From contig NZ_CANKUD010000001.1 in assembly GCF_947486615.1 (NCBI RefSeq), positions 434,001-498,000 of the forward strand: 64,000 nt of DNA, in the 5' to 3' direction. Under the pieces are notes generated by a model. The model was not told the DNA's origin and did no database searches. It saw only the letters and a program-made list of their open reading frames with translations. Every line of letters begins with the position of its first letter. The first letter of the stretch is position 1. Below are positions 1 to 64,000 of this stretch, one piece after another. The position numbers were made by a program, and so were the translations under genes. This stretch comes from an uncultured Modestobacter sp. Lineage in GTDB: Bacteria; Actinomycetota; Actinomycetes; Mycobacteriales; Geodermatophilaceae.

Positions 1-816
1 GAGGCTGGCCGCGACGAACGCGTCGGCCTCCGAGCAGATCGCCAGCACGACGGCCAGGGCGGCCAGCACCAGCACGGCGAGGACCGGCTGCGCGGCGACC
101 TGCTCCAGCCAGCTGCGCGGCACCAGCACGCCCAGCGTCGCCGCGGCCGCACCGCCGACCACCAGGAAGCCCCCGGCGTGCACCAGGTCGTGCTGCATGG
201 CGTCGCGGAAGACCGCCGCCCGCCCGGCACCCGGCGCGCTGGGGGCCGGCCGGGCCAGCCGGAACCACTCCGTCCGGCCCACCAGCGTCCAGAGCCAGCC
301 CATCACCAGGGCGACCCCGAGCGAGGCGGCGAAGCGGGCGGCCACCATCTCCGGCTGGCCGGGGAAGGCGACCGCGGTGGCCACCAGCACCACCGGGTTG
401 ATCGCCGGGGCGGCGAGCAGGAACGCCAGCGCGGCGGCCGGGGGGACCCCGCGCCGCACCAGGCTGCCGGCGACCGGCACCGACGCGCACTCGCAGCCGG
501 GCAGCACCACCCCGGCCACGCCGGCCACCGGTACCGCCAGCGCCGGACGGCGGGGCAGCGCCCGGGTGAAGAACGACGCCGGCACCAGCGTGCTGATCGC
601 CGCCGACAGCGCCACGCCGAGCACCAGGAACGGCAGCGCCTGCAGGCAGACGGCGACGAACACGGTGCTCCAGGCCAGCACGACCGGGGCGTCGAACAGC
701 CCCGGCGCGGCGAAGTGCAGCACCACCAGCAGCGCCACCACCGCGGCCAGCAGGTCGGTGCTGCGCAGTCCGCTCCGGCCGGCCGGCTCGTCGACGGGCA
801 GCCGCAGCTGGGTCAC
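1..816 (-). CDS. YraQ/DUF318-family membrane permease (C-terminus cut by window start)
   Basis: Reading leftward from a GTG at 816 gives 272 codons without a stop before base 1, so the C-terminus is missing. The protein is almost entirely hydrophobic, with about seven membrane helices. It carries the family's conserved stretch LPGCECASVPVAG followed by a motif ending in APAINPVV. This family (DUF318, related to ArsP) consists of poorly understood permeases, some linked to arsenicals or metals. The start is supported by GGAGG four bases upstream. It is divergent from the PacL/CtpC metal-efflux genes across a 102-bp gap holding an inverted repeat, so metal-responsive co-regulation is an inference. 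Substrate unknown. Confidence 0.8.
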   Translation of the reverse strand, partial: MTQLRLPVDEPAGRSGLRSTDLLAAVVALLVVLHFAAPGLFDAPVVLAWSTVFVAVCLQALPFLVLGVALSAAISTLVPASFFTRALPRRPALAVPVAGVAGVVLPGCECASVPVAGSLVRRGVPPAAALAFLLAAPAINPVVLVATAVAFPGQPEMVAARFAASLGVALVMGWLWTLVGRTEWFRLARPAPSAPGAGRAAVFRDAMQHDLVHAGGFLVVGGAAAATLGVLVPRSWLEQVAAQPVLAVLVLAALAVVLAICSEADAFVAASL

Positions 817-841
817 CTGACCTCCCGGAGGGGTGGACGAA

Positions 842-860
842 CACGGTTCCCGTTACCGTG
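842..860. promoter_or_regulatory. Inverted repeat in divergent promoter region (candidate metal-regulator operator)
   Basis: CACGGT and ACCGTG are perfect inverted 6-bp arms separated by 7 bp. The repeat lies 26 bp upstream of the permease start and 58 bp upstream of the PacL-like gene. The position between two divergent transport genes fits a repressor operator, but it does not look like the Zur boxes elsewhere in this window. The regulator is unknown. Confidence 0.4.
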
Positions 861-918
861 ACTCGGGTCCACGTTCTCACGGACCCCCCATCCCACTGCA
901 CGACCGAGGAGCCCGTCC

Positions 919-1230
919 ATGGCCGAGTCGAAGAAGAACCGCAGCGCGAGCGCCGGCCGGGTGCTGCGCAAGGCCGTGGGCACCGTGGCCACCGGGGTCG
1001 TCGGCGTCGTCGTCGTCCGCGCCGCCGAGCGCGGGGAGACCGGCAGCCTGCCCCGCCGGCTGGCCGTCGGGGCGACGAAGCTCGGCATCCGCGGCACGCG
1101 CCGCGCCGAGGTGGGCGTGGAGAAGGCCCGCCTCGCCGCTGGTGACGTGCGCGCCCAGGCCTACGCCGACCTCGGCGAGCAGGTCCCCCCGCCGGCCGAC
1201 CGCTCCGGCGGTCACGACCACCAGCACTGA
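919..1230 (+). CDS. DUF1490 / PacL-like metal-binding membrane chaperone
   Basis: A 103-residue protein with a basic N-terminus, one membrane helix at about residues 19-36 (VGTVATGVVGVVVVRAA) and a charged helical region. Its tail is His-rich, GGHDHQH. In mycobacteria the DUF1490 protein PacL1 (Rv3269) sits directly upstream of ctpC, binds zinc with a comparable C-terminal His/Asp motif and stabilises the ATPase in membrane platforms. Here too it lies 5 bp before a CtpC-like gene. The start is supported by GAGGAG seven bases upstream. The likely role is assembling or feeding the downstream efflux pump; the metal is inferred from family and tail. Confidence 0.82.
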   Translation: MAESKKNRSASAGRVLRKAVGTVATGVVGVVVVRAAERGETGSLPRRLAVGATKLGIRGTRRAEVGVEKARLAAGDVRAQAYADLGEQVPPPADRSGGHDHQH

Positions 1231-1235
1231 GCCCG

Positions 1236-3455
1236 GTGGAGACGGCGACCGGCACCGCCCGGCTGATCAGCGACGCCGGCGGCCGGCTGCGGATCGCCGT
1301 CCCGGCGCTGACCGGCGCCCCCGCCCGGGCAGTGGCCCTGGAGGACCTGCTGGACGCCGTGCCCGGCGTCCGCACCGCGCACGCCTACCCGGTCACCGGC
1401 CAGGTGCTGGTCTGGCTGGACGCCGACGCCGACGCCGAGACCGACCCGCGGGCCGAGGTGCTCCGGGTGGCCGCCTCCACCGTCGCGCTGCCCGCCGCGG
1501 CCGAGGTCGCCCGCCCGCCGCGGTCGGCCGACGTCGCCAACGGCGAGCTGGTGCGGATCGCCGTCGGCGGTGCCGCGCTGGCGCTGCTGGGCGTGCGCCG
1601 GTACGGGTTCGGCCGCCCGCCGGTGCTCACCGGCCGCAGCCGGCTGGTCGCCACCGCGCTGACGATCTTCACCGGCTACCCGTTCGTGAAGGGCGCCGCC
1701 GGTGCGCTGGCCGGCAAGCGCAGCGCCGGCACCGACGCGCTGGTCACCGCCGCCACCATCGCCAGCCTGCTGCTGCGCGAGAACGTCGTCGCCCTCACCG
1801 TGCTGTGGCTGCTGAACATCGGCGAGTGGCTGCAGTCGGTCACCCTGCGCCGCACCCGCCGCGCGATCTCCGCCCTGCTGGCCGGCACCGAGACCACCGC
1901 CTGGGTGCTCGTCCCCGGCGAGGGCGGCGAGCTCGACGTCGAGCGCCAGGTCGACCTGGCCCGGCTGCGGGTCGGCGACCTGGTGGTGGTGCACGACCAG
2001 ACGACGCTGCCGGTGGACGGCGTCGTGGTCGAGGGCACCGGCGTGGTCGACCAGGCCGCGATCACCGGCGAGCCGCTGCCGGTGCAGGTCACCCCGGGGG
2101 CGACGGTGCACGCCGGGTCGGTGAACGTGCGCGGCCGGCTGGTGGTGCGCGCCTCGGCGACCGGCTCGGACACCGCGATCGGGCGGATCATCGCCCGGGT
2201 CGAGCAGGCCACCGACGACCGGGCGCCGATCCAGACCGTCGGCGAGAACTTCTCCCGCCGCTTCGTCCCCGCCTCCTTCGCCCTGGCCGGGCTCACCTGG
2301 CTGGTCACCCGGGACGTGCGCCGGGCGATGACCATGCTGCTGATCGCCTGCCCGTGCGCGGTCGGCCTGGCCACGCCGACCGCGGTCAGCGCCGCGATCG
2401 GCAACGGCGCCTCCCGCGGCCTGCTGATCAAGGGCGGTGCACACCTGGAGGCCGCCGGCCGGGTGGACGCCGTGGTGTTCGACAAGACCGGCACGCTGAC
2501 CATCGGCCGCCCGGTGGTCACCAACGTCGTCTCCTTCTCCGACGACTGGACGCCGGAGCGGGTGCTCGGCTACGCCGCCAGCTCCGAGGTGCACTCCCGG
2601 CACCCGCTGGCGCAGGCGGTGATCCGCTCCACCGAGGAGCGGCACGTGTTCATCCCGCCGCACGAGGAGTGCGAGGTGCTGCTGGGCCTGGGCATGCGCA
2701 CCCAGGCCGACGGGCGGGTGCTGCTGCTGGGCAGCGAGCCCCTGATGGCCAGCGAGGGCGTGGCCGTCGGCGACGCCGCCCAGGGCTGGCTCGACCGGCT
2801 GCGCGCCGCGGCCGAGACCCCGCTGCTGCTGGCGGTCGACGGGGAGCTGGTGGGGCTGGTCAGCCTGCGCGACGAGGTGCGGCCGGAGTCGCGGGAGGTG
2901 CTGGAGACGCTGCGCGCCACCGGGGTGCGCCGGATCGTGATGCTGACCGGTGACCACGAGAGCACCGCCGCGGCCGTCGCCGCCGAGCTGGGCGTCACCG
3001 AGTGGCGGGCCGAGGTGCTGCCCGAGCACAAGCAGGACGTCGTGGCGGCGCTGCAGGCCGAGGGGCACACCGTGGCGATGGTCGGTGACGGCACGAACGA
3101 CGCCCCGGCGCTCGCCGCGGCCGACATCGGCATCGCCATGGGCGTCTCCGGCACCGACGTCGCGGTGGAGACCGCCGACGTCGCGCTGGTCGGCGACGAC
3201 CTGCGGCACCTGCTGGACCTGCGGGAGCTGGGCGCGCAGACGCTGGGCGTGGTGCGGCAGAACTACGGCATGTCGATCGCGGTCAACGGCATCGGGCTGG
3301 CCGTCGCCGGCGGGGGCGCGCTCTCCCCGGTGCTGGCCGCGGTGCTGCACAACGCCTCCTCGGTCGCGGTGGCGGTCAACTCCGCCCGGCTGGTGCGGCA
3401 CCGCCCGGCGCGATCGGTGGACAGCCCGGCGCCGTCCCCGGCACCGACGGACTGA
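1236..3455 (+). CDS. ctpC: CtpC-like P1B-type metal-transporting ATPase (zinc/manganese efflux)
   Basis: A 739-residue P-type ATPase. The N-terminal ~100 residues resemble a degenerate heavy-metal-associated domain without a CxxC. The actuator loop has TGEPLP, the membrane metal site is CPC at about residues 372-374, the phosphorylated aspartate is D416 in DKTGT, the P1B His-Pro is in SRHPLAQA, and the hinge is GDGTNDAPAL near 618. CPC P1B pumps move zinc, copper or related ions. Pairing with a DUF1490 protein points to the mycobacterial CtpC type, which confers zinc tolerance. GTG start five bases after the upstream stop, so the two are co-transcribed. Export of excess zinc is inferred. Confidence 0.85.
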   Translation: METATGTARLISDAGGRLRIAVPALTGAPARAVALEDLLDAVPGVRTAHAYPVTGQVLVWLDADADAETDPRAEVLRVAASTVALPAAAEVARPPRSADVANGELVRIAVGGAALALLGVRRYGFGRPPVLTGRSRLVATALTIFTGYPFVKGAAGALAGKRSAGTDALVTAATIASLLLRENVVALTVLWLLNIGEWLQSVTLRRTRRAISALLAGTETTAWVLVPGEGGELDVERQVDLARLRVGDLVVVHDQTTLPVDGVVVEGTGVVDQAAITGEPLPVQVTPGATVHAGSVNVRGRLVVRASATGSDTAIGRIIARVEQATDDRAPIQTVGENFSRRFVPASFALAGLTWLVTRDVRRAMTMLLIACPCAVGLATPTAVSAAIGNGASRGLLIKGGAHLEAAGRVDAVVFDKTGTLTIGRPVVTNVVSFSDDWTPERVLGYAASSEVHSRHPLAQAVIRSTEERHVFIPPHEECEVLLGLGMRTQADGRVLLLGSEPLMASEGVAVGDAAQGWLDRLRAAAETPLLLAVDGELVGLVSLRDEVRPESREVLETLRATGVRRIVMLTGDHESTAAAVAAELGVTEWRAEVLPEHKQDVVAALQAEGHTVAMVGDGTNDAPALAAADIGIAMGVSGTDVAVETADVALVGDDLRHLLDLRELGAQTLGVVRQNYGMSIAVNGIGLAVAGGGALSPVLAAVLHNASSVAVAVNSARLVRHRPARSVDSPAPSPAPTD

Positions 3456-3470
3456 GGAGTCACCTCCCGT

Positions 3471-3501
3471 TTGCACACCTGCGCATCTGCGCAGATAGGC
3501 T
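3471..3501 (+). promoter_or_regulatory. Leaderless promoter with palindromic operator for the CtpD-like gene
   Basis: A TTGCAC -35-like element (3471-3476) and a TAGGCT -10 element (3496-3501) are 19 bp apart. The -10 ends six bases before the GTG at 3508, as expected for a leaderless mRNA. Between them lies the inverted repeat CTGCGCA-TC-TGCGCAG (3479-3494). An operator between -35 and -10 with a long spacer fits a MerR- or ArsR/SmtB-type metal sensor. The sensor gene is not in the window. Confidence 0.6.
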
Positions 3502-3507
3502 CCACTG

Positions 3508-5535
3508 GTGACCTCACTGGCGGCACCGCCGCGCACAGTCCCCGCCGCGCGGCCGCGCCGTCGGCTGCCCGGCTGGACGGCGGTCCCGGAGGTGCGGTGG
3601 GCCGCCGCCGCGCTGGCGCTGTTCCTCGCCGGCGGCCTGGTGCAGCTGCTGGACGGGCCGCAGCCGCTGGCCTGGGCGCTGTACCTGGGCTGCTACGTCA
3701 CCGGCGGGTGGGAGCCGGCCTGGGCGGGGCTCACCGCGCTGCGCGAGTGCACCCTGGACGTCGACCTGCTGATGGTGCTGGCCGCGATCGGCGCGCTGGC
3801 GCTGGGCCAGGTGTTCGACGGGGCACTGCTGATCGTCATCTTCGCCACCTCCGGCGCCCTGGAGACAGTCGCCACCCGGCGCACCGCCGAGGCCGTGCGC
3901 GGGCTCACCGACCTCACCCCCGAGCAGGCCACCGTGCTGGCCGGCGGGCAGGAACGGCAGCTGCCGGTCGCCGACCTCGCGGTCGGCGACGTCGTCCTGG
4001 TCCGACCCGGCGAGCGGGTGCCGGCCGACGGCACGGTCGTCGACGGTGGGTCCGACGTCGACCAGGCATCGATCACCGGCGAGCCGCTGCCGGTGGACAA
4101 GGTGGCCGGTGACGAGGTCTGGGCCGGCACGGCCAACGGCACGGGGGCGCTCACCGTCCGGGTCGACCGGCCGGCGGCCGACGCGGTCGTCGCCCGGATC
4201 GCCGCCCTGGTCGAGGAGGCCAGCGCCACCAAGGCCCGCACCCAGCTGTTCATCGAGAAGGTCGAGCAGCGGTACTCGATGGGCGTGGTGCTGAGCACGC
4301 TGGCCGTGTTCGGCGTCCCGCAGCTGTTCGGGGAGTCGCTGCAGGAGGCGCTGCTGCGGGCGATGACCTTCATGATCGTCGCCTCGCCGTGCGCGGTGGT
4401 GCTGTCGACGATGCCGCCGCTGCTGTCGGCGATCGCCAACGCCAGCCGGCACGGGGTGCTGGTGCGCTCGGCCGTGGTGCTCGAGCAGCTGGGGGCGACC
4501 ACGGTGGTGGCACTGGACAAGACCGGCACGCTCACCGACGGCGCGCCCGCGGTGGTCGCCGTCCGCCCGCTGCCGGGCACGACCGGCGAGGAGCTGCTCG
4601 CACTGGCCGCGGCCGCCGAGGCGTCCAGCGAGCACCCGATCGGCCGCGCCGTGGTCGCCGCGGCCGGGTCGCCCCCGGCACCGGCCACGGACTTCCGGGC
4701 CACGGTCGGCTCCGGCGTGAGCGCGACCGTGGACGGTCGCCGGGTCACCGTGGCCGCACCGAGCCCGGACGACGCCGCGGTGGCGGAGCTGGTCGGCGAG
4801 GAGCAGGCCGACGGCCGCACCGCCGTCGTGGTCACCGTGGACGGCCGGCCCGCCGGGGTGCTGGCGCTGGCCGACCGGGTGCGCCCCGAGGCCGCCGACA
4901 CCGTGGCTGCGCTGCGCCGGCAGACCGGCGCGGAGCCGGTGCTGCTCACCGGCGACAACGCCGGTGCCGCCCGGGCGCTGGCCGCCCAGGTCGGGTTGCG
5001 GGACGTGCGGGCCGAGCTGCTGCCGCAGGACAAGGCCGCCGTGGTCAGCGACCTGCAGCGCGCCGGACACCGGGTCGCGCTGGTCGGCGACGGGGTGAAC
5101 GACGCCCCGGCGCTGGCCACCGCCGACGTGGGCGTGGCGATGGGCGGCATCGGCTCGGACCTGGCGCTGCAGAGCGCGGACGCCATCGTCGTCCGGGACG
5201 ACCTGGCCACGCTGCCCACGGTGATCGCGCTGGCCCGCCGGGCCCGCCGGCTGGTGGTGCAGAACCTGGTCATCGCCGGCACGGTCATCGTGGTGCTGGT
5301 GGCCTGGGACCTGCTCGGCACGCTGCCGCTGGCGCTCGGCGTCGCCGGGCACGAGGGGTCCACGGTGCTGGTCGCGCTGAACGGGCTGCGACTGCTGCGC
5401 TCGGCGGCCTGGCGGGACGCCGAGGCCGAGGCGGCGGGCCCTCAGCGCCCGGTGCGGACCAGCCCGGCGGCCACCCCGAGCAGCACCAGCCCGGCCGCCG
5501 GCACCGCCACCAGCCAGGGCGCGCGCTCCAGGTAG
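3508..5535 (+). CDS. CtpD-like P1B-4 ATPase (cobalt/iron-type metal efflux)
   Basis: A 675-residue P-type ATPase with TGEPLP in the actuator, SPC at about 293-295 in the transport helix, D337 in DKTGT, SSEHPIG, and GDGVNDAPAL. The last helix carries HEGST at about 615. SPC plus HEGxT is the signature of P1B-4 pumps such as CtpD and CtpJ, which export Co(II) or Fe(II). It has no N-terminal metal-binding domain, normal for this subgroup. It has its own leaderless promoter and palindromic operator. Its last ~30 codons, a low-complexity Pro/Ala/Ser/Thr tail, overlap the 3' end of the opposing permease gene by 94 bp. Confidence 0.88.
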   Translation: MTSLAAPPRTVPAARPRRRLPGWTAVPEVRWAAAALALFLAGGLVQLLDGPQPLAWALYLGCYVTGGWEPAWAGLTALRECTLDVDLLMVLAAIGALALGQVFDGALLIVIFATSGALETVATRRTAEAVRGLTDLTPEQATVLAGGQERQLPVADLAVGDVVLVRPGERVPADGTVVDGGSDVDQASITGEPLPVDKVAGDEVWAGTANGTGALTVRVDRPAADAVVARIAALVEEASATKARTQLFIEKVEQRYSMGVVLSTLAVFGVPQLFGESLQEALLRAMTFMIVASPCAVVLSTMPPLLSAIANASRHGVLVRSAVVLEQLGATTVVALDKTGTLTDGAPAVVAVRPLPGTTGEELLALAAAAEASSEHPIGRAVVAAAGSPPAPATDFRATVGSGVSATVDGRRVTVAAPSPDDAAVAELVGEEQADGRTAVVVTVDGRPAGVLALADRVRPEAADTVAALRRQTGAEPVLLTGDNAGAARALAAQVGLRDVRAELLPQDKAAVVSDLQRAGHRVALVGDGVNDAPALATADVGVAMGGIGSDLALQSADAIVVRDDLATLPTVIALARRARRLVVQNLVIAGTVIVVLVAWDLLGTLPLALGVAGHEGSTVLVALNGLRLLRSAAWRDAEAEAAGPQRPVRTSPAATPSSTSPAAGTATSQGARSR

Positions 5536-7205
5536 GTCACCCCGTCGGCCAGGGTGCGCCCCCACTCCGGCGACTCGGCGCCGGCGCCCAGGCCGAGGAA
5601 CGACAGCCCGGCCAGGGCGAGGGCGGTGTGCGGCACCCGCAGCAGGGCGTGCCGGCTCACCGGCGGCAGCACGAGCGGGAGCAGGTGGTGGCGCACCAGG
5701 TGCCAGCGACCGGCGCCGCTGGTGCGGGCGGCCAGGTGGAAGCCGGAGGCGCGCGCCTCGGCGGCCAGGGTGCGGGTGTGCACCGCCAGCGGGATCCAGG
5801 CGACCAGGCACACCGCGACCACCGCACCGGTCAGGCTGGGCCCGGCGACGGCGGCCACCGCGATGCCGACCACCACCGCGGGCAGCGCGTTGAGCACGTC
5901 GGCCAGCCCCGCCCGCCCGCGCCCGGCCAGCCCCGCGGCGACCCCCACCACGAGCACCACGGCGCTGATCAGCAGGGCCAGCCCCACCGAGTGCAGCGCG
6001 CCGGCACCGAACCGGGCCAGCACGTCCCGGCCGAGGGCATCGGCGCCCAGCGGATGGGCCCAGGACGGGGCGGCCAGCCGGTCGGTGAGGTCCTGGGCGT
6101 CGGGGTCGCGCAGCAGGCCGGCGGCGACCACCAGCAGCAGCACCGCGAGCAGCCCGGCCGCCCAGCGACCGGCGCCGGGCGCCGGTGGGGGCAGCTCCGG
6201 GGACAGCCCGCCGTCGGTGCCCGCCGGCCCGAGCAGCGCACGGTGCACCAGCACCCCCACGCCCCCGGCGGCCAGCCCGAGCAGCACCAGCAGCGCCACG
6301 GCGGCCTGCACCACCGGCAGGTCCTGGGCCAGCGCGGCGGCCAGCGCCACCCGGCCCAGGCCCGGCACGTCGAACACCGACTCGATCACCGCGCTGGCCC
6401 CGAGCGTGCCGACCAGCAGCAGCAGCACCTGCGGGACGACGACGGTCAGCGCGCGCCGCGCCACCGCCCCCTGCACCGCGGCCCGCGGGACGCCGGCCGC
6501 CCGCCAGCTGCGCACCCAGCCCTCCCCCGCGATGTCCCGCACCGCGCCGGTCAGCACCCGGCCCAGCAGCCCACCGGCCGGCAGCGCCAGCGCGAGCACC
6601 GGCAGCACCAGGTGCTCGGGGCCGGTGAACCCCGAGGTGGGCAGCAGCCCCCAACCGACCGCGAGCACCGCCACGCCGACGACGGCGAGGACGAACTCCG
6701 GCAGCGCCGCCAGCGCGGCCGCCAGCACGCCGACGGCCCGGCCGCCGTCCCCGCGCCCGTCGGCCGCCCGGCGCAGCGCCGGCCCGGCCAGCAGCACCGC
6801 CAGCAGCACGGCCGCCAGCGCGGCCGCGCCGGTCAGCGTGAGCGAGACGCCCAGCGCCGGTGGCACCACCTCGGCGACCGGCTGCCCGCTCACCCAGGAG
6901 GTGCCGAGGTCGCCGGTGACGGCGTGCCCGAGCCAGCCGAGCGTGCCGCGCACCGGGTCGGCGGGTAGGTCCAGCTGCTCGCGCACCGCGTCCAGCACCG
7001 CCGGGTCCGGCTCACGCTCCACCTCCCGCGCGCGAAGCACGGTGCGGGCGGGGTCGTCCCCGGACAGCCAGGGCAGCGCCCCGACGAGCAGCCCGGTGCC
7101 GGCCACCGCCGCCAGCCCGGTCAGCCCCGGGCGGAGCGCGGCCAGCCCGGGTGCCCGCCGCGGCCGGTGCGGGGCCGCCGGCCCTGCCCGGCCGGCGGCG
7201 GTCAC
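5442..7205 (-). CDS. Fused DppB-DppC-type ABC permease (operon A)
   Basis: A 587-residue membrane protein joining both permease subunits of an Opp/Dpp/Nik importer. Residues ~30-310 match the B subunit (…VREQLDLP…GDLGTSW…, ending VPGLGRVALAAA). Residues ~340-587 match the C subunit (HPLGADALGRDVLARF, then LSFLGLGAGAESPEWG near the end). These subunits are normally two proteins of about 300 residues each. GTG start overlapping the binding-protein stop (GTGA), last gene of its operon. The rightward operon at 15738 holds a similar fusion. Import of a peptide, opine or metal chelate is inferred from the family. Confidence 0.85.
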   Translation of the reverse strand: MTAAGRAGPAAPHRPRRAPGLAALRPGLTGLAAVAGTGLLVGALPWLSGDDPARTVLRAREVEREPDPAVLDAVREQLDLPADPVRGTLGWLGHAVTGDLGTSWVSGQPVAEVVPPALGVSLTLTGAAALAAVLLAVLLAGPALRRAADGRGDGGRAVGVLAAALAALPEFVLAVVGVAVLAVGWGLLPTSGFTGPEHLVLPVLALALPAGGLLGRVLTGAVRDIAGEGWVRSWRAAGVPRAAVQGAVARRALTVVVPQVLLLLVGTLGASAVIESVFDVPGLGRVALAAALAQDLPVVQAAVALLVLLGLAAGGVGVLVHRALLGPAGTDGGLSPELPPPAPGAGRWAAGLLAVLLLVVAAGLLRDPDAQDLTDRLAAPSWAHPLGADALGRDVLARFGAGALHSVGLALLISAVVLVVGVAAGLAGRGRAGLADVLNALPAVVVGIAVAAVAGPSLTGAVVAVCLVAWIPLAVHTRTLAAEARASGFHLAARTSGAGRWHLVRHHLLPLVLPPVSRHALLRVPHTALALAGLSFLGLGAGAESPEWGRTLADGVTYLERAPWLVAVPAAGLVLLGVAAGLVRTGR

Positions 7206-8692
7206 TCCCCGACCGTCGTCTCGGCGGTGAGCAGCAGCCGGTCGAACGGGTCGGTGGCCAGGCCGCCGACGGACGGGGCGTACCCGGTGTGGGTGCGCTC
7301 GTGCAGCACCGGCACCACGGCACCGGTGGAGAGCACCGCCGCCTCGGCCCGCAGCGCGGCCGCCCGGCGCTCCTGCGGGTCGGCCACGTCCGCCGCCGCG
7401 GCCACGGCCGCGTCGACCGCCGGGTCGCAGAGCCGGGCGAGGTTGTAGCTGCCCGCGCAGGTCAGGTCGGCGGCGAGGTAGCCGACCGGGTCGCCGGTGT
7501 CGCCCAGGTACAGCCGGCTGGCCAGCACGGCGTCGTAGGTGCCGGCCAGCAGGTCGGTCTCCAAGGTGGCGTACTCGGCCACCACGACCTCCACCGCGAA
7601 GCCGGCCTGCCGCAGCTGCTCGGCGAGCACGGCGGCCGCCTCGGGCAGCTCGGCCCGGTCGGAGTAGGTGGCCAGCCGGATGCTCGCGCCGGCCGGGTCG
7701 CTGGCCGGCGGCAAGGCGACCGCCGGCCGGTCGGCCCCGCCGGCGGTGTCGTCGTTGAACAGCCCCTCGGCGACGTCGGCGCGGCCCTCGTAGACGCCGT
7801 CCACGACCGGCTGCGGATCGATCGCCGCGACCGCGGCCGCGCGCAGGCCCGGGTCGGCGAACGGCCCGTCCGCGGTGTCCAGGGAGAGGGAGACCAGCCG
7901 CGGCAGCGGCACCGAGAGCACCTCGGTGTCGGTCAGGGTGGGCAGCTGGGCGATCGGCAGGTTGACCGCCACGTCCAGCTCACCGGCGCGCAGCCCGGCG
8001 GTGCGGGCGGCCGCGTCGGCGGGGAAGGTGACGTCGACGCCGTCCAGCTCGGGAGCCCCGCCCCAGTGGTCGGCGTCCGCGGTCAGGGTGGCGCCGGACG
8101 CGCCGCGCAGCTCGGTCAGCTCGAACGGTCCGGTGCCGGTGCCCACCGGGTCCGGCGCCGCGGGGTCGCCATAGGCGGCCGGCGCGAGCACGACCAGCCC
8201 GGGGGCGGCGAGCCGCTGCAGCAGCAGGGGGTCGGGCTCGGCCAGCTGCACCTCCACGGTGTCCTCGTCCACCGCGCGGGCGGTGAGGCCCAGTCCGTCG
8301 ATCGACCGCGGGGCGGGCGAGGCCGCGGCCGCGGCGGTCAGCGCGCCGGCGGCGGCCTCGGCGTCCAGCGGCGTCCCGTCGTGGAACTGCACGCCCGCGC
8401 GCAGGTCCAGGGTGACGGTCCGGTCGTCGACCCGGGCCCAGCTCTCCGCCAGCTGCGGGGTGGGGTCGCCGGCCTCGTCCAGGCCGACCAGCGTCTCCCC
8501 CACGCCCATCCGGGTGACCAGCACCGCGTCGTCGGAGAACGGGGAGAGCGCCGCGACCGGCGGGAAGGCGAGGGCGAGCGCCAGCCGTTGCTCGCCCTCG
8601 GCCGGCGCGTCCGCTCCGGGGGCGAAGCAGCCGGCGAGCAGGGCGGGCAGCACCAGCAGGGCGCCGACGGCACGGGGCGCGGGGCGGGACAT
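7202..8692 (-). CDS. ABC transporter substrate-binding lipoprotein, SBP family 5 (operon A)
   Basis: A 496-residue extracytoplasmic binding protein of the Dpp/Opp/Nik group. It begins with a lipoprotein signal ending in LLAGC (Cys about 22) and continues with family landmarks: PQLAESW, VQFHDGTPLDAE, GTGPFELTEL and VVDGVYEGRADVAEGLF. The start ATG follows GAGGAACC. Length and motifs resemble CntA/NikA-type proteins, which bind metal-metallophore complexes, although peptide binding is equally typical. It is clearly related to the protein at 14226. It sits between the MFS gene and the fused permease in one leftward operon. Confidence 0.85.
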   Translation of the reverse strand: MSRPAPRAVGALLVLPALLAGCFAPGADAPAEGEQRLALALAFPPVAALSPFSDDAVLVTRMGVGETLVGLDEAGDPTPQLAESWARVDDRTVTLDLRAGVQFHDGTPLDAEAAAGALTAAAAASPAPRSIDGLGLTARAVDEDTVEVQLAEPDPLLLQRLAAPGLVVLAPAAYGDPAAPDPVGTGTGPFELTELRGASGATLTADADHWGGAPELDGVDVTFPADAAARTAGLRAGELDVAVNLPIAQLPTLTDTEVLSVPLPRLVSLSLDTADGPFADPGLRAAAVAAIDPQPVVDGVYEGRADVAEGLFNDDTAGGADRPAVALPPASDPAGASIRLATYSDRAELPEAAAVLAEQLRQAGFAVEVVVAEYATLETDLLAGTYDAVLASRLYLGDTGDPVGYLAADLTCAGSYNLARLCDPAVDAAVAAAADVADPQERRAAALRAEAAVLSTGAVVPVLHERTHTGYAPSVGGLATDPFDRLLLTAETTVGE

Positions 8693-8715
8693 GGTTCCTC
8701 TTCTCGGTCGACCGG

Positions 8716-10029
8716 TCACGGGTGCGCCGGTTCCTCGGCGGGGACGGCGGGCGCCGGGAGCCCCGCCGGCGGTGTGCGGGCGATCCGCCGGGTGAGCAGC
8801 GCCAGCCCGACGGCGGAGGCCGCGGGCAGCGCCGCCAGCACCAGCCACGGGACGGCGGCGGCCGGCTGCGGCCGGTCGGCGAGGTCGAGCAGGGCGCCCA
8901 CCCCGGTGCTGCCCACCAGCACCGCGGCGCCGCCGGCGGAGGCGAGGAAGCCGAAGTGGGCGCCCAGCCGCCGCTCGCCGGCGAGGCGGGGCACCAGGTC
9001 CTGGGCGAGCGGGACGGCGACCATCTGGCCGGTGTAGAGCAGCAGCACCATGCCCACCGCGGGCGCGAGCGCCCAGATGCCGGACGGTGGCGCGAGCGGG
9101 GCGCACACCGCGACCAGCAGGAACGAGGCGCTCATCAGGGCGAACCCGAACGGCAGCGCCCGGTGCGCCCCCGCCCGCCGGGCGCGGGCGGTGATCCGCA
9201 GCTGGAACAGCAGCACCGACACCGCGGCCAGCACGAACAGCCAGCCGAGCGCGCCCTGGCTGCCGGTGGCCCGGGACAGCTCCACGGGCAGCGCGAGGTA
9301 GAGCTGGTTGTAGCTGAGCAGGTAGGTGCAGTAGCAGGCGGTGAAGGCCAGGAAGGTGCGGTTGCGCAGCACGTGACCCCAGCCGGCGAGCACGCTCTCC
9401 TCCCCGCTGCCCTCGGTGCGCAGGTCGCGCGGCAGCCAGCGCAGGTGCGCGGCGAGGACGACGCCGAAGACGCCGGCGGACACCCAGCAGGTGACGCTGA
9501 AGGGCACGGCGAGCAGCACCGCGCCCAGCGCCGGGCCGGTGACCGAGCCGAGCTTGCTGGCGATCGCGTCCAGGCCGAACACCTCGGCCCGGGTCACCAC
9601 CCCGGCGACCTCCAGCCGGTGCCCCTGGTCGGCCAGCGCGGACTCCACGGCCGGGGAGAACAGCGCCGCGGCGAAGCCGACCAGCACGGTGCCCAGCAGC
9701 ACCGCCGGCAGCGCGTCGGCGACGGCGAGCACCGCGAACCCGGCGATCCGGATCAGGCAGCCGATGACCACCACGGGCTTGACGCCGAACCGGTCGGCCA
9801 GCCCACCGCCGAGGAAGAACAGGCCCTGCTGGCTGAAGGTGCGCACGCCGAGCACCAGGCCGACCAGCCCGCCGGCCAGCGCCAGGTCCTCGGTCAGGTG
9901 CACGGCCAGGAACGGCACCACCAGGTAGAAGCCGACGTTGAAGGCCAGCTGGGAGGCCAGCAGCAGCCGCGGCACCGCGGGCAGCCGGCGGAACAGCACC
10001 AGCGGCTGCCAGCTGATCCGCCCGGTCAC
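8716..10029 (-). CDS. MFS transporter (operon A; candidate metallophore exporter)
   Basis: A 437-residue major facilitator with about twelve helices. The loop between helices 2 and 3 contains GGGLADRFGVKP, the usual MFS signature. GTG start overlapping the upstream ATPase gene by 4 bp, and 23 bp before the binding-protein gene. An MFS exporter embedded in an Opp/Nik-type importer operon is the layout of the staphylopine cnt locus, where CntE exports the metallophore and CntABCDF retrieve its metal complex. Export of a chelator is therefore a reasonable inference, but a drug or sugar exporter cannot be excluded. Confidence 0.8.
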   Translation of the reverse strand: MTGRISWQPLVLFRRLPAVPRLLLASQLAFNVGFYLVVPFLAVHLTEDLALAGGLVGLVLGVRTFSQQGLFFLGGGLADRFGVKPVVVIGCLIRIAGFAVLAVADALPAVLLGTVLVGFAAALFSPAVESALADQGHRLEVAGVVTRAEVFGLDAIASKLGSVTGPALGAVLLAVPFSVTCWVSAGVFGVVLAAHLRWLPRDLRTEGSGEESVLAGWGHVLRNRTFLAFTACYCTYLLSYNQLYLALPVELSRATGSQGALGWLFVLAAVSVLLFQLRITARARRAGAHRALPFGFALMSASFLLVAVCAPLAPPSGIWALAPAVGMVLLLYTGQMVAVPLAQDLVPRLAGERRLGAHFGFLASAGGAAVLVGSTGVGALLDLADRPQPAAAVPWLVLAALPAASAVGLALLTRRIARTPPAGLPAPAVPAEEPAHP

Positions 10030-10811
10030 GTCAGCACCAGCCGCGGGACGGCGGTGACCAGGGCGCGCGCCTCCCGGCTGGCCGGGTCGGTGAGCACCCG
10101 GTCGACCGGGCCGGCCTCCACGACCCGGCCACCGGCCAGCACCACCACGTCGGAGCAGAGCGCGGAGACCACGCCCAGGTCGTGCGAGACGACCAGCAGC
10201 GCCACGCCCTCGGCGTCACCGATCTCGCGCAGCAGGTCGACCACCTGCAGCCGGACGGCGGCGTCCAGCGCGCTCACCGGCTCGTCGGCGATCAGCACCT
10301 CCGGACGGGGGGCGAGTGCGCGGGCCAGCGCGATCCGCTGCCGCTGGCCGCCGGAGAACTCGTGCGGCAGCCGCGTGGCGGCGTCCGGGTCGAGCCCGAC
10401 GGCGAGCAGCAGCTCGGCGACCCGGGCGCGGTGGTCGCCGGCCACCCGCAGGCAGCGCAGCGGCTCGGCCACGGCGTCCCCGACGCGCATCCGCGGGTTC
10501 AGCGAGCGGCCGGTGTCCTGCGGCACCACCTGCACGGCCCGGCGGAACCAGTGCAGCGACCGGGGCCGGCCCGGGTGCACCGGCCGGCCGCGGTAGGTGA
10601 CCTCCCCGGCGTCGGGCCGCTCCAGCCCGAGCAGCAGCCGGGTGAGGGTGGACTTGCCGGCGCCGGACTCCCCCACCACGGCCACCCGCCGGCCGGCACC
10701 GACGACCAGGGCGACGCCGTCCAGCGCGGGTGCGTCGCTGCCGCGGTACCGGCGGGTCAGCCCGCGTGCGGCCAGCAGCGGGACGTCGCTCGTCCGGGAC
10801 CCGGCGCTCAC
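10026..10811 (-). CDS. Opp/Nik-type ABC ATPase, DppF-like (operon A)
   Basis: A 261-residue ATP-binding subunit with Walker A GESGAGKS, Q-loop VPQDTGRSLNP, signature FSGGQRQR, Walker B VLIADEPVSALD and switch His in VVSHD. It is the second of two ATPases that would power the fused permease. GTG start, overlapping both the upstream ATPase gene and the downstream MFS gene by 4 bp, so translation is coupled along the operon. Confidence 0.88.
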   Translation of the reverse strand: MSAGSRTSDVPLLAARGLTRRYRGSDAPALDGVALVVGAGRRVAVVGESGAGKSTLTRLLLGLERPDAGEVTYRGRPVHPGRPRSLHWFRRAVQVVPQDTGRSLNPRMRVGDAVAEPLRCLRVAGDHRARVAELLLAVGLDPDAATRLPHEFSGGQRQRIALARALAPRPEVLIADEPVSALDAAVRLQVVDLLREIGDAEGVALLVVSHDLGVVSALCSDVVVLAGGRVVEAGPVDRVLTDPASREARALVTAVPRLVLT

Positions 10812-11605
10812 CGGGCACCCACCAGGGCCGGCGGGCTGAGCGCGGCGGTGGCCTCGACCAGGGCGCGCACCGCGGGGTGGTCGTGCCCGGCCAGCACCTG
10901 GTGCAGCGGCCCGTCGGCCAGCAGCCGGCCCTCGTCCAGCACCAGCACCCGGTCGCAGGTGGTCGCCGCGGCGGCGAGGTCGTGGGTGACCAGCAGCAGC
11001 CCGGCGCCGCGCTCGCGGGTGGCGCGGCCGAGCGCCGCGAGCACCCCGTGCTGGGCGGTGGCGTCGAGTGCGGACGTCGGCTCGTCGGCGACCAGCAGCC
11101 GGGGGCTCCCGGCCAGCGCCATGGCGAGCGCGGCCCGCTGCCGCTGCCCGCCGGACAGCTGCACCGGGAACCGCCGGTCGGTGCCCGCGGGCAGCCGCAT
11201 CTCCGCCAGCAGCTCACCGGCCCGCACCGCGGCCGCCCGGCGACCGGTCCCGGTCCGGCGCAGCGGAGCGGCCACCTGCCGGCCCACCCGCACCTGCGGG
11301 TTGAGCGAGGTGCCCGGGTCCTGCGGCACGAGCGCGGTCACCGGCCCCCGCAGCGGGCGCAGCTCCCGCTCCGGGGCGCCGACCACCTCGGTGCGCTCGA
11401 CCCGGACGCTGCCGGTGACGACGGCGTCCGGGGGCAGCAGGCCGAGCAGGGCGAGCGTGGTCAGCGTCTTGCCCGACCCCGAGGCGCCGACCAGGGCGAC
11501 CCGCTCCCCCGCGGCGACGTCGAAGGAGACACCGGACACGACGGTGCGGCCGCCGAAGCCGACGGTGAGCGCGCGGACCTGCAGCAGGGGGAACCCGTCG
11601 CTCAC
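10808..11605 (-). CDS. Opp/Nik-type ABC ATPase, DppD-like (operon A)
   Basis: A 265-residue ATP-binding subunit with Walker A GASGSGKT, VPQDPGTSLNP, signature LSGGQRQR, Walker B LLVADEPTSALD and LLVTHD. It pairs with the next ATPase to energise import. The GTG start overlaps the dioxygenase stop codon (GTGA). Everything needed for a nucleotide-binding subunit is intact, so this importer should be functional. Confidence 0.88.
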   Translation of the reverse strand: MSDGFPLLQVRALTVGFGGRTVVSGVSFDVAAGERVALVGASGSGKTLTTLALLGLLPPDAVVTGSVRVERTEVVGAPERELRPLRGPVTALVPQDPGTSLNPQVRVGRQVAAPLRRTGTGRRAAAVRAGELLAEMRLPAGTDRRFPVQLSGGQRQRAALAMALAGSPRLLVADEPTSALDATAQHGVLAALGRATRERGAGLLLVTHDLAAAATTCDRVLVLDEGRLLADGPLHQVLAGHDHPAVRALVEATAALSPPALVGAR

Positions 11606-12414
11606 CAGGCGTCCGCGGTCAGCACCGTCAGCACGTCGACGTCCCGCTGGCCGGTGAACGGGTCGCGGCCGTGCAGGCAGCGGTAGTTGTCGATCACCAG
11701 CACCTCGCCGGCCTCCAGCCGGAAGTGCGGCACCACGTCCACGGCGGTGGCGAGCACGTCGGCCCACAGGTCCAGGTGGGCCTCGTGCTCGGCGGCGCGC
11801 GGCTCGCGCGGCACCGGGACGGCGGTCTCGCTGGCCCGCACCACCCGGCGGCCGGCCCGGGTGTGCTCGACCAGCCGCCGCACCAGCGGGGTGCGCGGCA
11901 CCTCGTGCGGTGCGGTCTGCCACCCGCCGAAGTAGTCGACGTCGGTGCCGGTCAGGAAGGCGTGCAGCTCCGGGCAGCCGGTGGCCAGCGCGTCGACGAG
12001 GGCGTACCCGTCGACCAGGAACGAGTCGCCGCCCTCGGGCGCCGGCCGGACGCAGCGCTGCAGCAGCCCGTCCTCGTCCGGGTCGCGCAGGGCGACCGTA
12101 CGGCCGTGCACGTCGACCACCACGTAGGCGCCGTCGCTGTGCAGCCCGAGCAGCTCGCCGGCCTGCTGGCGCAGCGGGCGGACGGCGAACAGCTGCCGGA
12201 GCCGGTCGCCGTAGAGCTGGGCGGCGACCACCGGCAGCGCCTCGGGCCCCGGACCGGGCTCGGCCACCACGACCGCGCCGTCCCGGGCGAGCAGCTCCCG
12301 CGCCTCCTCGACGCTGCCCGCCGACTGCGGGACGACCCCGGTGGCGCGGAGCAGGTCGGCCAGCTCGGGGCGGACGGCGCCCACCCGGCGACCGGAGGGG
12401 GTGCGTGCGGCCAA
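11602..12414 (-). CDS. Fe(II)/2-oxoglutarate dioxygenase, TauD/GBBH-like (operon A)
   Basis: A 270-residue non-haem iron oxygenase. The iron triad is visible: H92-x-D94 in GLHSDGAYV and the distal H248 in DNYRCLHGRDPF, with R257 as the likely 2-oxoglutarate anchor. The DNxRxLHGR and GGDSFLVDGY stretches resemble gamma-butyrobetaine and trimethyllysine hydroxylases rather than classical TauD. It lacks the N-terminal zinc domain of GBBH. The start is probably TTG, because AGGAGG lies six bases upstream; a GTG ten codons later is the alternative. As first gene of an importer/exporter operon it may make or open a small-molecule ligand. The substrate is unknown. Confidence 0.75.
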   Translation of the reverse strand: MAARTPSGRRVGAVRPELADLLRATGVVPQSAGSVEEARELLARDGAVVVAEPGPGPEALPVVAAQLYGDRLRQLFAVRPLRQQAGELLGLHSDGAYVVVDVHGRTVALRDPDEDGLLQRCVRPAPEGGDSFLVDGYALVDALATGCPELHAFLTGTDVDYFGGWQTAPHEVPRTPLVRRLVEHTRAGRRVVRASETAVPVPREPRAAEHEAHLDLWADVLATAVDVVPHFRLEAGEVLVIDNYRCLHGRDPFTGQRDVDVLTVLTADAW

Positions 12415-12499
12415 GGTGTTCCTCCTGGGGATGGGTGGTGCCGGCCGGGCGAGGGGCTCCGGCCCGGTCCGCGAGGGGGCCTCGCCCGTGGAACGGTAT

Positions 12500-12514
12500 T
12501 GCAACCACCTTGCA
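12500..12514. promoter_or_regulatory. 15-bp palindrome upstream of operon A
   Basis: TGCAA and TTGCA form perfect inverted arms around CCACC, 86 bp upstream of the dioxygenase start. The size equals a Zur box, but the bases differ from the TGAnAA…TTnTCA pattern seen at 12575, 17556 and 31493. It may be the operator of a different regulator. No convincing leftward -35/-10 pair was identified beside it. Confidence 0.35.
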
Positions 12515-12541
12515 GGAAGGCGACCGGCTCGAGACGGGCAG

Positions 12542-12589
12542 CTGACGGGCGCCCGACGCGACCGGGTAGATTGCCGACAATGGTTATCA
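12542..12589 (+). promoter_or_regulatory. Leaderless promoter and Zur-box-like operator over the start codon of operon B
   Basis: A -35-like CTGACG (12542-12547) and a -10 TAGATT (12567-12572) place transcription start at the ATG (12580). CGACAATGGTTATCA (12575-12589) differs at one base from TGACAATGGTTATCA, which fits the actinobacterial Zur pattern, and it contains the start codon. Zur with zinc bound here would block initiation. It lies 161 bp from the start of divergent operon A and might influence both. Confidence 0.65.
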
Positions 12590-13398
12590 CTCCGGCGCGA
12601 GCGGAGGACCGGCTGCCGGCGCTCGTCGTCGACGGCCTCTCGGTCTCCCTCGGCGGCCGGGAGCTCGTGCGCGGGGTCCGGCTCGAGGTCGGGGCGACCG
12701 AGCGGGTGGCGCTGATCGGTGCGTCGGGCTCGGGCAAGTCGTTGACCGCCGCAGCGGTGCTGGGCACCCTGCCCGCCGGCGCGCAGGTCCGCGGCAGCGT
12801 CCAGGTGGCCGGGGTCGAGGTGACCGGCCGCCCGCCGGCCCGCCGTCCCGCCGCCGCCCGGGTCGCCGCGGTGGGCCAGGACCCGGCCGCCGCCCTCAAC
12901 CCGCTGGTGCCGGTCGGCGCGCAGCTGGCCCTGCCGCTGCGCAACCACCGCGGGCTGCGCGGCGCCGAGCTGGCGCGGCAGCGCACCGAGCTGCTCGCGG
13001 CGGTCGGCCTGGACGACGCCGAGCGGGTGCTGCACAGCTCCCCCGGCGAGCTCTCCGGCGGTCAGCGGCAGCGGGTCTGCATCGCCATGGCGCTGGCCTC
13101 CCGCGCCGGGCTGCTGGTGGCCGACGAGCCGACGACCGCCCTGGACCTGGTCACCCAGGCCCAGGTGGTCACCGTGCTGCGCGAGGCCACCCGGGACGCC
13201 GCCCTGCTCTTCATCACCCACGACCTGGCGGTGGCCGCCGCCCTCTGCGACCGCGCCGTCGTGCTGCACGGGGGCGCCGTCGTGGAGGACGCCCCGATCA
13301 CCCGGCTGCTGACCGACCCCCGGCACGAGCAGAGCGCCGCACTGGTGCGCGCCGCCCGCGCCGGCGCGCTGCCCACCCGGGCCGGGGTCGCCTCGTGA
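12580..13398 (+). CDS. Opp/Nik-type ABC ATPase, DppD-like (operon B)
   Basis: A 272-residue ATP-binding subunit with Walker A GASGSGKS, Q-loop GQDPAAALNP, signature LSGGQRQR, Walker B LLVADEPTTALD and FITHD. First gene of the rightward operon. The ATG lies at the predicted transcription start and inside a Zur-like palindrome, so no Shine-Dalgarno is expected. It corresponds to the ATPase at 10808 in the mirrored operon A. Zinc-starvation-induced import is inferred from the operator. Confidence 0.87.
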   Translation: MVITPARAEDRLPALVVDGLSVSLGGRELVRGVRLEVGATERVALIGASGSGKSLTAAAVLGTLPAGAQVRGSVQVAGVEVTGRPPARRPAAARVAAVGQDPAAALNPLVPVGAQLALPLRNHRGLRGAELARQRTELLAAVGLDDAERVLHSSPGELSGGQRQRVCIAMALASRAGLLVADEPTTALDLVTQAQVVTVLREATRDAALLFITHDLAVAAALCDRAVVLHGGAVVEDAPITRLLTDPRHEQSAALVRAARAGALPTRAGVAS

Positions 13399-14195
13399 GC
13401 GGCCCGGTGGACGGCCCGGTGCTCACCGCCGCGGGCATCGAGCGCGGCTACCCGCTGCCCCGGCGCCGCCCGTGGGGGCCGCGCACCACCGTGGCCGCGC
13501 TGCGGGGGGTCGACCTGCGCGTCGCCGCCGGGGAACGGGTCGGGCTGGTGGGCACCTCCGGCTCGGGGAAGTCCACCCTGCTGCGCTGCCTGCTGGCGCT
13601 GGAGAGCCCCGATCGCGGCACCGTGACCGTCGCCGGTCGCGCCGTCCGTCCGGGGTCGACGGCGTCGCTGCGCTGGTACCGCCGGCTGGTCCAGTACGTG
13701 CCCCAGGACCCGGCCGGCTCGCTCGACCCGCGCTCGACCGTGCGCGAGCTGGTCTCGGTCCCGCTGCGGCACCTGCAGGTGCCCGGCGACCACGCCGCCG
13801 CCGTCACCACCGCGCTCACCCGGGTTGGCCTGGACCCCGACCTGGCCGGCCGGCGTCCCGGGGAGCTCTCCGGCGGCCAGGCCCAGCGGGTCGCCCTGGC
13901 GCGGGCGCTGGCCCCCGAGCCGGTGCTGCTGCTGGCCGACGAGCCGGTCAGCGGCCTGGACTTGCCGGTGCGCGACCAGGTGGTGGAGGTGCTGGCCGAC
14001 CTCTCCGCCCGCCAGGGCCTGGGGCTGCTGCTGGTCTCCCACGACCTGGCCGTCGTCGCCCGGCTCTGCGACCGCACCGTCGTGCTCGCCGACGGGCTCG
14101 TGGTCGAGGAAGGGCCCACGGCCGACCTCCTCACCCGCCCCGCGCACCCGCGCACCCGGGACCTGCTCGACGCCGTCCCCACCCTGCCCGCCTGA
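13395..14195 (+). CDS. Opp/Nik-type ABC ATPase, DppF-like (operon B)
   Basis: A 266-residue ATPase subunit with Walker A GTSGSGKS, VPQDPAGSLDP, signature LSGGQAQR, Walker B LLLADEPVSGLD and LLVSHD. The GTG start overlaps the previous stop by 4 bp. Together with the preceding gene it supplies the pair of nucleotide-binding subunits for the fused permease at 15738. The binding-protein gene follows after 30 bp. Confidence 0.87.
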   Translation: MSGPVDGPVLTAAGIERGYPLPRRRPWGPRTTVAALRGVDLRVAAGERVGLVGTSGSGKSTLLRCLLALESPDRGTVTVAGRAVRPGSTASLRWYRRLVQYVPQDPAGSLDPRSTVRELVSVPLRHLQVPGDHAAAVTTALTRVGLDPDLAGRRPGELSGGQAQRVALARALAPEPVLLLADEPVSGLDLPVRDQVVEVLADLSARQGLGLLLVSHDLAVVARLCDRTVVLADGLVVEEGPTADLLTRPAHPRTRDLLDAVPTLPA

Positions 14196-14225
14196 CCGCT
14201 GACCCACCCCACAGAGAACGGAACG

Positions 14226-15734
14226 ATGTCCTCCTCCCGCACTCCCCGCCTGCTCGCGCTCGGCGCCACCGTCGCCCTGCTGACCACCGGCTGCTTCAGC
14301 AGCTCGACCGACGGCGGCGGCAGCGAGGCCGCCGCCGAGGGCCGGATCTCGCTGGCCATGCTGCAGCCGCCGCGCTCGGGGCTGAACCCGCTGACCGACG
14401 ACGCGTTCAAGCTCTCCCGCTGGAGCACCGCCGAGACCCTGGTGGTGCTGGACGCCGACGGCGACGCCCAGCCCGCCCTGGCCACCGAGTGGACCCAGAC
14501 CGACGACCTCACCTGGCGGTTCACCGTCCGCGAGGGCGTCGAGTTCCACGACGGCACCGAGCTGACCGCCGAGCAGGCCGCCGCCGCGCTGACCGCCGCG
14601 AACGAGGCCTCGCCCCGGCCGCGGATCCTGGACGGTGTCGAGCTGAGCGCCGTGGCCGACGGCTCCGACGTCGTGGTCACCACCGGTGAGGCCGACCCGC
14701 TGGTCCCGCAGCGGATGTCCAGCCCGCAGCTGGCGGTCCTCGCCGCGGCCGCCTACGGCGCGGACGGCCGGGTCGACCCGGTCGGCCACGGCACCGGCCC
14801 GTTCGAGCTGGTCGCCGTGGACGGCACCTCCGGCGCCACCCTCGACCGCTTCGACGGCTACTGGGGCGACCCCGCGGCCGCCGCCGGCATCGACGTGTCC
14901 TTCGTGCCCGACGGCACCGCCCGGGCCGCGGCGCTGCGCACCGGCACCGCCGACGTCGTCGAGGCGGTGCCGGTCTCCCAGGCCGGGCTGGTCGACGAGG
15001 AGCTGGTGCACGAGGTGCCCATGCCGCGCACCAACACCCTCTACCTGAACACCGTGTCCGGGCCGTTCGCCGACCCGGCGGTGCGCGCCGCCGCCCGGGC
15101 CGCGGTGGAGCGGGCCACCATCGTGGAGAACGTCTACGAGGGCCGGGCCGACATCGCCGAGGGCCTGCTGGGCCCGGCCATCCCGTGGGCCGCCGACCTG
15201 CGCGAGGGCCAGGCGGACGCCGCGGCGCCGGCCGTGCCGGCCGGCACGACGATCACCCTGGGCACCTTCACCGACCGGGCCGAGCTGCCCGAGGTCGCCG
15301 TGCTGCTCGAGCAGCAGCTGGAGGCGGTCGGCTTCACCGTGGAGCAGGACGTCCGGGAGTACGCCTTCATCGAGGCCGACGCCCTGGCCGGCGTGTTCGA
15401 CGCGTTCATCCTGTCCCGCGCCACGGTGCTGGACTCCGGCGACCCGGTCGCCTACCTGTACAGCGACTTCGCCTGCGAGGGCTCGTTCAACATCGCCCAG
15501 CTGTGCGACCCGGCGGTGGACGCCGCCCTCGAGGAGGCCGCGGCCGCCACTCCGGGCCCGGAGCGCCAGCAGGCGGTCATCGCCGCCGAGCGGGCGATCC
15601 TGGACACCGGTGCCGCGGTGCCGATGCTGCACGAGCGGGTCATCCAGGGTGAGGCCGCCGGCGTCTCCGGTGCCGTGCGCGACCCGCGCGAGCGGGCGCT
15701 GATCACCGCCGACACCACCGTCGGCGAGGACTGA
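14226..15734 (+). CDS. ABC transporter substrate-binding lipoprotein, SBP family 5 (operon B)
   Basis: A 502-residue lipoprotein: signal peptide ending LLTTGC (Cys about 23), then a Ser/Gly-rich linker, then a family-5 binding fold with EFHDGTELTAEQ, GHGTGPFELVAV and IVENVYEGRADIAEGLL. It is recognisably a paralogue of the protein at 7202, including the C-terminal …VLHER/MLHER…TADTTVGE(D) region. Both therefore probably bind related ligands. The ligand (peptide, opine, metal chelate) cannot be read from sequence. Confidence 0.85.
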   Translation: MSSSRTPRLLALGATVALLTTGCFSSSTDGGGSEAAAEGRISLAMLQPPRSGLNPLTDDAFKLSRWSTAETLVVLDADGDAQPALATEWTQTDDLTWRFTVREGVEFHDGTELTAEQAAAALTAANEASPRPRILDGVELSAVADGSDVVVTTGEADPLVPQRMSSPQLAVLAAAAYGADGRVDPVGHGTGPFELVAVDGTSGATLDRFDGYWGDPAAAAGIDVSFVPDGTARAAALRTGTADVVEAVPVSQAGLVDEELVHEVPMPRTNTLYLNTVSGPFADPAVRAAARAAVERATIVENVYEGRADIAEGLLGPAIPWAADLREGQADAAAPAVPAGTTITLGTFTDRAELPEVAVLLEQQLEAVGFTVEQDVREYAFIEADALAGVFDAFILSRATVLDSGDPVAYLYSDFACEGSFNIAQLCDPAVDAALEEAAAATPGPERQQAVIAAERAILDTGAAVPMLHERVIQGEAAGVSGAVRDPRERALITADTTVGED

Positions 15735-15737
15735 GCC

Positions 15738-17528
15738 GTGCCACGGCGGGGATGGGTGACCGCCGCCTCCCGGGCGGTCACCGTCCTCGGCGTGGTGGCG
15801 CTGATCGGGGTGCTGCCCTGGCTGTCCGGCCGCAGCCCGGAGCTGTCGATCCTGCGGGCACGCTCGGCCGAGCAGGAGGCCACCCCGGAGGCGCTCGCGG
15901 CGATCCGGGCCGAGCTCGGCCTGGACGCCGGCCCGCTCGGGCTGCTCGGGCACTGGCTGTCCGGGCTGCTCCGCGGCGACCTGGGCACCTCGTGGATCTC
16001 CGGCGGACCGGTGGGTCCCGGGCTCATCGAGGCCCTCGGCGTCTCGGTGACGCTGATGACCGCGGCCCTGCTGGTCGCGCTGGCCACCGCGGCGCTGCTG
16101 TGCTGGCCGCCGCTGCACCGGGTCGCCCGGGGTGAGCGGGGCCGCACCGGTGGCGCGGTCGGGGCCGCCCTCACCGCGCTGCCGGAGTTCCTGCTGGCTT
16201 CCGTGCTGCTCCTGGTCGGCGCGGTGTGGCTGGGCTGGTTCCAGCCCTTCGGCTGGACCGGCCCGTCCTCGGTGGTGCTGCCGGCGCTGGCGATGGGCCT
16301 GCCCGCGGGCGGGCTGATCGGCCGGCTGGTCGCCGACGGGCTCACCGTCACCGGCACCGAGCGGTGGGTGCCCACCTGGCAGGTGGCCGGCGCGTCGGCC
16401 GGTCAGCTGAGCCGCGCCCTGGTGCGCCGCACCCTGCCGGCGCTGACCACCCAGGTGGCGCTGGTGCTGGTCGGCCTGACCGGCGGGGCGGTCGCCGTGG
16501 AGCAGGTGTTCGCCGTCCCCGGGCTGGGGCGCGCGGTGCTCGGCGCCGCGTCGGCCCAGGACCTGCCGACCCTGCAGGCCGGGATGCTGCTGCTGCTCGG
16601 CGTCTCGGCGGTGTTCGGCGGGCTGGCCGCGCTGACCCGGGCACTGCTGCTGGGCCGGGCGCTGCGCAGCGGCAGCGTGCCGGTACCGGCCCGCACCACC
16701 CCGTCCCGGCGGCGCGACTGGCTGCTGCCGGCCGGTGCGGCCGGGCTGCTCGTCGTCGTGGTGGCCGCCGGCCTCGGTCGTGACCCGCTGGCCTCGGCGC
16801 ACCCCCGGCTGGCCGCGCCCAGCGTCGCGTTGCCGTTCGGCGCCGACGCCAGCGGGCGTGACCTGCTGGCCCGGGTGGCCCACGGGGCGGTGCAGACCGT
16901 CGGCACGGCGACCCTGGTCGTGCTGGCCACGCTCGTGGTCGGCGTCCTGGTGGGGCTGCTGCCCCGGGCGTCGGTCGGGCCGGTGGAGGTCGCCAACGCC
17001 GCGCCCCCGGTGATCGTCGGCGTGCTGGTCGCCGCGGCGCTGGGCACGTCCCAGGCAGGGGCGGCGCTGGCCGTCGCACTGGTCGCCTGGGCGCCGATCG
17101 CGGCGTACGTCGCGGCCGCGTCGGAGGAGGTCCGGCGGCAACGCCACGTCACCGTGCTGCCGGTGCTGGGGGTGGGGCCGGCGGCGGTCACCTGGCGCCA
17201 CGTGGTGCCGGCCGTGCTGCCCGCCGCCGCCCGCAACGCCGTGCTCCGGCTGCCGGGCATCGCGCTGGCCCTGGCCGCGCTGGGCTTCCTGGGCCTAGGG
17301 GCCACGCCGCCGGCCCCGGAGTGGGGGCTGCTGCTGGCCGAGGGGATGCCCTACGTCGAGCGGGCGCCCTGGGCGGTGCTCGCCCCGACCGCGGCGCTGG
17401 TGACCACCTCGGTGCTCGCCGTCTCGCTGTCCGGGCTGAGCCGCCGCCCGCGCCGGCCGGCCGGGCCGGTCGCGGTGCCGGCCGGGACGACGGCCCCGTC
17501 GCCGGAGCAGCCCGCCGCGGTGGGGTGA
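15738..17528 (+). CDS. Fused DppB-DppC-type ABC permease (operon B)
   Basis: A 596-residue protein again merging both permease subunits. The B-like half (~1-305) has IRAELGLDAGP, GDLGTSWISG and VPGLGRAVLGAA. The C-like half (~335-596) has LPFGADASGRDLLARV and GFLGLGATPPAPEWGLLLAEG. The GTG start is 3 bp after the binding-protein stop. Same fusion as at 5442, so the fusion predates the duplication of the two operons. The gene ends 61 bp before znuA, with the znuA Zur box in between. Confidence 0.85.
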   Translation: MPRRGWVTAASRAVTVLGVVALIGVLPWLSGRSPELSILRARSAEQEATPEALAAIRAELGLDAGPLGLLGHWLSGLLRGDLGTSWISGGPVGPGLIEALGVSVTLMTAALLVALATAALLCWPPLHRVARGERGRTGGAVGAALTALPEFLLASVLLLVGAVWLGWFQPFGWTGPSSVVLPALAMGLPAGGLIGRLVADGLTVTGTERWVPTWQVAGASAGQLSRALVRRTLPALTTQVALVLVGLTGGAVAVEQVFAVPGLGRAVLGAASAQDLPTLQAGMLLLLGVSAVFGGLAALTRALLLGRALRSGSVPVPARTTPSRRRDWLLPAGAAGLLVVVVAAGLGRDPLASAHPRLAAPSVALPFGADASGRDLLARVAHGAVQTVGTATLVVLATLVVGVLVGLLPRASVGPVEVANAAPPVIVGVLVAAALGTSQAGAALAVALVAWAPIAAYVAAASEEVRRQRHVTVLPVLGVGPAAVTWRHVVPAVLPAAARNAVLRLPGIALALAALGFLGLGATPPAPEWGLLLAEGMPYVERAPWAVLAPTAALVTTSVLAVSLSGLSRRPRRPAGPVAVPAGTTAPSPEQPAAVG

Positions 17529-17554
17529 CCACCGGCCGCCCCGTCAGCGCCCGT

Positions 17555-17583
17555 TTGACAACGATTCTCATTACCCGGACCAT
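17555..17583 (+). promoter_or_regulatory. Zur box and promoter of znuACB
   Basis: TGACAACGATTCTCA (17556-17570) matches the actinobacterial Zur operator (TGA-AA…TT-TCA) and overlaps a consensus -35 TTGACA (17555-17560). A weak -10, GACCAT (17578-17583), is 17 bp downstream and six bases before the znuA ATG, suggesting a leaderless transcript. Zn-Zur would cover the -35 and repress zinc uptake when zinc is plentiful. Confidence 0.8.
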
Positions 17584-17589
17584 CGGGCC

Positions 17590-18600
17590 ATGCAGTCACC
17601 GCGCCACCGACGTCCCGCCCGCTCGCTGTCCACGCTGTCCCTGACCTGCGCCGCGGCGGTGGCGCTGGCCGGCTGTTCCGGCGCGGCCGATGCGGACGCC
17701 GCAGGTGCCGACGAGAGCAAACTGACCGTCGTGGCGGCGTTCTACCCGCTGGCGTGGCTGAGCGAGCAGGTGGCCGGCGACCTGGCCGACGTCACCTCGC
17801 TCACCCCGGACGGCGCCGAGCCGCACGAGTACGAGCTCACCCCCCGCGACGTCGCCGCCACCGCCGAGGCCGACGTGGTGGTCTTCCTGCCGACGCTGCA
17901 GCCCGCCGTGGACGCCGCGGTCGAGCAGCAGGCCGCCGAGCGGGCCTTCGACGCCGGCGAGCCGGCCGACCTGTCGCTCACCTACGAGGCCCACGACCAC
18001 GAGCACGCGGACGGCGAGCACGCGGAGGATGAGCACGCCGAGGACGAGCACGCGGACGAGGAGCACGCCGACGAGCCGGTGACCGACCCGCACTTCTGGC
18101 ACGACCCGATGCGGATGGCGGCGGTCGGCGACGCGCTGGCCGAGCGCCTGGCCACCGCGGACGAGGCCAACGCCGATCAGTACACCGCCAACGCCGCGGA
18201 CCTGCGGGCCCAGCTCGAGGAGCTGGACGGGGAGTTCCGCGCCGGCCTGACCGACTGCGCCAGCCGCGAGCTGGTCACCAGCCACACCGCCTTCGGCTAC
18301 CTCGCCGACGCCTACGACCTCGAGCAGTTCGGCATCAGCGGGCTGGCGCCGGACGCCGAGCCCGCCACCGACGCGCTGACCGAGGCGACCGAGTTCGTCC
18401 GGGAGCACGACGTGCGCACCCTCTACTTCGAGACGCTGGTCAGCCCCGCCGTCGCCGAGACCGTGGCCCGGGAGACCGGCGCGCAGACCCGGCAGCTGGA
18501 CCCGATCGAGGGGCTGACCGACGAGTCGGCGGGTGGGGACTACCTGGCGCTGATGCGGGCCAACCTGGCCAGCCTGCAGGAGGGGCAGACGTGCTCCTGA
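17590..18600 (+). CDS. znuA: Zinc ABC transporter substrate-binding lipoprotein ZnuA
   Basis: A 336-residue cluster-9 binding protein. Lipoprotein signal ends LAGC (Cys about 23). The mature part has FYPLAWLSEQVAG and the first metal ligand region DGAEPHEYELTPRD. An acidic/His-rich loop of repeated EHAxDE units follows at about residues 137-160, then DPHFWHDPMRM and the SHTAFGYL ligand region. The His-rich loop is typical of zinc rather than manganese carriers. It captures Zn(II) outside the membrane for ZnuB. Followed by znuC with a 10-bp overlap and preceded by a Zur box. Confidence 0.92.
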   Translation: MQSPRHRRPARSLSTLSLTCAAAVALAGCSGAADADAAGADESKLTVVAAFYPLAWLSEQVAGDLADVTSLTPDGAEPHEYELTPRDVAATAEADVVVFLPTLQPAVDAAVEQQAAERAFDAGEPADLSLTYEAHDHEHADGEHAEDEHAEDEHADEEHADEPVTDPHFWHDPMRMAAVGDALAERLATADEANADQYTANAADLRAQLEELDGEFRAGLTDCASRELVTSHTAFGYLADAYDLEQFGISGLAPDAEPATDALTEATEFVREHDVRTLYFETLVSPAVAETVARETGAQTRQLDPIEGLTDESAGGDYLALMRANLASLQEGQTCS

Positions 18601-19301
18601 GCGTCCGCCCCCGCCGGGCGCCCGCCGCCGTCCCGGTGGCCTGTGACAGTGCGCTGACCGTGCGCGGCGGCAGCTTCGGGCACGGCCGGGACGCCGTCCT
18701 CACCGGCGTCGACCTGACCGTGCACCCCGGGGAGGTGGTCGCGGTCCGCGGGCCCAACGGGGCGGGCAAGTCCACGCTGGTCCGCGGCGTGCTGGGCCTG
18801 TGCGACGTGCAGGCCGGCGACGTGCGGTTCTTCGACGTCCCCCGGGCGCGGTTCCGCGACTGGCACCGGGTCGGCTACGTGCCCCAGCGGCACACCGTCG
18901 CCGGCGGCGTCCCCGTGACGGTGCGGGAGCTGGTGTCCTCCGGCCGGCTGAGCCGGCTGCGCACCTGGCAGCGGTTCGGGGAGGCCGACCGGTGCGCCGT
19001 CGACTGCGCGCTGGAGGGCGCCGGGCTGGCCGGCTTCGACCGCCGGCTCGTCGCCGAGCTCTCCGGTGGGCAGCAGCGCCGGGCGCTGCTGGCCCGCGCG
19101 CTGGCCGGCGACCCGGAGCTGCTGCTGCTGGACGAGCCGACGGCCGGCGTGGACGCCGCCAGCCAGCGGGTGCTGGCCAGCACCCTGGCCGGCCTGGCCG
19201 AGACCGGCGCGGCCGTCGTGGTGGTGGTGCACGAGCTGGGCCCACTGGCCGAGGTGGTGACCAGGACGGTGACGCTGCCGGCGGTGGGCACCCGGTGCTG
19301 A
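18591..19301 (+). CDS. znuC: Zinc ABC transporter ATPase ZnuC
   Basis: A 236-residue ATPase with Walker A GPNGAGKS, Q-loop VPQRH, signature LSGGQQRR and Walker B LLLDEPTAGVD. The H-loop His is in VVVVVHELG. It powers zinc import through ZnuB. The GTG start lies within the end of znuA, giving a 10-bp overlap and translational coupling. Confidence 0.9.
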   Translation: MLLSVRPRRAPAAVPVACDSALTVRGGSFGHGRDAVLTGVDLTVHPGEVVAVRGPNGAGKSTLVRGVLGLCDVQAGDVRFFDVPRARFRDWHRVGYVPQRHTVAGGVPVTVRELVSSGRLSRLRTWQRFGEADRCAVDCALEGAGLAGFDRRLVAELSGGQQRRALLARALAGDPELLLLDEPTAGVDAASQRVLASTLAGLAETGAAVVVVVHELGPLAEVVTRTVTLPAVGTRC

Positions 19302-20173
19302 GCTACGAGTTCATGCGACTGGCCCTCGCCGCCGCCGTGCTCGTGGGCCTCACCGCGCCGACCGTGGGCGTCTACCTGGTGCAGCGCCGGCTGTCGCTGA
19401 TCGGCGACGGGCTCGGCCACGTCGCGCTGCTCGGGGTGGCCGTGGGGCTGGCCACCCGGTCGGCACCCGTGCTCACCGCCCTGCTGGCCACCGTGGCCGG
19501 CGCGGTCGTCGTCGAGGTGCTGCGGGCCCGCCGGTCAACCGGCACCGACGTCGCGCTGGCGATCATGTTCTACGGCGGCCTGGCCGGTGGGGTCGTCGTC
19601 GTCACCCGGGCCCCGGCCGGCACCCCGATCACGCTGGACGGCTACCTGTTCGGCGCGCTGACCACCACCACCCGCGCCGACCTCGTCGTCTTCGCCGCGA
19701 TGGCCGCCGTCGTCCTCGGCGTCACGATCGGGCTGGGCCGGTCGCTGTTCACCGTGGCGTTGGACGAGGAGCACGCCCGGGCCAGTGGGCTGCCCGTGCT
19801 GCGGCTGAACCTGCTGCTCGCGGTGGTCACCGCGGTCACCGTGACGCTGTCGATGCGGGTGCTCGGGCTGCTGCTGATCAGCGGGCTGATGGTGCTGCCC
19901 GCCGGCTGCGCGCAGCTGGTGGCCCGCAGCTTCCGCAGCAGCCTGGTGATCGCGGCGCTGATCGGGGTGACCGTGTCGGTCAGCGGCACGGCGGTCTCCT
20001 TCTACGCCGACACCCCCTCCGGCGGCACGATCGTGCTCATGGCGGTCGCCGCCTACGCCGTGCTCGGCGTCGCGAGGACCGCCCGCCGGACCGCCCGCCG
20101 CGACCGGTCCGCCGTGGGCGTCGTCACCGGTGGCCACCCGGCGGAGGGGGCGCCGCTGCCCGTACGCGGCTGA
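19295..20173 (+). CDS. znuB: Zinc ABC transporter permease ZnuB
   Basis: A 292-residue membrane protein with about eight helices and the ABC-3 family landmarks RRLSLIGDGLGHVALLGVA and LISGLMVLPAG. It forms the zinc channel with ZnuC. The GTG at 19295 overlaps the znuC stop by 7 bp; an ATG at 19313 is an alternative. The last ~17 codons overlap a possible small antisense ORF. End of the znuACB operon. Confidence 0.9.
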   Translation: MLSYEFMRLALAAAVLVGLTAPTVGVYLVQRRLSLIGDGLGHVALLGVAVGLATRSAPVLTALLATVAGAVVVEVLRARRSTGTDVALAIMFYGGLAGGVVVVTRAPAGTPITLDGYLFGALTTTTRADLVVFAAMAAVVLGVTIGLGRSLFTVALDEEHARASGLPVLRLNLLLAVVTAVTVTLSMRVLGLLLISGLMVLPAGCAQLVARSFRSSLVIAALIGVTVSVSGTAVSFYADTPSGGTIVLMAVAAYAVLGVARTARRTARRDRSAVGVVTGGHPAEGAPLPVRG

Positions 20174-20285
20174 GGGCGGCCGTGGTCGGTCGCCGGGGCG
20201 CGCGCTGCTCCCGGCGGCGTTCGTGCGCCTCGCGCGCCAGCTGCGCCGCGGCGACGACGGAGGCCCGCTCGGCCGGCCCGGTCAC
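20124..20285 (-). CDS. Possible 53-residue protein downstream of FtsX-type permease
   Basis: A GTG overlapping the permease stop (GTGA) opens a frame of 53 codons, rich in Ala and Arg, with AQLAREAHERRREQ predicting a basic helix. Coupling to the upstream gene is its only support. It overlaps the 3' end of znuB by 50 bp on the other strand. No family recognised; it could be chance. Confidence 0.25.
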   Translation of the reverse strand: MTGPAERASVVAAAQLAREAHERRREQRAPRRPTTAALSRVRAAAPPPPGGHR

Positions 20286-22936
20286 CGGAGCCGGCCGACC
20301 ATCGGCAACCGGGAGCGGACGAACAGCCCGGTACCGGCGACCGCCAGCAGCGGGACGACGACCGCGACCGCGCCGATCAGCAGCCAGGGGACGTCGATCA
20401 GCGGCCGGGCCCCCATGCCGTAGTCGGTGCTGGTGAGCGGGTGGGCGATGGCGATGCCGGGCCCGAACCCCACCAGGACGCCGAGCAGCGCGCCCGTACC
20501 GCCGATCACCGCAGCCGACCCCATCGCCACGAGCCGCCGGGTGCGGGGCGCGGCGCCGACCGCCGCCAGGGTGGCGAGGTCCGGCCGGGCATCGGCGAGC
20601 GCCAGCCCGGTCGCGGTGAGCGTGGCGACGAGCACCAGCGCGCCGCCGACGACCAGCAGCAGCACCCGGCCGATGGCGAGGTGGTCGGTGAAGCCCCGCT
20701 CCACGTACACCGAGGTGCCGGCCGACAGAGCGGTCAGCGCCTCCCGCAGGTGCGCCTCCTCCGCCTCGGTCACCGGCGCGTCCGGGCCGCCGACGACCAG
20801 CTCCGCGGTCACCACCGGCACCGGCAACCGCTCGGCCAGCTCCGGGGGCACGGCGACCAACGCGGGCACCCGCAGGACGTCGTCGGTGGCCGAGACCCCG
20901 ATCTCGGTCGCCGGCAGCTCGGCGCTGCCGAGCGGACGGTCGGTGCTGCCCGTCCACTCCGATCCGTGCAGGGTCACCTGCCCGTCGTCCACGGCCCCGG
21001 AGCCGAAGACCACGGCCTGCCCGGCGGTGAAGGCGGCGAGCACCTCCGCGCGCAGCTCCCGCGCGGTGACGGCGGCGAGCGCATCGGCGTCGACGACCAC
21101 CACCTCCGCGCCACCGAGCACCGGGGCGAACCCGCCGATCCCCTCGGGGAACCACCGGCACTCCGCCGGCGCGGCCGTGCACCCGGGGCGGGAGGCGAAC
21201 AGCTGCTGCTGGCTCCCCTCGGTCCAGTTCGCCGTCCGCACCGCGCTGACCTCGCGGTCGGGCAGCTGATCGGCCACGACCCGCTCGACGTCGGCCCAGT
21301 CCACGTCCCCGGAGGGCGGGTACAACTGCACCGCGGCGGCGCCCAGCGGGGCCCGCGGGGCGTAGTCGCGTTCCCCCTGTGCACTGTCGCTGTTGTTGGC
21401 GATGCCCAGCACGGTGATCCCCGCGACGGTCGCCATGACCGCGGCCACGGCCGGCGCGGTGCGGGTCCGGTTGCGGGTGGCGTCGCGGACCGCGAGCCGG
21501 AGCGGGGTGGGCAGCCGCCCGGCCAGCGGCGCGAGGAGCCCGACCAGCCACGGCACGGCGAGGACGGTGCCCAGCACGAGCAGCACGGCGCCCACCGCGA
21601 TGGCGAACTCGGTGCCCTGGTCACCCCGGGCACCCGTGACGGTGAGTACCACCCCGGCGGCGGCCACGGCCAGGCCCAGCACCGGCAGCTTTCCGGAGCT
21701 GTGCACCTGTCCGCGGCGGCCGGTCAGCGTGGTGACGACGTCGGTCTGCGCGGCCTGCCGGGCGGGGACGGCGGCCGCCGCCAGCCCGGCGAGGGTCCCG
21801 ACCACCACCACCACGAGGACGTCGAGCAGCGGCACGTCGAACGGGCCGAACACCACGTCGGACCGGCTCTCGACCACCGGCACGGCGAGCGCGGCCAGCC
21901 CGACCCCGAGCAGCGCACCGAGCACCGCGGCCCCGCCGCCGAGCACCACCCCGGAGGCGAGCACGACCCGGCGCAGGTCGCCCGGTCCGCCGCCGGCGGC
22001 GGCCAGCACGGCGAGATCCCGGCGCTGCTGGCGCAGCCCGACGGCGAACGCGGGCCCGGCCAGCAGCACGACCTCCAGCAGGAGACCGGTGACGATCAGC
22101 GCGAGCACGGCCACCTCGGCGGTGCCGAGGCCCCGGCTCTCCGACCAGCCGGGCGGGTTGAACGCCGCCTCGGCCGGCGGGTCGGCGACGACCTGGCGGG
22201 AGACCACCACCAGCCCCTGCGCGTTCAGCTCCTGCACGGCCGGCCAGCCCAGCCCGCCCGGCACGGCTGCGTAGAACTCCGCGGCCGAGCGGCTCAGCAG
22301 CTCGGCGTCGGCCGGTGGCACCACCAGGAACGGCTCCCCGCCGGGGCGCGAGGCGAGCACCCCGACCACCGTGGCCGGCACGTCGTCCCGGCTGAGGAGC
22401 AGCTCGTCGCCGACGGCGATGCCGGCGCGGGCCACCGACCGGCTGATCGCCACCTCCCCCTCGGCGACCGGCACCCGGCCGTCGGCCACCTCGGCGGCGC
22501 CCTCCCGGAGCGGGTCGGTCAGGTCGTCTGCGTAGCCGTCGACCGTCGCGTACCCCGCATCCGTCCGGTAGGCCAGCGGGCCGATCCGCACCTCGGTCAC
22601 CTCGGCGCCCGCGGGCAACAGGTCCCGCACCTCGGCCGCCGTCCACGGCGCGTCGTCCGCACCCGGCTCGTAGGAGAGCAGCTCACCGTCCCTCGGGTCG
22701 GCCCACACCTGCTGACGGGACGCCCCCTCGATCCGGGCGTCGGCGGCACCGAGCGTGGTCGGCAGCTGCTCCACGGCGCTGACCTCGGCGGTCCGGTACA
22801 GCGTGTCCGCGCCGACGATGGCGAGCACCGGCAGGCCGACCATCAGCAGCACCAGCACGCTGCGACCCCGCGCCCGGAGCGCGTCCCGGCGGGCGATGCG
22901 CAGCGCCAGCCGCCAGCGCACCAGCCAGCCGCTCAC
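20282..22936 (-). CDS. FtsX-like ABC transporter permease (MacB/LolC type)
   Basis: An 884-residue membrane protein with an N-terminal helix, a large extracytoplasmic region to about residue 265, and a first FtsX block near 270-420 (QQRRDLAVLAAAGG). A central DATRNRTRTAPAVAAVMA segment, a second extracytoplasmic region and a final FtsX block with LADARPDLATLAAVGA follow. Such permeases with a dedicated ATPase export peptides, antibiotics or lipids, or transmit signals mechanically. GTG start overlaps the ATPase stop by 4 bp. Third gene of a PadR-controlled unit; substrate unknown. Confidence 0.85.
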   Translation of the reverse strand: MSGWLVRWRLALRIARRDALRARGRSVLVLLMVGLPVLAIVGADTLYRTAEVSAVEQLPTTLGAADARIEGASRQQVWADPRDGELLSYEPGADDAPWTAAEVRDLLPAGAEVTEVRIGPLAYRTDAGYATVDGYADDLTDPLREGAAEVADGRVPVAEGEVAISRSVARAGIAVGDELLLSRDDVPATVVGVLASRPGGEPFLVVPPADAELLSRSAAEFYAAVPGGLGWPAVQELNAQGLVVVSRQVVADPPAEAAFNPPGWSESRGLGTAEVAVLALIVTGLLLEVVLLAGPAFAVGLRQQRRDLAVLAAAGGGPGDLRRVVLASGVVLGGGAAVLGALLGVGLAALAVPVVESRSDVVFGPFDVPLLDVLVVVVVGTLAGLAAAAVPARQAAQTDVVTTLTGRRGQVHSSGKLPVLGLAVAAAGVVLTVTGARGDQGTEFAIAVGAVLLVLGTVLAVPWLVGLLAPLAGRLPTPLRLAVRDATRNRTRTAPAVAAVMATVAGITVLGIANNSDSAQGERDYAPRAPLGAAAVQLYPPSGDVDWADVERVVADQLPDREVSAVRTANWTEGSQQQLFASRPGCTAAPAECRWFPEGIGGFAPVLGGAEVVVVDADALAAVTARELRAEVLAAFTAGQAVVFGSGAVDDGQVTLHGSEWTGSTDRPLGSAELPATEIGVSATDDVLRVPALVAVPPELAERLPVPVVTAELVVGGPDAPVTEAEEAHLREALTALSAGTSVYVERGFTDHLAIGRVLLLVVGGALVLVATLTATGLALADARPDLATLAAVGAAPRTRRLVAMGSAAVIGGTGALLGVLVGFGPGIAIAHPLTSTDYGMGARPLIDVPWLLIGAVAVVVPLLAVAGTGLFVRSRLPMVGRLR

Positions 22937-23661
22937 GCCCCGCCGCCCGCCGGGAGCAGCGACTCCGCGCCGGTGACCGGGCCGCTGGTGTCCACGACCA
23001 CGCCGTCGCGCAGGAAGAGCACCCGGTCGGCCCAGGCCGCGTGCCGGGCCTCGTGGGTGACCAGCACGCCGGCCGCCCCCGCCGCGCACCGGGCCCGCAA
23101 CAGGCGGAGGACCTCCTCGCCGGTCGTGGAGTCCAGCGCACCGGTCGGTTCGTCGGCCAGCAGCAGGCGCCGCTCCCCGACCAGCGCGCGGGCGATCGCC
23201 ACCCGCTGTTGCTGCCCGCCGGACATCTCGTCGGGGAACCGATCGGCGAGCTCGCCGATGCCCACCTCGTCCAGCGCGGCCCGCGCCTCGGCCCGCGCCT
23301 GCCGGCCACGGACGCCGTCGAGCTCCCGGGGCAGCGAGACGTTCTCCACCGCGGTCAGGGCGGGGATGAGGTTGAGGTCCTGGAACACGTAACCGACGCT
23401 GCGCCGGCGGACGGCGGCGAGGGCGGCGGCGGAGAGCCGGGTGAGCTCCTGGCCCTCGACGAGCACCTGCCCGGCGGTCGGGGTGTCCAGCCCGCCGGCG
23501 ATGTGCAGCAGCGTCGACTTGCCCGAGCCGGAGGCGCCCATCACCGCGACCAGCTCGCCGGGGGCCACGGTGAGGTCCGCCCCACGCAGGGCGTGCACCA
23601 CCAGGTCACCCTGCCGGTGCTCGCGGGTGACCCCGCTGAGCTCGAGGACGGGGGCGCTCAC
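22933..23661 (-). CDS. ABC transporter ATP-binding protein (LolD/MacB type)
   Basis: A 242-residue ATPase with Walker A GASGSGKS, Q-loop VFQDLNLIPALTAVENV, signature MSGGQQQR, Walker B LLLADEPTGALD and VLVTHEARHA. The Q-loop pattern and EPTGALDSTTG are typical of ATPases serving FtsX-like permeases. GTG start overlapping the PadR gene by 4 bp. It energises the adjacent 884-residue permease. Confidence 0.9.
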   Translation of the reverse strand: MSAPVLELSGVTREHRQGDLVVHALRGADLTVAPGELVAVMGASGSGKSTLLHIAGGLDTPTAGQVLVEGQELTRLSAAALAAVRRRSVGYVFQDLNLIPALTAVENVSLPRELDGVRGRQARAEARAALDEVGIGELADRFPDEMSGGQQQRVAIARALVGERRLLLADEPTGALDSTTGEEVLRLLRARCAAGAAGVLVTHEARHAAWADRVLFLRDGVVVDTSGPVTGAESLLPAGGGA

Positions 23662-24263
23662 CGCCGTCCCCGCTTCCCGGCGGGAGCCGCTTCCGGAGCC
23701 GGCGTCGCGGCGGCCGGCGGAACGGTGGGACGTCGCGCCGCGGCCCGGGCGACCCGCGCCTCGCAGTGGTCCAGCCAGCGGATCTCCGCCTCGGCCCGGA
23801 ACACCAGCGAGTCCAGCACCAGCGACCAGGCCAGGTCGTCGGCGGCTTCGCGCACCTTGAGCCGGGTGAGCTCCTGCAGCGTGGACATCGTCGCCGAGCG
23901 CTGGGTCTGCACGACCGCCAGGACGTCGACGCCCGGGGTGGTCACCGCCAGCGCCAGCTTGATCGCCAGCTCGTCGCGGGGCGCGGCCCTGGACCCGACG
24001 GGCGAGCCGAACCAGGTGCGGACCTCCGCCCGGCCGGCGTCGGTGATCCGGTAGGCGATCCGGCCCTCGCCGTCCGGGGAGCCGTCCGGTGCCCCGTCCT
24101 GGGCGACGAGCCCGTCGCGCTCGAGCCGGTCGAGGGTGGTGTACACCTGCCCGACGTTCAGCGGCCAGGTCGCCCCGGTGGCCGAGTCGAACTGGGCGCG
24201 CAACTGGTAGCCGTGGCTGGGCCCGCGCTCCAGCAGCGCCAGGAGACCGTGTCGGATGGACAT
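23658..24263 (-). CDS. PadR-family transcriptional regulator
   Basis: A 201-residue protein. The N-terminal winged helix has HGLLALLERGPSHGYQLRAQF and VYTTLDRLERDGLV, the classic PadR pattern. A helical C-terminal dimerisation domain follows and the tail is Pro/Ala-rich. It probably represses its own operon with the ABC exporter until a ligand, often a toxic compound or antibiotic, is present. Palindromic ATAC/GTAT elements lie just upstream of the start. Confidence 0.9.
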   Translation of the reverse strand: MSIRHGLLALLERGPSHGYQLRAQFDSATGATWPLNVGQVYTTLDRLERDGLVAQDGAPDGSPDGEGRIAYRITDAGRAEVRTWFGSPVGSRAAPRDELAIKLALAVTTPGVDVLAVVQTQRSATMSTLQELTRLKVREAADDLAWSLVLDSLVFRAEAEIRWLDHCEARVARAAARRPTVPPAAATPAPEAAPAGKRGRR

Positions 24264-24272
24264 GGAAACGGA

Positions 24273-24290
24273 GTATGCATACCCGGTATG
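24273..24290. promoter_or_regulatory. Candidate PadR operator
   Basis: GTATGCATAC (24273-24282) is a perfect palindrome. It overlaps a second inverted repeat, CATAC-CCG-GTATG (24278-24290). The sites lie 10-27 bp upstream of the padR start and overlap a leftward -10-like CATACT. Position and AT-rich ATG/CAT content fit PadR autoregulation. Confidence 0.5.
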
Positions 24291-24313
24291 TGCTCGCCAA
24301 GTCGACGCGCGCT

Positions 24314-24347
24314 GCGTCCCGCCACCGAGGCGACGGTGGCGGGACGC
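24314..24347. terminator. Hairpin after methyltransferase gene
   Basis: A 13-bp perfect GC-rich stem with an 8-base loop, 10 bp beyond the leftward methyltransferase stop. It lacks a T-run, as is usual in actinobacteria. It probably separates the zinc-limitation operon from the padR unit. Confidence 0.6.
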
Positions 24348-24356
24348 GACCGCCGG

Positions 24357-25156
24357 TCAGCGGACGGCGAGCAGCACCCGGTCGTCGTGGTCCTGCCAGA
24401 CGGTGCCGACCTCGGTGAAGCCGGCCTCGGCCAGCGCGGCCTCGTGCATCCGCAGCCCGGTCAGCCGGGTGCCGGGCGCGTGGTCGTCGGGGCCGCGCTC
24501 GGCGGCGTTGCGCCGCTCCCGCTCGGCGACGGCCCCGGTCAGCTCGGGTGCGGCGAGCGCGGCGGCCCACCAGGCGTCCCAGTCCGGGACGCCGTCGGCG
24601 CCGAACGCCTGATCCGCCCGGCGCCGCTCCGCCGCCTCGGACAGCCGGGTCAGCACCACCTGGCCCGGGTCGTGCGCCATGTTGTCCGCGTTGGCCAGCA
24701 CGCCGCCGGCCGGCAGCAGCGCGGCAACCCGCCGGTAGGTGGCGGCCAGCTGGGCGGCGGACAGCCAGTGCAGCGCGGTGGAGCTGACCACCGCGTCCAC
24801 CTGGGTCACCGGCAGCCGCTGCGGCCAGGCGGGGTCGCGCAGGTCGGCGTCGACCCACTGCAGCCGCCCGCCCGCGTCGCCCAGCGCAGCCGCACCCACG
24901 GCGACGAGCACCGGGTCCATGTCCACGGCGACCACGTGCGCGGCCGGGAAGCGTTCCAGCACCCGGGCACCGAACGAACCCGGGCCGCAGGCCAGGTCGA
25001 GCACCGTGCCGCCGGCGGCGAGCCGGTCGCCGACCAGCTCATCGAGCGCGTCGAGGGCGGCGGTGAACCGCTCCTCGCGGTGCCGCAGGTAGCCGCTCTG
25101 CTGGCGGTCCCAGTCGTGCAGCAGCCGGCGCCAGTCGGTGGTGGTGAGCTGATCGG

Positions 25157-25160
<4 letters not shown>
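24357..25160 (-). CDS. Class I SAM-dependent methyltransferase coupled to Nik-type importer
   Basis: A 267-residue protein with a Rossmann methyltransferase core: motif I VLDLACGPGSFGARVL, AVDMDPV after strand 2, and VDAVVSSTALHWL (motif IV region). The start ATG overlaps the importer stop (TCAT on the plus strand) and follows GGAGGAG. It is therefore translated with the metal-type importer and expressed with the zinc-starvation operon. Methylation of the imported ligand or of a chelator is possible but inferred. Trans-aconitate- or TehB-like small-molecule methyltransferases are alternatives. Confidence 0.82.
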
Positions 25161-27624
<2,464 letters not shown>

Positions 27625-27628
<4 letters not shown>

Positions 27629-28581
27629 GTGCGCACCCCGGCCCGGGCGTCGACGAGCGCGGCCAGCGACCCGGCCAGGCCGCGGGCGGAGACGGCGCCG
27701 ACCGCGATCAGCAGCACCGCCGCCTGCAGCGGGTACCAGTCGCGGAACTGCAGCGCCCGCACCAGGTAGTCACCCAGCCCCGGCCAGCCGAAGGCGGTCT
27801 CGGCGACCAGGGTGGCGGCCAGCGCGGTGCCCACCACGTCGCCGACGACCACCAGCAGCGGCGCGGCCGCGTTCGGCAGCGCGGTGCCCAGCAGCACCCG
27901 GGCCGGGGACAGCCCACGCGCCCGGGCGGTGGTGGCGAACGGCTCGCGCAGCGTGCTGCTCAGCCGCGCCTCGGTGACCTGGGCGAGCACCGCGGCCAGC
28001 GGCAGCCCGATCACCGCCGCCGGCAGCACCAGCGACGGCCAGCCGGCGATGCCCTGGGTGGGCAGCAGCCCCCACTGCAGGGCGAACAGCAGCACGCCGA
28101 GCTGGGCGAGGGCGAAGGCCGGCACCGACAGCAGCGCGAGGGAGCCCACCCGGATCGGCAGCCGGACCACCCGGCGCCGGGTCAGCGCGGCCAGGGCGCC
28201 GGTGGTCAGGCCGAGCACCACGGCGACGACCGCGCCGGCCGTGGCCAGGGTGACCGTCGGCCCGAGCCGGGCGCCCACCTCGCCGGCGACGTCCCGGCCG
28301 GTGCGCGCCGAGGCACCGAGTTCACCCGTGAACAGCCCGCCGAGCCCGTGCAGGTACCGCACCGGCACCGGCTGGTCCAGGCCGAGCTCGGCCCGCACCC
28401 GGGCCACCGCCTCGGCGGTGACCACCCCGTCGCGGGCGAACACGATCGCGGTGGCCGCGTCCCCGGCGGCCAGGGTCAGCAGCCCGAAGGTCAGCAGCGA
28501 GGCCACGAGCAGCACCGCGGCGCCCTCCCCGGCGCGGCGACCGGCCACCCGGCCGGCCGCCGCGACCCAGGAGCTGCCCAC
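27625..28581 (-). CDS. NikB/DppB-type ABC permease
   Basis: A 318-residue membrane protein with an N-terminal helix, VRAELGLDQPVPVRYLHGLGGLFTGELGAS, and the EAA-like loop near residue 220 (FATTARARGLSPARVLLG). About six helices. GTG start, 3 bp after the binding-protein stop and overlapping the triple-fusion gene by 4 bp. It pairs with the permease domain of that fusion to form the channel. Confidence 0.88.
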
Positions 28582-28584
28582 CGG

Positions 28585-30150
28585 TCAGCCGGTGACGGTG
28601 ACGTCGCTCAGCGGCAGGTCGTACTCGGTCGCACCGAGCTCGAACCCCTCGACGGTGTCGCGGACCGCCCACTGGCGGGGCAGCTGCACCAGCGGCACCG
28701 CTGCGGTCTGCTCCGCCAGCGTCGTCCAGATCGCGTCGAAGGCGGCCTGCCGGCTGTCCTCGTCCGGCGCCGCCAGCGCCACCGGGATCTGCGCGTCGAG
28801 CTCGGGTGAGGCGAACAGGTGCCCCTCCTGCACGCTGCGGAAGTTGGCCGTCAGCGTGCTGTACGGGTCGTAGGGCGCCCCGTAGGTGGAGTAGAAGCGC
28901 AGGTCGAAGTCCCGGGCGGAGACGGTGGTGCCGTAGGCGGTGCTGTCCAGCGGCGTGATGGTCACCCCGATGCCCACCTCGCCCAGCTGGTCGGCGACGG
29001 CCTGGCTCAGCGAGGTGGCCTGCGGCAGCAGCCCGGGATCCAGGACGAGGTCCAGCTGCAGCGGGACGCCGTCCTTGCTGCGCACCCCGTCGCCGGTCCA
29101 GCCGGCCTGCTCCAGCAGCTCCCCGGCGGCGGCCGGGTCGGCGGCGGTGGCCGGCTCCGGGTCCGGCCCGTAGGGCACGTTGGCCGGGAAGACGGTCGTG
29201 GCGGCGGTGGCCCGGCCCTCGAACAGGCCCTCGGCGATGCCCGGCCGGTCCACCGCCAGGTCCATCGCCCGTCGGACCGCGGGGTCGGCGAGCGCCGGGT
29301 TGCCGGTGTCGGCGTTGACGGTGAGCAGCAGGTTGGTCGTGGACTCGGTGGTGAGCACCTCCACCCCCTCGGTCGACTCCAGCGCCGCGGCCTCCTCCAG
29401 CGCGAGCGGGGCGGTGTACTCCCCGCCGATCACGTCCACCTCACCGGCCTGCAGCGCGGCCACCCGGGCGGTGGCGTCCGGGATGACGGCGAACTCGACC
29501 CGGTCCAGCGTGGGGGTGCCGCCCCACCAGTCGTCGTTGCGCACGAGCACGACCTGCTGCTCGTCCAGCGACTCGACCCGGTACGGGCCGGTGCCCACCG
29601 GTTCGCCCGCGGCAGCCGGGCTGGTGAACCGCACCGGGCGGGTGAGGGCCAGCTCGTTGAGCGCGGAGTAGTACGGCTGGCTCAGCCGCCAGGTGATCGT
29701 CGCCTCGTCGGTCGCCTCGATCGACTCGGTCACCCCGGTCAGGCCGAGGAAGCTGTTGTCCGGGTCCTCGACCCAGCGCAGCAGGTCGGTGCGGGCGGTC
29801 TCGGCGTCGAACGGCGTCCCGTCGGTGAAGGTGACGCCCGGCCGCAGCCGGAAGGTCATGGTCAGGCCGTCGTCGCTGATCTCGTAGGACTCGGCCAGCG
29901 CCGGGGCGAAGGTCCCGTCGGCGGTGTACCGGACCAGCGGCTCGAAGACCTGGTCGAGCACGGTGAAGGACGAGGTCGTGTAGTCCTGCACCGACAGCGA
30001 CGCCTCCGGGTCGCCCAGCGCGACCCGGAGCACCTGCTCCCCCGCCGACGCCGCGTCGTCGCTGCCGTCGGAGAGCCCGCAGGCGGACAGCGTGAGCGCC
30101 AGCGCACCGGCGGCGAGCGCGGCCAGTGGGCGGGACCGGGACGAGGACAT
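28585..30150 (-). CDS. NikA-like substrate-binding lipoprotein, SBP family 5
   Basis: A 521-residue lipoprotein with signal ending LTLSAC (Cys about 24). Family features include FEPLVRYTADGTFAPALAES, VTFTDGTPFDAE, GTGPYRVESL and VDRPGIAEGLFEGRA. It is closer in style to NikA/CntA proteins than the two binding proteins at 7202 and 14226. ATG start with AGAAGG about seven bases upstream. Its place at the end of the zinc-free ribosomal protein operon argues for a zinc-related ligand; nickel or peptides remain possible. Confidence 0.86.
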   Translation of the reverse strand: MSSSRSRPLAALAAGALALTLSACGLSDGSDDAASAGEQVLRVALGDPEASLSVQDYTTSSFTVLDQVFEPLVRYTADGTFAPALAESYEISDDGLTMTFRLRPGVTFTDGTPFDAETARTDLLRWVEDPDNSFLGLTGVTESIEATDEATITWRLSQPYYSALNELALTRPVRFTSPAAAGEPVGTGPYRVESLDEQQVVLVRNDDWWGGTPTLDRVEFAVIPDATARVAALQAGEVDVIGGEYTAPLALEEAAALESTEGVEVLTTESTTNLLLTVNADTGNPALADPAVRRAMDLAVDRPGIAEGLFEGRATAATTVFPANVPYGPDPEPATAADPAAAGELLEQAGWTGDGVRSKDGVPLQLDLVLDPGLLPQATSLSQAVADQLGEVGIGVTITPLDSTAYGTTVSARDFDLRFYSTYGAPYDPYSTLTANFRSVQEGHLFASPELDAQIPVALAAPDEDSRQAAFDAIWTTLAEQTAAVPLVQLPRQWAVRDTVEGFELGATEYDLPLSDVTVTG

Positions 30151-30209
30151 GGTGGTGCCTTCTCTCAGGGGTCGGTGCGGTGGAGGTGGATCGGTGGCGC
30201 GGGCGGCGG

Positions 30210-30347
30210 TCAGCGCTTGGACTGCCGGGCGTCCCGGCGACGCTCGGCGCGGTTGCGCCGGTCGGGCACGCCGACGGGCAGCGCGACGGGCTGTCCGGTG
30301 GCGGTGGCCGGTGCGTTGCAGCCACTCGGCGAGCAGCAGTCGGACAT
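30210..30347 (-). CDS. Small Cys-rich basic protein in zinc-starvation operon
   Basis: A 45-residue frame with ATG start and a good Shine-Dalgarno (GAGGAG). It begins MSDCCSPSGCNAP, so three cysteines lie within the first ten residues, and it ends in a strongly basic helix rich in Arg (RRNRAERRRDARQSKR). A CC-x4-C cluster could bind a metal, and the tail could bind RNA or the ribosome. It lies between rpsR and the NikA-like gene. I do not recognise the family; a zinc buffer or ribosome-associated peptide is speculation. Confidence 0.6.
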   Translation of the reverse strand: MSDCCSPSGCNAPATATGQPVALPVGVPDRRNRAERRRDARQSKR

Positions 30348-30423
30348 GGGGTCTCCTCGATCAGGGGTCGGGCGGAGCAGCGGGCGCAGATCCGTGCGCG
30401 GCGGGCGCTCGGGCGCCGATGAC

Positions 30424-30489
30424 GGGCTCGGCGGCAACACGGGGCTCGGCGGCAACGCCGGGCTCAGCGGCAGCGTGGTGCTCAGCGGC
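30424..30489. repeat. 18-bp imperfect tandem repeat
   Basis: Units beginning GGGCTCGGCGGCAAC run at 30424, 30442 and 30460, with a partial diverged fourth from 30478. The array occupies most of the gap between rpsR and the Cys-rich gene and runs into the rpsR stop region. It has no coding support in its own right. Confidence 0.7.
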
Positions 30490-30706
30490 CCTTCGACGGG
30501 TACGGGAGCAGGGCCATCTCGCGGGCGTTCTTGATCGCCCCGGCCACCTGCCGGTGCTGCTTCGGGGTCAGCCCGGTGACCCGGCGGGCGCGGATCTTGC
30601 CGCGGTCGGAGATGAAGGTGCGCAGCTGCTGCACGTCCTTCCAGTCGACCGGACCGTCCAGCTTGCGCTTCTTGCGGGGCCGCGGCGGGCGCGGTGCGGG
30701 GCTCAC
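30482..30706 (-). CDS. rpsR: 30S ribosomal protein S18, zinc-free paralogue
   Basis: A 74-residue S18 with [35 protein letters not shown]. There is no cysteine, so this is the C-minus form that replaces the zinc-binding S18 when zinc is scarce. GTG start overlapping rpsN by 4 bp. Fourth ribosomal gene of the operon. Confidence 0.95.
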
Positions 30707-31005
30707 CAGGAGCTCTTCGTGATGCCGGGCAGCTCGCCGTTGTGCGCCATCTGCCGGAACCGGACGCGGGAGATGCCGAACTTCCGCAGGTGCCCGCGGG
30801 GCCGGCCGTCCTCGACGTCCCGGTTGCGCAGCCGGGTGGGGCTGGAGTCGCGCGGCAGGCGCTGCAGCGCGGTCTGCGCGGCGGCCCGGTCATCCGGCGT
30901 GGCAGCGGTGCGCGCCTGCTCCTTGAGGGCCGCGCGGCGCTCGGCGTACCGGGCGACGACCTCGCGCCGCTGCCGGTCCTTCATGATCTTGGAGGTCTTG
31001 GCCAT
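30703..31005 (-). CDS. rpsN: 30S ribosomal protein S14, zinc-free long form
   Basis: A 100-residue S14 with [30 protein letters not shown] and [18 protein letters not shown]. It is the long form without the two CxxC motifs of the zinc-binding S14. Starts one base after the rpmG stop, overlaps rpsR. Replacing the zinc form saves metal during starvation. Confidence 0.95.
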
Positions 31006-31006
31006 C

Positions 31007-31174
31007 TCAGCGCTCCTCGCGGAAGTCGACGTGCTTGCGGATCTTCGGGTCGTACTTCTTCAGCACGAGCCGGTCGGGGTCGTTGCGCCGGTTCTTCCGG
31101 GTGACGTACGTGTAGCCCGTGCCGGCGGTCGACTTGAGCTTGATGATCGGCCGGATGTCGTTGCCCTTGGCCAT
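31007..31174 (-). CDS. rpmG: 50S ribosomal protein L33, zinc-free paralogue
   Basis: A 55-residue L33 ([18 protein letters not shown]…, [20 protein letters not shown]). It contains no cysteine, where zinc-binding L33 has two CxxC pairs. The ATG overlaps the rpmB stop by one base (TGATG), so translation is coupled. Confidence 0.95.
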
Positions 31175-31443
31175 CAGCCGTTGCCCCGCCCGGCACCCAG
31201 CCGACGGCGCGCGTCGGGGTCGGTGGCCCGGATGCGCGCGACGACGGCCTCGATGCCCTGGACGTCGATGGTCTTGATCCCCCTGGTCGAGACGGTGAGC
31301 CGGATCCACCGGTTCTCGCTGGCCAGGAAGAAGCGCTTGGACTGCAGGTTCGGGTCGAAGCGGCGGTTGGTGCGGCGGTGCGAGTGGCTCACGGACTTGC
31401 CGAAGCTCGGCGTGCGTCCGGTCACCTCGCAGTAGGTGGCCAT
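31174..31443 (-). CDS. rpmB: 50S ribosomal protein L28, zinc-free paralogue
   Basis: An 89-residue L28 with [28 protein letters not shown]. Only one cysteine remains of the CxxC that binds zinc in the C-plus form, so it cannot build the zinc site. First gene of the leftward operon, ATG with GGAGG upstream. It is divergent from the Mrf-like gene across a shared Zur-box-like region. Confidence 0.95.
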
Positions 31444-31484
31444 CGTGGTGCGCCTCCAGGAGTCGGTGGGCGGGAGCAGCACAG

Positions 31485-31521
31485 ACAGTAGATGAACATG
31501 ATTCCCGTGTGCAGCTAGGGT
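31485..31521. promoter_or_regulatory. Shared Zur-box-like operator and divergent promoters
   Basis: TGAACATGATTCCCG (31493-31507) matches 11 of 15 positions of TGAAAATGATTTTCA; its left half is good. Rightward: -35-like TGAACA inside the box, -10 TAGGGT (31516-31521), then six bases to the ATG at 31528 (leaderless). Leftward: -10 TACTGT (31490-31485) with a TGCACA-like -35 17 bp upstream. One Zur dimer could control both operons. Confidence 0.6.
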
Positions 31522-31527
31522 GGGGTC

Positions 31528-32817
31528 ATGACCTCCCGCCGCACCCCCCTGGTGCTCGTCAGCGGCCTGGACCGGGACCTGACCGCGCAGGCCGCCACCC
31601 CCCTGCTCGACCGGCCCGGCACCGTCGTGGTGCACCACGACGTCCGTGGCCTCGGTCAGGGCGTCGTCGTCCGCACCGCCCGCGAGCGGCGCGGCGACGG
31701 GGTCGTCGAGTCCACCGCCGCGATCGAGCTCGCCCACGGCTGCCTGTCCTGCACGCTCCGTCTCGACCTGCTGCCGCTGCTGCGCACCCTGGCCCGCCGG
31801 GACGACGTCGACCGGATCGTGCTGCAGCTGGACCCCGCGCTGGAGCCCGAGCACCTGTGCTGGGCGCTGGAGGAGGTCGTCCTCGACGAGGACGCCGAGG
31901 AGGACGCCCAGGAGACCGCCGGCGACTGGATCGAGGTGGCCGGGGTGCTCGTCGCCGTCGACGCCGCCCGCTGGTTCGACGCCGCCACCGGCGACGAGAC
32001 GATGGCCGACCACGGCCTCGCGGCGACGGTGGACGACGAGCGGACGCTGGCCCAGGTCGCCGTCGGCCAGGTCACCGCCGCCGACGCCGTGCTGCTCGCC
32101 GGTGAACCGGACGACGGATGGGCCGCGGTCCGGCTCACCGCCGTGCTCGACCGCCTGCTGCCCGGCGCGCCGCGGGGCCGGCTGGGCGCCACCCACCCCG
32201 ACGAGCTGCTGGCCACGCTGCCGTCCACCGCCACGCGCGGCCGGATGCCCACCCCGCACGACGCCCTGCTCGCCGGCCAGCCGCCGCTGGACGCCGTCGC
32301 CGACGTTCAGCTGGTGCACTTCTCCGCCACGCGGCCCTTCTCCCCCGAGCGGCTGCACGAGGCGATCGACGTCCTGATGAGCGGCGTGGTCTGCAGCCGC
32401 GGCCGGCTCTGGCTGGCCAGCCAGCCCGACCGGGCCATCTGGCTGGAGTCCGCCGGCGGTGGCCTGCGGATCGGCGACGCCGGCCCGTGGCTGGCCACCC
32501 TGGGCGACGACGCCGAGCTGTGGAGCCAGGTCGACCCGGAGCGCTCCGCCGCCGCCGCGCTGCGCTGGGACCCCCTCCACGGGGACCGGGACGTCGAGAT
32601 CGTCGTGCTCACCCACCGGCAGCCGGCCGAGCTGATCACCGCCGCCCTGTCGGCCGCCCTGCTGACCGACGAGGAGCTGGCCGCCGGCGAGGACGTCTGG
32701 CGCACGCTGCCCGACCCGTTCGGCCAGTGGCACGAGGACCCCTGCGAGGCCGCCGGCCCCGCGGACGAGGCAGACCTGCACACCAGCACCACCGACCGAG
32801 AGGACCGTTCCCGATGA
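31528..32817 (+). CDS. mrf: Mrf-like CobW-C-domain protein (Rv0106 type), ribosome-hibernation factor
   Basis: A 429-residue protein related to COG0523 but without a P-loop: the N-terminus reads [14 protein letters not shown] where CobW proteins have GxxGxGKT. It keeps the metal motif as HGCLSCTLR and the CobW C-terminal domain ([20 protein letters not shown]). As I recall it, mycobacterial Rv0106/Mrf shows the same combination. Mrf recruits the hibernation factor Mpy to zinc-free ribosomes under zinc starvation. Gene order with C-minus ribosomal proteins supports that role. Leaderless ATG at a Zur-controlled promoter. Confidence 0.82.
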
Positions 32818-33065
32818 GAGCCGGCATCCACCCCGAGTACCGCACCGTGGTGTTCCGCGACACCTCCAGCGGCGCGACCTACCGCACCCGCTCCACCATC
32901 AGCACCGACCAGACGATCGACCTGGACGGCGAGACGCTCCCGGTGGTCAACGTGGAGATCAGCGCGGCGTCGCACCCGTTCTGGACCGGCAACCAGCGGG
33001 TGCTGGACACCGCGGGCCGCGTGGAGCGCTTCAACCAGCGTTACGGCGCCCGGAAGCGGGGCTGA
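32814..33065 (+). CDS. rpmE: 50S ribosomal protein L31 type B (zinc-free)
   Basis: An 83-residue type B L31: [20 protein letters not shown], then [27 protein letters not shown]. No cysteine. The longer type B form replaces zinc-binding L31 and is classically Zur-regulated. ATG overlaps the Mrf-like stop by 4 bp. Confidence 0.95.
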
Positions 33066-33068
33066 CCG

Positions 33069-33230
33069 ATGGCCGTCCCGAAGCGGAGGACGTCCCGGTC
33101 CAACACCCGCTCCCGCCGGTCGCAGTGGAAGGCGACGCCGGTGCCCCTGGTGCCGGTGACCGTGGACGGCGTCGTCCGGCTGGTGCCGCAGAAGCTGCGC
33201 AAGGCGGCCGAGCGGGGCCTGCTGCCGTGA
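33069..33230 (+). CDS. rpmF: 50S ribosomal protein L32, zinc-free paralogue
   Basis: A 53-residue protein starting [18 protein letters not shown], the L32 signature, with no cysteine; zinc L32 has four near the C-terminus. It begins 3 bp after rpmE and ends in a GTGA overlap with the next gene. With S14, S18, L28, L31 and L33 it completes a six-member zinc-free set. Confidence 0.92.
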
Positions 33231-33628
33231 GGCGCCGCCCGGTGCCGGGCGGGGATGCCGGCGGGCCGATGGTCGCGCTGTGCGTGGGGCACCGCTGCGC
33301 GGCGCTGCGGCGGCTGGCCGGCACGGCGGACGGCGTGGAGCAGGTGGCCGAGGCCGTGCGGCACACCACCGGCGCGGTGCTGGTGACCGCCGGCTGCCTG
33401 GGCCGCTGCGACCGGGCGGCGCTGGCCGCGCTGTCCCACCGCTCCCCCGGCACCGGCCGGCCGGGCCCGGCGGTCTGGGTGTCGGAGGTGCAGACCCCCG
33501 AGCGGACCGCCGGCCTGGTCGCCTGGGTCACCGCCGGCGGGCCCGGGGTCGCCGGCACGGCGACCGACCTGCCCGAGTGCCTGCGCACCGCGGTCGCCGG
33601 CGTCGGCCCGCCGCTGCGACCGGCGTGA
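33227..33628 (+). CDS. Small four-cysteine ferredoxin-like protein
   Basis: A 133-residue protein (GTG overlapping rpmF; ATG at 33269 is the alternative). Cys19-x4-Cys24 in CVGHRCAAL and Cys57-x3-Cys61 in GCLGRCDRA resemble thioredoxin-like [2Fe-2S] ferredoxins and DUF1636-type metal-binding proteins. It is the last gene of the Mrf-L31-L32 operon, so probably expressed during zinc starvation. Whether it holds Fe-S or zinc cannot be told. Confidence 0.7.
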
Positions 33629-33631
33629 CGC

Positions 33632-33662
33632 GGCGGGGCGGGGACGTCGTCCCCGCCCCGCC
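33632..33662. terminator. Bidirectional hairpin terminator
   Basis: A perfect 14-bp GC stem with a 3-base loop, located between two convergent stops (33628 and 33668). It is likely to end transcription from both sides and marks the right edge of the zinc island. Confidence 0.75.
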
Positions 33663-33667
33663 ACCGG

Positions 33668-35092
33668 TCACTCGTTCGCCGAGCCCGCCGAGTCCCCGGC
33701 CCGCTGCTCGCTGCTGGGTGCCCCGACCCAGACGGTCTTGGCGTTCATGAACTCGCGCATGCCCAGCTCGGTGAGCTCCCGGCCGTAGCCGCTCTGCTTC
33801 ACGCCGCCGAAGGGCAGCTGGGGGTAGCTGGTGGTCATGCCGTTGATGAAGGCCATCCCCGACTCGATGTCCCGGACGAACTGCGCCCGCTCCCCCTCGT
33901 CCTCGCTCCACAGGTTGGAGCCCAGGCCGTAGGGGTGGCTGTTGGCGATCTCGATCGCCTCGTCCAGGGAGTCGACGGTCCACAGCGCCGCGACCGGCCC
34001 GAACACCTCCTCGGCGTACAGGTCCATCTCCGGGGTGATCCCGGTGAGCAGGGTCGGCTCGTAGAACCAGCCCGGCCGGTCGACCCGCTGCCCGCCGACC
34101 ACGACGGTGGCGCCCTTGGCGCGGGCGTCCTCGACGTAGTCGTGCACGTCCTGCAGGCCCGACTCCATCGCCAGCGGACCGACCTCGGTGTCAGGGTCCA
34201 TCGGGTCACCGACGGTGAGCGCAGCGATCTTCTCGGCGAAGATCCGGGTGAACTCCTCGGCGACGTCCCGGTGCACGAAGAACCGCTTGGCCGAGATGCA
34301 GCTCTGCCCGTTGTTCTGGTTGCGGGAGGTGACCGCGACCCCGGCCGCAGCCTCCAGGTCGGCCGAGGGCATCACGATGAACGGGTCGGAGCCACCGAGC
34401 TCCAGCACGGTGGGCTTGAGCGCGTCCCCGGCGATCGAGGCGACCGACTGGCCGGCCGGCGCGCTGCCGGTCAGCGTCGCGGCGACCACCCGGTCGTCGC
34501 GGATGACCCGCTCGATCGTCCCGGACCCGATCAGCAGGGTCTGGAAGACGTCGTCGGGGAAGCCGGCCTTGCGGAACAGCTCTTCCAGGTACAGCGCGGT
34601 CTGCGGCACGTTGCTGGCGTGCTTGAGCAGGCCGACGTTGCCGGCCATCAGCGCCGGTGCGGCGAACCGCATCGCCTGCCAGAGCGGGAAGTTCCACGGC
34701 ATGACCGCCAGCACCACGCCGAGGGGCTGGTACGTCACGTACGCCTGCCGGGCACCGACGGCGTCGGAGTCCAGCTGCTGCGGCTCGAGCATCGCCGGCC
34801 CGTGCTCGGCGTAGTACCGCAGCGCCTTGGCGCACTTGCCGACCTCGGCCTTCGCCGAGGACAGCGTCTTGCCCATCTCGGTGGTCATCAGCTCGGCGAC
34901 GCCGTCGGTGTCGGCGTCCAGCGCGTCGGCCGCCGCGCGCAGCCAGCGCACCCGGTCCTCCACCGAGGTGAGCCGGTAGCTGCGGTAGGCGGTGGCGGCC
35001 CGACCGATCTTCTCCTCCAACGCGTCGTCGGAGAGCGGGTCGTAGGTCTTCAGCGTCTCCCCGGTGGTGGGGTTGATCGTGGCGATGGCCAT
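33668..35092 (-). CDS. NAD(P)-dependent succinate-semialdehyde-type aldehyde dehydrogenase
   Basis: A 474-residue aldehyde dehydrogenase. General base E231 in LELGGSDPFI and nucleophile C265 in NNGQSCISAKRFFV are 34 residues apart, as in active family members. The beginning MAIATINPTTGETLKTYDPL and the overall length match GabD/SSADH-type enzymes oxidising succinate semialdehyde or similar short aldehydes. Stand-alone gene; substrate inferred from family. Confidence 0.88.
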   Translation of the reverse strand: MAIATINPTTGETLKTYDPLSDDALEEKIGRAATAYRSYRLTSVEDRVRWLRAAADALDADTDGVAELMTTEMGKTLSSAKAEVGKCAKALRYYAEHGPAMLEPQQLDSDAVGARQAYVTYQPLGVVLAVMPWNFPLWQAMRFAAPALMAGNVGLLKHASNVPQTALYLEELFRKAGFPDDVFQTLLIGSGTIERVIRDDRVVAATLTGSAPAGQSVASIAGDALKPTVLELGGSDPFIVMPSADLEAAAGVAVTSRNQNNGQSCISAKRFFVHRDVAEEFTRIFAEKIAALTVGDPMDPDTEVGPLAMESGLQDVHDYVEDARAKGATVVVGGQRVDRPGWFYEPTLLTGITPEMDLYAEEVFGPVAALWTVDSLDEAIEIANSHPYGLGSNLWSEDEGERAQFVRDIESGMAFINGMTTSYPQLPFGGVKQSGYGRELTELGMREFMNAKTVWVGAPSSEQRAGDSAGSANE

Positions 35093-35338
35093 GGGGTCTC
35101 CCGTCGTCGTCCGTGTCGCGGGTCGGTGCCGGACGGCGGCGCTCGACGGTCCTGGTCGCCAGTGGGCGCTCGGGCGGTCCGGCACGGCTCGCCTGCCCTC
35201 TGCACCTGCCCGCGACCCGGAGAGCGGAAACGGCACGGTTGCCGTGACGCAGCCGGCAGGGGAAACGGCCGAGCGTGGGACGCCGGCCGTTCACGTCCGC
35301 ACCGCCCAGTCGTCGCCCAGCGCAACCACAGTGCCCCC

Positions 35339-37132
35339 ATGCCGCTTGATGCACCCCTGTCCCGCCGCACCGTGCTGAAGGGCGGGGCCGTCACGGCCGC
35401 CGCCCTGACCTTCGGTGGGCTCACCGCCGAGGCCGCCCGCGCCACCGTCGCCGAGACCGCCCGCTCCGGCGTCTTCGGCTTCGGCGTCGCCAGCGGCGAC
35501 CCCACGGCCACCGAGCTGCTGCTCTGGACCCGGGTGACGCCCAGCCCGGAGTCGCTGCCCGGCAGCCGCCGCGGGCCGGCCGTGCCGGTGCGCTGGGAGG
35601 TCGCCGCCGACGAGGCGTTCACCCGGATCGTGCGCAGCGGGAACGTCGTCGCCGACGTCAGCCGTGACCACACCGTCAAGGTCGTGGTGAACCGGCTGAC
35701 CCCCTACACGCGCTACTTCTACCGCTTCACCTGTGCCGGCCAGACCTCCCCGGTCGGCCGCACCCAGACCGCGCCGGACGAGCCGGGGCAGACCCACGCG
35801 CTGCGGATGGCCTTCGTGTCCTGCAGCAACTACACCGGCGGCTACTTCACCGCCTACCGCGGCATCGCCGCGCGCGACGACCTCGACTTCGTGCTGCACC
35901 TGGGCGACTACCTCTACGAGTACGGCAACTCCCCGCGGGTGGCCGGCGTCGCCGGCTCCGGTGACCGGTACGGCCCGAACGCGCTGATCGGCATCCGCGA
36001 CCACGAGCCGGCCGTGGAGATGGTGTCGCTGGAGGACTACCGGATCCGGCACGCCCTGTACAAGACCGACCCGGACCTGCAGCGGGCGCACCAGCAGCAC
36101 CCGTGGATCGTGATCTTCGACGACCACGAGATCACCAACGACGCCTACGACACCGGCGCGGAGAACCACGAGCGGGACGACGACCCGGACACCGCCTACA
36201 CCGAGCCGGGCAAGCCGGACGGCGTGCGGCCCGAGGGCGACTTCCTGTTCCGCCGGGCGAAGGCGTTCCAGGCCTACCTGGAGTGGATGCCGATCCGCGA
36301 GCCGGCGATGTGGCAGCCGCGGCCGAGCAAGGGCCGGCAGTTCTTCCGCCGGTTCGGCTTCGGCGACCTGGCCGAGCTGTCGGTGATCGAGACCCGGCAG
36401 AACCGCAGCGAGCAGGTGCCGGGCACCGTGGACGGCGAGCTCAACCCGGCGCTGACCGACACCCGCCGGCACCTGCCCGAGCCGCCGCAGATGGACTGGC
36501 TGACGAAGGGCATCAGCTCCGGGCAGACCGACTGGCACCTGGTCGGCAACCAGACGGTGTTCGCCCGGGTGTTCGCCGTCCCACGGCCGGGCACGGTGCC
36601 CGGCTCGGTGTTCAACACCGACCAGTGGGACGGCTACCAGGCCGACCAGCGCACCGTGCTGGACGCCATGGCCGCTGGCGGCACCGACCCGGTGGTGCTC
36701 ACCGGTGACATCCACTCCTCGTGGGCCAACGACCTGCCCACGGACTTCGCCGCCTACCCCGCCGACGGCAACTCGGTCGGCGTGGAGTTCGTCTGCCCGT
36801 CGGTGACCAGCAACGGGTTCAAGGAGGCCGTCGGCTCCGCGGCCGCCGCCACCGCGACCACCGCCGCCTTCCAGGCCACCAATCCCTGGGTGCGCTACCT
36901 GGAGGGCATCGGCCACGGCTACGTCGTCCTGGACGTGACGCCGGAGCGGGTGCAGGCCGACTTCTGGTTCATCCGCAGCAACGGCGACAAGGGGCTGGCC
37001 GTCGACCCGCGGCTGGACCCGCAGGCGACGGTCGGCTACGAGACGTCGTTCGCCACGGTCAAGGGCTTGCGGAAGGTGAGCGGCCCGGTGGCCGAGCTCG
37101 GGGCGCGCTCCGACTCGCCCCGCACCTCCTGA
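35339..37132 (+). CDS. phoD: PhoD-family alkaline phosphatase/phosphodiesterase, Tat-exported
   Basis: A 597-residue secreted enzyme. The Tat signal is SRRTVLKGG followed by a hydrophobic segment. An N-terminal PhoD domain (FGFGVASGDPTATELLLWTR) precedes the metallophosphatase domain: FVSCSNYTGG, LHLGDYLYEYG, IFDDHEITND, TGDIHSSWAND. These residues bind the Fe/Ca centre of PhoD. It releases phosphate from organic esters outside the cell. Upstream are CACGG-TTG-CCGTG (35234-35246) and one GTTCACG, reminiscent of half a PHO box; regulation is not certain. Confidence 0.9.
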   Translation: MPLDAPLSRRTVLKGGAVTAAALTFGGLTAEAARATVAETARSGVFGFGVASGDPTATELLLWTRVTPSPESLPGSRRGPAVPVRWEVAADEAFTRIVRSGNVVADVSRDHTVKVVVNRLTPYTRYFYRFTCAGQTSPVGRTQTAPDEPGQTHALRMAFVSCSNYTGGYFTAYRGIAARDDLDFVLHLGDYLYEYGNSPRVAGVAGSGDRYGPNALIGIRDHEPAVEMVSLEDYRIRHALYKTDPDLQRAHQQHPWIVIFDDHEITNDAYDTGAENHERDDDPDTAYTEPGKPDGVRPEGDFLFRRAKAFQAYLEWMPIREPAMWQPRPSKGRQFFRRFGFGDLAELSVIETRQNRSEQVPGTVDGELNPALTDTRRHLPEPPQMDWLTKGISSGQTDWHLVGNQTVFARVFAVPRPGTVPGSVFNTDQWDGYQADQRTVLDAMAAGGTDPVVLTGDIHSSWANDLPTDFAAYPADGNSVGVEFVCPSVTSNGFKEAVGSAAAATATTAAFQATNPWVRYLEGIGHGYVVLDVTPERVQADFWFIRSNGDKGLAVDPRLDPQATVGYETSFATVKGLRKVSGPVAELGARSDSPRTS

Positions 37133-37165
37133 GCCCCGCACCGCCTGAGCCCTGGACGGTGAGAC

Positions 37166-37198
37166 GGCTGCGGGTCCGGTGTCACCGGACCCGCAGCC
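37166..37198. terminator. Hairpin terminator after phoD
   Basis: A 15-bp perfect GC-rich stem with a 3-base loop, 33 bp downstream of the phoD stop. Probable intrinsic terminator without a U-tract. Confidence 0.7.
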
Positions 37199-37291
37199 GG
37201 GTCGTCCGGCCCCCTCGGGCAGGACGATGGTCCCGCGGCTAGCGTCGGGCGGGTGGGCCGGATCGGCCCGCCACGACGAGGTCGGAGGACG

Positions 37292-38809
37292 ATGAGCACC
37301 GCGCGGATCCGCAACGCCGCACTGGCCCGCAAGGTGGTGCCGGCCGCCGAGGCGGCCGCGCTGATCCGGCCCGGTGACACCGTCGGCATGAGCGGGTTCA
37401 CCGGCGCAGGGCACCCCAAGGCGGTTCCCCCGCTGCTCGCCGAGCGGATCGCCGCCGCGCACGCCGCCGGGGACCCGTTCCGGATCGACCTCTGGACCGG
37501 GGCCTCCACCGCTCCCGAGCTGGACGGCGCGCTCGCCGCCGCCGACGGCATCGGGCTGCGACTGCCCTACCAGTCCGACCCGGTCGCCCGGCAGAAGATC
37601 AACGCCGGCGACATCGACTACGTCGACGTCCACCTTTCCCACGTCGCCCAGCTGGCCTGGGAGGGGTTCCTCGGCCCGCTGGACGTCGCCGTCGTCGAGG
37701 TCAGCGGGATCACCGAGGACGGCCAGCTCATCCCGTCGTCCTCGGTCGGGAACAACAAGACCTGGCTGGACCTCGCCGAGCGGGTGGTGCTGGAGGTCAA
37801 CAGCTGGCAGCCGGCCGGGCTGGACGGCATGCACGACGTCTACTACGGGACGGCGCTGCCGCCGAACCGCCGGCCGGTGCAGCTCACCCGCCCGCACGAC
37901 CGGATCGGCGTGCCCCACCTGCGGGTCGACCCGGACAAGGTCGTCGCCGTCGTGGAGACCCATGCCCCGGACCGCAACACCCCGTTCAGCGAGCCGGACG
38001 AGGTCGCCCGGTCCATCGCCGGGCACCTGATCGAGTACCTGGAGCACCAGGTCACCCGCGGCCGGCTGCCGGTCGAGCTGCTGCCGCTGCAGTCCGGCGT
38101 CGGCAACGTGGCCAACGCCGTGCTGTCCGGGCTGCAGGAGTCCCGGTTCGAGCAGCTGACCGCCTACACCGAGGTGGTGCAGGACGGCATGCTCGACCTG
38201 CTGCGCTCGGGCACGCTGGTCTCCGCCTCGGCCACCGCCTTCTCGCTCAGCCCCGGGGCGATCGCCGGGTTCGAGTCGCAGATCGAGGAGTTCCGCGACC
38301 GGATCCTGCTGCGGCCCCAGGAGATCAGCAACCACCCGGAGATCGTGCGGCGGCTGGGCGTGCTGGCGATGAACGGGATGATCGAGGCCGACCTGTACGG
38401 CAACGTCAACTCCACGCACCTGATGGGCAGCCGGATCCAGAACGGGATCGGGGGGTCGAGTGACTTCGCCCGCAACGCCTACGTCTCCTTCTTCCTCAGC
38501 CCGTCGACGGCCAAGGGCGGGGCGATCTCGGCAATCGTGCCGATGGTGTCCCACGTCGACCACACCGAGCACGACGTGTCCGTGGTCGTCACCGAGCACG
38601 GGCTGGCCGACCTGCGCGGCCTGCCGCCGCGGCGGCGGGCCCAGCTGGTGATCGAGAAGTGCGCCCATCCGGACTACCGGCCCCTGCTGACCGACTACTA
38701 CGAGCGGGCCGAGCGCGACGGCCACGGCCGGCACACCCCGCACCTGCTCACCGAGGCGCTCAGCTGGCACACCCGCTACCTGGAGACCGGCAGCATGCTG
38801 CCCGACTGA
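37292..38809 (+). CDS. Acetyl-CoA hydrolase / succinyl-CoA:acetate CoA-transferase family protein
   Basis: A 505-residue class I CoA-transferase. Visible features: VGMSGFTGAGHPKAVP (N-domain), VEVSGITEDGQLIPSSSVGN, YTEVVQDGML with the probable catalytic Glu, and GIGGSSDFARNAY in the C-domain. It moves CoA between acyl groups, typically succinyl-CoA and acetate. ATG start with GGAGG five bases upstream. A GTG 13 codons earlier (37253) sits seven bases after a TAGCGT -10-like element, so a leaderless longer form is possible. Confidence 0.88.
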   Translation: MSTARIRNAALARKVVPAAEAAALIRPGDTVGMSGFTGAGHPKAVPPLLAERIAAAHAAGDPFRIDLWTGASTAPELDGALAAADGIGLRLPYQSDPVARQKINAGDIDYVDVHLSHVAQLAWEGFLGPLDVAVVEVSGITEDGQLIPSSSVGNNKTWLDLAERVVLEVNSWQPAGLDGMHDVYYGTALPPNRRPVQLTRPHDRIGVPHLRVDPDKVVAVVETHAPDRNTPFSEPDEVARSIAGHLIEYLEHQVTRGRLPVELLPLQSGVGNVANAVLSGLQESRFEQLTAYTEVVQDGMLDLLRSGTLVSASATAFSLSPGAIAGFESQIEEFRDRILLRPQEISNHPEIVRRLGVLAMNGMIEADLYGNVNSTHLMGSRIQNGIGGSSDFARNAYVSFFLSPSTAKGGAISAIVPMVSHVDHTEHDVSVVVTEHGLADLRGLPPRRRAQLVIEKCAHPDYRPLLTDYYERAERDGHGRHTPHLLTEALSWHTRYLETGSMLPD

Positions 38810-38810
38810 G

Positions 38811-39161
38811 TCAGGACCGCTTGGCGTCCAGCCGCTGCAGCAGCTCGTCGGCGGCCTGCTCGATCTCCGGGTGGTCGTTCTGGCTGGCCCGCTGCTTGGC
38901 GTGGATCAGCGCCGCCCGGTTGACCTTCGAGAAGTCGCCGTAGGGGAACCGGTACCGGCCCTTGGTGCCCTCGCCCTTGTCCTGGTCGACGGCCAGGTGC
39001 CACTCGCCGTAGCCCTCCTGGCCCTCGCGTTCGCGGTCGTCGTTCTGCTCGGCGGTGGACGGCGCCGCCTCGGACCACTCGGTGGTGTCGTCGTACTCGC
39101 CGGCGTCGATCAGCTTCTCGGCCTGGGTGACGGCGGCGTCGTTGACTCGGTAGGTGGGCAT
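38811..39161 (-). CDS. Conserved hypothetical protein, 116 aa
   Basis: A soluble, highly charged 116-residue protein: MPTYRVNDAAVTQAEKLIDAGEYDDTTEW, then acidic linker, YGEWHLAVDQDKGEGTKGRYRFPYGDF, and a C-terminal helix (AADELLQRLDAK). The pattern looks conserved and structured, without membrane segments or cysteines. No function assigned. Its stop is 1 bp from the convergent CoA-transferase stop. Confidence 0.8.
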   Translation of the reverse strand: MPTYRVNDAAVTQAEKLIDAGEYDDTTEWSEAAPSTAEQNDDREREGQEGYGEWHLAVDQDKGEGTKGRYRFPYGDFSKVNRAALIHAKQRASQNDHPEIEQAADELLQRLDAKRS

Positions 39162-39184
39162 GCCGCCGCCCTACCCCGCAGAGG

Positions 39185-39847
39185 TCACCCGGGGAACACG
39201 TCGTGCTGGGAAAAGAGCAGTTCGCCCGCCTCGTCCTCGACCAGGTCCGCGCGCTCGTCCTCGGCGGCACCGGCCGGCGCCGCGCGCCCGACCACCAGGA
39301 CCGACCGGCCGGTCGACCGCAGACCGGGCAGGTCGCCGAGGGAGTCCCAGCCGTCGGCGGCGGCCAGCTGGGCCAGGGCCCGGCCCAGGTCTGCCTCATC
39401 GCCGACGACCGCATCGTCGCCGTCCGGGGCGGTGCGGGACAGAGCCCGGCGGCCCGCGGCCAGCACCGCCGCCGCGTCGGTGACCAGCAGGTCGTGGCGC
39501 TGCAGCACGGCGACCTCCGTGGCCGCACCGGGTGCGTCGTCCTCGCCGGGGTCCGCGGCGCCCTCCGGCACCGCCTCCTCGTCGTCGGTCTCGTCGTCCT
39601 CGGCGTAGCTGTGCAGCACGCCGAAGGGGAAGTCGTTGCCGGTGAGGTCGAACTGCGCGTCGGCGTAGCCGAGCACCGCCGGCAGCAGCCGGTCGCTGGC
39701 GGCGAACACCTCGGGCATCCCGGCCTCGCCGGTCACCGACGCGACCGCCTCGGCGTGCGCGGTCACCGCCGCGGCGAGCTCGGCCGCGGCGGCCCGCAGC
39801 CGCTCGGCGCCGGCGCGGGTGAACTGGGTGAGGTCGTCGTCAGCCAC
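39185..39847 (-). CDS. Hypothetical protein, 220 aa, acidic
   Basis: An acidic soluble protein with an N-terminal Ala-rich helical region (LRAAAAELAAAVTAHAEAV), a very acidic middle (~residues 83-105) and a C-terminal acidic end. No motif recognised. GTG start lies seven bases after a leftward TACGGT -10-like element (39860-39855), suggesting a leaderless transcript. Probably genuine because of that start and continuous codon bias; function unknown. Confidence 0.65.
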   Translation of the reverse strand: MADDDLTQFTRAGAERLRAAAAELAAAVTAHAEAVASVTGEAGMPEVFAASDRLLPAVLGYADAQFDLTGNDFPFGVLHSYAEDDETDDEEAVPEGAADPGEDDAPGAATEVAVLQRHDLLVTDAAAVLAAGRRALSRTAPDGDDAVVGDEADLGRALAQLAAADGWDSLGDLPGLRSTGRSVLVVGRAAPAGAAEDERADLVEDEAGELLFSQHDVFPG

Positions 39848-39952
39848 GGCGCCGACCGTACGGGGTGGCCTCGCCGTCGGATCCGACGGCAACGGGCTGC
39901 GGCGCCCGCGCGTCGCCGTCGACCGACCGATCCGAGGCAGCAGCATGCACCG

Positions 39953-40792
39953 GTGGCCAGCGAGCTCCCCGACCTGCACCCGACGGACGGCGGCGCGCTC
40001 GTCCCCCCGCCGTCCGGGCGCGCGGTGCTGCTGGCCGCCGTCGCCCGGCCCGCCGCGTCCGCAGCCCTCCGGCTCGCGGGCCAGCAGGGGTGGCTGGTGC
40101 CGTGGAACGGCGACGACGTGCTCGTCCTCGGCGACCTGCCGGCAATGGTCGCGGTCGCCGCCGTGGTCAGCGAGACGGCGGCTGGACCGGTCGGGGTGGT
40201 GCTGTGGGCGGATCCCGACGACGACCGCGAGCTCGACGAGGGGGAGGTCCCGGAGCCGGCAGCCGGTCTGGTGGTGTGCCACCGCGGCTCCCCCGTGGCC
40301 GGCCACACCTGGACCGCGACGGAGCACGACGAGCCGGGCGACGCGCACCTGATCGCCGAGCTCACCGGAAGGCCCGACCGCGAGGTGGGGTTGCGCGCCC
40401 TGCTGCGGCGGACGGCGCCCGACCCGGTGGTGCTGCTGCCCGAGCTCACCGCGCTGCTGGACCTGCCCCCTGGACCGCTCGCTCTGCTGTCCCCGGACCT
40501 GTCCCCGCCCGGCACCGTGCACGTACCGGCCGTGACCGGCCTGCGGCGCGCCGGTGCCTTCCGGGACGTGCTGGCCGACGTCCCCGAACCGGCGTGGGCC
40601 GGCCCGGCCCGCCGCTGGCAGTTCCTCCTCCCGGCGATCGTCGCCGGTTACTTCGCCGTCCGGTCGGCAGCTGCCGGCGTGACCGCCGGCCCGGTCGAGG
40701 ACGTCTGGGGCTACGGGACGTTGTCCGTGGTGGCGACCACCGCGGCCGTCTGGCGCGCCCGCCGGGACCGGCGCCGCGCCGACCGCGACTGA
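39953..40792 (+). CDS. Hypothetical protein with C-terminal membrane helix
   Basis: A 279-residue protein. The first ~220 residues look soluble and Ala/Leu/Pro-rich (AVLLAAVARPAASAAL, VVLLPELTALLDLPPGP). A membrane helix lies at about 225-245 (FLLPAIVAGYFAVRS) and the tail is very basic (RARRDRRRADRD). The GTG start is chosen by frame; divergent from the 220-aa gene. No family recognised. Confidence 0.6.
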   Translation: MASELPDLHPTDGGALVPPPSGRAVLLAAVARPAASAALRLAGQQGWLVPWNGDDVLVLGDLPAMVAVAAVVSETAAGPVGVVLWADPDDDRELDEGEVPEPAAGLVVCHRGSPVAGHTWTATEHDEPGDAHLIAELTGRPDREVGLRALLRRTAPDPVVLLPELTALLDLPPGPLALLSPDLSPPGTVHVPAVTGLRRAGAFRDVLADVPEPAWAGPARRWQFLLPAIVAGYFAVRSAAAGVTAGPVEDVWGYGTLSVVATTAAVWRARRDRRRADRD

Positions 40793-40808
40793 GCCGGAGG
40801 CCCGGCGC

Positions 40809-41876
40809 TCACCGCAGCGGCGGGATGACCCGGCGGGCGGCCAGCTGCTCGAACAGCTCCAGGAAGCGGGCCTCGGTGTCCAGGCAGTCGGCGAAGCCGG
40901 CCTGGCGCAGCTTGATCGTGGAGCTCACGTTGTCGAAGCCGGAGGTGAAGATGAACTCGCCGAACTCCCAGCCGACCAGGTCCTCGTACGGCGTGCGCAC
41001 CAGGTCGTGCCGGGCGGCCAGCCGCTCCCAGACGTCGCGCCGGCCGGCCATCGCCTCGGCCAGCGGCACCGGCTGCGGTTCGGCGGGCTCCATGCCGAAC
41101 GCCCGGGCGAACGCCGGGAACAGGTGCCGCCAGCGCAGCTGGTCGCCGTTGGTCACGTTGTAGACCTCGCCGTCGGCGGCCGGCTCGCCCCCGGCCCACA
41201 CGGTGGCGCGAGCCAGCAGCTCGGCGTCGGTGACCTGGTAGAGCGCGTCGTAGGCGGCCAGGCTGCCGGGGAAACGCAGCGGCTGGCCGAGCTCGCGGCT
41301 GATCGCGGCGTAGACGGCGATGACCATCAGCAGGTTCATCGGGTTGCCGACGGCGTAGCCGATCACCCCCTCCGGCCGCAGCACGGTCAGCCGGAAGCCG
41401 CGCTGCGCGGCGACCTCGCGGAGCAGATCCTCCTGGTCGTAGTAGAAGTTCGGCTGGACGATCCGCGGGTCGCTCTCCTTGGCCGGGGTGTTGAAGAACC
41501 CCATGTGCGCGCCGTAGGCCTTGCCGCCCTGGTAGAGGGTCACGTGCTCCAGCGGCGCGCCGGCGGCGGCCAGCCCGTCGAGGGTGTGCCGCAGCATGCC
41601 GACGTTGACCTCCGACAGCTCGGCGGCGGTGGGTCGCTCGGCGTAGGCACCGAACACCAGGTGCGTCGTGTCGGCGGCGGCCGCCAGCCCGTCGCGGGCG
41701 GCGTCGGCGTCGCGCAGGTCGACCGCCAGGTGCTCACCGGCCAAGTCCCCGGGCCGGCGGCGGCTGACCCCCCGCACCCGCCAACCGGGACGGCGCCCGT
41801 ACTCGGCCGCCGCCGCGGCGCCGATCACCCCGCCGGCCCCGGTCACCAGCACGCTGCCCGCTGCCTGCTCCGTCAT
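40809..41876 (-). CDS. NAD-dependent epimerase/dehydratase, PRISE-like reductase
   Basis: A 355-residue short-chain-dehydrogenase-fold protein. The N-terminal nucleotide site is VLVTGAGGVIGAAAA, followed by RGVSRR (NADPH-type Arg). Central features are LYQGGKAYGAHMG and VQPNFYYDQEDLL. The latter resemble progesterone 5-beta-reductase/iridoid synthase-like (PRISE) enzymes, which reduce enones. Substrate unknown. ATG start; divergent from the DUF3616 gene. Confidence 0.82.
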   Translation of the reverse strand: MTEQAAGSVLVTGAGGVIGAAAAAEYGRRPGWRVRGVSRRRPGDLAGEHLAVDLRDADAARDGLAAAADTTHLVFGAYAERPTAAELSEVNVGMLRHTLDGLAAAGAPLEHVTLYQGGKAYGAHMGFFNTPAKESDPRIVQPNFYYDQEDLLREVAAQRGFRLTVLRPEGVIGYAVGNPMNLLMVIAVYAAISRELGQPLRFPGSLAAYDALYQVTDAELLARATVWAGGEPAADGEVYNVTNGDQLRWRHLFPAFARAFGMEPAEPQPVPLAEAMAGRRDVWERLAARHDLVRTPYEDLVGWEFGEFIFTSGFDNVSSTIKLRQAGFADCLDTEARFLELFEQLAARRVIPPLR

Positions 41877-42011
41877 CCCGCTGCTCTCCCTCGTCCGGTC
41901 CGGTGTCCGGGGCCTCCGTGCCCAGCAGCGGGACGACGAACCGGAGATCTCGCGTCGGCGGGCCGACGAGGCGGACCGGATCACCGGCGGCTCCCGTGCC
42001 AGGGTGGGCAG

Positions 42012-43088
42012 GTGACCATCGAGCGCACCGTGCGGCTGTCCTTCGGCTCGGCGTCCCGCGAGGCCGAGACGCACACCAACCTCTCCGCCGTCCGCAGTGA
42101 CGGCCCGGTGCTGTGGGTGGCCGGCGACGAGACGGCGACGATCGAGCGGCTGGTCGCCGACGACCCGCAGCACCCCACCCGGTACGGCGAGGAGACGACG
42201 TTCCGGCTGGCCGAGCTGGTCGACCTCCCCGGCGACGCGGCGGAGGAGGCCGACATCGAGGGCCTGGCCCGCGACGGGCACTTCCTGTGGGCGGTCGGGT
42301 CGCACAGCCTGCGGCGCAGACGGATCAAGGACAAGCACGACGGCGAGAAGGCGCTGCGCCGGCTGGCCCGGGTCACCGGCCAGGTCAACCGGCAGGTGCT
42401 GGTGCGTCTGCCGGTCACCGAGGTCGACGGGCTGCCCACCCCGGTGCGCGAGCTGACCGTCGACGGCGTCCCGCAGCGCGCCGCGGTGTTCGGCACGCAC
42501 GGCCCGGACCTGCGCGACCTGCTGGCCGACGACGCGCACCTGGCGCCGTTCCTGCCGATCCCCGGCAAGGACAACGGCCTGGACGTCGAGGGCATCGCGG
42601 TGGCCGGCGAGCGGGTGTACCTCGGCCTGCGCGGCCCGGTGCTGCGCGGCTGGGCGGTGGTGCTGGAGCTCCGGCCCGCCGTCGACCCGGCCGACCCGGG
42701 CCGGCTGGTGCTGGGCACGTTCGACGACGGTCGCCCGTACCGCAAGCACGTGCTGGACCTGGCCGGGCTCGGCGTGCGCGACCTGTGCCCGCACGGCGAG
42801 GACCTGCTGGTGCTGGCCGGGCCCACGATGGACCTGGACGGCCCGGTGCACGTGTTCCGCTGGCACGACGCACTGGGCGCCGACACCCCGCAGGTGGTGC
42901 GCGGTGACCTGCTGACCCGCGAGGTCGACCTGCCGTTCGGGCTGGGCACCGACCACGCCGAGGGCATCGGCCTGCTGGACGACGACCCGGCCGGGCCGCG
43001 GCTGCTGGTGGTCTACGACAGCCCGGCGCCGCAGCGGCTGCACGAGCACGGGGTGGACGCCGACGTCGTCCGGCTGCCCGCGCGCTGA
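42012..43088 (+). CDS. DUF3616 domain protein
   Basis: A 358-residue soluble protein with HTNLSAVRSDGPVLWVAGDE, DIEGLARDGHFLWAVGSHS and KDNGLDVEGIAVAGERVYLGLRGPV. Repeated strand patterns suggest a beta-propeller-like fold as in DUF3616. No signal peptide. The GTG start is six bases after CAGGGT, a possible -10 for a leaderless transcript. Function unknown. Confidence 0.82.
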   Translation: MTIERTVRLSFGSASREAETHTNLSAVRSDGPVLWVAGDETATIERLVADDPQHPTRYGEETTFRLAELVDLPGDAAEEADIEGLARDGHFLWAVGSHSLRRRRIKDKHDGEKALRRLARVTGQVNRQVLVRLPVTEVDGLPTPVRELTVDGVPQRAAVFGTHGPDLRDLLADDAHLAPFLPIPGKDNGLDVEGIAVAGERVYLGLRGPVLRGWAVVLELRPAVDPADPGRLVLGTFDDGRPYRKHVLDLAGLGVRDLCPHGEDLLVLAGPTMDLDGPVHVFRWHDALGADTPQVVRGDLLTREVDLPFGLGTDHAEGIGLLDDDPAGPRLLVVYDSPAPQRLHEHGVDADVVRLPAR

Positions 43089-43089
43089 G

Positions 43090-43959
43090 TCACAGGCCCA
43101 GGGCGGCGATGGTGGCCCGCACCTCGGCGGCGGTGCCCGGCTCCACCGGCAGGTGCGGGAGGAGCGCGGGCACCTCCTCGGGCAGGAGTCCCTCGGCCAG
43201 CAGCACGTCCAGCAGCCGGTCCGCGGCGGCCACCGGCACCGGGCGGGGCAGCCCGGCGGCCCCGATGGCGGCCTCGGCGAGGAACAGCGCCCCGGCCAGC
43301 TCGTCGACGCCCGGTCCGGTCTCCGGGACGGCGGGTGGCGCGGCCGCCCGGGTCACCGCCTCCGCCGCCCGGACCAGCGACAGCGGCAACCCCTCGGCCT
43401 CCACCTCGACCAGCGGGGCGCCGCCCAGGGCGGCGAGGACGAGGTGCTCGGCGTCGATCCGCAGCGGGGCCTCCCACTCCCCCACGCGCACCACCTCGAC
43501 CAGGTCGGCGCCGTCCTCCCCCAGCTCGTCGAGCAGCTCGGCCCAGTCGCGCGGGCGGGTCTGCCGGGCCCGTTCGGCGGCGCGCACGCAGGTGTCCCGG
43601 ACGAAGGGGTCGATCACCTCCCGGTCGAACCGCTCGGCGTAGAGGGTGCCCTCGGCGGTCACCGTGTTGAGCGCGTCCTGGAAGCTGCCAGGGCGGGCGT
43701 CCCCGAGCTCGAGCCGGCCGTCCTCCTCGCCGCTGAGCGGCTGCCCGGTCGCCGCCCGGGCGCCGATGGTCAGCCCGGTGGCCACCACCCGGCCGCGCAG
43801 CCGGGTGTGGTGCGGGTGGTCGGAGAGCCCCACCGCCCAGGCGCACGCCTCGGCGATGAGCGCAGCCGCGCGCTCGCGGAGCACCTCGCGGCTGAGCAGG
43901 GCCATGAGATCGGGGCCGAAGTCGCTGTCGAGCACCCCTCCACCATGCCCCTCCGTCAC
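43090..43959 (-). CDS. Hypothetical protein, 289 aa
   Basis: A soluble, Leu/Ala/Glu-rich, mostly helical protein (ALLSREVLRERAAALIAEACAW, GTLYAERFDREVIDPF). No catalytic motif recognised. The start is uncertain: GTG at 43959, GTG at 43935 or ATG at 43905. Its stop is one base from the convergent DUF3616 stop. Confidence 0.65.
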   Translation of the reverse strand: MTEGHGGGVLDSDFGPDLMALLSREVLRERAAALIAEACAWAVGLSDHPHHTRLRGRVVATGLTIGARAATGQPLSGEEDGRLELGDARPGSFQDALNTVTAEGTLYAERFDREVIDPFVRDTCVRAAERARQTRPRDWAELLDELGEDGADLVEVVRVGEWEAPLRIDAEHLVLAALGGAPLVEVEAEGLPLSLVRAAEAVTRAAAPPAVPETGPGVDELAGALFLAEAAIGAAGLPRPVPVAAADRLLDVLLAEGLLPEEVPALLPHLPVEPGTAAEVRATIAALGL

Positions 43960-44072
43960 GGCGCGCGGCGCGTCGGGCGCGACGCGCGCGCCGCTGTGCG
44001 CTCACCGAGCGCCCGCTGAGCGCCGGGCCTAGCGTGCTTGCACCGCAGCCCCACCAGTGCTCGGAGGAGCCC

Positions 44073-45794
44073 ATGCGCGTCGCCGTCCACCCCCTGCGCC
44101 GGAGGGCCGCGGTGACCGCCGCCCTCGCCGCCGCCCTCCTGGTCCCGGCCAGCACCGTCGCCGCCGCCCCGGCCGACCAGGCCGGCGCCGAACGAGGCCG
44201 CCCGGACGGCGCCGGCTCCGGCACGCTGCCGCTGCGCGGGCTGGACCTGGACGCGCTCACCATCCCCGAGCTGCAGGAGCGGATGGACCAGCGCAGCCTG
44301 ACCTCGGTGCAGCTGACCCAGGCCTACCTCGACCGGATCGACGACCTGAACGACGACCTCGGTGCGGTGCTCAGCGTCAACCCCGAGGCACTGGCCGACG
44401 CGGCGGCGAGCGACAAGACGCGCAAGCGTCACCAGACGCGGGGACCGCTGGAGGGCATCCCGGTGCTGCTCAAGGACAACGTGGACACCGAGCAGCTGCC
44501 GACCACCGCCGGCTCCCGCGCGCTGCTGGACAGCGAGCCGGACGACGCCGTGATCACCCAGCGGCTCCGGGACGCCGGCGCGATCGTGCTGGGCAAGGCG
44601 AACCTGTCCGAGTGGGCCAACTTCCGCGGTGCGGCGTCCACCAGCGGCTGGAGCGGGGTCGGCGGGCAGACCGCCAACCCCTACGTGCTCGACCGCAACC
44701 CCTGCGGCTCCTCGTCGGGGTCGGCGGTGGGTGTGGCCGCCTCGCTGGCCCAGGTGGCGATCGGCACCGAGACCGACGGCTCGATCGTCTGCCCGGCCGG
44801 CGCCAACGGCGTGGTCGGCGTGAAGCCCACGCTGGGCCTGGTCAGCCGTACCGGCATCGTGCCGATCTCCGCCGAGCAGGACACCGCCGGCCCGATGGCC
44901 CGGCACGCGATCGACGCCGCGCTGACCCTGGAGGTGCTCGCCGGCACCGACGACGAGGACGCCGCGACCGCGGAGATCCCCGCCGACCTGACCACCGACT
45001 TCGCCGACCTCGAGCTCGACGCCCTCGAGGGCGCCCGGATCGGGGTCTGGACGCTGTCGCCCGAGGAGTCCGCCGCGGTCGACGACCAGACCGAGGCGGT
45101 GTTCGCCGCGGCGGTGAAGCAGCTGGAGGCCGCCGGCGCGACCGCGGTGCCGGTGACGTTGCCCTATCTGGAGGAGGTCGGCGCCGGGGAGACCCCGGCG
45201 CTGCTGGCGGAGTTCAAGCGCGACCTGAACGCCTACCTGGCCGCCACCCCCGGCGACCACCCGACCGACCTGGCCGGCCTGATCGCCTTCAACGAGCAGG
45301 ACCCGGTGGAGCTGGCCTACTTCGGTCAGGAGCTGTTCGAGCAGGCGCAGGCGGCCACCGTGCCGGCGGAGGACCCGGCGATCCGGGAGACCCGCGACCG
45401 GATCCGGACGCTGGCCCGCGCCTCGATCGACGAGGTGCTGGCCCAGGGCGCCGGCCCGGAGGACGACCTCGCCGCGATCGTCGGGCTGACCAACACCCCG
45501 GCCTGGCAGACCCGCTACGAGTACCTGGACGGCGAGGCCGACGCCTTCGTCTACAGCACCTCGGGCCCCGCGGCGGTGGCCGGCTACCCGAACGTCACCG
45601 TCCCGGCGGGCTTCGCCGGTCCGCGGGAGACGCTGCCCGTCGGCGTCTCGTTCATCGGCACCCGCTGGGACGACGCCCGGATCCTGGACATCGCCGCGGA
45701 CTTCGAGGACCAGGCCGCGGCCCGCGAGGCGCCGGGCTACCTGCCCACCGTCGGCGCCGACCCGCAGCCGGACAACCCCGAGCCCGGCACCTGA
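44073..45794 (+). CDS. Secreted amidase, amidase-signature family
   Basis: A 573-residue enzyme with a Sec-type signal (RRRAAVTAALAAALLVPAS, cleavage near AAA at about 35). The Ser-cisSer-Lys triad is visible: K134 in VLLKDN, cis-Ser S213 in CGSSSGSA and nucleophile S237 in ETDGSIVCPA. It hydrolyses amide bonds; extracellular homologues act on small amides or cell-wall-related peptides. ATG with GGAGGAG upstream. Stand-alone gene with its own promoter. Confidence 0.9.
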   Translation: MRVAVHPLRRRAAVTAALAAALLVPASTVAAAPADQAGAERGRPDGAGSGTLPLRGLDLDALTIPELQERMDQRSLTSVQLTQAYLDRIDDLNDDLGAVLSVNPEALADAAASDKTRKRHQTRGPLEGIPVLLKDNVDTEQLPTTAGSRALLDSEPDDAVITQRLRDAGAIVLGKANLSEWANFRGAASTSGWSGVGGQTANPYVLDRNPCGSSSGSAVGVAASLAQVAIGTETDGSIVCPAGANGVVGVKPTLGLVSRTGIVPISAEQDTAGPMARHAIDAALTLEVLAGTDDEDAATAEIPADLTTDFADLELDALEGARIGVWTLSPEESAAVDDQTEAVFAAAVKQLEAAGATAVPVTLPYLEEVGAGETPALLAEFKRDLNAYLAATPGDHPTDLAGLIAFNEQDPVELAYFGQELFEQAQAATVPAEDPAIRETRDRIRTLARASIDEVLAQGAGPEDDLAAIVGLTNTPAWQTRYEYLDGEADAFVYSTSGPAAVAGYPNVTVPAGFAGPRETLPVGVSFIGTRWDDARILDIAADFEDQAAAREAPGYLPTVGADPQPDNPEPGT

Positions 45795-45846
45795 GGACGT
45801 GCCCCCGCCCCACCACTGGTACGCCCGTGGGGTCACCGAGCACGGC

Positions 45847-46296
45847 TCAGTCGGGCAAGCGCGCCACGACGCGGAAGTGCTCCAGCACCACGGGTGTCGT
45901 GTCGTCCACTGTGAAGCCCGGGTCGCCGAACACAGCCCTCATCTGGGGGCTGTGCCAGAAGCTCTCGTGCTCGCCGCGCCACTGCGCCACCGTCTGATGT
46001 CCCTCGCCCTCATCGAGCGCATGGGACAGGTCGACCTCGCCCAGCGGAACGACGCGCACGTCCGTCGCCTCCAGCACCGCCACCGGGTGCCCCTCGGAGT
46101 CGACCAGCACGGAGCGGTCGCCGGCCTGAGGCAGTGGCTCCTCCTCCATCTGGTACGCCAGCGCCAGCGCCGTGGTGCTGGTCTTGCTGCCATCGAGGAT
46201 CGCGGCGACCAGCCGGTCGCGCAGTCGGCCAGGGAACCCGAACTCGGTCGTGGGCAGACCCGAGGCGACAGCCGGCCTGTGCGCGTCGGTGCTCAT
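45847..46296 (-). CDS. ASCH domain protein
   Basis: A 149-residue protein with the ASCH pattern: TEFGFPGRLRDRLVAAILDGSKTSTT, GDRSVLVDSEGHPVAVLEATDVRVVPL, and HESFWHSPQMRA. ASCH proteins bind RNA or modified nucleosides; some are N4-acetylcytidine amidohydrolases. ATG start. Single gene with no obvious partner. Confidence 0.85.
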   Translation of the reverse strand: MSTDAHRPAVASGLPTTEFGFPGRLRDRLVAAILDGSKTSTTALALAYQMEEEPLPQAGDRSVLVDSEGHPVAVLEATDVRVVPLGEVDLSHALDEGEGHQTVAQWRGEHESFWHSPQMRAVFGDPGFTVDDTTPVVLEHFRVVARLPD

Positions 46297-46509
46297 CGGT
46301 TCATGACCGTAGTCCGGCGGACGTCGTTCACGACGTCGCTGCTGGAGCGGCGTACGTGACGACCGGGGGCTCCGGTGGCGCCGGAGACCCGGCCGTCCTC
46401 GTCGATGACGAGGAGGTGCACGTAGCGGGGTCATACCCCGCTGGAGGACCTCCGCTCGCCGCGCACGTGCTGGTCGGTGCAGATGTCGACGCGGGTGAAC
46501 CGCCCGTCG

Positions 46510-46555
46510 GTCGACGAGAGGGGTGACGAACGGTGTCGTCGCCCCTCTCGTCGAC
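46510..46555. terminator. Long hairpin after SnoaL gene
   Basis: A 20-bp stem (one G-T pair) with a 6-base loop, seven bases beyond the leftward SnoaL-like stop. The stem is longer than needed for termination. The adjoining 46297-46509 holds no gene I can support. Confidence 0.65.
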
Positions 46556-46561
46556 GACAGA

Positions 46562-47035
46562 TCACGCCTCTGCGTTGTCCATCCCCAGGAGCAACGTCGT
46601 GATGCACCAGCGGTCCTCGGTGCGTTGGAGGCCGAAGGAGTAGAAGCCGGTGGCGACCGTGCGGGGGTTGCCATCCGCGTTGCTCGTCATCAGCAGGTAG
46701 GCCTGGGCCTGCGCGGTGTCGTGCTGGACGTCGTGCACCGTGACGTTGGTCAGGTGGTGACGACGCTGGTCGGTCTGGGTGCTCATCGACTGCCCGACGA
46801 AGTCGAGGACGGCCCGGCGGCCGGTGACCGGACCGAGGACGACGGCGTCGGCCACGGTGAACTGCCAGGTGACGTCCGCGGTCAGGACGTCGCCGAGCGC
46901 CGCCAGGTCGTGCTGGTCCAGGGCGAAGGCGTAGCGGTTCAGGGTCTGCTGGACAGCAGCCTGCTCGAGCGGGTCGGGTGCGGTGATCGCCGGGAGGTGG
47001 GACCTGCCCCACCCCGGCCTCGCGGTGGTCGTCAC
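46562..47035 (-). CDS. SnoaL/NTF2-like family protein
   Basis: A 157-residue alpha+beta-barrel protein: AAVQQTLNRYAFALDQHDLAALGDVLTADVTW at the N-terminus, GRRAVLDFV, then HHLTNVTVH and ATGFYSFGLQRTEDRWCITTL. This is the SnoaL-like polyketide-cyclase/NTF2 family with varied small-molecule roles. GTG start 1 bp after the oxidoreductase stop, so the two form an operon. Confidence 0.85.
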   Translation of the reverse strand: MTTTARPGWGRSHLPAITAPDPLEQAAVQQTLNRYAFALDQHDLAALGDVLTADVTWQFTVADAVVLGPVTGRRAVLDFVGQSMSTQTDQRRHHLTNVTVHDVQHDTAQAQAYLLMTSNADGNPRTVATGFYSFGLQRTEDRWCITTLLLGMDNAEA

Positions 47036-47036
47036 C

Positions 47037-48047
47037 TCAGGCCACCTCCAGGACGATCTTGCCCTGCAGGTGGCCCTGCTCGGCGTGCTCGTGCGCGGCG
47101 GCGGCGTCCTCCAGCGTGAAGGTGCTGTCGATGGCGATGCGCAGCGTTCCGTCGGCCAACAGCCGCCCGAGCCGGCCGAGCTGGGCGCCGTTGGTGCGCA
47201 CCTGGGTCGCCGAGACGGTGACCCCGCGCTCCGCCGCCTCGGCGGGATCGACCTGGGCCAGGAAGATCGGGAAGAGCGCCCCGCCCCGCTTCAGGGTGGG
47301 CAGGAACCGCCCGCTGCGCGGCCCCCCGACGTTGTCCACCACCAGGTCGACGTCGCGGACGACGTCCTCCGGCCTCTCCCGGGTGTAGTCGATGAACTCA
47401 TCGGCCCCCAGCTCGCGCAGCAGGGTCTCGTGGCGGCCGGAGGCCACCGCGATCACCCGTGCGCCCCGCCACTTCGCCAGCTGCAGTGCGAGGTGTCCGA
47501 CGCCGCCGGCGGCGCCGTTGACCAGCACGGTCGTCCCTGGGGTGATCGGGACCGGCGTGTGCTGGTGCCCCTGGAGCGGGTTGGGGTGGTCGTGTCCCTG
47601 TTCGACGAGGTACTGCCAGGCGGTCAGACCCGACATGGCCACGGCGGCGGCCTGCTGGTGGCTGACGGCGGCGGGCTTGAGGCTCAGCTCGTCCACCGGT
47701 GCGGTCACGTACTCGGCGTACGCCGCGGACCCGAGCTGCGGGAAGCGCAGCATGCCGAAGACCTCGTCACCGACCGCGAAGCGGGTCACTCCCTCGGCGA
47801 CCGCCACCACCACGCCGGAGACGTCGGTGCCGAGGACGTAGGGGAAGGGCAGCTGGGGTCGCATCTCCGGCGGCAGGGCGGTCATGCCCTCACGCAGGTA
47901 CCAGTCCGGCGGGTTCAGCCCGACGGCGTGCACCCGGACGAGGACGTCGTCCGACTGGAGCCGGGGTACGGGCACCTCCTCGTAGCGCAGTACCTCAGGA
48001 CCACCGAACTCGTGGATCTGGACGGCCTTCATGGTCTTCGGCAGCAT
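47037..48047 (-). CDS. Zinc-free medium-chain dehydrogenase (NADPH:quinone oxidoreductase-like)
   Basis: A 336-residue MDR enzyme: MKAVQIHEFGGPEVLRYEEVP, VLGTDVSGVV, GDEVFGMLRF, then the NADPH site LVNGAAGGVGHLALQLAK. It lacks the cysteine cluster of zinc alcohol dehydrogenases. Such enzymes reduce quinones or enones. ATG at 48047 chosen; an ATG five codons later is possible. Divergent from a LysR gene that probably controls it. Confidence 0.88.
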   Translation of the reverse strand: MLPKTMKAVQIHEFGGPEVLRYEEVPVPRLQSDDVLVRVHAVGLNPPDWYLREGMTALPPEMRPQLPFPYVLGTDVSGVVVAVAEGVTRFAVGDEVFGMLRFPQLGSAAYAEYVTAPVDELSLKPAAVSHQQAAAVAMSGLTAWQYLVEQGHDHPNPLQGHQHTPVPITPGTTVLVNGAAGGVGHLALQLAKWRGARVIAVASGRHETLLRELGADEFIDYTRERPEDVVRDVDLVVDNVGGPRSGRFLPTLKRGGALFPIFLAQVDPAEAAERGVTVSATQVRTNGAQLGRLGRLLADGTLRIAIDSTFTLEDAAAAHEHAEQGHLQGKIVLEVA

Positions 48048-48143
48048 CTGGGTTCCCGCTCCTGGTCTGTTGACGTCGCAACGCGCTGTCCGATGAGTGG
48101 AACCCCGGTCGTCGACGTGCGTCCAAGACCTGGTCTGCACGAC

Positions 48144-48176
48144 CCCATGCCAGAACGGCATGGGCCGGCCTAGGGT
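48144..48176. promoter_or_regulatory. LysR operator palindrome and leaderless promoter
   Basis: CCCATGCC-AGAAC-GGCATGGG (48144-48164) is a perfect 8-bp inverted repeat in the divergent gap. TAGGGT (48171-48176) ends six bases before the LysR GTG, fitting a leaderless mRNA. The palindrome covers the -35 position, as expected for autorepression and control of the divergent operon. Confidence 0.6.
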
Positions 48177-48182
48177 GGCGGC

Positions 48183-49127
48183 GTGAACGACCTCGGGATG
48201 GACCTGGAACTCCGGCTGGTGCGGTACTTCACCGTCGTGGCCGAGCACCTCAGCTTCGCCAAGGCCGCCGAGGAGCTCCACCTGGCGCAGCCGTCGCTGA
48301 GCAGGCAGATCCAGCGCCTGGAGAAGCGCCTCGGCGTGCGCTTGCTCGAGCGCACTCCTCGTGGCAACCACCTCACCGACGCCGGCGCGGCGTTCCTGCC
48401 CGAGGCCAGAGCGCTGCTGAGGTCAGCCCACCGGGCCGCCCAGACGGCTCGTGCCCACTCCTCCCGAGGGCACATCACCATCGGTTACGTCGACGACCTC
48501 ATCATCACGACCGCAGTCCGGGAACTGCGGGCGCACCGCCCGGATGCGGTGGTCGAGACCCGCCACCTCACGTGCAGCGGGTTGTCGTCCTTCGAGGACG
48601 GCCGGGTGGACCTCCTGGTGGCCCGCACACCCCTCCCCTTCCCGACCGGTGACGTGTGGACGAAGGTCCTCTACCGGGAGGCCCGCCTTCTCGTGGTCCC
48701 GACAGGGCATCCCCTGGCCGCGCGCACGTCCGTGTCGGTCGACGAGCTGACCTTCGAGACGCCCTACGCCTGCGCCATCGCCGACGGCCTCCCGGCCGAC
48801 GGGTGGACGGCCTACCGCCTGCTCGGACGCGAACCGATGGACCGCGACCAGACGCCCGAGAGCTTCGAGGACAGGCTGGAACTCGTCGCCAGTGGGCGAG
48901 CCATCGGCATCCAGCCGGCCGGGGACCGGCGCACCGTGCTGCACCCCGGGATCACGACCGTCCCGCTGGTGGGTGCCCCGGACAGCGAGGTCGTCCTGGC
49001 GGGTCGGGTCGACGACCGCAACCCGCTGGTCGGAGCGTTCTCAGCGATTGCCGCCAGCCACCTCGCCGGTCCGCTCCGGGACCGGACGGCAGGCGATCGA
49101 GGGGTCCCCGTCAGCACGTCGGAGTGA
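48183..49127 (+). CDS. LysR-family transcriptional regulator
   Basis: A 314-residue LTTR. The N-terminal helix-turn-helix reads YFTVVAEHLSFAKAAEELHLAQPSLSRQIQRLE, with the effector-binding domain from about residue 90. Divergent from the SnoaL/quinone-oxidoreductase operon with a palindrome in the shared promoter, so it likely activates those genes with an aromatic or electrophile ligand. GTG start. Confidence 0.9.
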   Translation: MNDLGMDLELRLVRYFTVVAEHLSFAKAAEELHLAQPSLSRQIQRLEKRLGVRLLERTPRGNHLTDAGAAFLPEARALLRSAHRAAQTARAHSSRGHITIGYVDDLIITTAVRELRAHRPDAVVETRHLTCSGLSSFEDGRVDLLVARTPLPFPTGDVWTKVLYREARLLVVPTGHPLAARTSVSVDELTFETPYACAIADGLPADGWTAYRLLGREPMDRDQTPESFEDRLELVASGRAIGIQPAGDRRTVLHPGITTVPLVGAPDSEVVLAGRVDDRNPLVGAFSAIAASHLAGPLRDRTAGDRGVPVSTSE

Positions 49128-49339
49128 CCCGCCCTCCGGACCGTCGGGCCGCGAGGACAGTCGATGTGCTCACCTGACAAGCCGCACGTCTGCCGGCGGC
49201 TGGGCCTCCCACCCGCATGTTCCTCAGCAGGTCAGCACGCCGCCGAGCACGGCCGGCCCGGCTTCACGAGTACGACCATCACCGCGACCGGAGGCCGCCC
49301 ACCCGTCACCCGCGTGACCGGGCTGTCCCATCAGTACGG

Positions 49340-50170
49340 CTAGCCCAGCAGCGCGGTGCGCAGCTCCTCGGCGTCGGCACGCACCTGGGACAGGATCGGG
49401 GCGACGTCCCGCTCCCGCAGCTGGCCGCAGCTGACCCGCTCGATCGCGGTCTCCTGGTGGTCGCCGTCGGTGAGCCGGCCGGCCACCTCGAACGCCGACC
49501 GCAGCAGCGCGCCGGCGAAGGAGGCACCGTCGTCGACCTGGGTGAGCGGCACCAGCATCCCGGCGGGGAAGCCCCACTGCTCCAGGGCCACCGCGGTCAG
49601 CCGGAGAGCGGAGATGCCGTACCGGTGCACCTCCGCCGTCCGGCGTCCGGCGAAGGACCGCTGGGTGGTCCACAGCTCGGCGTAGCCGTCCGGGTCGTTG
49701 TGGTGCAGCAGCGCCACGCCCATCTGCGCCAGCAGCCCGAGGCACAGGGCGTCCTGCGGTCGCTCGGCGAACCGCGGCGCGAGGGTGGAGGCGGCCAGCG
49801 CCAGGCTGGTGCTCACCTCCCAGAAGTCCTCGGGCAGCCGCGACTCGTCGTCCAGGTCGGTGAGGGCGACGGTGGCCATCGTGCGCACGGTGGCGAAGCC
49901 GACGACGGTGACGGCGAACTGCAGCGAGGTGACCCGGCCGCGCATGCCGTAGAAGGCGGAGTTGGCCAGCTTCATCACCCGGCTGGCCAGCGCCACGTCG
50001 GCGCCGAGCATCCGGGACAGCTCCTTGGCGCTGACCCGGTCGGAGTTGGCCTCCGAGACGATCTGGGCGGCCACCGGTCGCTGGGCGGCCATGCTGTCGA
50101 TGCTCGCCAGCACCCGCTCCAGGTCGAAGACCGGGGCGACGGTCAGGGACGGTGCGGCGGACGGGGTCAC
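49340..50170 (-). CDS. HDOD domain signalling protein
   Basis: A 276-residue HDOD protein: RPVAAQIVSEANSDRVSAKELSRMLGADVALASRVMKLANSAFYG, then LQFAVTVVGFATVRTMATVAL and LCLGLLAQMGVALL. HDOD domains resemble HD phosphohydrolases without catalytic residues and act in signalling. GTG overlaps the GGDEF-EAL stop by 4 bp, so the two are co-expressed and probably share a c-di-GMP pathway. Confidence 0.88.
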   Translation of the reverse strand: MTPSAAPSLTVAPVFDLERVLASIDSMAAQRPVAAQIVSEANSDRVSAKELSRMLGADVALASRVMKLANSAFYGMRGRVTSLQFAVTVVGFATVRTMATVALTDLDDESRLPEDFWEVSTSLALAASTLAPRFAERPQDALCLGLLAQMGVALLHHNDPDGYAELWTTQRSFAGRRTAEVHRYGISALRLTAVALEQWGFPAGMLVPLTQVDDGASFAGALLRSAFEVAGRLTDGDHQETAIERVSCGQLRERDVAPILSQVRADAEELRTALLG

Positions 50171-52281
50171 GTCAGCTCCAGGTCGGGGTGTCGGTCGGAC
50201 GGGTGGGTGGTCGCCGGGCGGTCGGCGAACCAGGTGGCGGCGTCGTCACCGGTGAGCGGGGCGGCGAGGCTGAAGCCCTGCAGGTAGGTCGCGCCGAGCC
50301 GGGCCAGCTCCTCGGCCTGCTCCCGGGTCTCCACGCCCTCGGCCACGGTGCACAGGCCCAAGCTGCGGGCCAGCGCGATGACCGCGGAGGTGATCTCGGC
50401 GTGCCCGTCGGCCAGCTCGGCGACGAAGGAGCGGTCGACCTTGAGGCAGTCGACCGGCAGGTGGCGCAGGTAGGCCAGCGAGGAGTAGCCGGTGCCGAAG
50501 TCGTCGATGGAGACCTGCACGCCCAGGTCGCGCAGCTGCAGCAGCACGGCGCGGGCCGAGGCGGGGTCCTTCATCAGGGCCGACTCGGTGATCTCGATGG
50601 ACAGCCGGCTCGGTTCCAGCCCGTGGCGCAGCAGCGCCGACTGCACGTGGCCGGGCAGGTTCACGTCCAGCTGCAGGGCCGAGACGTTCACGTTGGCCTG
50701 CTGCGGGGCGGCCGTGCCCAGCCGGTCGTCCCAGGCGGCCAGCTGCCGGCAGGTCTCGTCGAGCACCAGCAGGCCCAGCGCGGAGACCAGGCCGCTCTCC
50801 TCGGCCAGCGGGACGAAGGTGCTGGGGCTGATCGCGCCACGCTCGGGGTGGTGCCAGCGGGCGAGTGACTCCACGGCCACCGCGGAGCCGTCGGCGGTGC
50901 TGAAGATCGGCTGGTACATCAGCGTGATGTCGCGCCGGTCGATCGCCTCGCGGAGGTCGGCTACCAGCCGCAGCTTGTCCCGCGCCTGGGCCCGGGCCTC
51001 GGAGTCCAGCACGGTGATCCGGCCCTTGCCGCCGGCCTTGGCCTGGTACATGGCGATGTCGCAGTCCCGGATCAGCTCCTCCGCCGCCCGGTGCTCCGCG
51101 GTCTGCACGGTGACCCCGACGCTGGCCCGCGGGTGCAGCTCGACCCCGGAGAGGGTGAGCGGCCGGTGCAGCGCCACCCCGATCCGCTCGGCCAGCGCCA
51201 CCGCGTCGTCCTCGGTGACGTGCTGGCAGACGACGACGAACTCGTCACCGCCGAAGCGGGCCACCAGGTCGCCGGGGCGGACGGTGCTCCGCAGCCGGTC
51301 GGCGATCTCCACCAGCAGCGCGTCCCCGGCGGTGTGCCCGAGCGAGTCGTTGACCACCTTGAAGTTGTCCAGGTCCAGGAAGATGCAGGCCAGCCCGCCG
51401 GCACCGGGCCGGAAGCGCTCGGCGACGTGCTCGGCCAGCAGGGTGCGGTTGGGCAGCCCGGTCAGCGGGTCGTGGTTGGCCTGGTAGGCCAGCCGGGCCT
51501 CGAAGGCCAGTCGGTCGGTGATGTCCTCGATGGTGCCGACGAAGCCGGCACCGACCCCCGGGGTGAACACGTGGGCGAAGCGGATCACCGTGCAGCGCTC
51601 GGTGCCGTCGTCCCGGACCAGCCGGGCACGCACCTCCCGGTCGCCGCCCTCGAGCACCGCCATGGCCTGCTCGATCACCTGCTCCAGGTCCTCGGCGTGC
51701 ACGGCGTCCAGCCACCCGGTCCCCAGCAACTGCTCGGCCTGCCGGCCCACCAGGGCGCAGAAGGCGTCGTTGACGTGCGCGAGCCGCATGCCCTGCTCCG
51801 ACAGCAGGGTCGGCACCGGCGAACGCTCGGTGAGGGTGGCGAAGCGGCGCTCGTGCGCATCGGCGGTGGCCCGCAGCGCCTGCTCGGCCTCGTTGGCGGT
51901 GGCGTGCAGCCGCACCGTCCAGCGCTTGCCGGCCGGGGGCGGCACCGGCACCGCGGAGACCGCGCAGTCCAGCAGGGCACCGCTGGCGCAGCGCACCGGC
52001 AGCGTCATGTGCACCGTGCGCTCCCGGCGCAGCAGCAGCTTGAGCTCACCGCCGCGCAGCGAGGGCAGCAGCTGCTCCACCGGCACGGCGAGCAGGTCGG
52101 CTCCGCCGTAGCCGAGCAGCGTTCCGGTCCGCTCGTTGCTCCAGCTCACCCGGAGCACGCCGTCCACCTGCTCGACGACGAGGATGGCCATGGCGTCGCT
52201 GACGCTCACCCCGTGGAAGACCGCGGCGACGACCTCCGGGGAGGCCGACGGTTCGCTGACCGTCCGCGTGCGTGCAGCCAC
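50167..52281 (-). CDS. PAS-GGDEF-EAL cyclic-di-GMP enzyme
   Basis: A 704-residue protein. Two PAS-like sensory regions occupy about residues 20-270. The cyclase domain has DPLTGLPNR and RFGGDEF, with YQAKAGGKGR near its end. The phosphodiesterase domain begins AIDRRDITLMYQPIFS and has ESLARW, NVNVSALQL, IEITESALM and DDFGTGYSS. Both active-site motifs appear intact, so synthesis and breakdown of c-di-GMP are both possible. GTG start with GGAGGAGG five bases upstream. Followed by the HDOD gene. Confidence 0.92.
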   Translation of the reverse strand: MAARTRTVSEPSASPEVVAAVFHGVSVSDAMAILVVEQVDGVLRVSWSNERTGTLLGYGGADLLAVPVEQLLPSLRGGELKLLLRRERTVHMTLPVRCASGALLDCAVSAVPVPPPAGKRWTVRLHATANEAEQALRATADAHERRFATLTERSPVPTLLSEQGMRLAHVNDAFCALVGRQAEQLLGTGWLDAVHAEDLEQVIEQAMAVLEGGDREVRARLVRDDGTERCTVIRFAHVFTPGVGAGFVGTIEDITDRLAFEARLAYQANHDPLTGLPNRTLLAEHVAERFRPGAGGLACIFLDLDNFKVVNDSLGHTAGDALLVEIADRLRSTVRPGDLVARFGGDEFVVVCQHVTEDDAVALAERIGVALHRPLTLSGVELHPRASVGVTVQTAEHRAAEELIRDCDIAMYQAKAGGKGRITVLDSEARAQARDKLRLVADLREAIDRRDITLMYQPIFSTADGSAVAVESLARWHHPERGAISPSTFVPLAEESGLVSALGLLVLDETCRQLAAWDDRLGTAAPQQANVNVSALQLDVNLPGHVQSALLRHGLEPSRLSIEITESALMKDPASARAVLLQLRDLGVQVSIDDFGTGYSSLAYLRHLPVDCLKVDRSFVAELADGHAEITSAVIALARSLGLCTVAEGVETREQAEELARLGATYLQGFSLAAPLTGDDAATWFADRPATTHPSDRHPDLELT

Positions 52282-52523
52282 GCCCACCTCCTCCGTCGTC
52301 CACCGGGCGCGACAGCGCGTCCCGACCACAGCGTCGACCCCCGACCTCCCGCTCTCCAGCCGATCCGGGGTACTTCCCCCCAACGGGGCGGGTGGCCCGT
52401 TGGCGACCACGCGCGGTCACCGACGGCGCGTCCCCGGACCCCGGGTTACCGCCGAGTAGGGAATGTGGGATGTTCGTCGCATCCACGTCGAGACGGCAGA
52501 GCTGCCGTCAGGAATGAGGTCCC

Positions 52524-53699
<1,176 letters not shown>

Positions 53700-53706
53700 T
53701 CTGACC

Positions 53707-54846
53707 ATGGAGTTCAGCTACGACGACGAGCAGAACGGCCTGCGCGAGGCGGTGAGCGGGCTGCTGGCCCGCGCCTACTCCGACAGCGAGCAGCGCCGGC
53801 GGGTGGTCGCCACCGACCCCGGCTTCGACGAGAAGACCTGGAGCCGGCTGGCCGAGATGGGCCTGCTGGGCCTGCCGTTCGCCGAGGCGGACGGCGGCAT
53901 GGGGGCCGGCCCGGTGGAGGTGTCCATCGTCGCCGAGGAGATCGGCCGGGTGCTCGCGCCCGAGCCGTTCGTGGAGGCGGTCGTGCTCGCCGGTGGGCTG
54001 GTGTCCGACCTGGGCACCGACGCGCAGCGGGCCGAGGTGCTCGGGGCGCTCGCCGAGGGCACGCTCCTGCCGGCCTTCGCGCACGCCGAGGTCGGCACCC
54101 GCTGGGAGCCGTCGGCCCGTGCGGTGACCGCGACCGAGGACGGCGGGTCCTGGACGCTGACCGGGGTCAAGGAGCCGGTGCCCAACGGTGCCCGCGCCGA
54201 CCTGCTGGTGGTCAGCGCGGTCGCCGAGGGCGTCACCCGGCTGTTCCTGGTGCAGGGCGACGCGGCGGGCCTGACCCGCACCGGCCACCGCAACCACGAC
54301 GGCACCCGGTCGGCCCGGGTCGAGTTCGCCGGCACTCCCGCCCAGCCGCTGGGCGAAGGCGCCGGCGACCAGGCGGCGGCCATCGAGAAGGCGCAGGCGC
54401 GGGCCCGGGTGGCCTACGGCCACGAGGCGCTGGGGGCGATGGAGACGGCGCTGACCACGACGGCGGAGTACCTCAAGACGCGCAAGCAGTTCGGCGTCCC
54501 GCTGAGCAAGTTCCAGGCGCTCACCTTCCGGGCCGCGGACATGTACGTGTCGCTGGAGCTGGCTCGGAGCACCGTCATGTGGGCCACCCTGGTGGTCGAC
54601 GCCGACGGTGACGTGGTCGCGGCCGCCGACCGCGCCCGGCTGCAGGCCAGCCGGGCGAGCCGGCACATCGGCAAGGAGGCGATCCAGCTGCACGGCGGGA
54701 TCGGGGTGACCGCCGAGTACTCGGTGGGCCACTACACCTCCCGGCTCACCGCGCTGGACCACCTGCTCGGGGACGGCGACTGGGCCCTGGCCCGGCTCTC
54801 CCGCACCGTCGGCGAGCACGAGACGGTCGACCCGCTGCGGTCCTGA
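53707..54846 (+). CDS. Acyl-CoA dehydrogenase (second of a pair)
   Basis: A 379-residue homologue: MEFSYDDEQNGLREAVSGLLAR, MGLLGLPFAEADGGMG, TRKQFGVPLSKFQALTFRAADMY and HGGIGVTAEYSVGHYTSRL. Starts 7 bp after the first dehydrogenase. Typical of the second FadE subunit, which may keep FAD contacts but contribute fewer catalytic residues. Followed by a strong terminator. Confidence 0.9.
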   Translation: MEFSYDDEQNGLREAVSGLLARAYSDSEQRRRVVATDPGFDEKTWSRLAEMGLLGLPFAEADGGMGAGPVEVSIVAEEIGRVLAPEPFVEAVVLAGGLVSDLGTDAQRAEVLGALAEGTLLPAFAHAEVGTRWEPSARAVTATEDGGSWTLTGVKEPVPNGARADLLVVSAVAEGVTRLFLVQGDAAGLTRTGHRNHDGTRSARVEFAGTPAQPLGEGAGDQAAAIEKAQARARVAYGHEALGAMETALTTTAEYLKTRKQFGVPLSKFQALTFRAADMYVSLELARSTVMWATLVVDADGDVVAAADRARLQASRASRHIGKEAIQLHGGIGVTAEYSVGHYTSRLTALDHLLGDGDWALARLSRTVGEHETVDPLRS

Positions 54847-54854
54847 ACGCAGGC

Positions 54855-54896
54855 GACGAGCGCCCCTCCGGTTCCCCGACCGGAGGGGCGTTCGTC
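54855..54896. terminator. Hairpin terminator after acyl-CoA dehydrogenase pair
   Basis: An 18-bp stem with one G-T pair and a 6-base loop, nine bases after the stop codon. Among the strongest hairpins in the window. Confidence 0.8.
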
Positions 54897-54948
54897 GTCT
54901 CCGGGGGCCGGGGAATGGACCGTGGTCGGGTACGGTTCCACCGGCCAG

Positions 54949-54966
54949 TAGTTGCACTCTCAACCA
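54949..54966. promoter_or_regulatory. Candidate RosR/MarR-type redox operator
   Basis: TAGTTGCACTCTCAACCA contains GTTG-n6-CAAC. It aligns with the corynebacterial RosR consensus TTGTTGAYRYRTCAACWA at most core positions. RosR is a redox-sensitive MarR regulator controlling FMN reductases and luciferase-like monooxygenases, the same gene types that follow here. No MarR gene is in the window. Confidence 0.45.
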
Positions 54967-54994
54967 GTGCGGCTCAGACGAGAGGGAGCACGCC

Positions 54995-56140
54995 ATGCAG
55001 TTCGGGATCTTCACCGTCGGCGACGTCACGCCCGACCCGACGACGGGCCGCACGCCCACCGAGGCCGAGCGGGTGAAGTCGCTGATCGCGATCGCGCTCA
55101 AGGCCGAGGAGGTGGGCCTGGACGTCTTCGCCCAGGGCCAGCACCACAACCCGCCCTTCGTGGTCTCCTCCCCCACCACGACGCTGGGCTACATCGCCGC
55201 CAAGACCGAGAAGCTGGTCCTGTCGACGTCCACGACGCTGATCACCACCACCGACCCGGTGAAGATCGCCGAGGACTTCGCGACGCTGCAGCACGTCTCC
55301 GACGGCCGCGTCGACCTGATGATGGGCCGCGGCAACACCGGCCCGGTCTACCCGTGGTTCGGCAAGGACATCCGCGACGGCATCCCGCTGGCGGTGGAGA
55401 ACTACCAGCTGCTGCGCCGGCTGTGGCGCGAGGACGTCGTCGACTGGACCGGCCAGTTCCGCACCCCGCTGCAGGGCTTCACCTCCACCCCGCGCCCGCT
55501 GGACGGCGTCCCGCCGTTCGTCTGGCACGGGTCGATCCGCAGCCCGCAGATCGCCGAGCAGGCGGCCTACTACGGCGACGGCTTCTTCCACAACCACATC
55601 TTCTGGCCGGCCGAGCACACCCAGCGGATGGTGGAGTACTACCGCCGCCGCTTCGAGCACTACGGCCACGGCAGCGCCGACCAGGCGATCGTCGGGCTGG
55701 GCGGCCAGGTCTTCATGCGGAAGAACAGCCAGGACGCCGTCCGGGAGTTCCGGCCCTACTTCGACAACGCCCCGGTCTACGGCGGTGGCCCCTCGCTGGA
55801 GGAGTTCACCAGCCAGACCCCGCTGACCGTCGGGTCCCCGGAGCAGGTGATCGAGCGGACGCTGGGCTTCCGCGACTACGTCGGTGACTACCAGCGGCAG
55901 CTGTTCCTCATCGACCACGCCGGGCTGCCGCTGAAGACGGTGCTCGAGCAGCTGGACATCCTCGGCGAGGAGGTCGTGCCCGTGCTCCGGCGCGAGTTCG
56001 CCGCGCTCAAGCCGGCGCACGTGCCGGACGCCCCGACCCACGCCAGCCTGGTGGCCGCCGCCGGCGGCGGGCGGATGAGCACCGTGCACGCCGCCGACGA
56101 CGTCACCGGCCGGACCGTCGAGACGGCGGCGCAGGCGTGA
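54995..56140 (+). CDS. FMN-dependent luciferase-like monooxygenase, CE1758 family
   Basis: A 381-residue TIM-barrel flavin monooxygenase: MQFGIFTVGDVTPDP, DVFAQGQHHNPPFVVSSPT, TLQHVSDGRVDLMMGRGNTG and SIRSPQIAEQAAYYGDGFF. Matches the CE1758 group, always beside a CE1759 FMN reductase that supplies reduced flavin. ATG with GAGGGAG upstream. Substrate unknown; oxidative-stress response is inferred from the upstream site. Confidence 0.9.
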   Translation: MQFGIFTVGDVTPDPTTGRTPTEAERVKSLIAIALKAEEVGLDVFAQGQHHNPPFVVSSPTTTLGYIAAKTEKLVLSTSTTLITTTDPVKIAEDFATLQHVSDGRVDLMMGRGNTGPVYPWFGKDIRDGIPLAVENYQLLRRLWREDVVDWTGQFRTPLQGFTSTPRPLDGVPPFVWHGSIRSPQIAEQAAYYGDGFFHNHIFWPAEHTQRMVEYYRRRFEHYGHGSADQAIVGLGGQVFMRKNSQDAVREFRPYFDNAPVYGGGPSLEEFTSQTPLTVGSPEQVIERTLGFRDYVGDYQRQLFLIDHAGLPLKTVLEQLDILGEEVVPVLRREFAALKPAHVPDAPTHASLVAAAGGGRMSTVHAADDVTGRTVETAAQA

Positions 56141-56754
56141 CCACCCGCACGCTGGCCGTGGTCAGCGCCGGGTTGAGCAACCCCAGCTCGACCCGGCTGC
56201 TGGCCGACCGGCTCACCACCGCCACCGTCGAGGCGCTGCGGGCCCGCGGCGACGACACGACCGTCGAGGTCGTGGAGCTGCGCGGGCACGCCCGCGACCT
56301 CGCCGACGCCCTGGTCACCGGGTTCCCCAACACCGAGCTGCAGGCGGCGATCGACACGGTGGTCGGCGCCGACGCGGTGATCGCGGTGACCCCGGTGTTC
56401 TCCGCCTCCTACAGCGGGCTGTTCAAGACGTTCTTCGACGTCCTGGACAAGGACGCGCTGATCGGCACCCCGGTACTGCTGGGCGCCACGGCCGGGACGG
56501 CGCGGCACTCGCTGGCCATCGAGTTCGCCATGCGCCCGCTGTTCGCCTACCTGCGGGCGCTGCCGGTGCCCACCGGGGTGTTCGCGGCGGCCGAGGACTG
56601 GGCCGGCGGCGGCAGCGGCGCCCTGTCCGGCCGGATCGACCGGGCAGCCGGGGAGCTGGCCGACGTCGTCACCGGCCGCCCCGCGGCGACCCGCCCGGAC
56701 GACCCCTTCGCCGACCCGACGACGTCCTTCGAGGAGCTCCTCAAGGGCAACTGA
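56137..56754 (+). CDS. NAD(P)H-dependent FMN reductase, CE1759 family
   Basis: A 205-residue flavodoxin-like reductase: LAVVSAGLSNPSSTRLLADRL (phosphate loop), VTPVFSASYSGLFKTFFDVLD and GATAGTARHSLAIEFAMRP. It makes FMNH2 for the preceding monooxygenase. GTG overlaps the monooxygenase stop by 4 bp. Confidence 0.9.
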   Translation: MTTRTLAVVSAGLSNPSSTRLLADRLTTATVEALRARGDDTTVEVVELRGHARDLADALVTGFPNTELQAAIDTVVGADAVIAVTPVFSASYSGLFKTFFDVLDKDALIGTPVLLGATAGTARHSLAIEFAMRPLFAYLRALPVPTGVFAAAEDWAGGGSGALSGRIDRAAGELADVVTGRPAATRPDDPFADPTTSFEELLKGN

Positions 56755-56760
56755 CGGCTC

Positions 56761-56792
56761 GGGGCGGTCATGTTCGCGAACATGGCCGCCCC
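56761..56792. terminator. Bidirectional hairpin terminator
   Basis: A 14-bp stem (one G-T pair) closing on a 4-base loop, between convergent stops at 56754 and 56817. Its apex contains the palindrome ATGTTCGCGAACAT. Confidence 0.75.
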
Positions 56793-56816
56793 GGGGACCG
56801 CGGCCGACGCCTGGGA

Positions 56817-57992
56817 TCAGGCACCCAGTCGCCGTTCGAACCCCGGCGGGACGACGACGTCCTCGCGCCGCAGCTGGTCGACCGACTCGTGCCCCAGGCC
56901 GATCAGCGCCGAGCCCAGCCCGTCGCGCAGCAGGTCCAGCACGTTCTCCACGCCGGCCTGGCCGTTCGCGGCGAGTCCCCACAGGTAGGCCCGGCCGATC
57001 ATCACGGCCTTCGCGCCCAGGGCCAGCGCCTTGGCCACGTCCCCGCCCCGGCGGATGCCGCCGTCCAGCAGCACCTCGACCTGGTCACCGACCGCCTCGG
57101 CCACCGCCGGCAGGGCGCGGATCGAGGCCGGGGTGCCGTCCAGGTTGTTGCCGCCGTGGTTGGACACCGAGATCGCCGAGACGCCGGCGTCCACGGCGCG
57201 CTTCGCGTCGTCGACCCGCATGACGCCCTTGAGCATGAACGGCCCGTCCCACTGCGCGCTCAGCCAGGCGACGTCGTCCCAGGAGGGCATCGGGGAGTTC
57301 ATCCACTGGCCGTAGGCGCCGAAGAAGGTGGGCGCCGGTTCGCCGGGCGTGGCCACCATGTTGGGCACGGTGAGGTCGGGGAGCGCCCGGGTGCGGGCGA
57401 AGTCCAGCAGCCAGCGGGGCCGGGCGAGCACCTGCGGGGCGTACCGCCGCGCGGCCTCGAAGTCGATCTTCTCCGGGATGAACGGGCTGCCCCAGTCGCG
57501 GCCGTAGGCGAACGACCAGTCGAGCGTGGCGATCATGCCGACCGCCCCGGCGTCCTTCGCCCGCTGCATCCGGCCCAGCATCTCCTCGCGGGTGCCGACC
57601 CAGTACATCTGGAAGAAGGTCTGCGGGTTGGCGGCGACGACCTCCTCGACCGGCTTGCTGGCGAAGGAGGACAGCCCCATCGCCACTCCCCGGGCCGCGG
57701 CGGCCCGGGCGACGGCGACCTCGCCGTCGGGGTGCACCGCCTGGACGCCGGTGGGACTGATCAGCACCGGCATCGAGACCTGCTGGCCCATCACCGTGAC
57801 GCCGAGCCGGCGCTCGTTGCTCAGCCCGGCGGTGTGCGGGGCGAACCCCAGCTCGGCGAAGGCGGCGGTGTTGTCGTCGACGGTGAGCCCGCGCTCGGAA
57901 CCGGCGACCAGCGCCCCGTAGACCCCCTTGGGCAGCCGCCGCTTCGCGCGCCGCTGCGCCTCGGCCACGGACTCGAACCACGCGTTCGCCAC
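56817..57992 (-). CDS. mftD: MftD-like FMN enzyme (pre-mycofactocin synthase)
   Basis: A 391-residue alpha-hydroxy-acid-oxidase-fold protein: ANAWFESVAEAQRRAKRRLP, LVAGSERGLTVDDN, LSSFASKPVEEVV, GPFMLKGVMRVDDAKRAVDA and SVSNHGGNNLDGTPAS. These match MftD (M. tuberculosis Rv0694, formerly LldD1), which oxidatively deaminates a mycofactocin precursor. GTG start, length as expected. No mftA, B, C, E or F lies nearby, so it is an isolated copy here; a related oxidase cannot be fully excluded. Confidence 0.82.
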   Translation of the reverse strand: MANAWFESVAEAQRRAKRRLPKGVYGALVAGSERGLTVDDNTAAFAELGFAPHTAGLSNERRLGVTVMGQQVSMPVLISPTGVQAVHPDGEVAVARAAAARGVAMGLSSFASKPVEEVVAANPQTFFQMYWVGTREEMLGRMQRAKDAGAVGMIATLDWSFAYGRDWGSPFIPEKIDFEAARRYAPQVLARPRWLLDFARTRALPDLTVPNMVATPGEPAPTFFGAYGQWMNSPMPSWDDVAWLSAQWDGPFMLKGVMRVDDAKRAVDAGVSAISVSNHGGNNLDGTPASIRALPAVAEAVGDQVEVLLDGGIRRGGDVAKALALGAKAVMIGRAYLWGLAANGQAGVENVLDLLRDGLGSALIGLGHESVDQLRREDVVVPPGFERRLGA

Positions 57993-58130
57993 CTGCGGAC
58001 CCCCTGCTGCTCGCCCCGTCCGGCCGGGCGCCGTCGCCCGGCCGGGGCGTCCGCGACCCGGCGTGCACCGGGGCGTGGCACCGAGTGCCACCCTAGCCGC
58101 GGGGACGTGGCGCAGCGCACAGCTGCCGGG

Positions 58131-58730
58131 TCAGCCCTGCTTGATCGCCGAGACGTCGAACTCGATCTGGATCCGGTCGCTGACCAGCACCCCGCCGGTG
58201 TCGAGCACGGCGTTCCAGGTCAGGTCCCAGTCGCTGCGCTTGATCGCCAGCGCGCCCTCGAAACCGACCCGGGTGTTGCCGAAGGGGTCCAGCGCCGAGC
58301 CGGTGAGGGTGAAGTCGACCGACACCGGCCGGGTGACGGCCTTGATGGTCAGGTCGCCGGTGACCCGGTAGACGTCGGCGTCGACCTGCTCGACGTGGGT
58401 GGAGCTGAAGAGCATCTCGGGGTACTGCTCGACGTCCAGGAAGTCCGGGGAGCGGAGGTGGCCGTCCCGGTCCTGGTTGCCGGTGTCGATGCTGGCGGTG
58501 GCGATCCGCAGGCTGACCCGGCTGGCACCGGGGTCGGCGGTGTCCAGGTGCGCCGCGCCGGCGAACTCGGTGAACGCACCACGGACGGTGGTCACCATGG
58601 CGTGCCGGGCGCGGACGCCGATGCGGGTGTGCGCGGCGTCGACGGTGTAGTCGCCCGTGACGTCGGCCAGTGCGGTGGTGGCGGCGTCGAAGTCCGTCGA
58701 GGCACTCTCGGGTGCGCGGTGCTTGCCCAC
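58131..58730 (-). CDS. YceI-family lipid-binding protein
   Basis: A 199-residue beta-barrel protein: DYTVDAAHTRIGVRARHAMVTTVRGAFTEF, ASIDTGNQDRDGHLRSPDFLDVEQYPEMLF and GDLTIKAVTRPVSVDFTL. YceI domains bind polyisoprenoids in their barrel. No signal peptide, so probably cytoplasmic. GTG start after GAGGAG. An inverted repeat GGGGT-GCA-ACCCC lies 20 bp upstream. Confidence 0.9.
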   Translation of the reverse strand: MGKHRAPESASTDFDAATTALADVTGDYTVDAAHTRIGVRARHAMVTTVRGAFTEFAGAAHLDTADPGASRVSLRIATASIDTGNQDRDGHLRSPDFLDVEQYPEMLFSSTHVEQVDADVYRVTGDLTIKAVTRPVSVDFTLTGSALDPFGNTRVGFEGALAIKRSDWDLTWNAVLDTGGVLVSDRIQIEFDVSAIKQG

Positions 58731-59007
58731 GGTTCAACGCTCCTCTCTCGGGGTGCAACCCCTCGATGGTGCCCGATCACCCCGCCCGGGTGGGCGGGAG
58801 GTGTCGCGTCGAGTGCGGACGGCCCCGTCCGGTGGCCCGGCGCACCGGTGGACCCGAGACAGCGAGGTGGGCGGCGAACAGGGGGCGCCGGCGCCTCGAC
58901 CCGGCACCCGGGGGTCCGCCGCCGGTACCGCAGGACGAGCCCAGCGGGCAGTGACCCGGTACCCGAGGTGGATCCGCAGGACGCTGGTCGAGACCGAGGG
59001 TGATCTC

Positions 59008-59628
59008 GTGATCCTGCTCAGCGACCCCCGCGTCGCCGCCGTTCCCCTCGCCCGGAGCGACGACCGGCTGTGCACCCTCGACGCCCGGTTCGGTCCGGCC
59101 AGGGCCCGGGTGCGCACCGGACTGGCCGATCGGCTCGCCACCGCCGCAGCGCTGCTCCCCCCGGCCGTGCGGCTGCAGGTCGTCGAGGGGCACCGCCCGG
59201 TCACCCGCCAGCGGGCCATCATCTCCGGCTATGCGGCGACGGTCGCCCAGGCACACCCGGATGCCTCGGCCGAGGAGCAGCGACACCTGGTGAGCCGCTT
59301 CGTCTCCCCTGTCGACGTGGCCCCGCACGTGGCCGGTGCCGCGGTCGACCTCACACTGGCCGACGCCGGCACCGGCGCGGAGCTGGACCTGGGCACCGCC
59401 ATCGACGCCACCCCCGAGGAGTCGGGTGGCCGCTGCTTCACCGACGCAGCCGACATCAGCCCGGCGGCCCGGGCGCACCGCGAGCTGCTCGCGTCGGTGC
59501 TGCGCGAGGCCGGTCTGGTCAACTACCCCACCGAGTGGTGGCACTGGAGCTTCGGCGACCGGTACTGGGCGCTGTCCACCGGCGCACCGGCGGGGCTCTA
59601 CGGCCCGGTGCCCGAGGTCGACCGATGA
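59008..59628 (+). CDS. VanX-like D-alanyl-D-alanine dipeptidase (M15D)
   Basis: A 206-residue zinc peptidase, close to the usual VanX length. All VanX active-site residues align: R63 in EGHRPVTR, zinc ligands H107 and D114 in DVAPHVAGAAVDL, catalytic E176 and zinc ligand H179 in EWWHW, with the same spacings as VanX. It cleaves D-Ala-D-Ala. The GTG at 59008 is chosen for GAGGG eight bases upstream; GTG at 58951 is an alternative. First gene of a coupled cell-wall precursor operon. Confidence 0.85.
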   Translation: MILLSDPRVAAVPLARSDDRLCTLDARFGPARARVRTGLADRLATAAALLPPAVRLQVVEGHRPVTRQRAIISGYAATVAQAHPDASAEEQRHLVSRFVSPVDVAPHVAGAAVDLTLADAGTGAELDLGTAIDATPEESGGRCFTDAADISPAARAHRELLASVLREAGLVNYPTEWWHWSFGDRYWALSTGAPAGLYGPVPEVDR

Positions 59629-60833
59629 GCGCGCCGGCGCTCATCCGCCAGCAGCCGGACACCGACCTGGGTGCCGCCGCGGCCGTGCTGTCGGTCGACC
59701 TCGCTGCCGTGGCGGCCAACTGCCGCCTGCTGGCCGCTCGCGCGGCGGGTGAGCTGATGGCCGTGGTCAAGGCCGACGGCTTCGGCCACGGCGCCGCCGC
59801 GGTGGCCCGAACCGCGCTGGACAACGGCGCGACCTGGCTCGGGGTCACCGCCCTGTCGGAGGGGTTGGCGCTGCGCGAGGCCGGCCTGCCCGCTCCCCTG
59901 CTGAGCTGGCTGAACCCGCTCGGCGCGGACTTCGCCGCCGCCGTCCAGGCCGGCATAGACCTCGCCGTCCCCTCGATCGCCCACCTCGACGCCATCGCCG
60001 GCGCCTACCCCGACCGGCCCGCGCGGGTGCACCTGCACCTGGACACCGGCCTCGCCCGGGACGGCGCCCCGCCCGAGGAGTGGGCGGCGCTGTGCCGGTC
60101 GGCCCGGCTGGCCGAGGCGCGGGGGCAACTGCGGGTGGTGGGGGTCATGGGCCACCTGGCGCGCAGCGACGAGCCCGGCCACCCGGCCAACGCCGCCGGC
60201 CGGGCGGCCTTCGACCGCGGGCTGCGCATCGCCCGGGCGCTGGGGTTGCGCCCGGTGCACCGGCACCTCGCCGCGACCGCGGCGACCCTGGCCGACCCGC
60301 TGGCCCACCACACGATGGTGCGCGTCGGCGCCGGCCTGGTGGGGATCGACCCCTCCGGCAGCACGACGTTGCACCCGGCGATGACCCTCACCGCGCCGGT
60401 CGTCAGCGTTCGCCGGGTCGCCGCCGGCACCGGCGTCGGCTATGGGCACACCTGGGTCGCACCGCAGCCGACCACACTGGCCCTCCTGCCGGTCGGCTAC
60501 GCCGACGGGCTGCCGCGGGTGGCCTCCGGCCGGGCCGAGGTGCTGCTGGCCGGCCGGCGCTGCCCGGTGGTCGGCCGCATCTCCATGGACCAGGTCGTCG
60601 TCGACGTCGGCCCCGACCGCACGGTGGCCGTCGGGGAGACCGCCACCGTCCTGGGCACCGGAGCCGGCGGTGCCCCAACCGCGGCCGAGTGGGCCGCCTG
60701 GTCCCAGACGCTCGAGCACGAGGTCGTCACCGGCCTCGGCTCCGCGCCGGCGCGAGTGCTCCGACGCACCACCCCACCCACCACTGCCCCGTCCCCCGCT
60801 GCCTCGCCCACCTCTCCCAGGAGCACCCGATGA
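59625..60833 (+). CDS. alr: Alanine (or serine) racemase, PLP-dependent
   Basis: A 402-residue racemase. PLP lysine lies in AVVKADGFGHG (usually ADAYGHG), the pocket has HLDTGLARDG, and the second catalytic Tyr is in GTGVGYGHTW. The domain end is PVVGRISMDQVVVDVG. The last ~25 residues are a Pro/Thr/Ser tail. It produces D-Ala for the ligase next door; D-Ser formation as in VanT cannot be ruled out. ATG overlaps the dipeptidase stop by 4 bp. Confidence 0.88.
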   Translation: MSAPALIRQQPDTDLGAAAAVLSVDLAAVAANCRLLAARAAGELMAVVKADGFGHGAAAVARTALDNGATWLGVTALSEGLALREAGLPAPLLSWLNPLGADFAAAVQAGIDLAVPSIAHLDAIAGAYPDRPARVHLHLDTGLARDGAPPEEWAALCRSARLAEARGQLRVVGVMGHLARSDEPGHPANAAGRAAFDRGLRIARALGLRPVHRHLAATAATLADPLAHHTMVRVGAGLVGIDPSGSTTLHPAMTLTAPVVSVRRVAAGTGVGYGHTWVAPQPTTLALLPVGYADGLPRVASGRAEVLLAGRRCPVVGRISMDQVVVDVGPDRTVAVGETATVLGTGAGGAPTAAEWAAWSQTLEHEVVTGLGSAPARVLRRTTPPTTAPSPAASPTSPRSTR

Positions 60834-61879
60834 CCGCGCCGACCACCTCGCCGCTCTCCACCACCCGCACCCGGGTGGCCGTCGTCGGCGGTGGCCGCAG
60901 TTGCGAGCACGAGGTGTCCCTCGCCTCGGCCGCCGCCGTCGCCGCAGCCCTGGACCCCGCCCGCTACGACGTCGTCCGGCTGACCATCGACCGGGACGGC
61001 GGCTGGCGGGAGCGGGAGGGCCGCCCGGTGGGGCTGGCCGGCGCGGTGGCGACGCTGCGCAGCTGCGATGTCGTCGTGCCGATGGTGCACGGGCCCGCCG
61101 GGGAGGACGGCACACTGGCCGCGCTGTGCGACCTCGCCGACGTGCCCTACGTCGGGTCCGGCGTGGGCGCCGGCGCGGTCGCGATGGACAAGTGGGTGAC
61201 CAAGCTGGTCGCCGCCGCCCTGGGCCTGGGGGTCGCTCCGGGGGTGCTCCTCACCGCCGCCACCGCGGCGGGGCACACCGTGGACCGCCCGGTGGTGGTG
61301 AAGCCGGTGGCGGCGGGGTCCAGCCACGGGGTGTCCCTGGTCCGGGCACCGGAGGAGCTCCCGGCAGCACTCACCGCGGCGTTCACCGTCGACGACAGGG
61401 TGCTGGTCGAGGAGGCGGTGGTCGGGCGGGAGGTCGACATCGCCGTGGTCGGCCGGCCCGACGGCACCCGACTCGTCTCGCCCGCGCTGGAGATCGTGTG
61501 CGACGGGTTGTTCGACCATGGGACCAAGTACGGCGGCACCGCGGACTTCCGGGTGCCTGCAGACCTCGGCACGGACGTCGCGGCGACCTTGGAGCGGGCG
61601 GCCGTCGCGGTGTACGACGCCCTGGGCTGCCGGGGGGTGGCCCGGGTCGACTTCTTCTGGACCGAGCAGGGGCCGGTGCTCAATGAGGTCAACACCACGC
61701 CGGGCTTCACGCCTGCGTCGCAGGTGCCGCGGATGTTCGCCGCTGCCGGCCTCCCCTACCCGGCGCTGCTGGACCTGCTCATCGGGGACGCCGTCGCCGG
61801 GACGGCTCCCACCGGGACCGCCGCCCTCTGGACCGTGGCCGGACTCGGCCGGCCGGATCGGACCCCGGTGCCGGCATGA
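60830..61879 (+). CDS. ddl: D-alanine--D-alanine ligase family protein
   Basis: A 349-residue ATP-grasp ligase: GGRSCEHEVSLASA with the N-terminal catalytic Glu, VHGPAGEDGTLAALCDLADVPYVGSG, KPVAAGSSHGVSLV, and metal-binding NEVNTTPGF. The omega-loop reads FDHGTKYGG, retaining the Lys-Tyr pair of D-Ala-D-Ala ligases and lacking the His of D-lactate-adding VanA. D-Ala-D-Ala is the likeliest product. ATG overlaps the racemase stop by 4 bp. Confidence 0.87.
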   Translation: MTAPTTSPLSTTRTRVAVVGGGRSCEHEVSLASAAAVAAALDPARYDVVRLTIDRDGGWREREGRPVGLAGAVATLRSCDVVVPMVHGPAGEDGTLAALCDLADVPYVGSGVGAGAVAMDKWVTKLVAAALGLGVAPGVLLTAATAAGHTVDRPVVVKPVAAGSSHGVSLVRAPEELPAALTAAFTVDDRVLVEEAVVGREVDIAVVGRPDGTRLVSPALEIVCDGLFDHGTKYGGTADFRVPADLGTDVAATLERAAVAVYDALGCRGVARVDFFWTEQGPVLNEVNTTPGFTPASQVPRMFAAAGLPYPALLDLLIGDAVAGTAPTGTAALWTVAGLGRPDRTPVPA

Positions 61880-62880
61880 CGCAGGTGACGGTGGAGCACC
61901 GGCTCCGGGTCCAGGGGCTGGACCTGCTCCGTGGCGTGGCCGTCGGCCTGGTGATGCTGCGGCACGCCCTGCCCGACGTCTTCCCCGGCGCCGGGGTCGT
62001 GGGCGTGGTCATGTTCTTCGCGCTGTCCGGTCACCTGATCACCGGCCTGCTGACCGAGGAGCACACCCGGACGGGTCGGGTCGACCTCCGCCGGTTCTAC
62101 GCACGGCGGGCGTGGCGGCTCGTGCCCCCGCTGCTGGTGGTCCTGGCCGCGGTCACCGTGGTGACCTGGTGGCTGGACCCGCTCGGCGATCGGGCGACCC
62201 TGCCGCGCGACCTGCTGGTCGCCCTCACCTGGACCGGCAACCTGCCGCACCTCACCCCGAACGGGGCGACGTTCCACCTGTGGACGCTGGCCACGGAGGA
62301 ACAGTTCTACCTGCTCTGGCCGGTGCTGCTGGTGCTCTGCATCGGTCGGGCGCGGCCGGGCCGGGCGGTCGGCGCCGCGGCCGCGGGAACGGGGGCGGTG
62401 CTGCTGGCCACCGTCGTGTGGTCGGCGGACGCACCCGAGGTGGCCTACGCGCTGCCGACCTCCTGGGCGGTGTGCTTCGTCATCGGCGCGGCGTCCCGGC
62501 TGTACGGACACCGGCTGCGCATCCCGCGGGCAGCGGTACCGGCCGCGTTGCTCGCCCTGGGCGCGCTGTCCGTGATCCCCTTACGCGGGCACTCGCTCAC
62601 CTACCTGGTGGGTGGGCCGGTGATCGCCGGGCTGACCGTCGTGCTGCTGCTGGCCTGGACGTCGTGGACGGAGGTGCGACCGGTGCCGCTGACCTGGCTG
62701 GTGCGCCTGGGCACCGTCTCCTACAGCGCCTACCTCTGGAACTACCCGCTGACGCTGTGGCTGCGCCCGGTCCCGTGGGGCGAGACGCTCGCGGCGGTGC
62801 TGACGGTGCTCGCCGCGGCAGCCAGCTGGCGGTGGGTCGAGCGCCCCCTGGGCCGGCTGCGCAGCAGGGTCATCGGGTGA
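61876..62880 (+). CDS. Acyltransferase-3 family membrane protein (VanT N-domain-like)
   Basis: A 334-residue integral membrane protein with about ten helices: VQGLDLLRGVAVGLVMLRHALPDVF with the family's catalytic-type His, FFALSGHLITGLL, FYARRAWRLVPPLL and HLWTLATEEQFYLLWPV. Acyltransferase-3 proteins O-acylate surface glycans. The same domain forms the N-terminal membrane half of VanT, where it helps take up L-serine. ATG overlaps the ligase stop by 4 bp. Confidence 0.87.
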   Translation: MTQVTVEHRLRVQGLDLLRGVAVGLVMLRHALPDVFPGAGVVGVVMFFALSGHLITGLLTEEHTRTGRVDLRRFYARRAWRLVPPLLVVLAAVTVVTWWLDPLGDRATLPRDLLVALTWTGNLPHLTPNGATFHLWTLATEEQFYLLWPVLLVLCIGRARPGRAVGAAAAGTGAVLLATVVWSADAPEVAYALPTSWAVCFVIGAASRLYGHRLRIPRAAVPAALLALGALSVIPLRGHSLTYLVGGPVIAGLTVVLLLAWTSWTEVRPVPLTWLVRLGTVSYSAYLWNYPLTLWLRPVPWGETLAAVLTVLAAAASWRWVERPLGRLRSRVIG

Positions 62881-64000
62881 GCACGTCGGCATCTGCCCGG
62901 CTGCGGGAGGTCGGCCCCGAGGGGGCGGTCGGCCTGGTGGTCGCCGTCTTCGGCCTGCTGGAGGTCGCCCGGTCGGACACCGCACTGCCCGGCTTCGGCC
63001 CGGAGCTGGCCGTCCTGGCCCTGGTCACTGCGGCGGCCGTGGCACTCTCCCGGCGGGCGCCGGCCGCAGCTCTGGCCCTGGTCTGGCTGATCGGCACGTG
63101 GCAGCTGCTGGCCGGTCTCCCTCCGCTGCTGGTCCAGCTGGCGCTGGCGCTGGTGTTCTACGGCGGCGCCCGGTGGGGGCGCACCCCGACCGTGCTGATC
63201 AGCGGCGCCTCGGTCCCGCTGGGCATCCTGATCGGCTTCCTCGCCCTGTACGGCGGGCGCTACGTACCGGCCATCGGCGACCGGCTGGGGGTGCTGCTGG
63301 ACCCGCTGGCCGGAGTGCTGGACGCTCTGCGGCTCGGCGTCCTCGGCCTCGGGTTCCTCCTGCTCGGCGCACCGTGGCTGGCCGGTCTGGCGGTGCGGTA
63401 CCAGACCCGGGCGCGTGCCTCCCGGGCCGCTCAGCTGGCGGCGGAGGAACGCGAGGCGCAGACCGCGGAGATCGCCCGGCTGCGCAGCGAGCAGGCCCGG
63501 CTGGCCGCCGACGTGCACGACGTCGTCGGGCACTCGCTGGCGGTCGTCCTGGCGCAGGCCGAGTCGGGCCAGTACCTCCCGGACGACGACCCGGCGCGGC
63601 TCAAGCAGACCCTGGCGACCATCGCCACGTCCGCCCGGTCCTCGCTGCAGGACGTGCGCGCGGTGCTGGCCCCGGCAGACGCCACCGGGGCGACGGCCTA
63701 CCGCTCCCGCTCGCTGGAGGAGCTGCTGGAGGGGGCCCGCCGCAGCGGCCAGCAGGTCGTCGCGACCGAGTCCGGCCGGCCGCAACCGCTGCCTCCTGAA
63801 CTGGCCCAGGTCGCCTACCGGGTGCTGCAGGAGATGCTGACCAACGCCATCCGGCACGGACGGCGGGACACCCCCGTCGTCGTGGACCGGGCATGGGGCG
63901 AGGAGCTGAGGATCCAGGTGGTGAACGAGGTGGTCGGGACGACGTCGCCCGCGGAGCAGGACGGCGCCACGCAGGACGGCGCCACGCAGGACGGCGCCAC
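62877..64000 (+). CDS. Sensor histidine kinase, NarL type (3' end beyond window)
   Basis: An open frame of 374 codons running off the end. Residues ~15-185 form about five to six membrane helices. A coiled coil (~185-210) leads to the phospho-acceptor H214 in LAADVHDVVGHSLAVV (HisKA_3 type). The ATP-binding domain starts with EMLTNAIRHG (N box). After it comes a 15-bp tandem repeat encoding DGATQ. GTG overlaps the acyltransferase stop by 4 bp. It probably senses the cell envelope; a response regulator is expected next. Confidence 0.87.
   Translation, partial: MSTSASARLREVGPEGAVGLVVAVFGLLEVARSDTALPGFGPELAVLALVTAAAVALSRRAPAAALALVWLIGTWQLLAGLPPLLVQLALALVFYGGARWGRTPTVLISGASVPLGILIGFLALYGGRYVPAIGDRLGVLLDPLAGVLDALRLGVLGLGFLLLGAPWLAGLAVRYQTRARASRAAQLAAEEREAQTAEIARLRSEQARLAADVHDVVGHSLAVVLAQAESGQYLPDDDPARLKQTLATIATSARSSLQDVRAVLAPADATGATAYRSRSLEELLEGARRSGQQVVATESGRPQPLPPELAQVAYRVLQEMLTNAIRHGRRDTPVVVDRAWGEELRIQVVNEVVGTTSPAEQDGATQDGATQDGA
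63957..64000. repeat. 15-bp in-frame tandem repeat
   Basis: CAGGACGGCGCCACG is repeated almost three times (63957, 63972, 63987) up to the window end, encoding QDGAT units inside the kinase ATPase domain. The copy number beyond 64000 is unknown. Confidence 0.85.

Follow-up and report, generated by a model that had tools for sequence, protein, structure and literature searches.

Two divergent importer operons of the Nik/Opp type, each with a fused B-C permease, lie back to back at positions 5442-17528 of the 64-kb stretch of Modestobacter DNA analyzed here (the window). The gap between them contains two different operator-like sites, one of the Nur type and one of the Zur type. From the sequence, we consider the chances about even that this DNA encodes a metallophore-type uptake module in which the importer has been duplicated and divided between nickel and zinc. 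No description of such a system was found in the parts of open-licence PMC papers that were among the best-ranked matches.

Organization of the locus

Features of the two operons and the adjoining zinc genes are listed in Table 1. In each operon Pfam identified a pair of ABC_tran ATPases, an SBP_bac_5 lipoprotein, and a protein in which BPD_transp_1 occurs twice, and both therefore contain the components of a Nik/Opp-type ABC importer (a family-5 binding protein, two BPD_transp_1 domains, and two ABC ATPases). NCBIfam models place a NikB/OppB-like half at about residues 40-309 of the 587-aa permease and 16-292 of the 596-aa permease, and a NikC/OppC-like half at about residues 353-578 and 354-566, respectively. 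Because both halves occur in one polypeptide, the fusions are real, and the mirror-image pair of importers proposed in a sequence-only reading of this DNA is borne out. The same is true of the Fe(II)/2OG dioxygenase (TauD, E 1.7e-20) and the MFS protein (MFS_1, E 2.8e-32) that it assigned to the leftward copy. No named Nik, Opp, or Cnt equivalog could be assigned, with all NCBIfam matches among the best 25 per protein falling under their cut-offs.

The left and right copies are paralogues with 47-55% identity (ATPases 47% and 55%, lipoproteins 49%, permeases 47%). In a tree of the binding proteins the two lipoproteins cluster (100/99), separate from those of Pseudonocardia, which suggests that the importer pair arose by duplication. 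A third double-domain permease, encoded elsewhere in the genome (G000:C8:191488-192711) next to a lipoprotein-like gene and a match to an ATPase, was set aside as presumably a two-domain permease of the Fbp/Thi type. The znuACB genes, correctly placed next door in the earlier reading, occupy 17590-20173 directly 3' of the right operon and on the same strand. An Rfam search of positions 1-34000 gave no riboswitch matches.

Table 1. Positions of the importer operons, putative operator sites, and znu genes in the window.
Feature	Position	Strand	Remarks
Fused NikB-NikC-like permease, left (nickel-side) operon	5442..7205	-	587 aa; Pfam and NCBIfam
SBP_bac_5 binding lipoprotein, left operon	7202..8692	-	Pfam and NCBIfam; start from the gene call of this analysis
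MFS protein, exporter-like, left operon	8716..10029	-	top NCBIfam model MdtH, under its cut-off
NikE/OppF-like ATPase, left operon	10026..10811	-	Pfam and NCBIfam
NikD/OppD-like ATPase, left operon	10808..11605	-	Pfam and NCBIfam; start overlaps the dioxygenase stop
TauD-family Fe(II)/2OG dioxygenase, left operon	11602..12414	-	270 aa, TTG start; PF02668
Nur-type box TTGCAACCACCTTGCAG	12499..12515		precedes the left operon
Zur-type box CGACAATGGTTATCA	12575..12589		covers the right-operon start codon (12580)
NikD/OppD-like ATPase, right (zinc-side) operon	12580..13398	+	Pfam and NCBIfam
NikE/OppF-like ATPase, right operon	13395..14195	+	Pfam and NCBIfam
SBP_bac_5 binding lipoprotein, right operon	14226..15734	+	Pfam and NCBIfam
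Fused NikB-NikC-like permease, right operon	15738..17528	+	596 aa; Pfam and NCBIfam
Zur-type box TGACAACGATTCTCA	17556..17570		upstream of znuA
znuA zinc-binding protein	17590..18600	+	PF01297
znuC ATPase	18591..19301	+	PF00005 (ABC_tran); named by its place between znuA and znuB
znuB permease	19295..20173	+	PF00950

Predicted control by nickel and zinc

The Nur-type box is the sole exact match to TTGCAA-N5-TTGCA in the whole genome. Allowing one mismatch adds two matches, both overlapping the box, and the reversed control gives one. At all but the last base it agrees with the Nur consensus tTGCaa-N5-ttGCAA, as given in excerpts of PMC3919588. A matrix was constructed from 20 pattern-found sites upstream of CbiM, NiCoT, or family-5 binding protein genes in the same bacterial family, with no dioxygenase locus in the training set. 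With this matrix the box ranks top in the window at 19.1 bits (runner-up 6.4), compared with a maximum of 13.7 in 30 windows simulated with matching dinucleotide composition. Read on the minus strand, the box fills the 17 bp separating GCCTTC and TACCGT, which are possible -35 and -10 elements of the left operon.

Of 112 genomes of the bacterial family, 62 contain the pattern with at most one mismatch, against 24 for the reversed control. Thirty loci among the matches listed, every one outside the genus, were inspected by eye: 21 have a CbiM/NikM, NiCoT, or NikA-like (family-5 binding protein) gene just downstream, although the other nine lack a nickel-type gene there. Pfam was run on ten of the 21, all of which fitted, and one NicT is over the NCBIfam cut-off. 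The genome also encodes a Nur homologue (G000:C2:523969; best match 3eyy, E 4.6e-34; next 3.2e-13), whose gene adjoins one with a GCV_T/CAF17 (YgfZ-like) match. With a Nur-type box upstream and this homologue in the genome, the left operon is a good candidate for Nur control, and nickel control of this operon, taken as a claim by itself, is probable. A point against this is that the second half-site reads TCGCAG in three other dioxygenase-bearing Modestobacter genomes.

The Zur-type sites were assessed with a matrix that contained no Modestobacter sites and no word equal to those in the window; a word from locus L125, identical to the 17556 site on the opposite strand, was also excluded. The 12575 site ranks first and the 17556 site second in the window (21.9 and 21.6), compared with a maximum of 17.9 in 60 windows simulated in the same way as for the Nur-type box. 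The box between the operons also agrees with the published Zur consensus. The order of the two sites is swapped relative to a matrix containing the L125 word. A Zur homologue (G000:C1:432307; best match 3mwm, E 6.7e-49), adjoining an arsR-family gene, is encoded 1.3 kb outside the window. These features point to Zur control of the right operon and of znuACB.

The pair of operons resembles separate branches for nickel and zinc, since the Nur-type box lies by the left operon and the Zur-type box over the right start. The two boxes are only 59 bp apart, however, so that either might act on both operons, which counts against a clean split. The earlier reading had noted the Zur-like site between the operons and missed the separate Nur-type site. 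Its proposal of a zinc-chelator system stands as far as metal control, the Zur site, and znuACB are concerned, but is not supported for the dioxygenase operon itself, whose adjoining box is of the Nur type.

Nickel in the host

The host is a soil bacterium. Urease occurs in 16 of the 23 genomes of the genus, but the host genome gave no matches to urease alpha; this counts against a nickel role, and urease was dropped as the host's nickel sink. The host also has a CbiM gene, adjoining an ammonium-transporter gene and with imperfect Nur-like sites (2-3 mismatches). That the left operon would then only add another route for nickel, its second, is a further point against. Strong NiCoT matches are found in none of the seven dioxygenase-bearing Modestobacter genomes and in 11 of the 16 others (Fisher p 0.0046); a partial NicO match in one of the seven (G086; 31 bits, query 4-165), barely over the cut-off, was left uncounted. 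This was not taken as proof that the dioxygenase locus replaces NiCoT, as a different CbiM group appears in the 12 genomes that lack a strong NiCoT match, and the pattern may reflect no more than descent.

The dioxygenase

The match of the dioxygenase to PF02668 (74.5 bits, cut-off 27) is accompanied by a His-x-Asp...His triad, as expected for a TauD-family Fe(II)/2OG enzyme. Residues H92, D94, H248, and R250 are invariant among 32 aligned sequences, and the first three we take to be the iron ligands. The start is most likely the TTG at 12414, since AGGAGG lies just upstream. Fold matches include the catabolic enzymes TauD and TmpA. Identity to TmpA and gamma-butyrobetaine dioxygenase is 17-23% over the aligned part, and unlike these the window enzyme is shorter and lies within a metal-type transport operon. 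ScoE is also a 2OG enzyme, from an isonitrile lipopeptide pathway with ACP, ligase, and NRPS genes as companions. Support for a pathway of this type was not found: the nearest folds among those listed were TmpA and BBOX, and Pfam identified no such companion genes in the two operons. The balance tips slightly towards the dioxygenase making or tailoring a metal-binding ligand, although its being the sole enzyme gene of the left operon counts against this as the best explanation.

Relatives in other actinobacteria

Both operons occur back to back in seven of 23 Modestobacter genomes, with znuACB on the opposite side in one of the seven. The Nur-type and Zur-type boxes are aligned in all seven. 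In a wider survey 80 of 89 relatives of the dioxygenase were analyzed and 75 counted, omitting five loci without a called dioxygenase (L081, L103, L141, L149, and L156). Boxes were detected in three of the four Modestobacter loci of this survey, L080 being missed probably through a wrong gene-call boundary. Both boxes are present in L048, which covers the same region as L080. Fourteen of the 75 loci belong to neither of the two classes described below, including two of the 20 from Pseudonocardia (L094 and L098).

The other 18 Pseudonocardia loci are of the Opp type and combine an MFS gene, a binding protein, two permeases, and the dioxygenase. None has a Zur box (control 1/18) and none a Nur box at up to two mismatches (3/18 at up to three), which counts against a shared metal control; they have a conserved palindrome of their own. 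DUF364, PLP-enzyme, kinase-like, and methyltransferase-like genes were found near none of the 18.

In the second class, 39 loci have FecCD and Peripla_BP_2 near the dioxygenase. Thirty of them have an MFS gene of another group. In a comparison covering the 74 rows that reach 200 aa, the MFS protein of the window matches that group at no more than 28% identity (143 aa, E 0.004). A Zur-type site lies ahead of the dioxygenase operon in 28 of the 39 (control 1/39), and companion genes include those for PLP-enzymes (27/39), kinase-like proteins (17/39), and methyltransferase-like proteins (17/39), often with DUF364. Many of these loci are in Streptomyces. Three of the 39 have a Nur-like site (at most two mismatches; control 0), so that the metal assignment of the dioxygenase family is not clean. 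Three of four FecCD-type genomes tested were positive for DUF364, whereas the seven dioxygenase-bearing Modestobacter genomes gave nothing over the cut-off and one weak match (G102), which also counts against the metallophore reading of the locus. Elsewhere, G320 has none over the cut-off and G275 has one, outside the locus.

The dioxygenase and MFS genes thus recur in actinobacteria with Nik/Opp importers (Modestobacter, Pseudonocardia) or siderophore-type FecCD importers. The combination extends over three branches of the dioxygenase and involves two groups of MFS proteins and both types of importer. The importer, exporter, and small-molecule enzyme logic put forward in the sequence-only reading gains support from the FecCD-type loci with their Zur boxes and metallophore-like gene sets.

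A model and its alternatives

In the proposed model, low nickel would cause Nur to leave its box, allowing expression of the dioxygenase, MFS exporter, and Nik/Opp-type importer of the left operon. The dioxygenase would oxidize a small precursor to give a metal-binding ligand, or finish one, and the MFS protein would send it out. The left lipoprotein would then bind the metal-ligand complex, which the fused permease and two ATPases would bring in. Zur would govern the right operon with znuACB, and the sister importer would bring in zinc complexed with a ligand that might be identical or related to the first. In this model we infer that Nur and Zur act as repressors, and likewise the direction of transport, the ligand, and the reaction. 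Its fullest form is tentative: a Nur-run nickel metallophore made or finished by one 2OG dioxygenase, with a zinc-controlled importer twin, where the dioxygenase marks a wider, undescribed actinobacterial class of non-opine zinc and nickel systems.

A rather doubtful but serious alternative is that the dioxygenase acts inside the cell, oxidizing or cleaving an imported chelator, its own or foreign, to free the metal, with the used ligand then leaving through the MFS protein in a form of piracy or recycling. As a lone enzyme in the conserved Opp-type cassette, with none of the 18 loci carrying the companion genes of the FecCD type, it is easier to understand as a breaker than as a maker, and the resemblance to TauD and TmpA fits with this. 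The same dioxygenase family nevertheless occurs in FecCD-type loci with biosynthetic-looking genes, most of them with an MFS gene. It is unlikely that Zur controls the two operons alike, making each a zinc system, with the Nur-like site incidental or belonging to another regulator. The good Zur box in the common gap, the adjoining znuACB, and the Zur boxes of the FecCD-type loci would suit this, but the box overlaps the right start codon and is at least 161 bp upstream of the dioxygenase start. A conserved Nur-type box lies between the two, of a pattern that mostly tags nickel-type transporters in the bacterial family. A Zur-only reading was abandoned once the Nur-type site was found.

Least probable is a left operon in which a common type of nickel or peptide importer adjoins a catabolic dioxygenase and a drug exporter that have nothing to do with it, serving for example an amino-acid-like nutrient. 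Nik/Opp importers take many ligands, the NCBIfam matches listed are all under cut-off, and the dioxygenase fold is common to catabolic enzymes; against this stands the recurrence of dioxygenase, MFS protein, and metal-type importer across different branches, groups, and types.

If the metallophore model is correct, a dioxygenase with an MFS gene and a metal-type importer under Nur or Zur would provide a genetic handle on chelators that a search for CntM would miss. The locus would represent a bacterial system with a secreted ligand dedicated to nickel, and a clear case of an importer duplicated and then re-wired to a second metal through the site of another regulator. With their companion genes and Zur boxes, the FecCD-type loci make the chemistry testable.

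Comparison with known systems

Opine-like metallophore systems are controlled by metal starvation. As in the staphylopine (cnt) system, the left operon pairs one MFS exporter with an Opp-type ABC importer, and in this respect the likeness drawn by the sequence-only reading holds at the level of transporter logic. In agreement with that reading, Pfam and NCBIfam searches of the ten operon proteins gave no opine dehydrogenase and nothing resembling nicotianamine synthase. The only enzyme in the operons is the TauD-family dioxygenase, with CntM absent from them, and unlike cnt there are two importer copies back to back with different metal boxes. Excerpts of PMC7438024 give CntM as a defining feature of opine-like systems, and describe how members swap both the exporter (MFS or EamA) and the importer (Opp or FecCD).

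In Streptomyces coelicolor, Nur regulates the nickel importer nikABCDE and sodF, according to parts of PMC4531530. The left operon is similarly a Nik-type importer with a Nur-type box, but its permease is fused, it also encodes a dioxygenase and an exporter, and it has a zinc-side sister operon. Zur-controlled chelator clusters described in actinobacteria, in excerpts of PMC5472717 and PMC4993170, include those for coelibactin and [S,S]-EDDS. Unlike Zur-controlled zincophores, the two operons of the window have no NRPS identified by Pfam. By analogy, the FecCD-type dioxygenase loci could be zincophore clusters like those for coelibactin and EDDS.

Gene organization of the operon pair

The host genome is 4.7 Mb in size with a high GC content, and its nearest named relatives are Modestobacter (Geodermatophilaceae), whose dioxygenases are 93–94% identical (n = 4) or 78% identical (n = 1). 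The parts common to the left and right operons are paralogues (47–55% identity), and znuACB lies directly downstream of the right operon. None of the importer proteins reached an NCBIfam cut-off among the best 25 matches listed for each, so they are named Nik/Opp-type and nothing narrower. In a tree of binding proteins, the left and right copies are sisters (support 100/99) with the Pseudonocardia proteins next; the tree covers the proteins of these loci only, plus two far outgroups with flagged long branches, and it is possible that nearer relatives occur elsewhere.

Features of the operon pair and of related sites (window coordinates unless a contig is named)
Feature	Position	Strand	Content
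Left operon	12414 down to 5442	minus	dioxygenase, two ATPases, MFS protein, lipoprotein, fused permease
Right operon	12580-17528	plus	two ATPases, binding lipoprotein, fused permease
Nur-type site (predicted)	12499-12515		TTGCAACCACCTTGCAG, in the gap between the operons
Zur-type site (predicted)	12575-12589		CGACAATGGTTATCA, in the gap between the operons
Places of pattern TGANAANNATTNTCA			before znuA; gap between the operons; near an arsR-family gene adjoining an undecaprenyl-diphosphate-synthase-like gene
Zur-type site at L070 (host contig C8), the third of these places	G000:C8:204494-204508		just before a second arsR-family gene, undecaprenyl-diphosphate-synthase-like gene nearby
P-type ATPase genes	1236-5535		a tandem pair; the genes for an arsR-family protein and the Zur homologue lie nearby, just beyond the left edge of the window
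Third Nik/Opp-like set	24357-30150	minus	binding protein, permease, 823-aa protein
Ribosomal protein genes	30482-33065		S18, S14 and L31, surrounding a CobW-family GTPase gene
Weak Zur-like site	31493		near the CobW-family gene

The P-type ATPase genes give the left end of the island the look of metal efflux, and the ribosomal protein and CobW-family genes look like more zinc-starvation genes; the weak site beside the latter scores 14.2 bits, inside the null range. The 823-aa protein is a single chain that combines one permease domain with two ATPase stretches, and a SAM methyltransferase gene overlaps its gene at the end.

Predicted nickel and zinc operators

The Nur-type site resembles the Nur box consensus tTGCaa-N5-ttGCAA, as excerpted from PMC3919588, and is the sole exact match to TTGCAA-N5-TTGCA in the genome. 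Allowing one mismatch adds two matches, both overlapping this site, with one for the reversed control. A matrix built from 20 pattern-found sites preceding nickel-type genes of Geodermatophilaceae, all outside the locus, ranks it first in the window and above every simulated window. If at most one mismatch is tolerated, 62 of 112 family genomes contain the pattern, compared with 24 of 112 for the reversed control (control genomes counted from the table). Among 30 loci listed, the gene just downstream, classed by eye, was CbiM-like at 10, NiCoT-like at 3 and a family-5 binding protein at 8, with another gene or none at 9. Pfam confirmed all 10 of the 21 nickel-type genes to which it was applied (1 CbiM, 2 NicO, 7 SBP_bac_5); one NicO protein exceeds the NCBIfam cut-off for the nickel transporter NicT, and for two binding proteins the top match is nickel NikA, below cut-off. 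CbiM taken alone could also indicate cobalt, and nickel is favoured because NicO genes occupy the same place. At 15 genus loci listed (5 NicO, 10 CbiM), this gene is adjoined by the same ammonium-transporter-like gene, with Nur-like sites in front at 1–3 mismatches (no control at 3 mismatches); Pfam confirms the host's own pair of CbiM and ammonium transporter.

The Zur-type site resembles the published Zur box tGaNNatSatNNtCa in the excerpt of PMC5472717. With up to one mismatch its pattern occurs at three places genome-wide, and the reversed control at none. A matrix of 13 words from other genera, all outside the locus and none identical to a window site, ranks the window's Zur sites top, above every simulated window.

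Alignment places both sites in each of the 7 genus members that carry the dioxygenase; in one of these the enzyme is 74% identical. The Nur box, read on the minus strand, is exactly the 17 bp that separate GCCTTC from TACCGT, with the dioxygenase start codon 85 bp beyond this stretch. For the plus-strand right operon, the Zur box spans the start codon. These placements suggest that each box would be positioned for repression of its own operon. In the most divergent relative (L043), znuACB instead flanks the left operon, on the opposite side of the pair, meaning that the position of the zinc genes around the pair has shifted.

Four FUR-family proteins are encoded in the host genome. One has its top match in 3mwm, which we take to be S. 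coelicolor Zur, and is encoded 1.3 kb beyond the window, next to an arsR-family gene. Another best matches 3eyy, presumably S. coelicolor Nur, and its gene adjoins a YgfZ-like gene (GCV_T and CAF17 matches). An excerpt of PMC4531530 places S. coelicolor nur together with ygfZ and names nikABCDE and sodF as its regulatory targets.

Dioxygenase loci in other genomes

A scan of one genome per species (84,980 species) found 89 relatives of the dioxygenase, with 80 loci kept. The 75 with a called dioxygenase were sorted, using our own gene-calling script and protein clusters, into 4 Modestobacter, 18 Opp-type, 39 FecCD-type and 14 other loci. A quick-method tree of the enzyme has a Modestobacter branch (support 100), a Pseudonocardia branch (90) and a mainly FecCD-type branch (100), with 2 and 7 of the 'other' loci in the latter two, respectively.

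The Opp-type loci are all from Pseudonocardia (18 of its 20 loci), and every one contains a divergent MFS gene, a binding protein, two unfused permeases and the dioxygenase; the cassette lacks an ATPase gene. FecCD-type hosts include Streptomyces, Lentzea, Saccharothrix and Rhodococcus rhodnii. FecCD and Peripla_BP_2 define this class (39/39), and their companions are an MFS protein of the c4 group (30/39), DUF364 (27/39), a PLP enzyme with SbnA as its top NCBIfam match, below cut-off (27/39), and GHMP-kinase-like and methyltransferase-like genes (17/39 each). The window's MFS protein is scarcely similar to the c4 group (top match 28% over 143 aa, E 0.004).

Zur-type sites with up to two mismatches precede the dioxygenase operon at 28 of 39 FecCD-type loci (reversed control 1/39) and at none of the 18 Opp-type loci (control 1/18). 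Nur-like sites at the same threshold were found at 3 of 39 FecCD-type loci (control 0) and 0 of 18 Opp-type loci. Pseudonocardia gaps between the MFS and binding-protein genes (L082-L101) have a common palindrome, CATGCA-N6-TGCACAT, which adjoins a TTGAC element and is neither a Nur nor a Zur box.

In the FecCD-type loci among L102-L148 and L152, the DUF364, SbnA-like, GHMP-kinase-like and methyltransferase-like genes mostly occur with Zur boxes. This set is a candidate zinc-chelator biosynthesis cluster, and no described cluster matched it among the best-ranked matches in open-licence PMC papers. The kinase and PLP enzyme may provide a route to an amino-acid-derived chelator.

Possible role of the dioxygenase

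The dioxygenase is constant while exporter and importer types vary, which argues for a functional tie. The best reading would be a scheme of exporter, ligand and importer, as in opine metallophores; its chief rival is that the dioxygenase breaks an imported ligand, freeing the metal. DUF364 had no match over cut-off in the 7 dioxygenase-bearing Modestobacter genomes, so the enzyme there may act on another substrate, or a shorter route may exist. On the nickel side, urease alpha is absent from the host genome, so a host need for nickel is at most presumed.

For the exporter, ligand and importer scheme, membership of the opine metallophores fails at the window's two operons, where the defining CntM is absent. 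The likeness is in the shared logic and in an importer type that varies in both systems, since an excerpt of PMC7438024 reports that opine metallophore systems, too, exchange Opp and FecCD importers.
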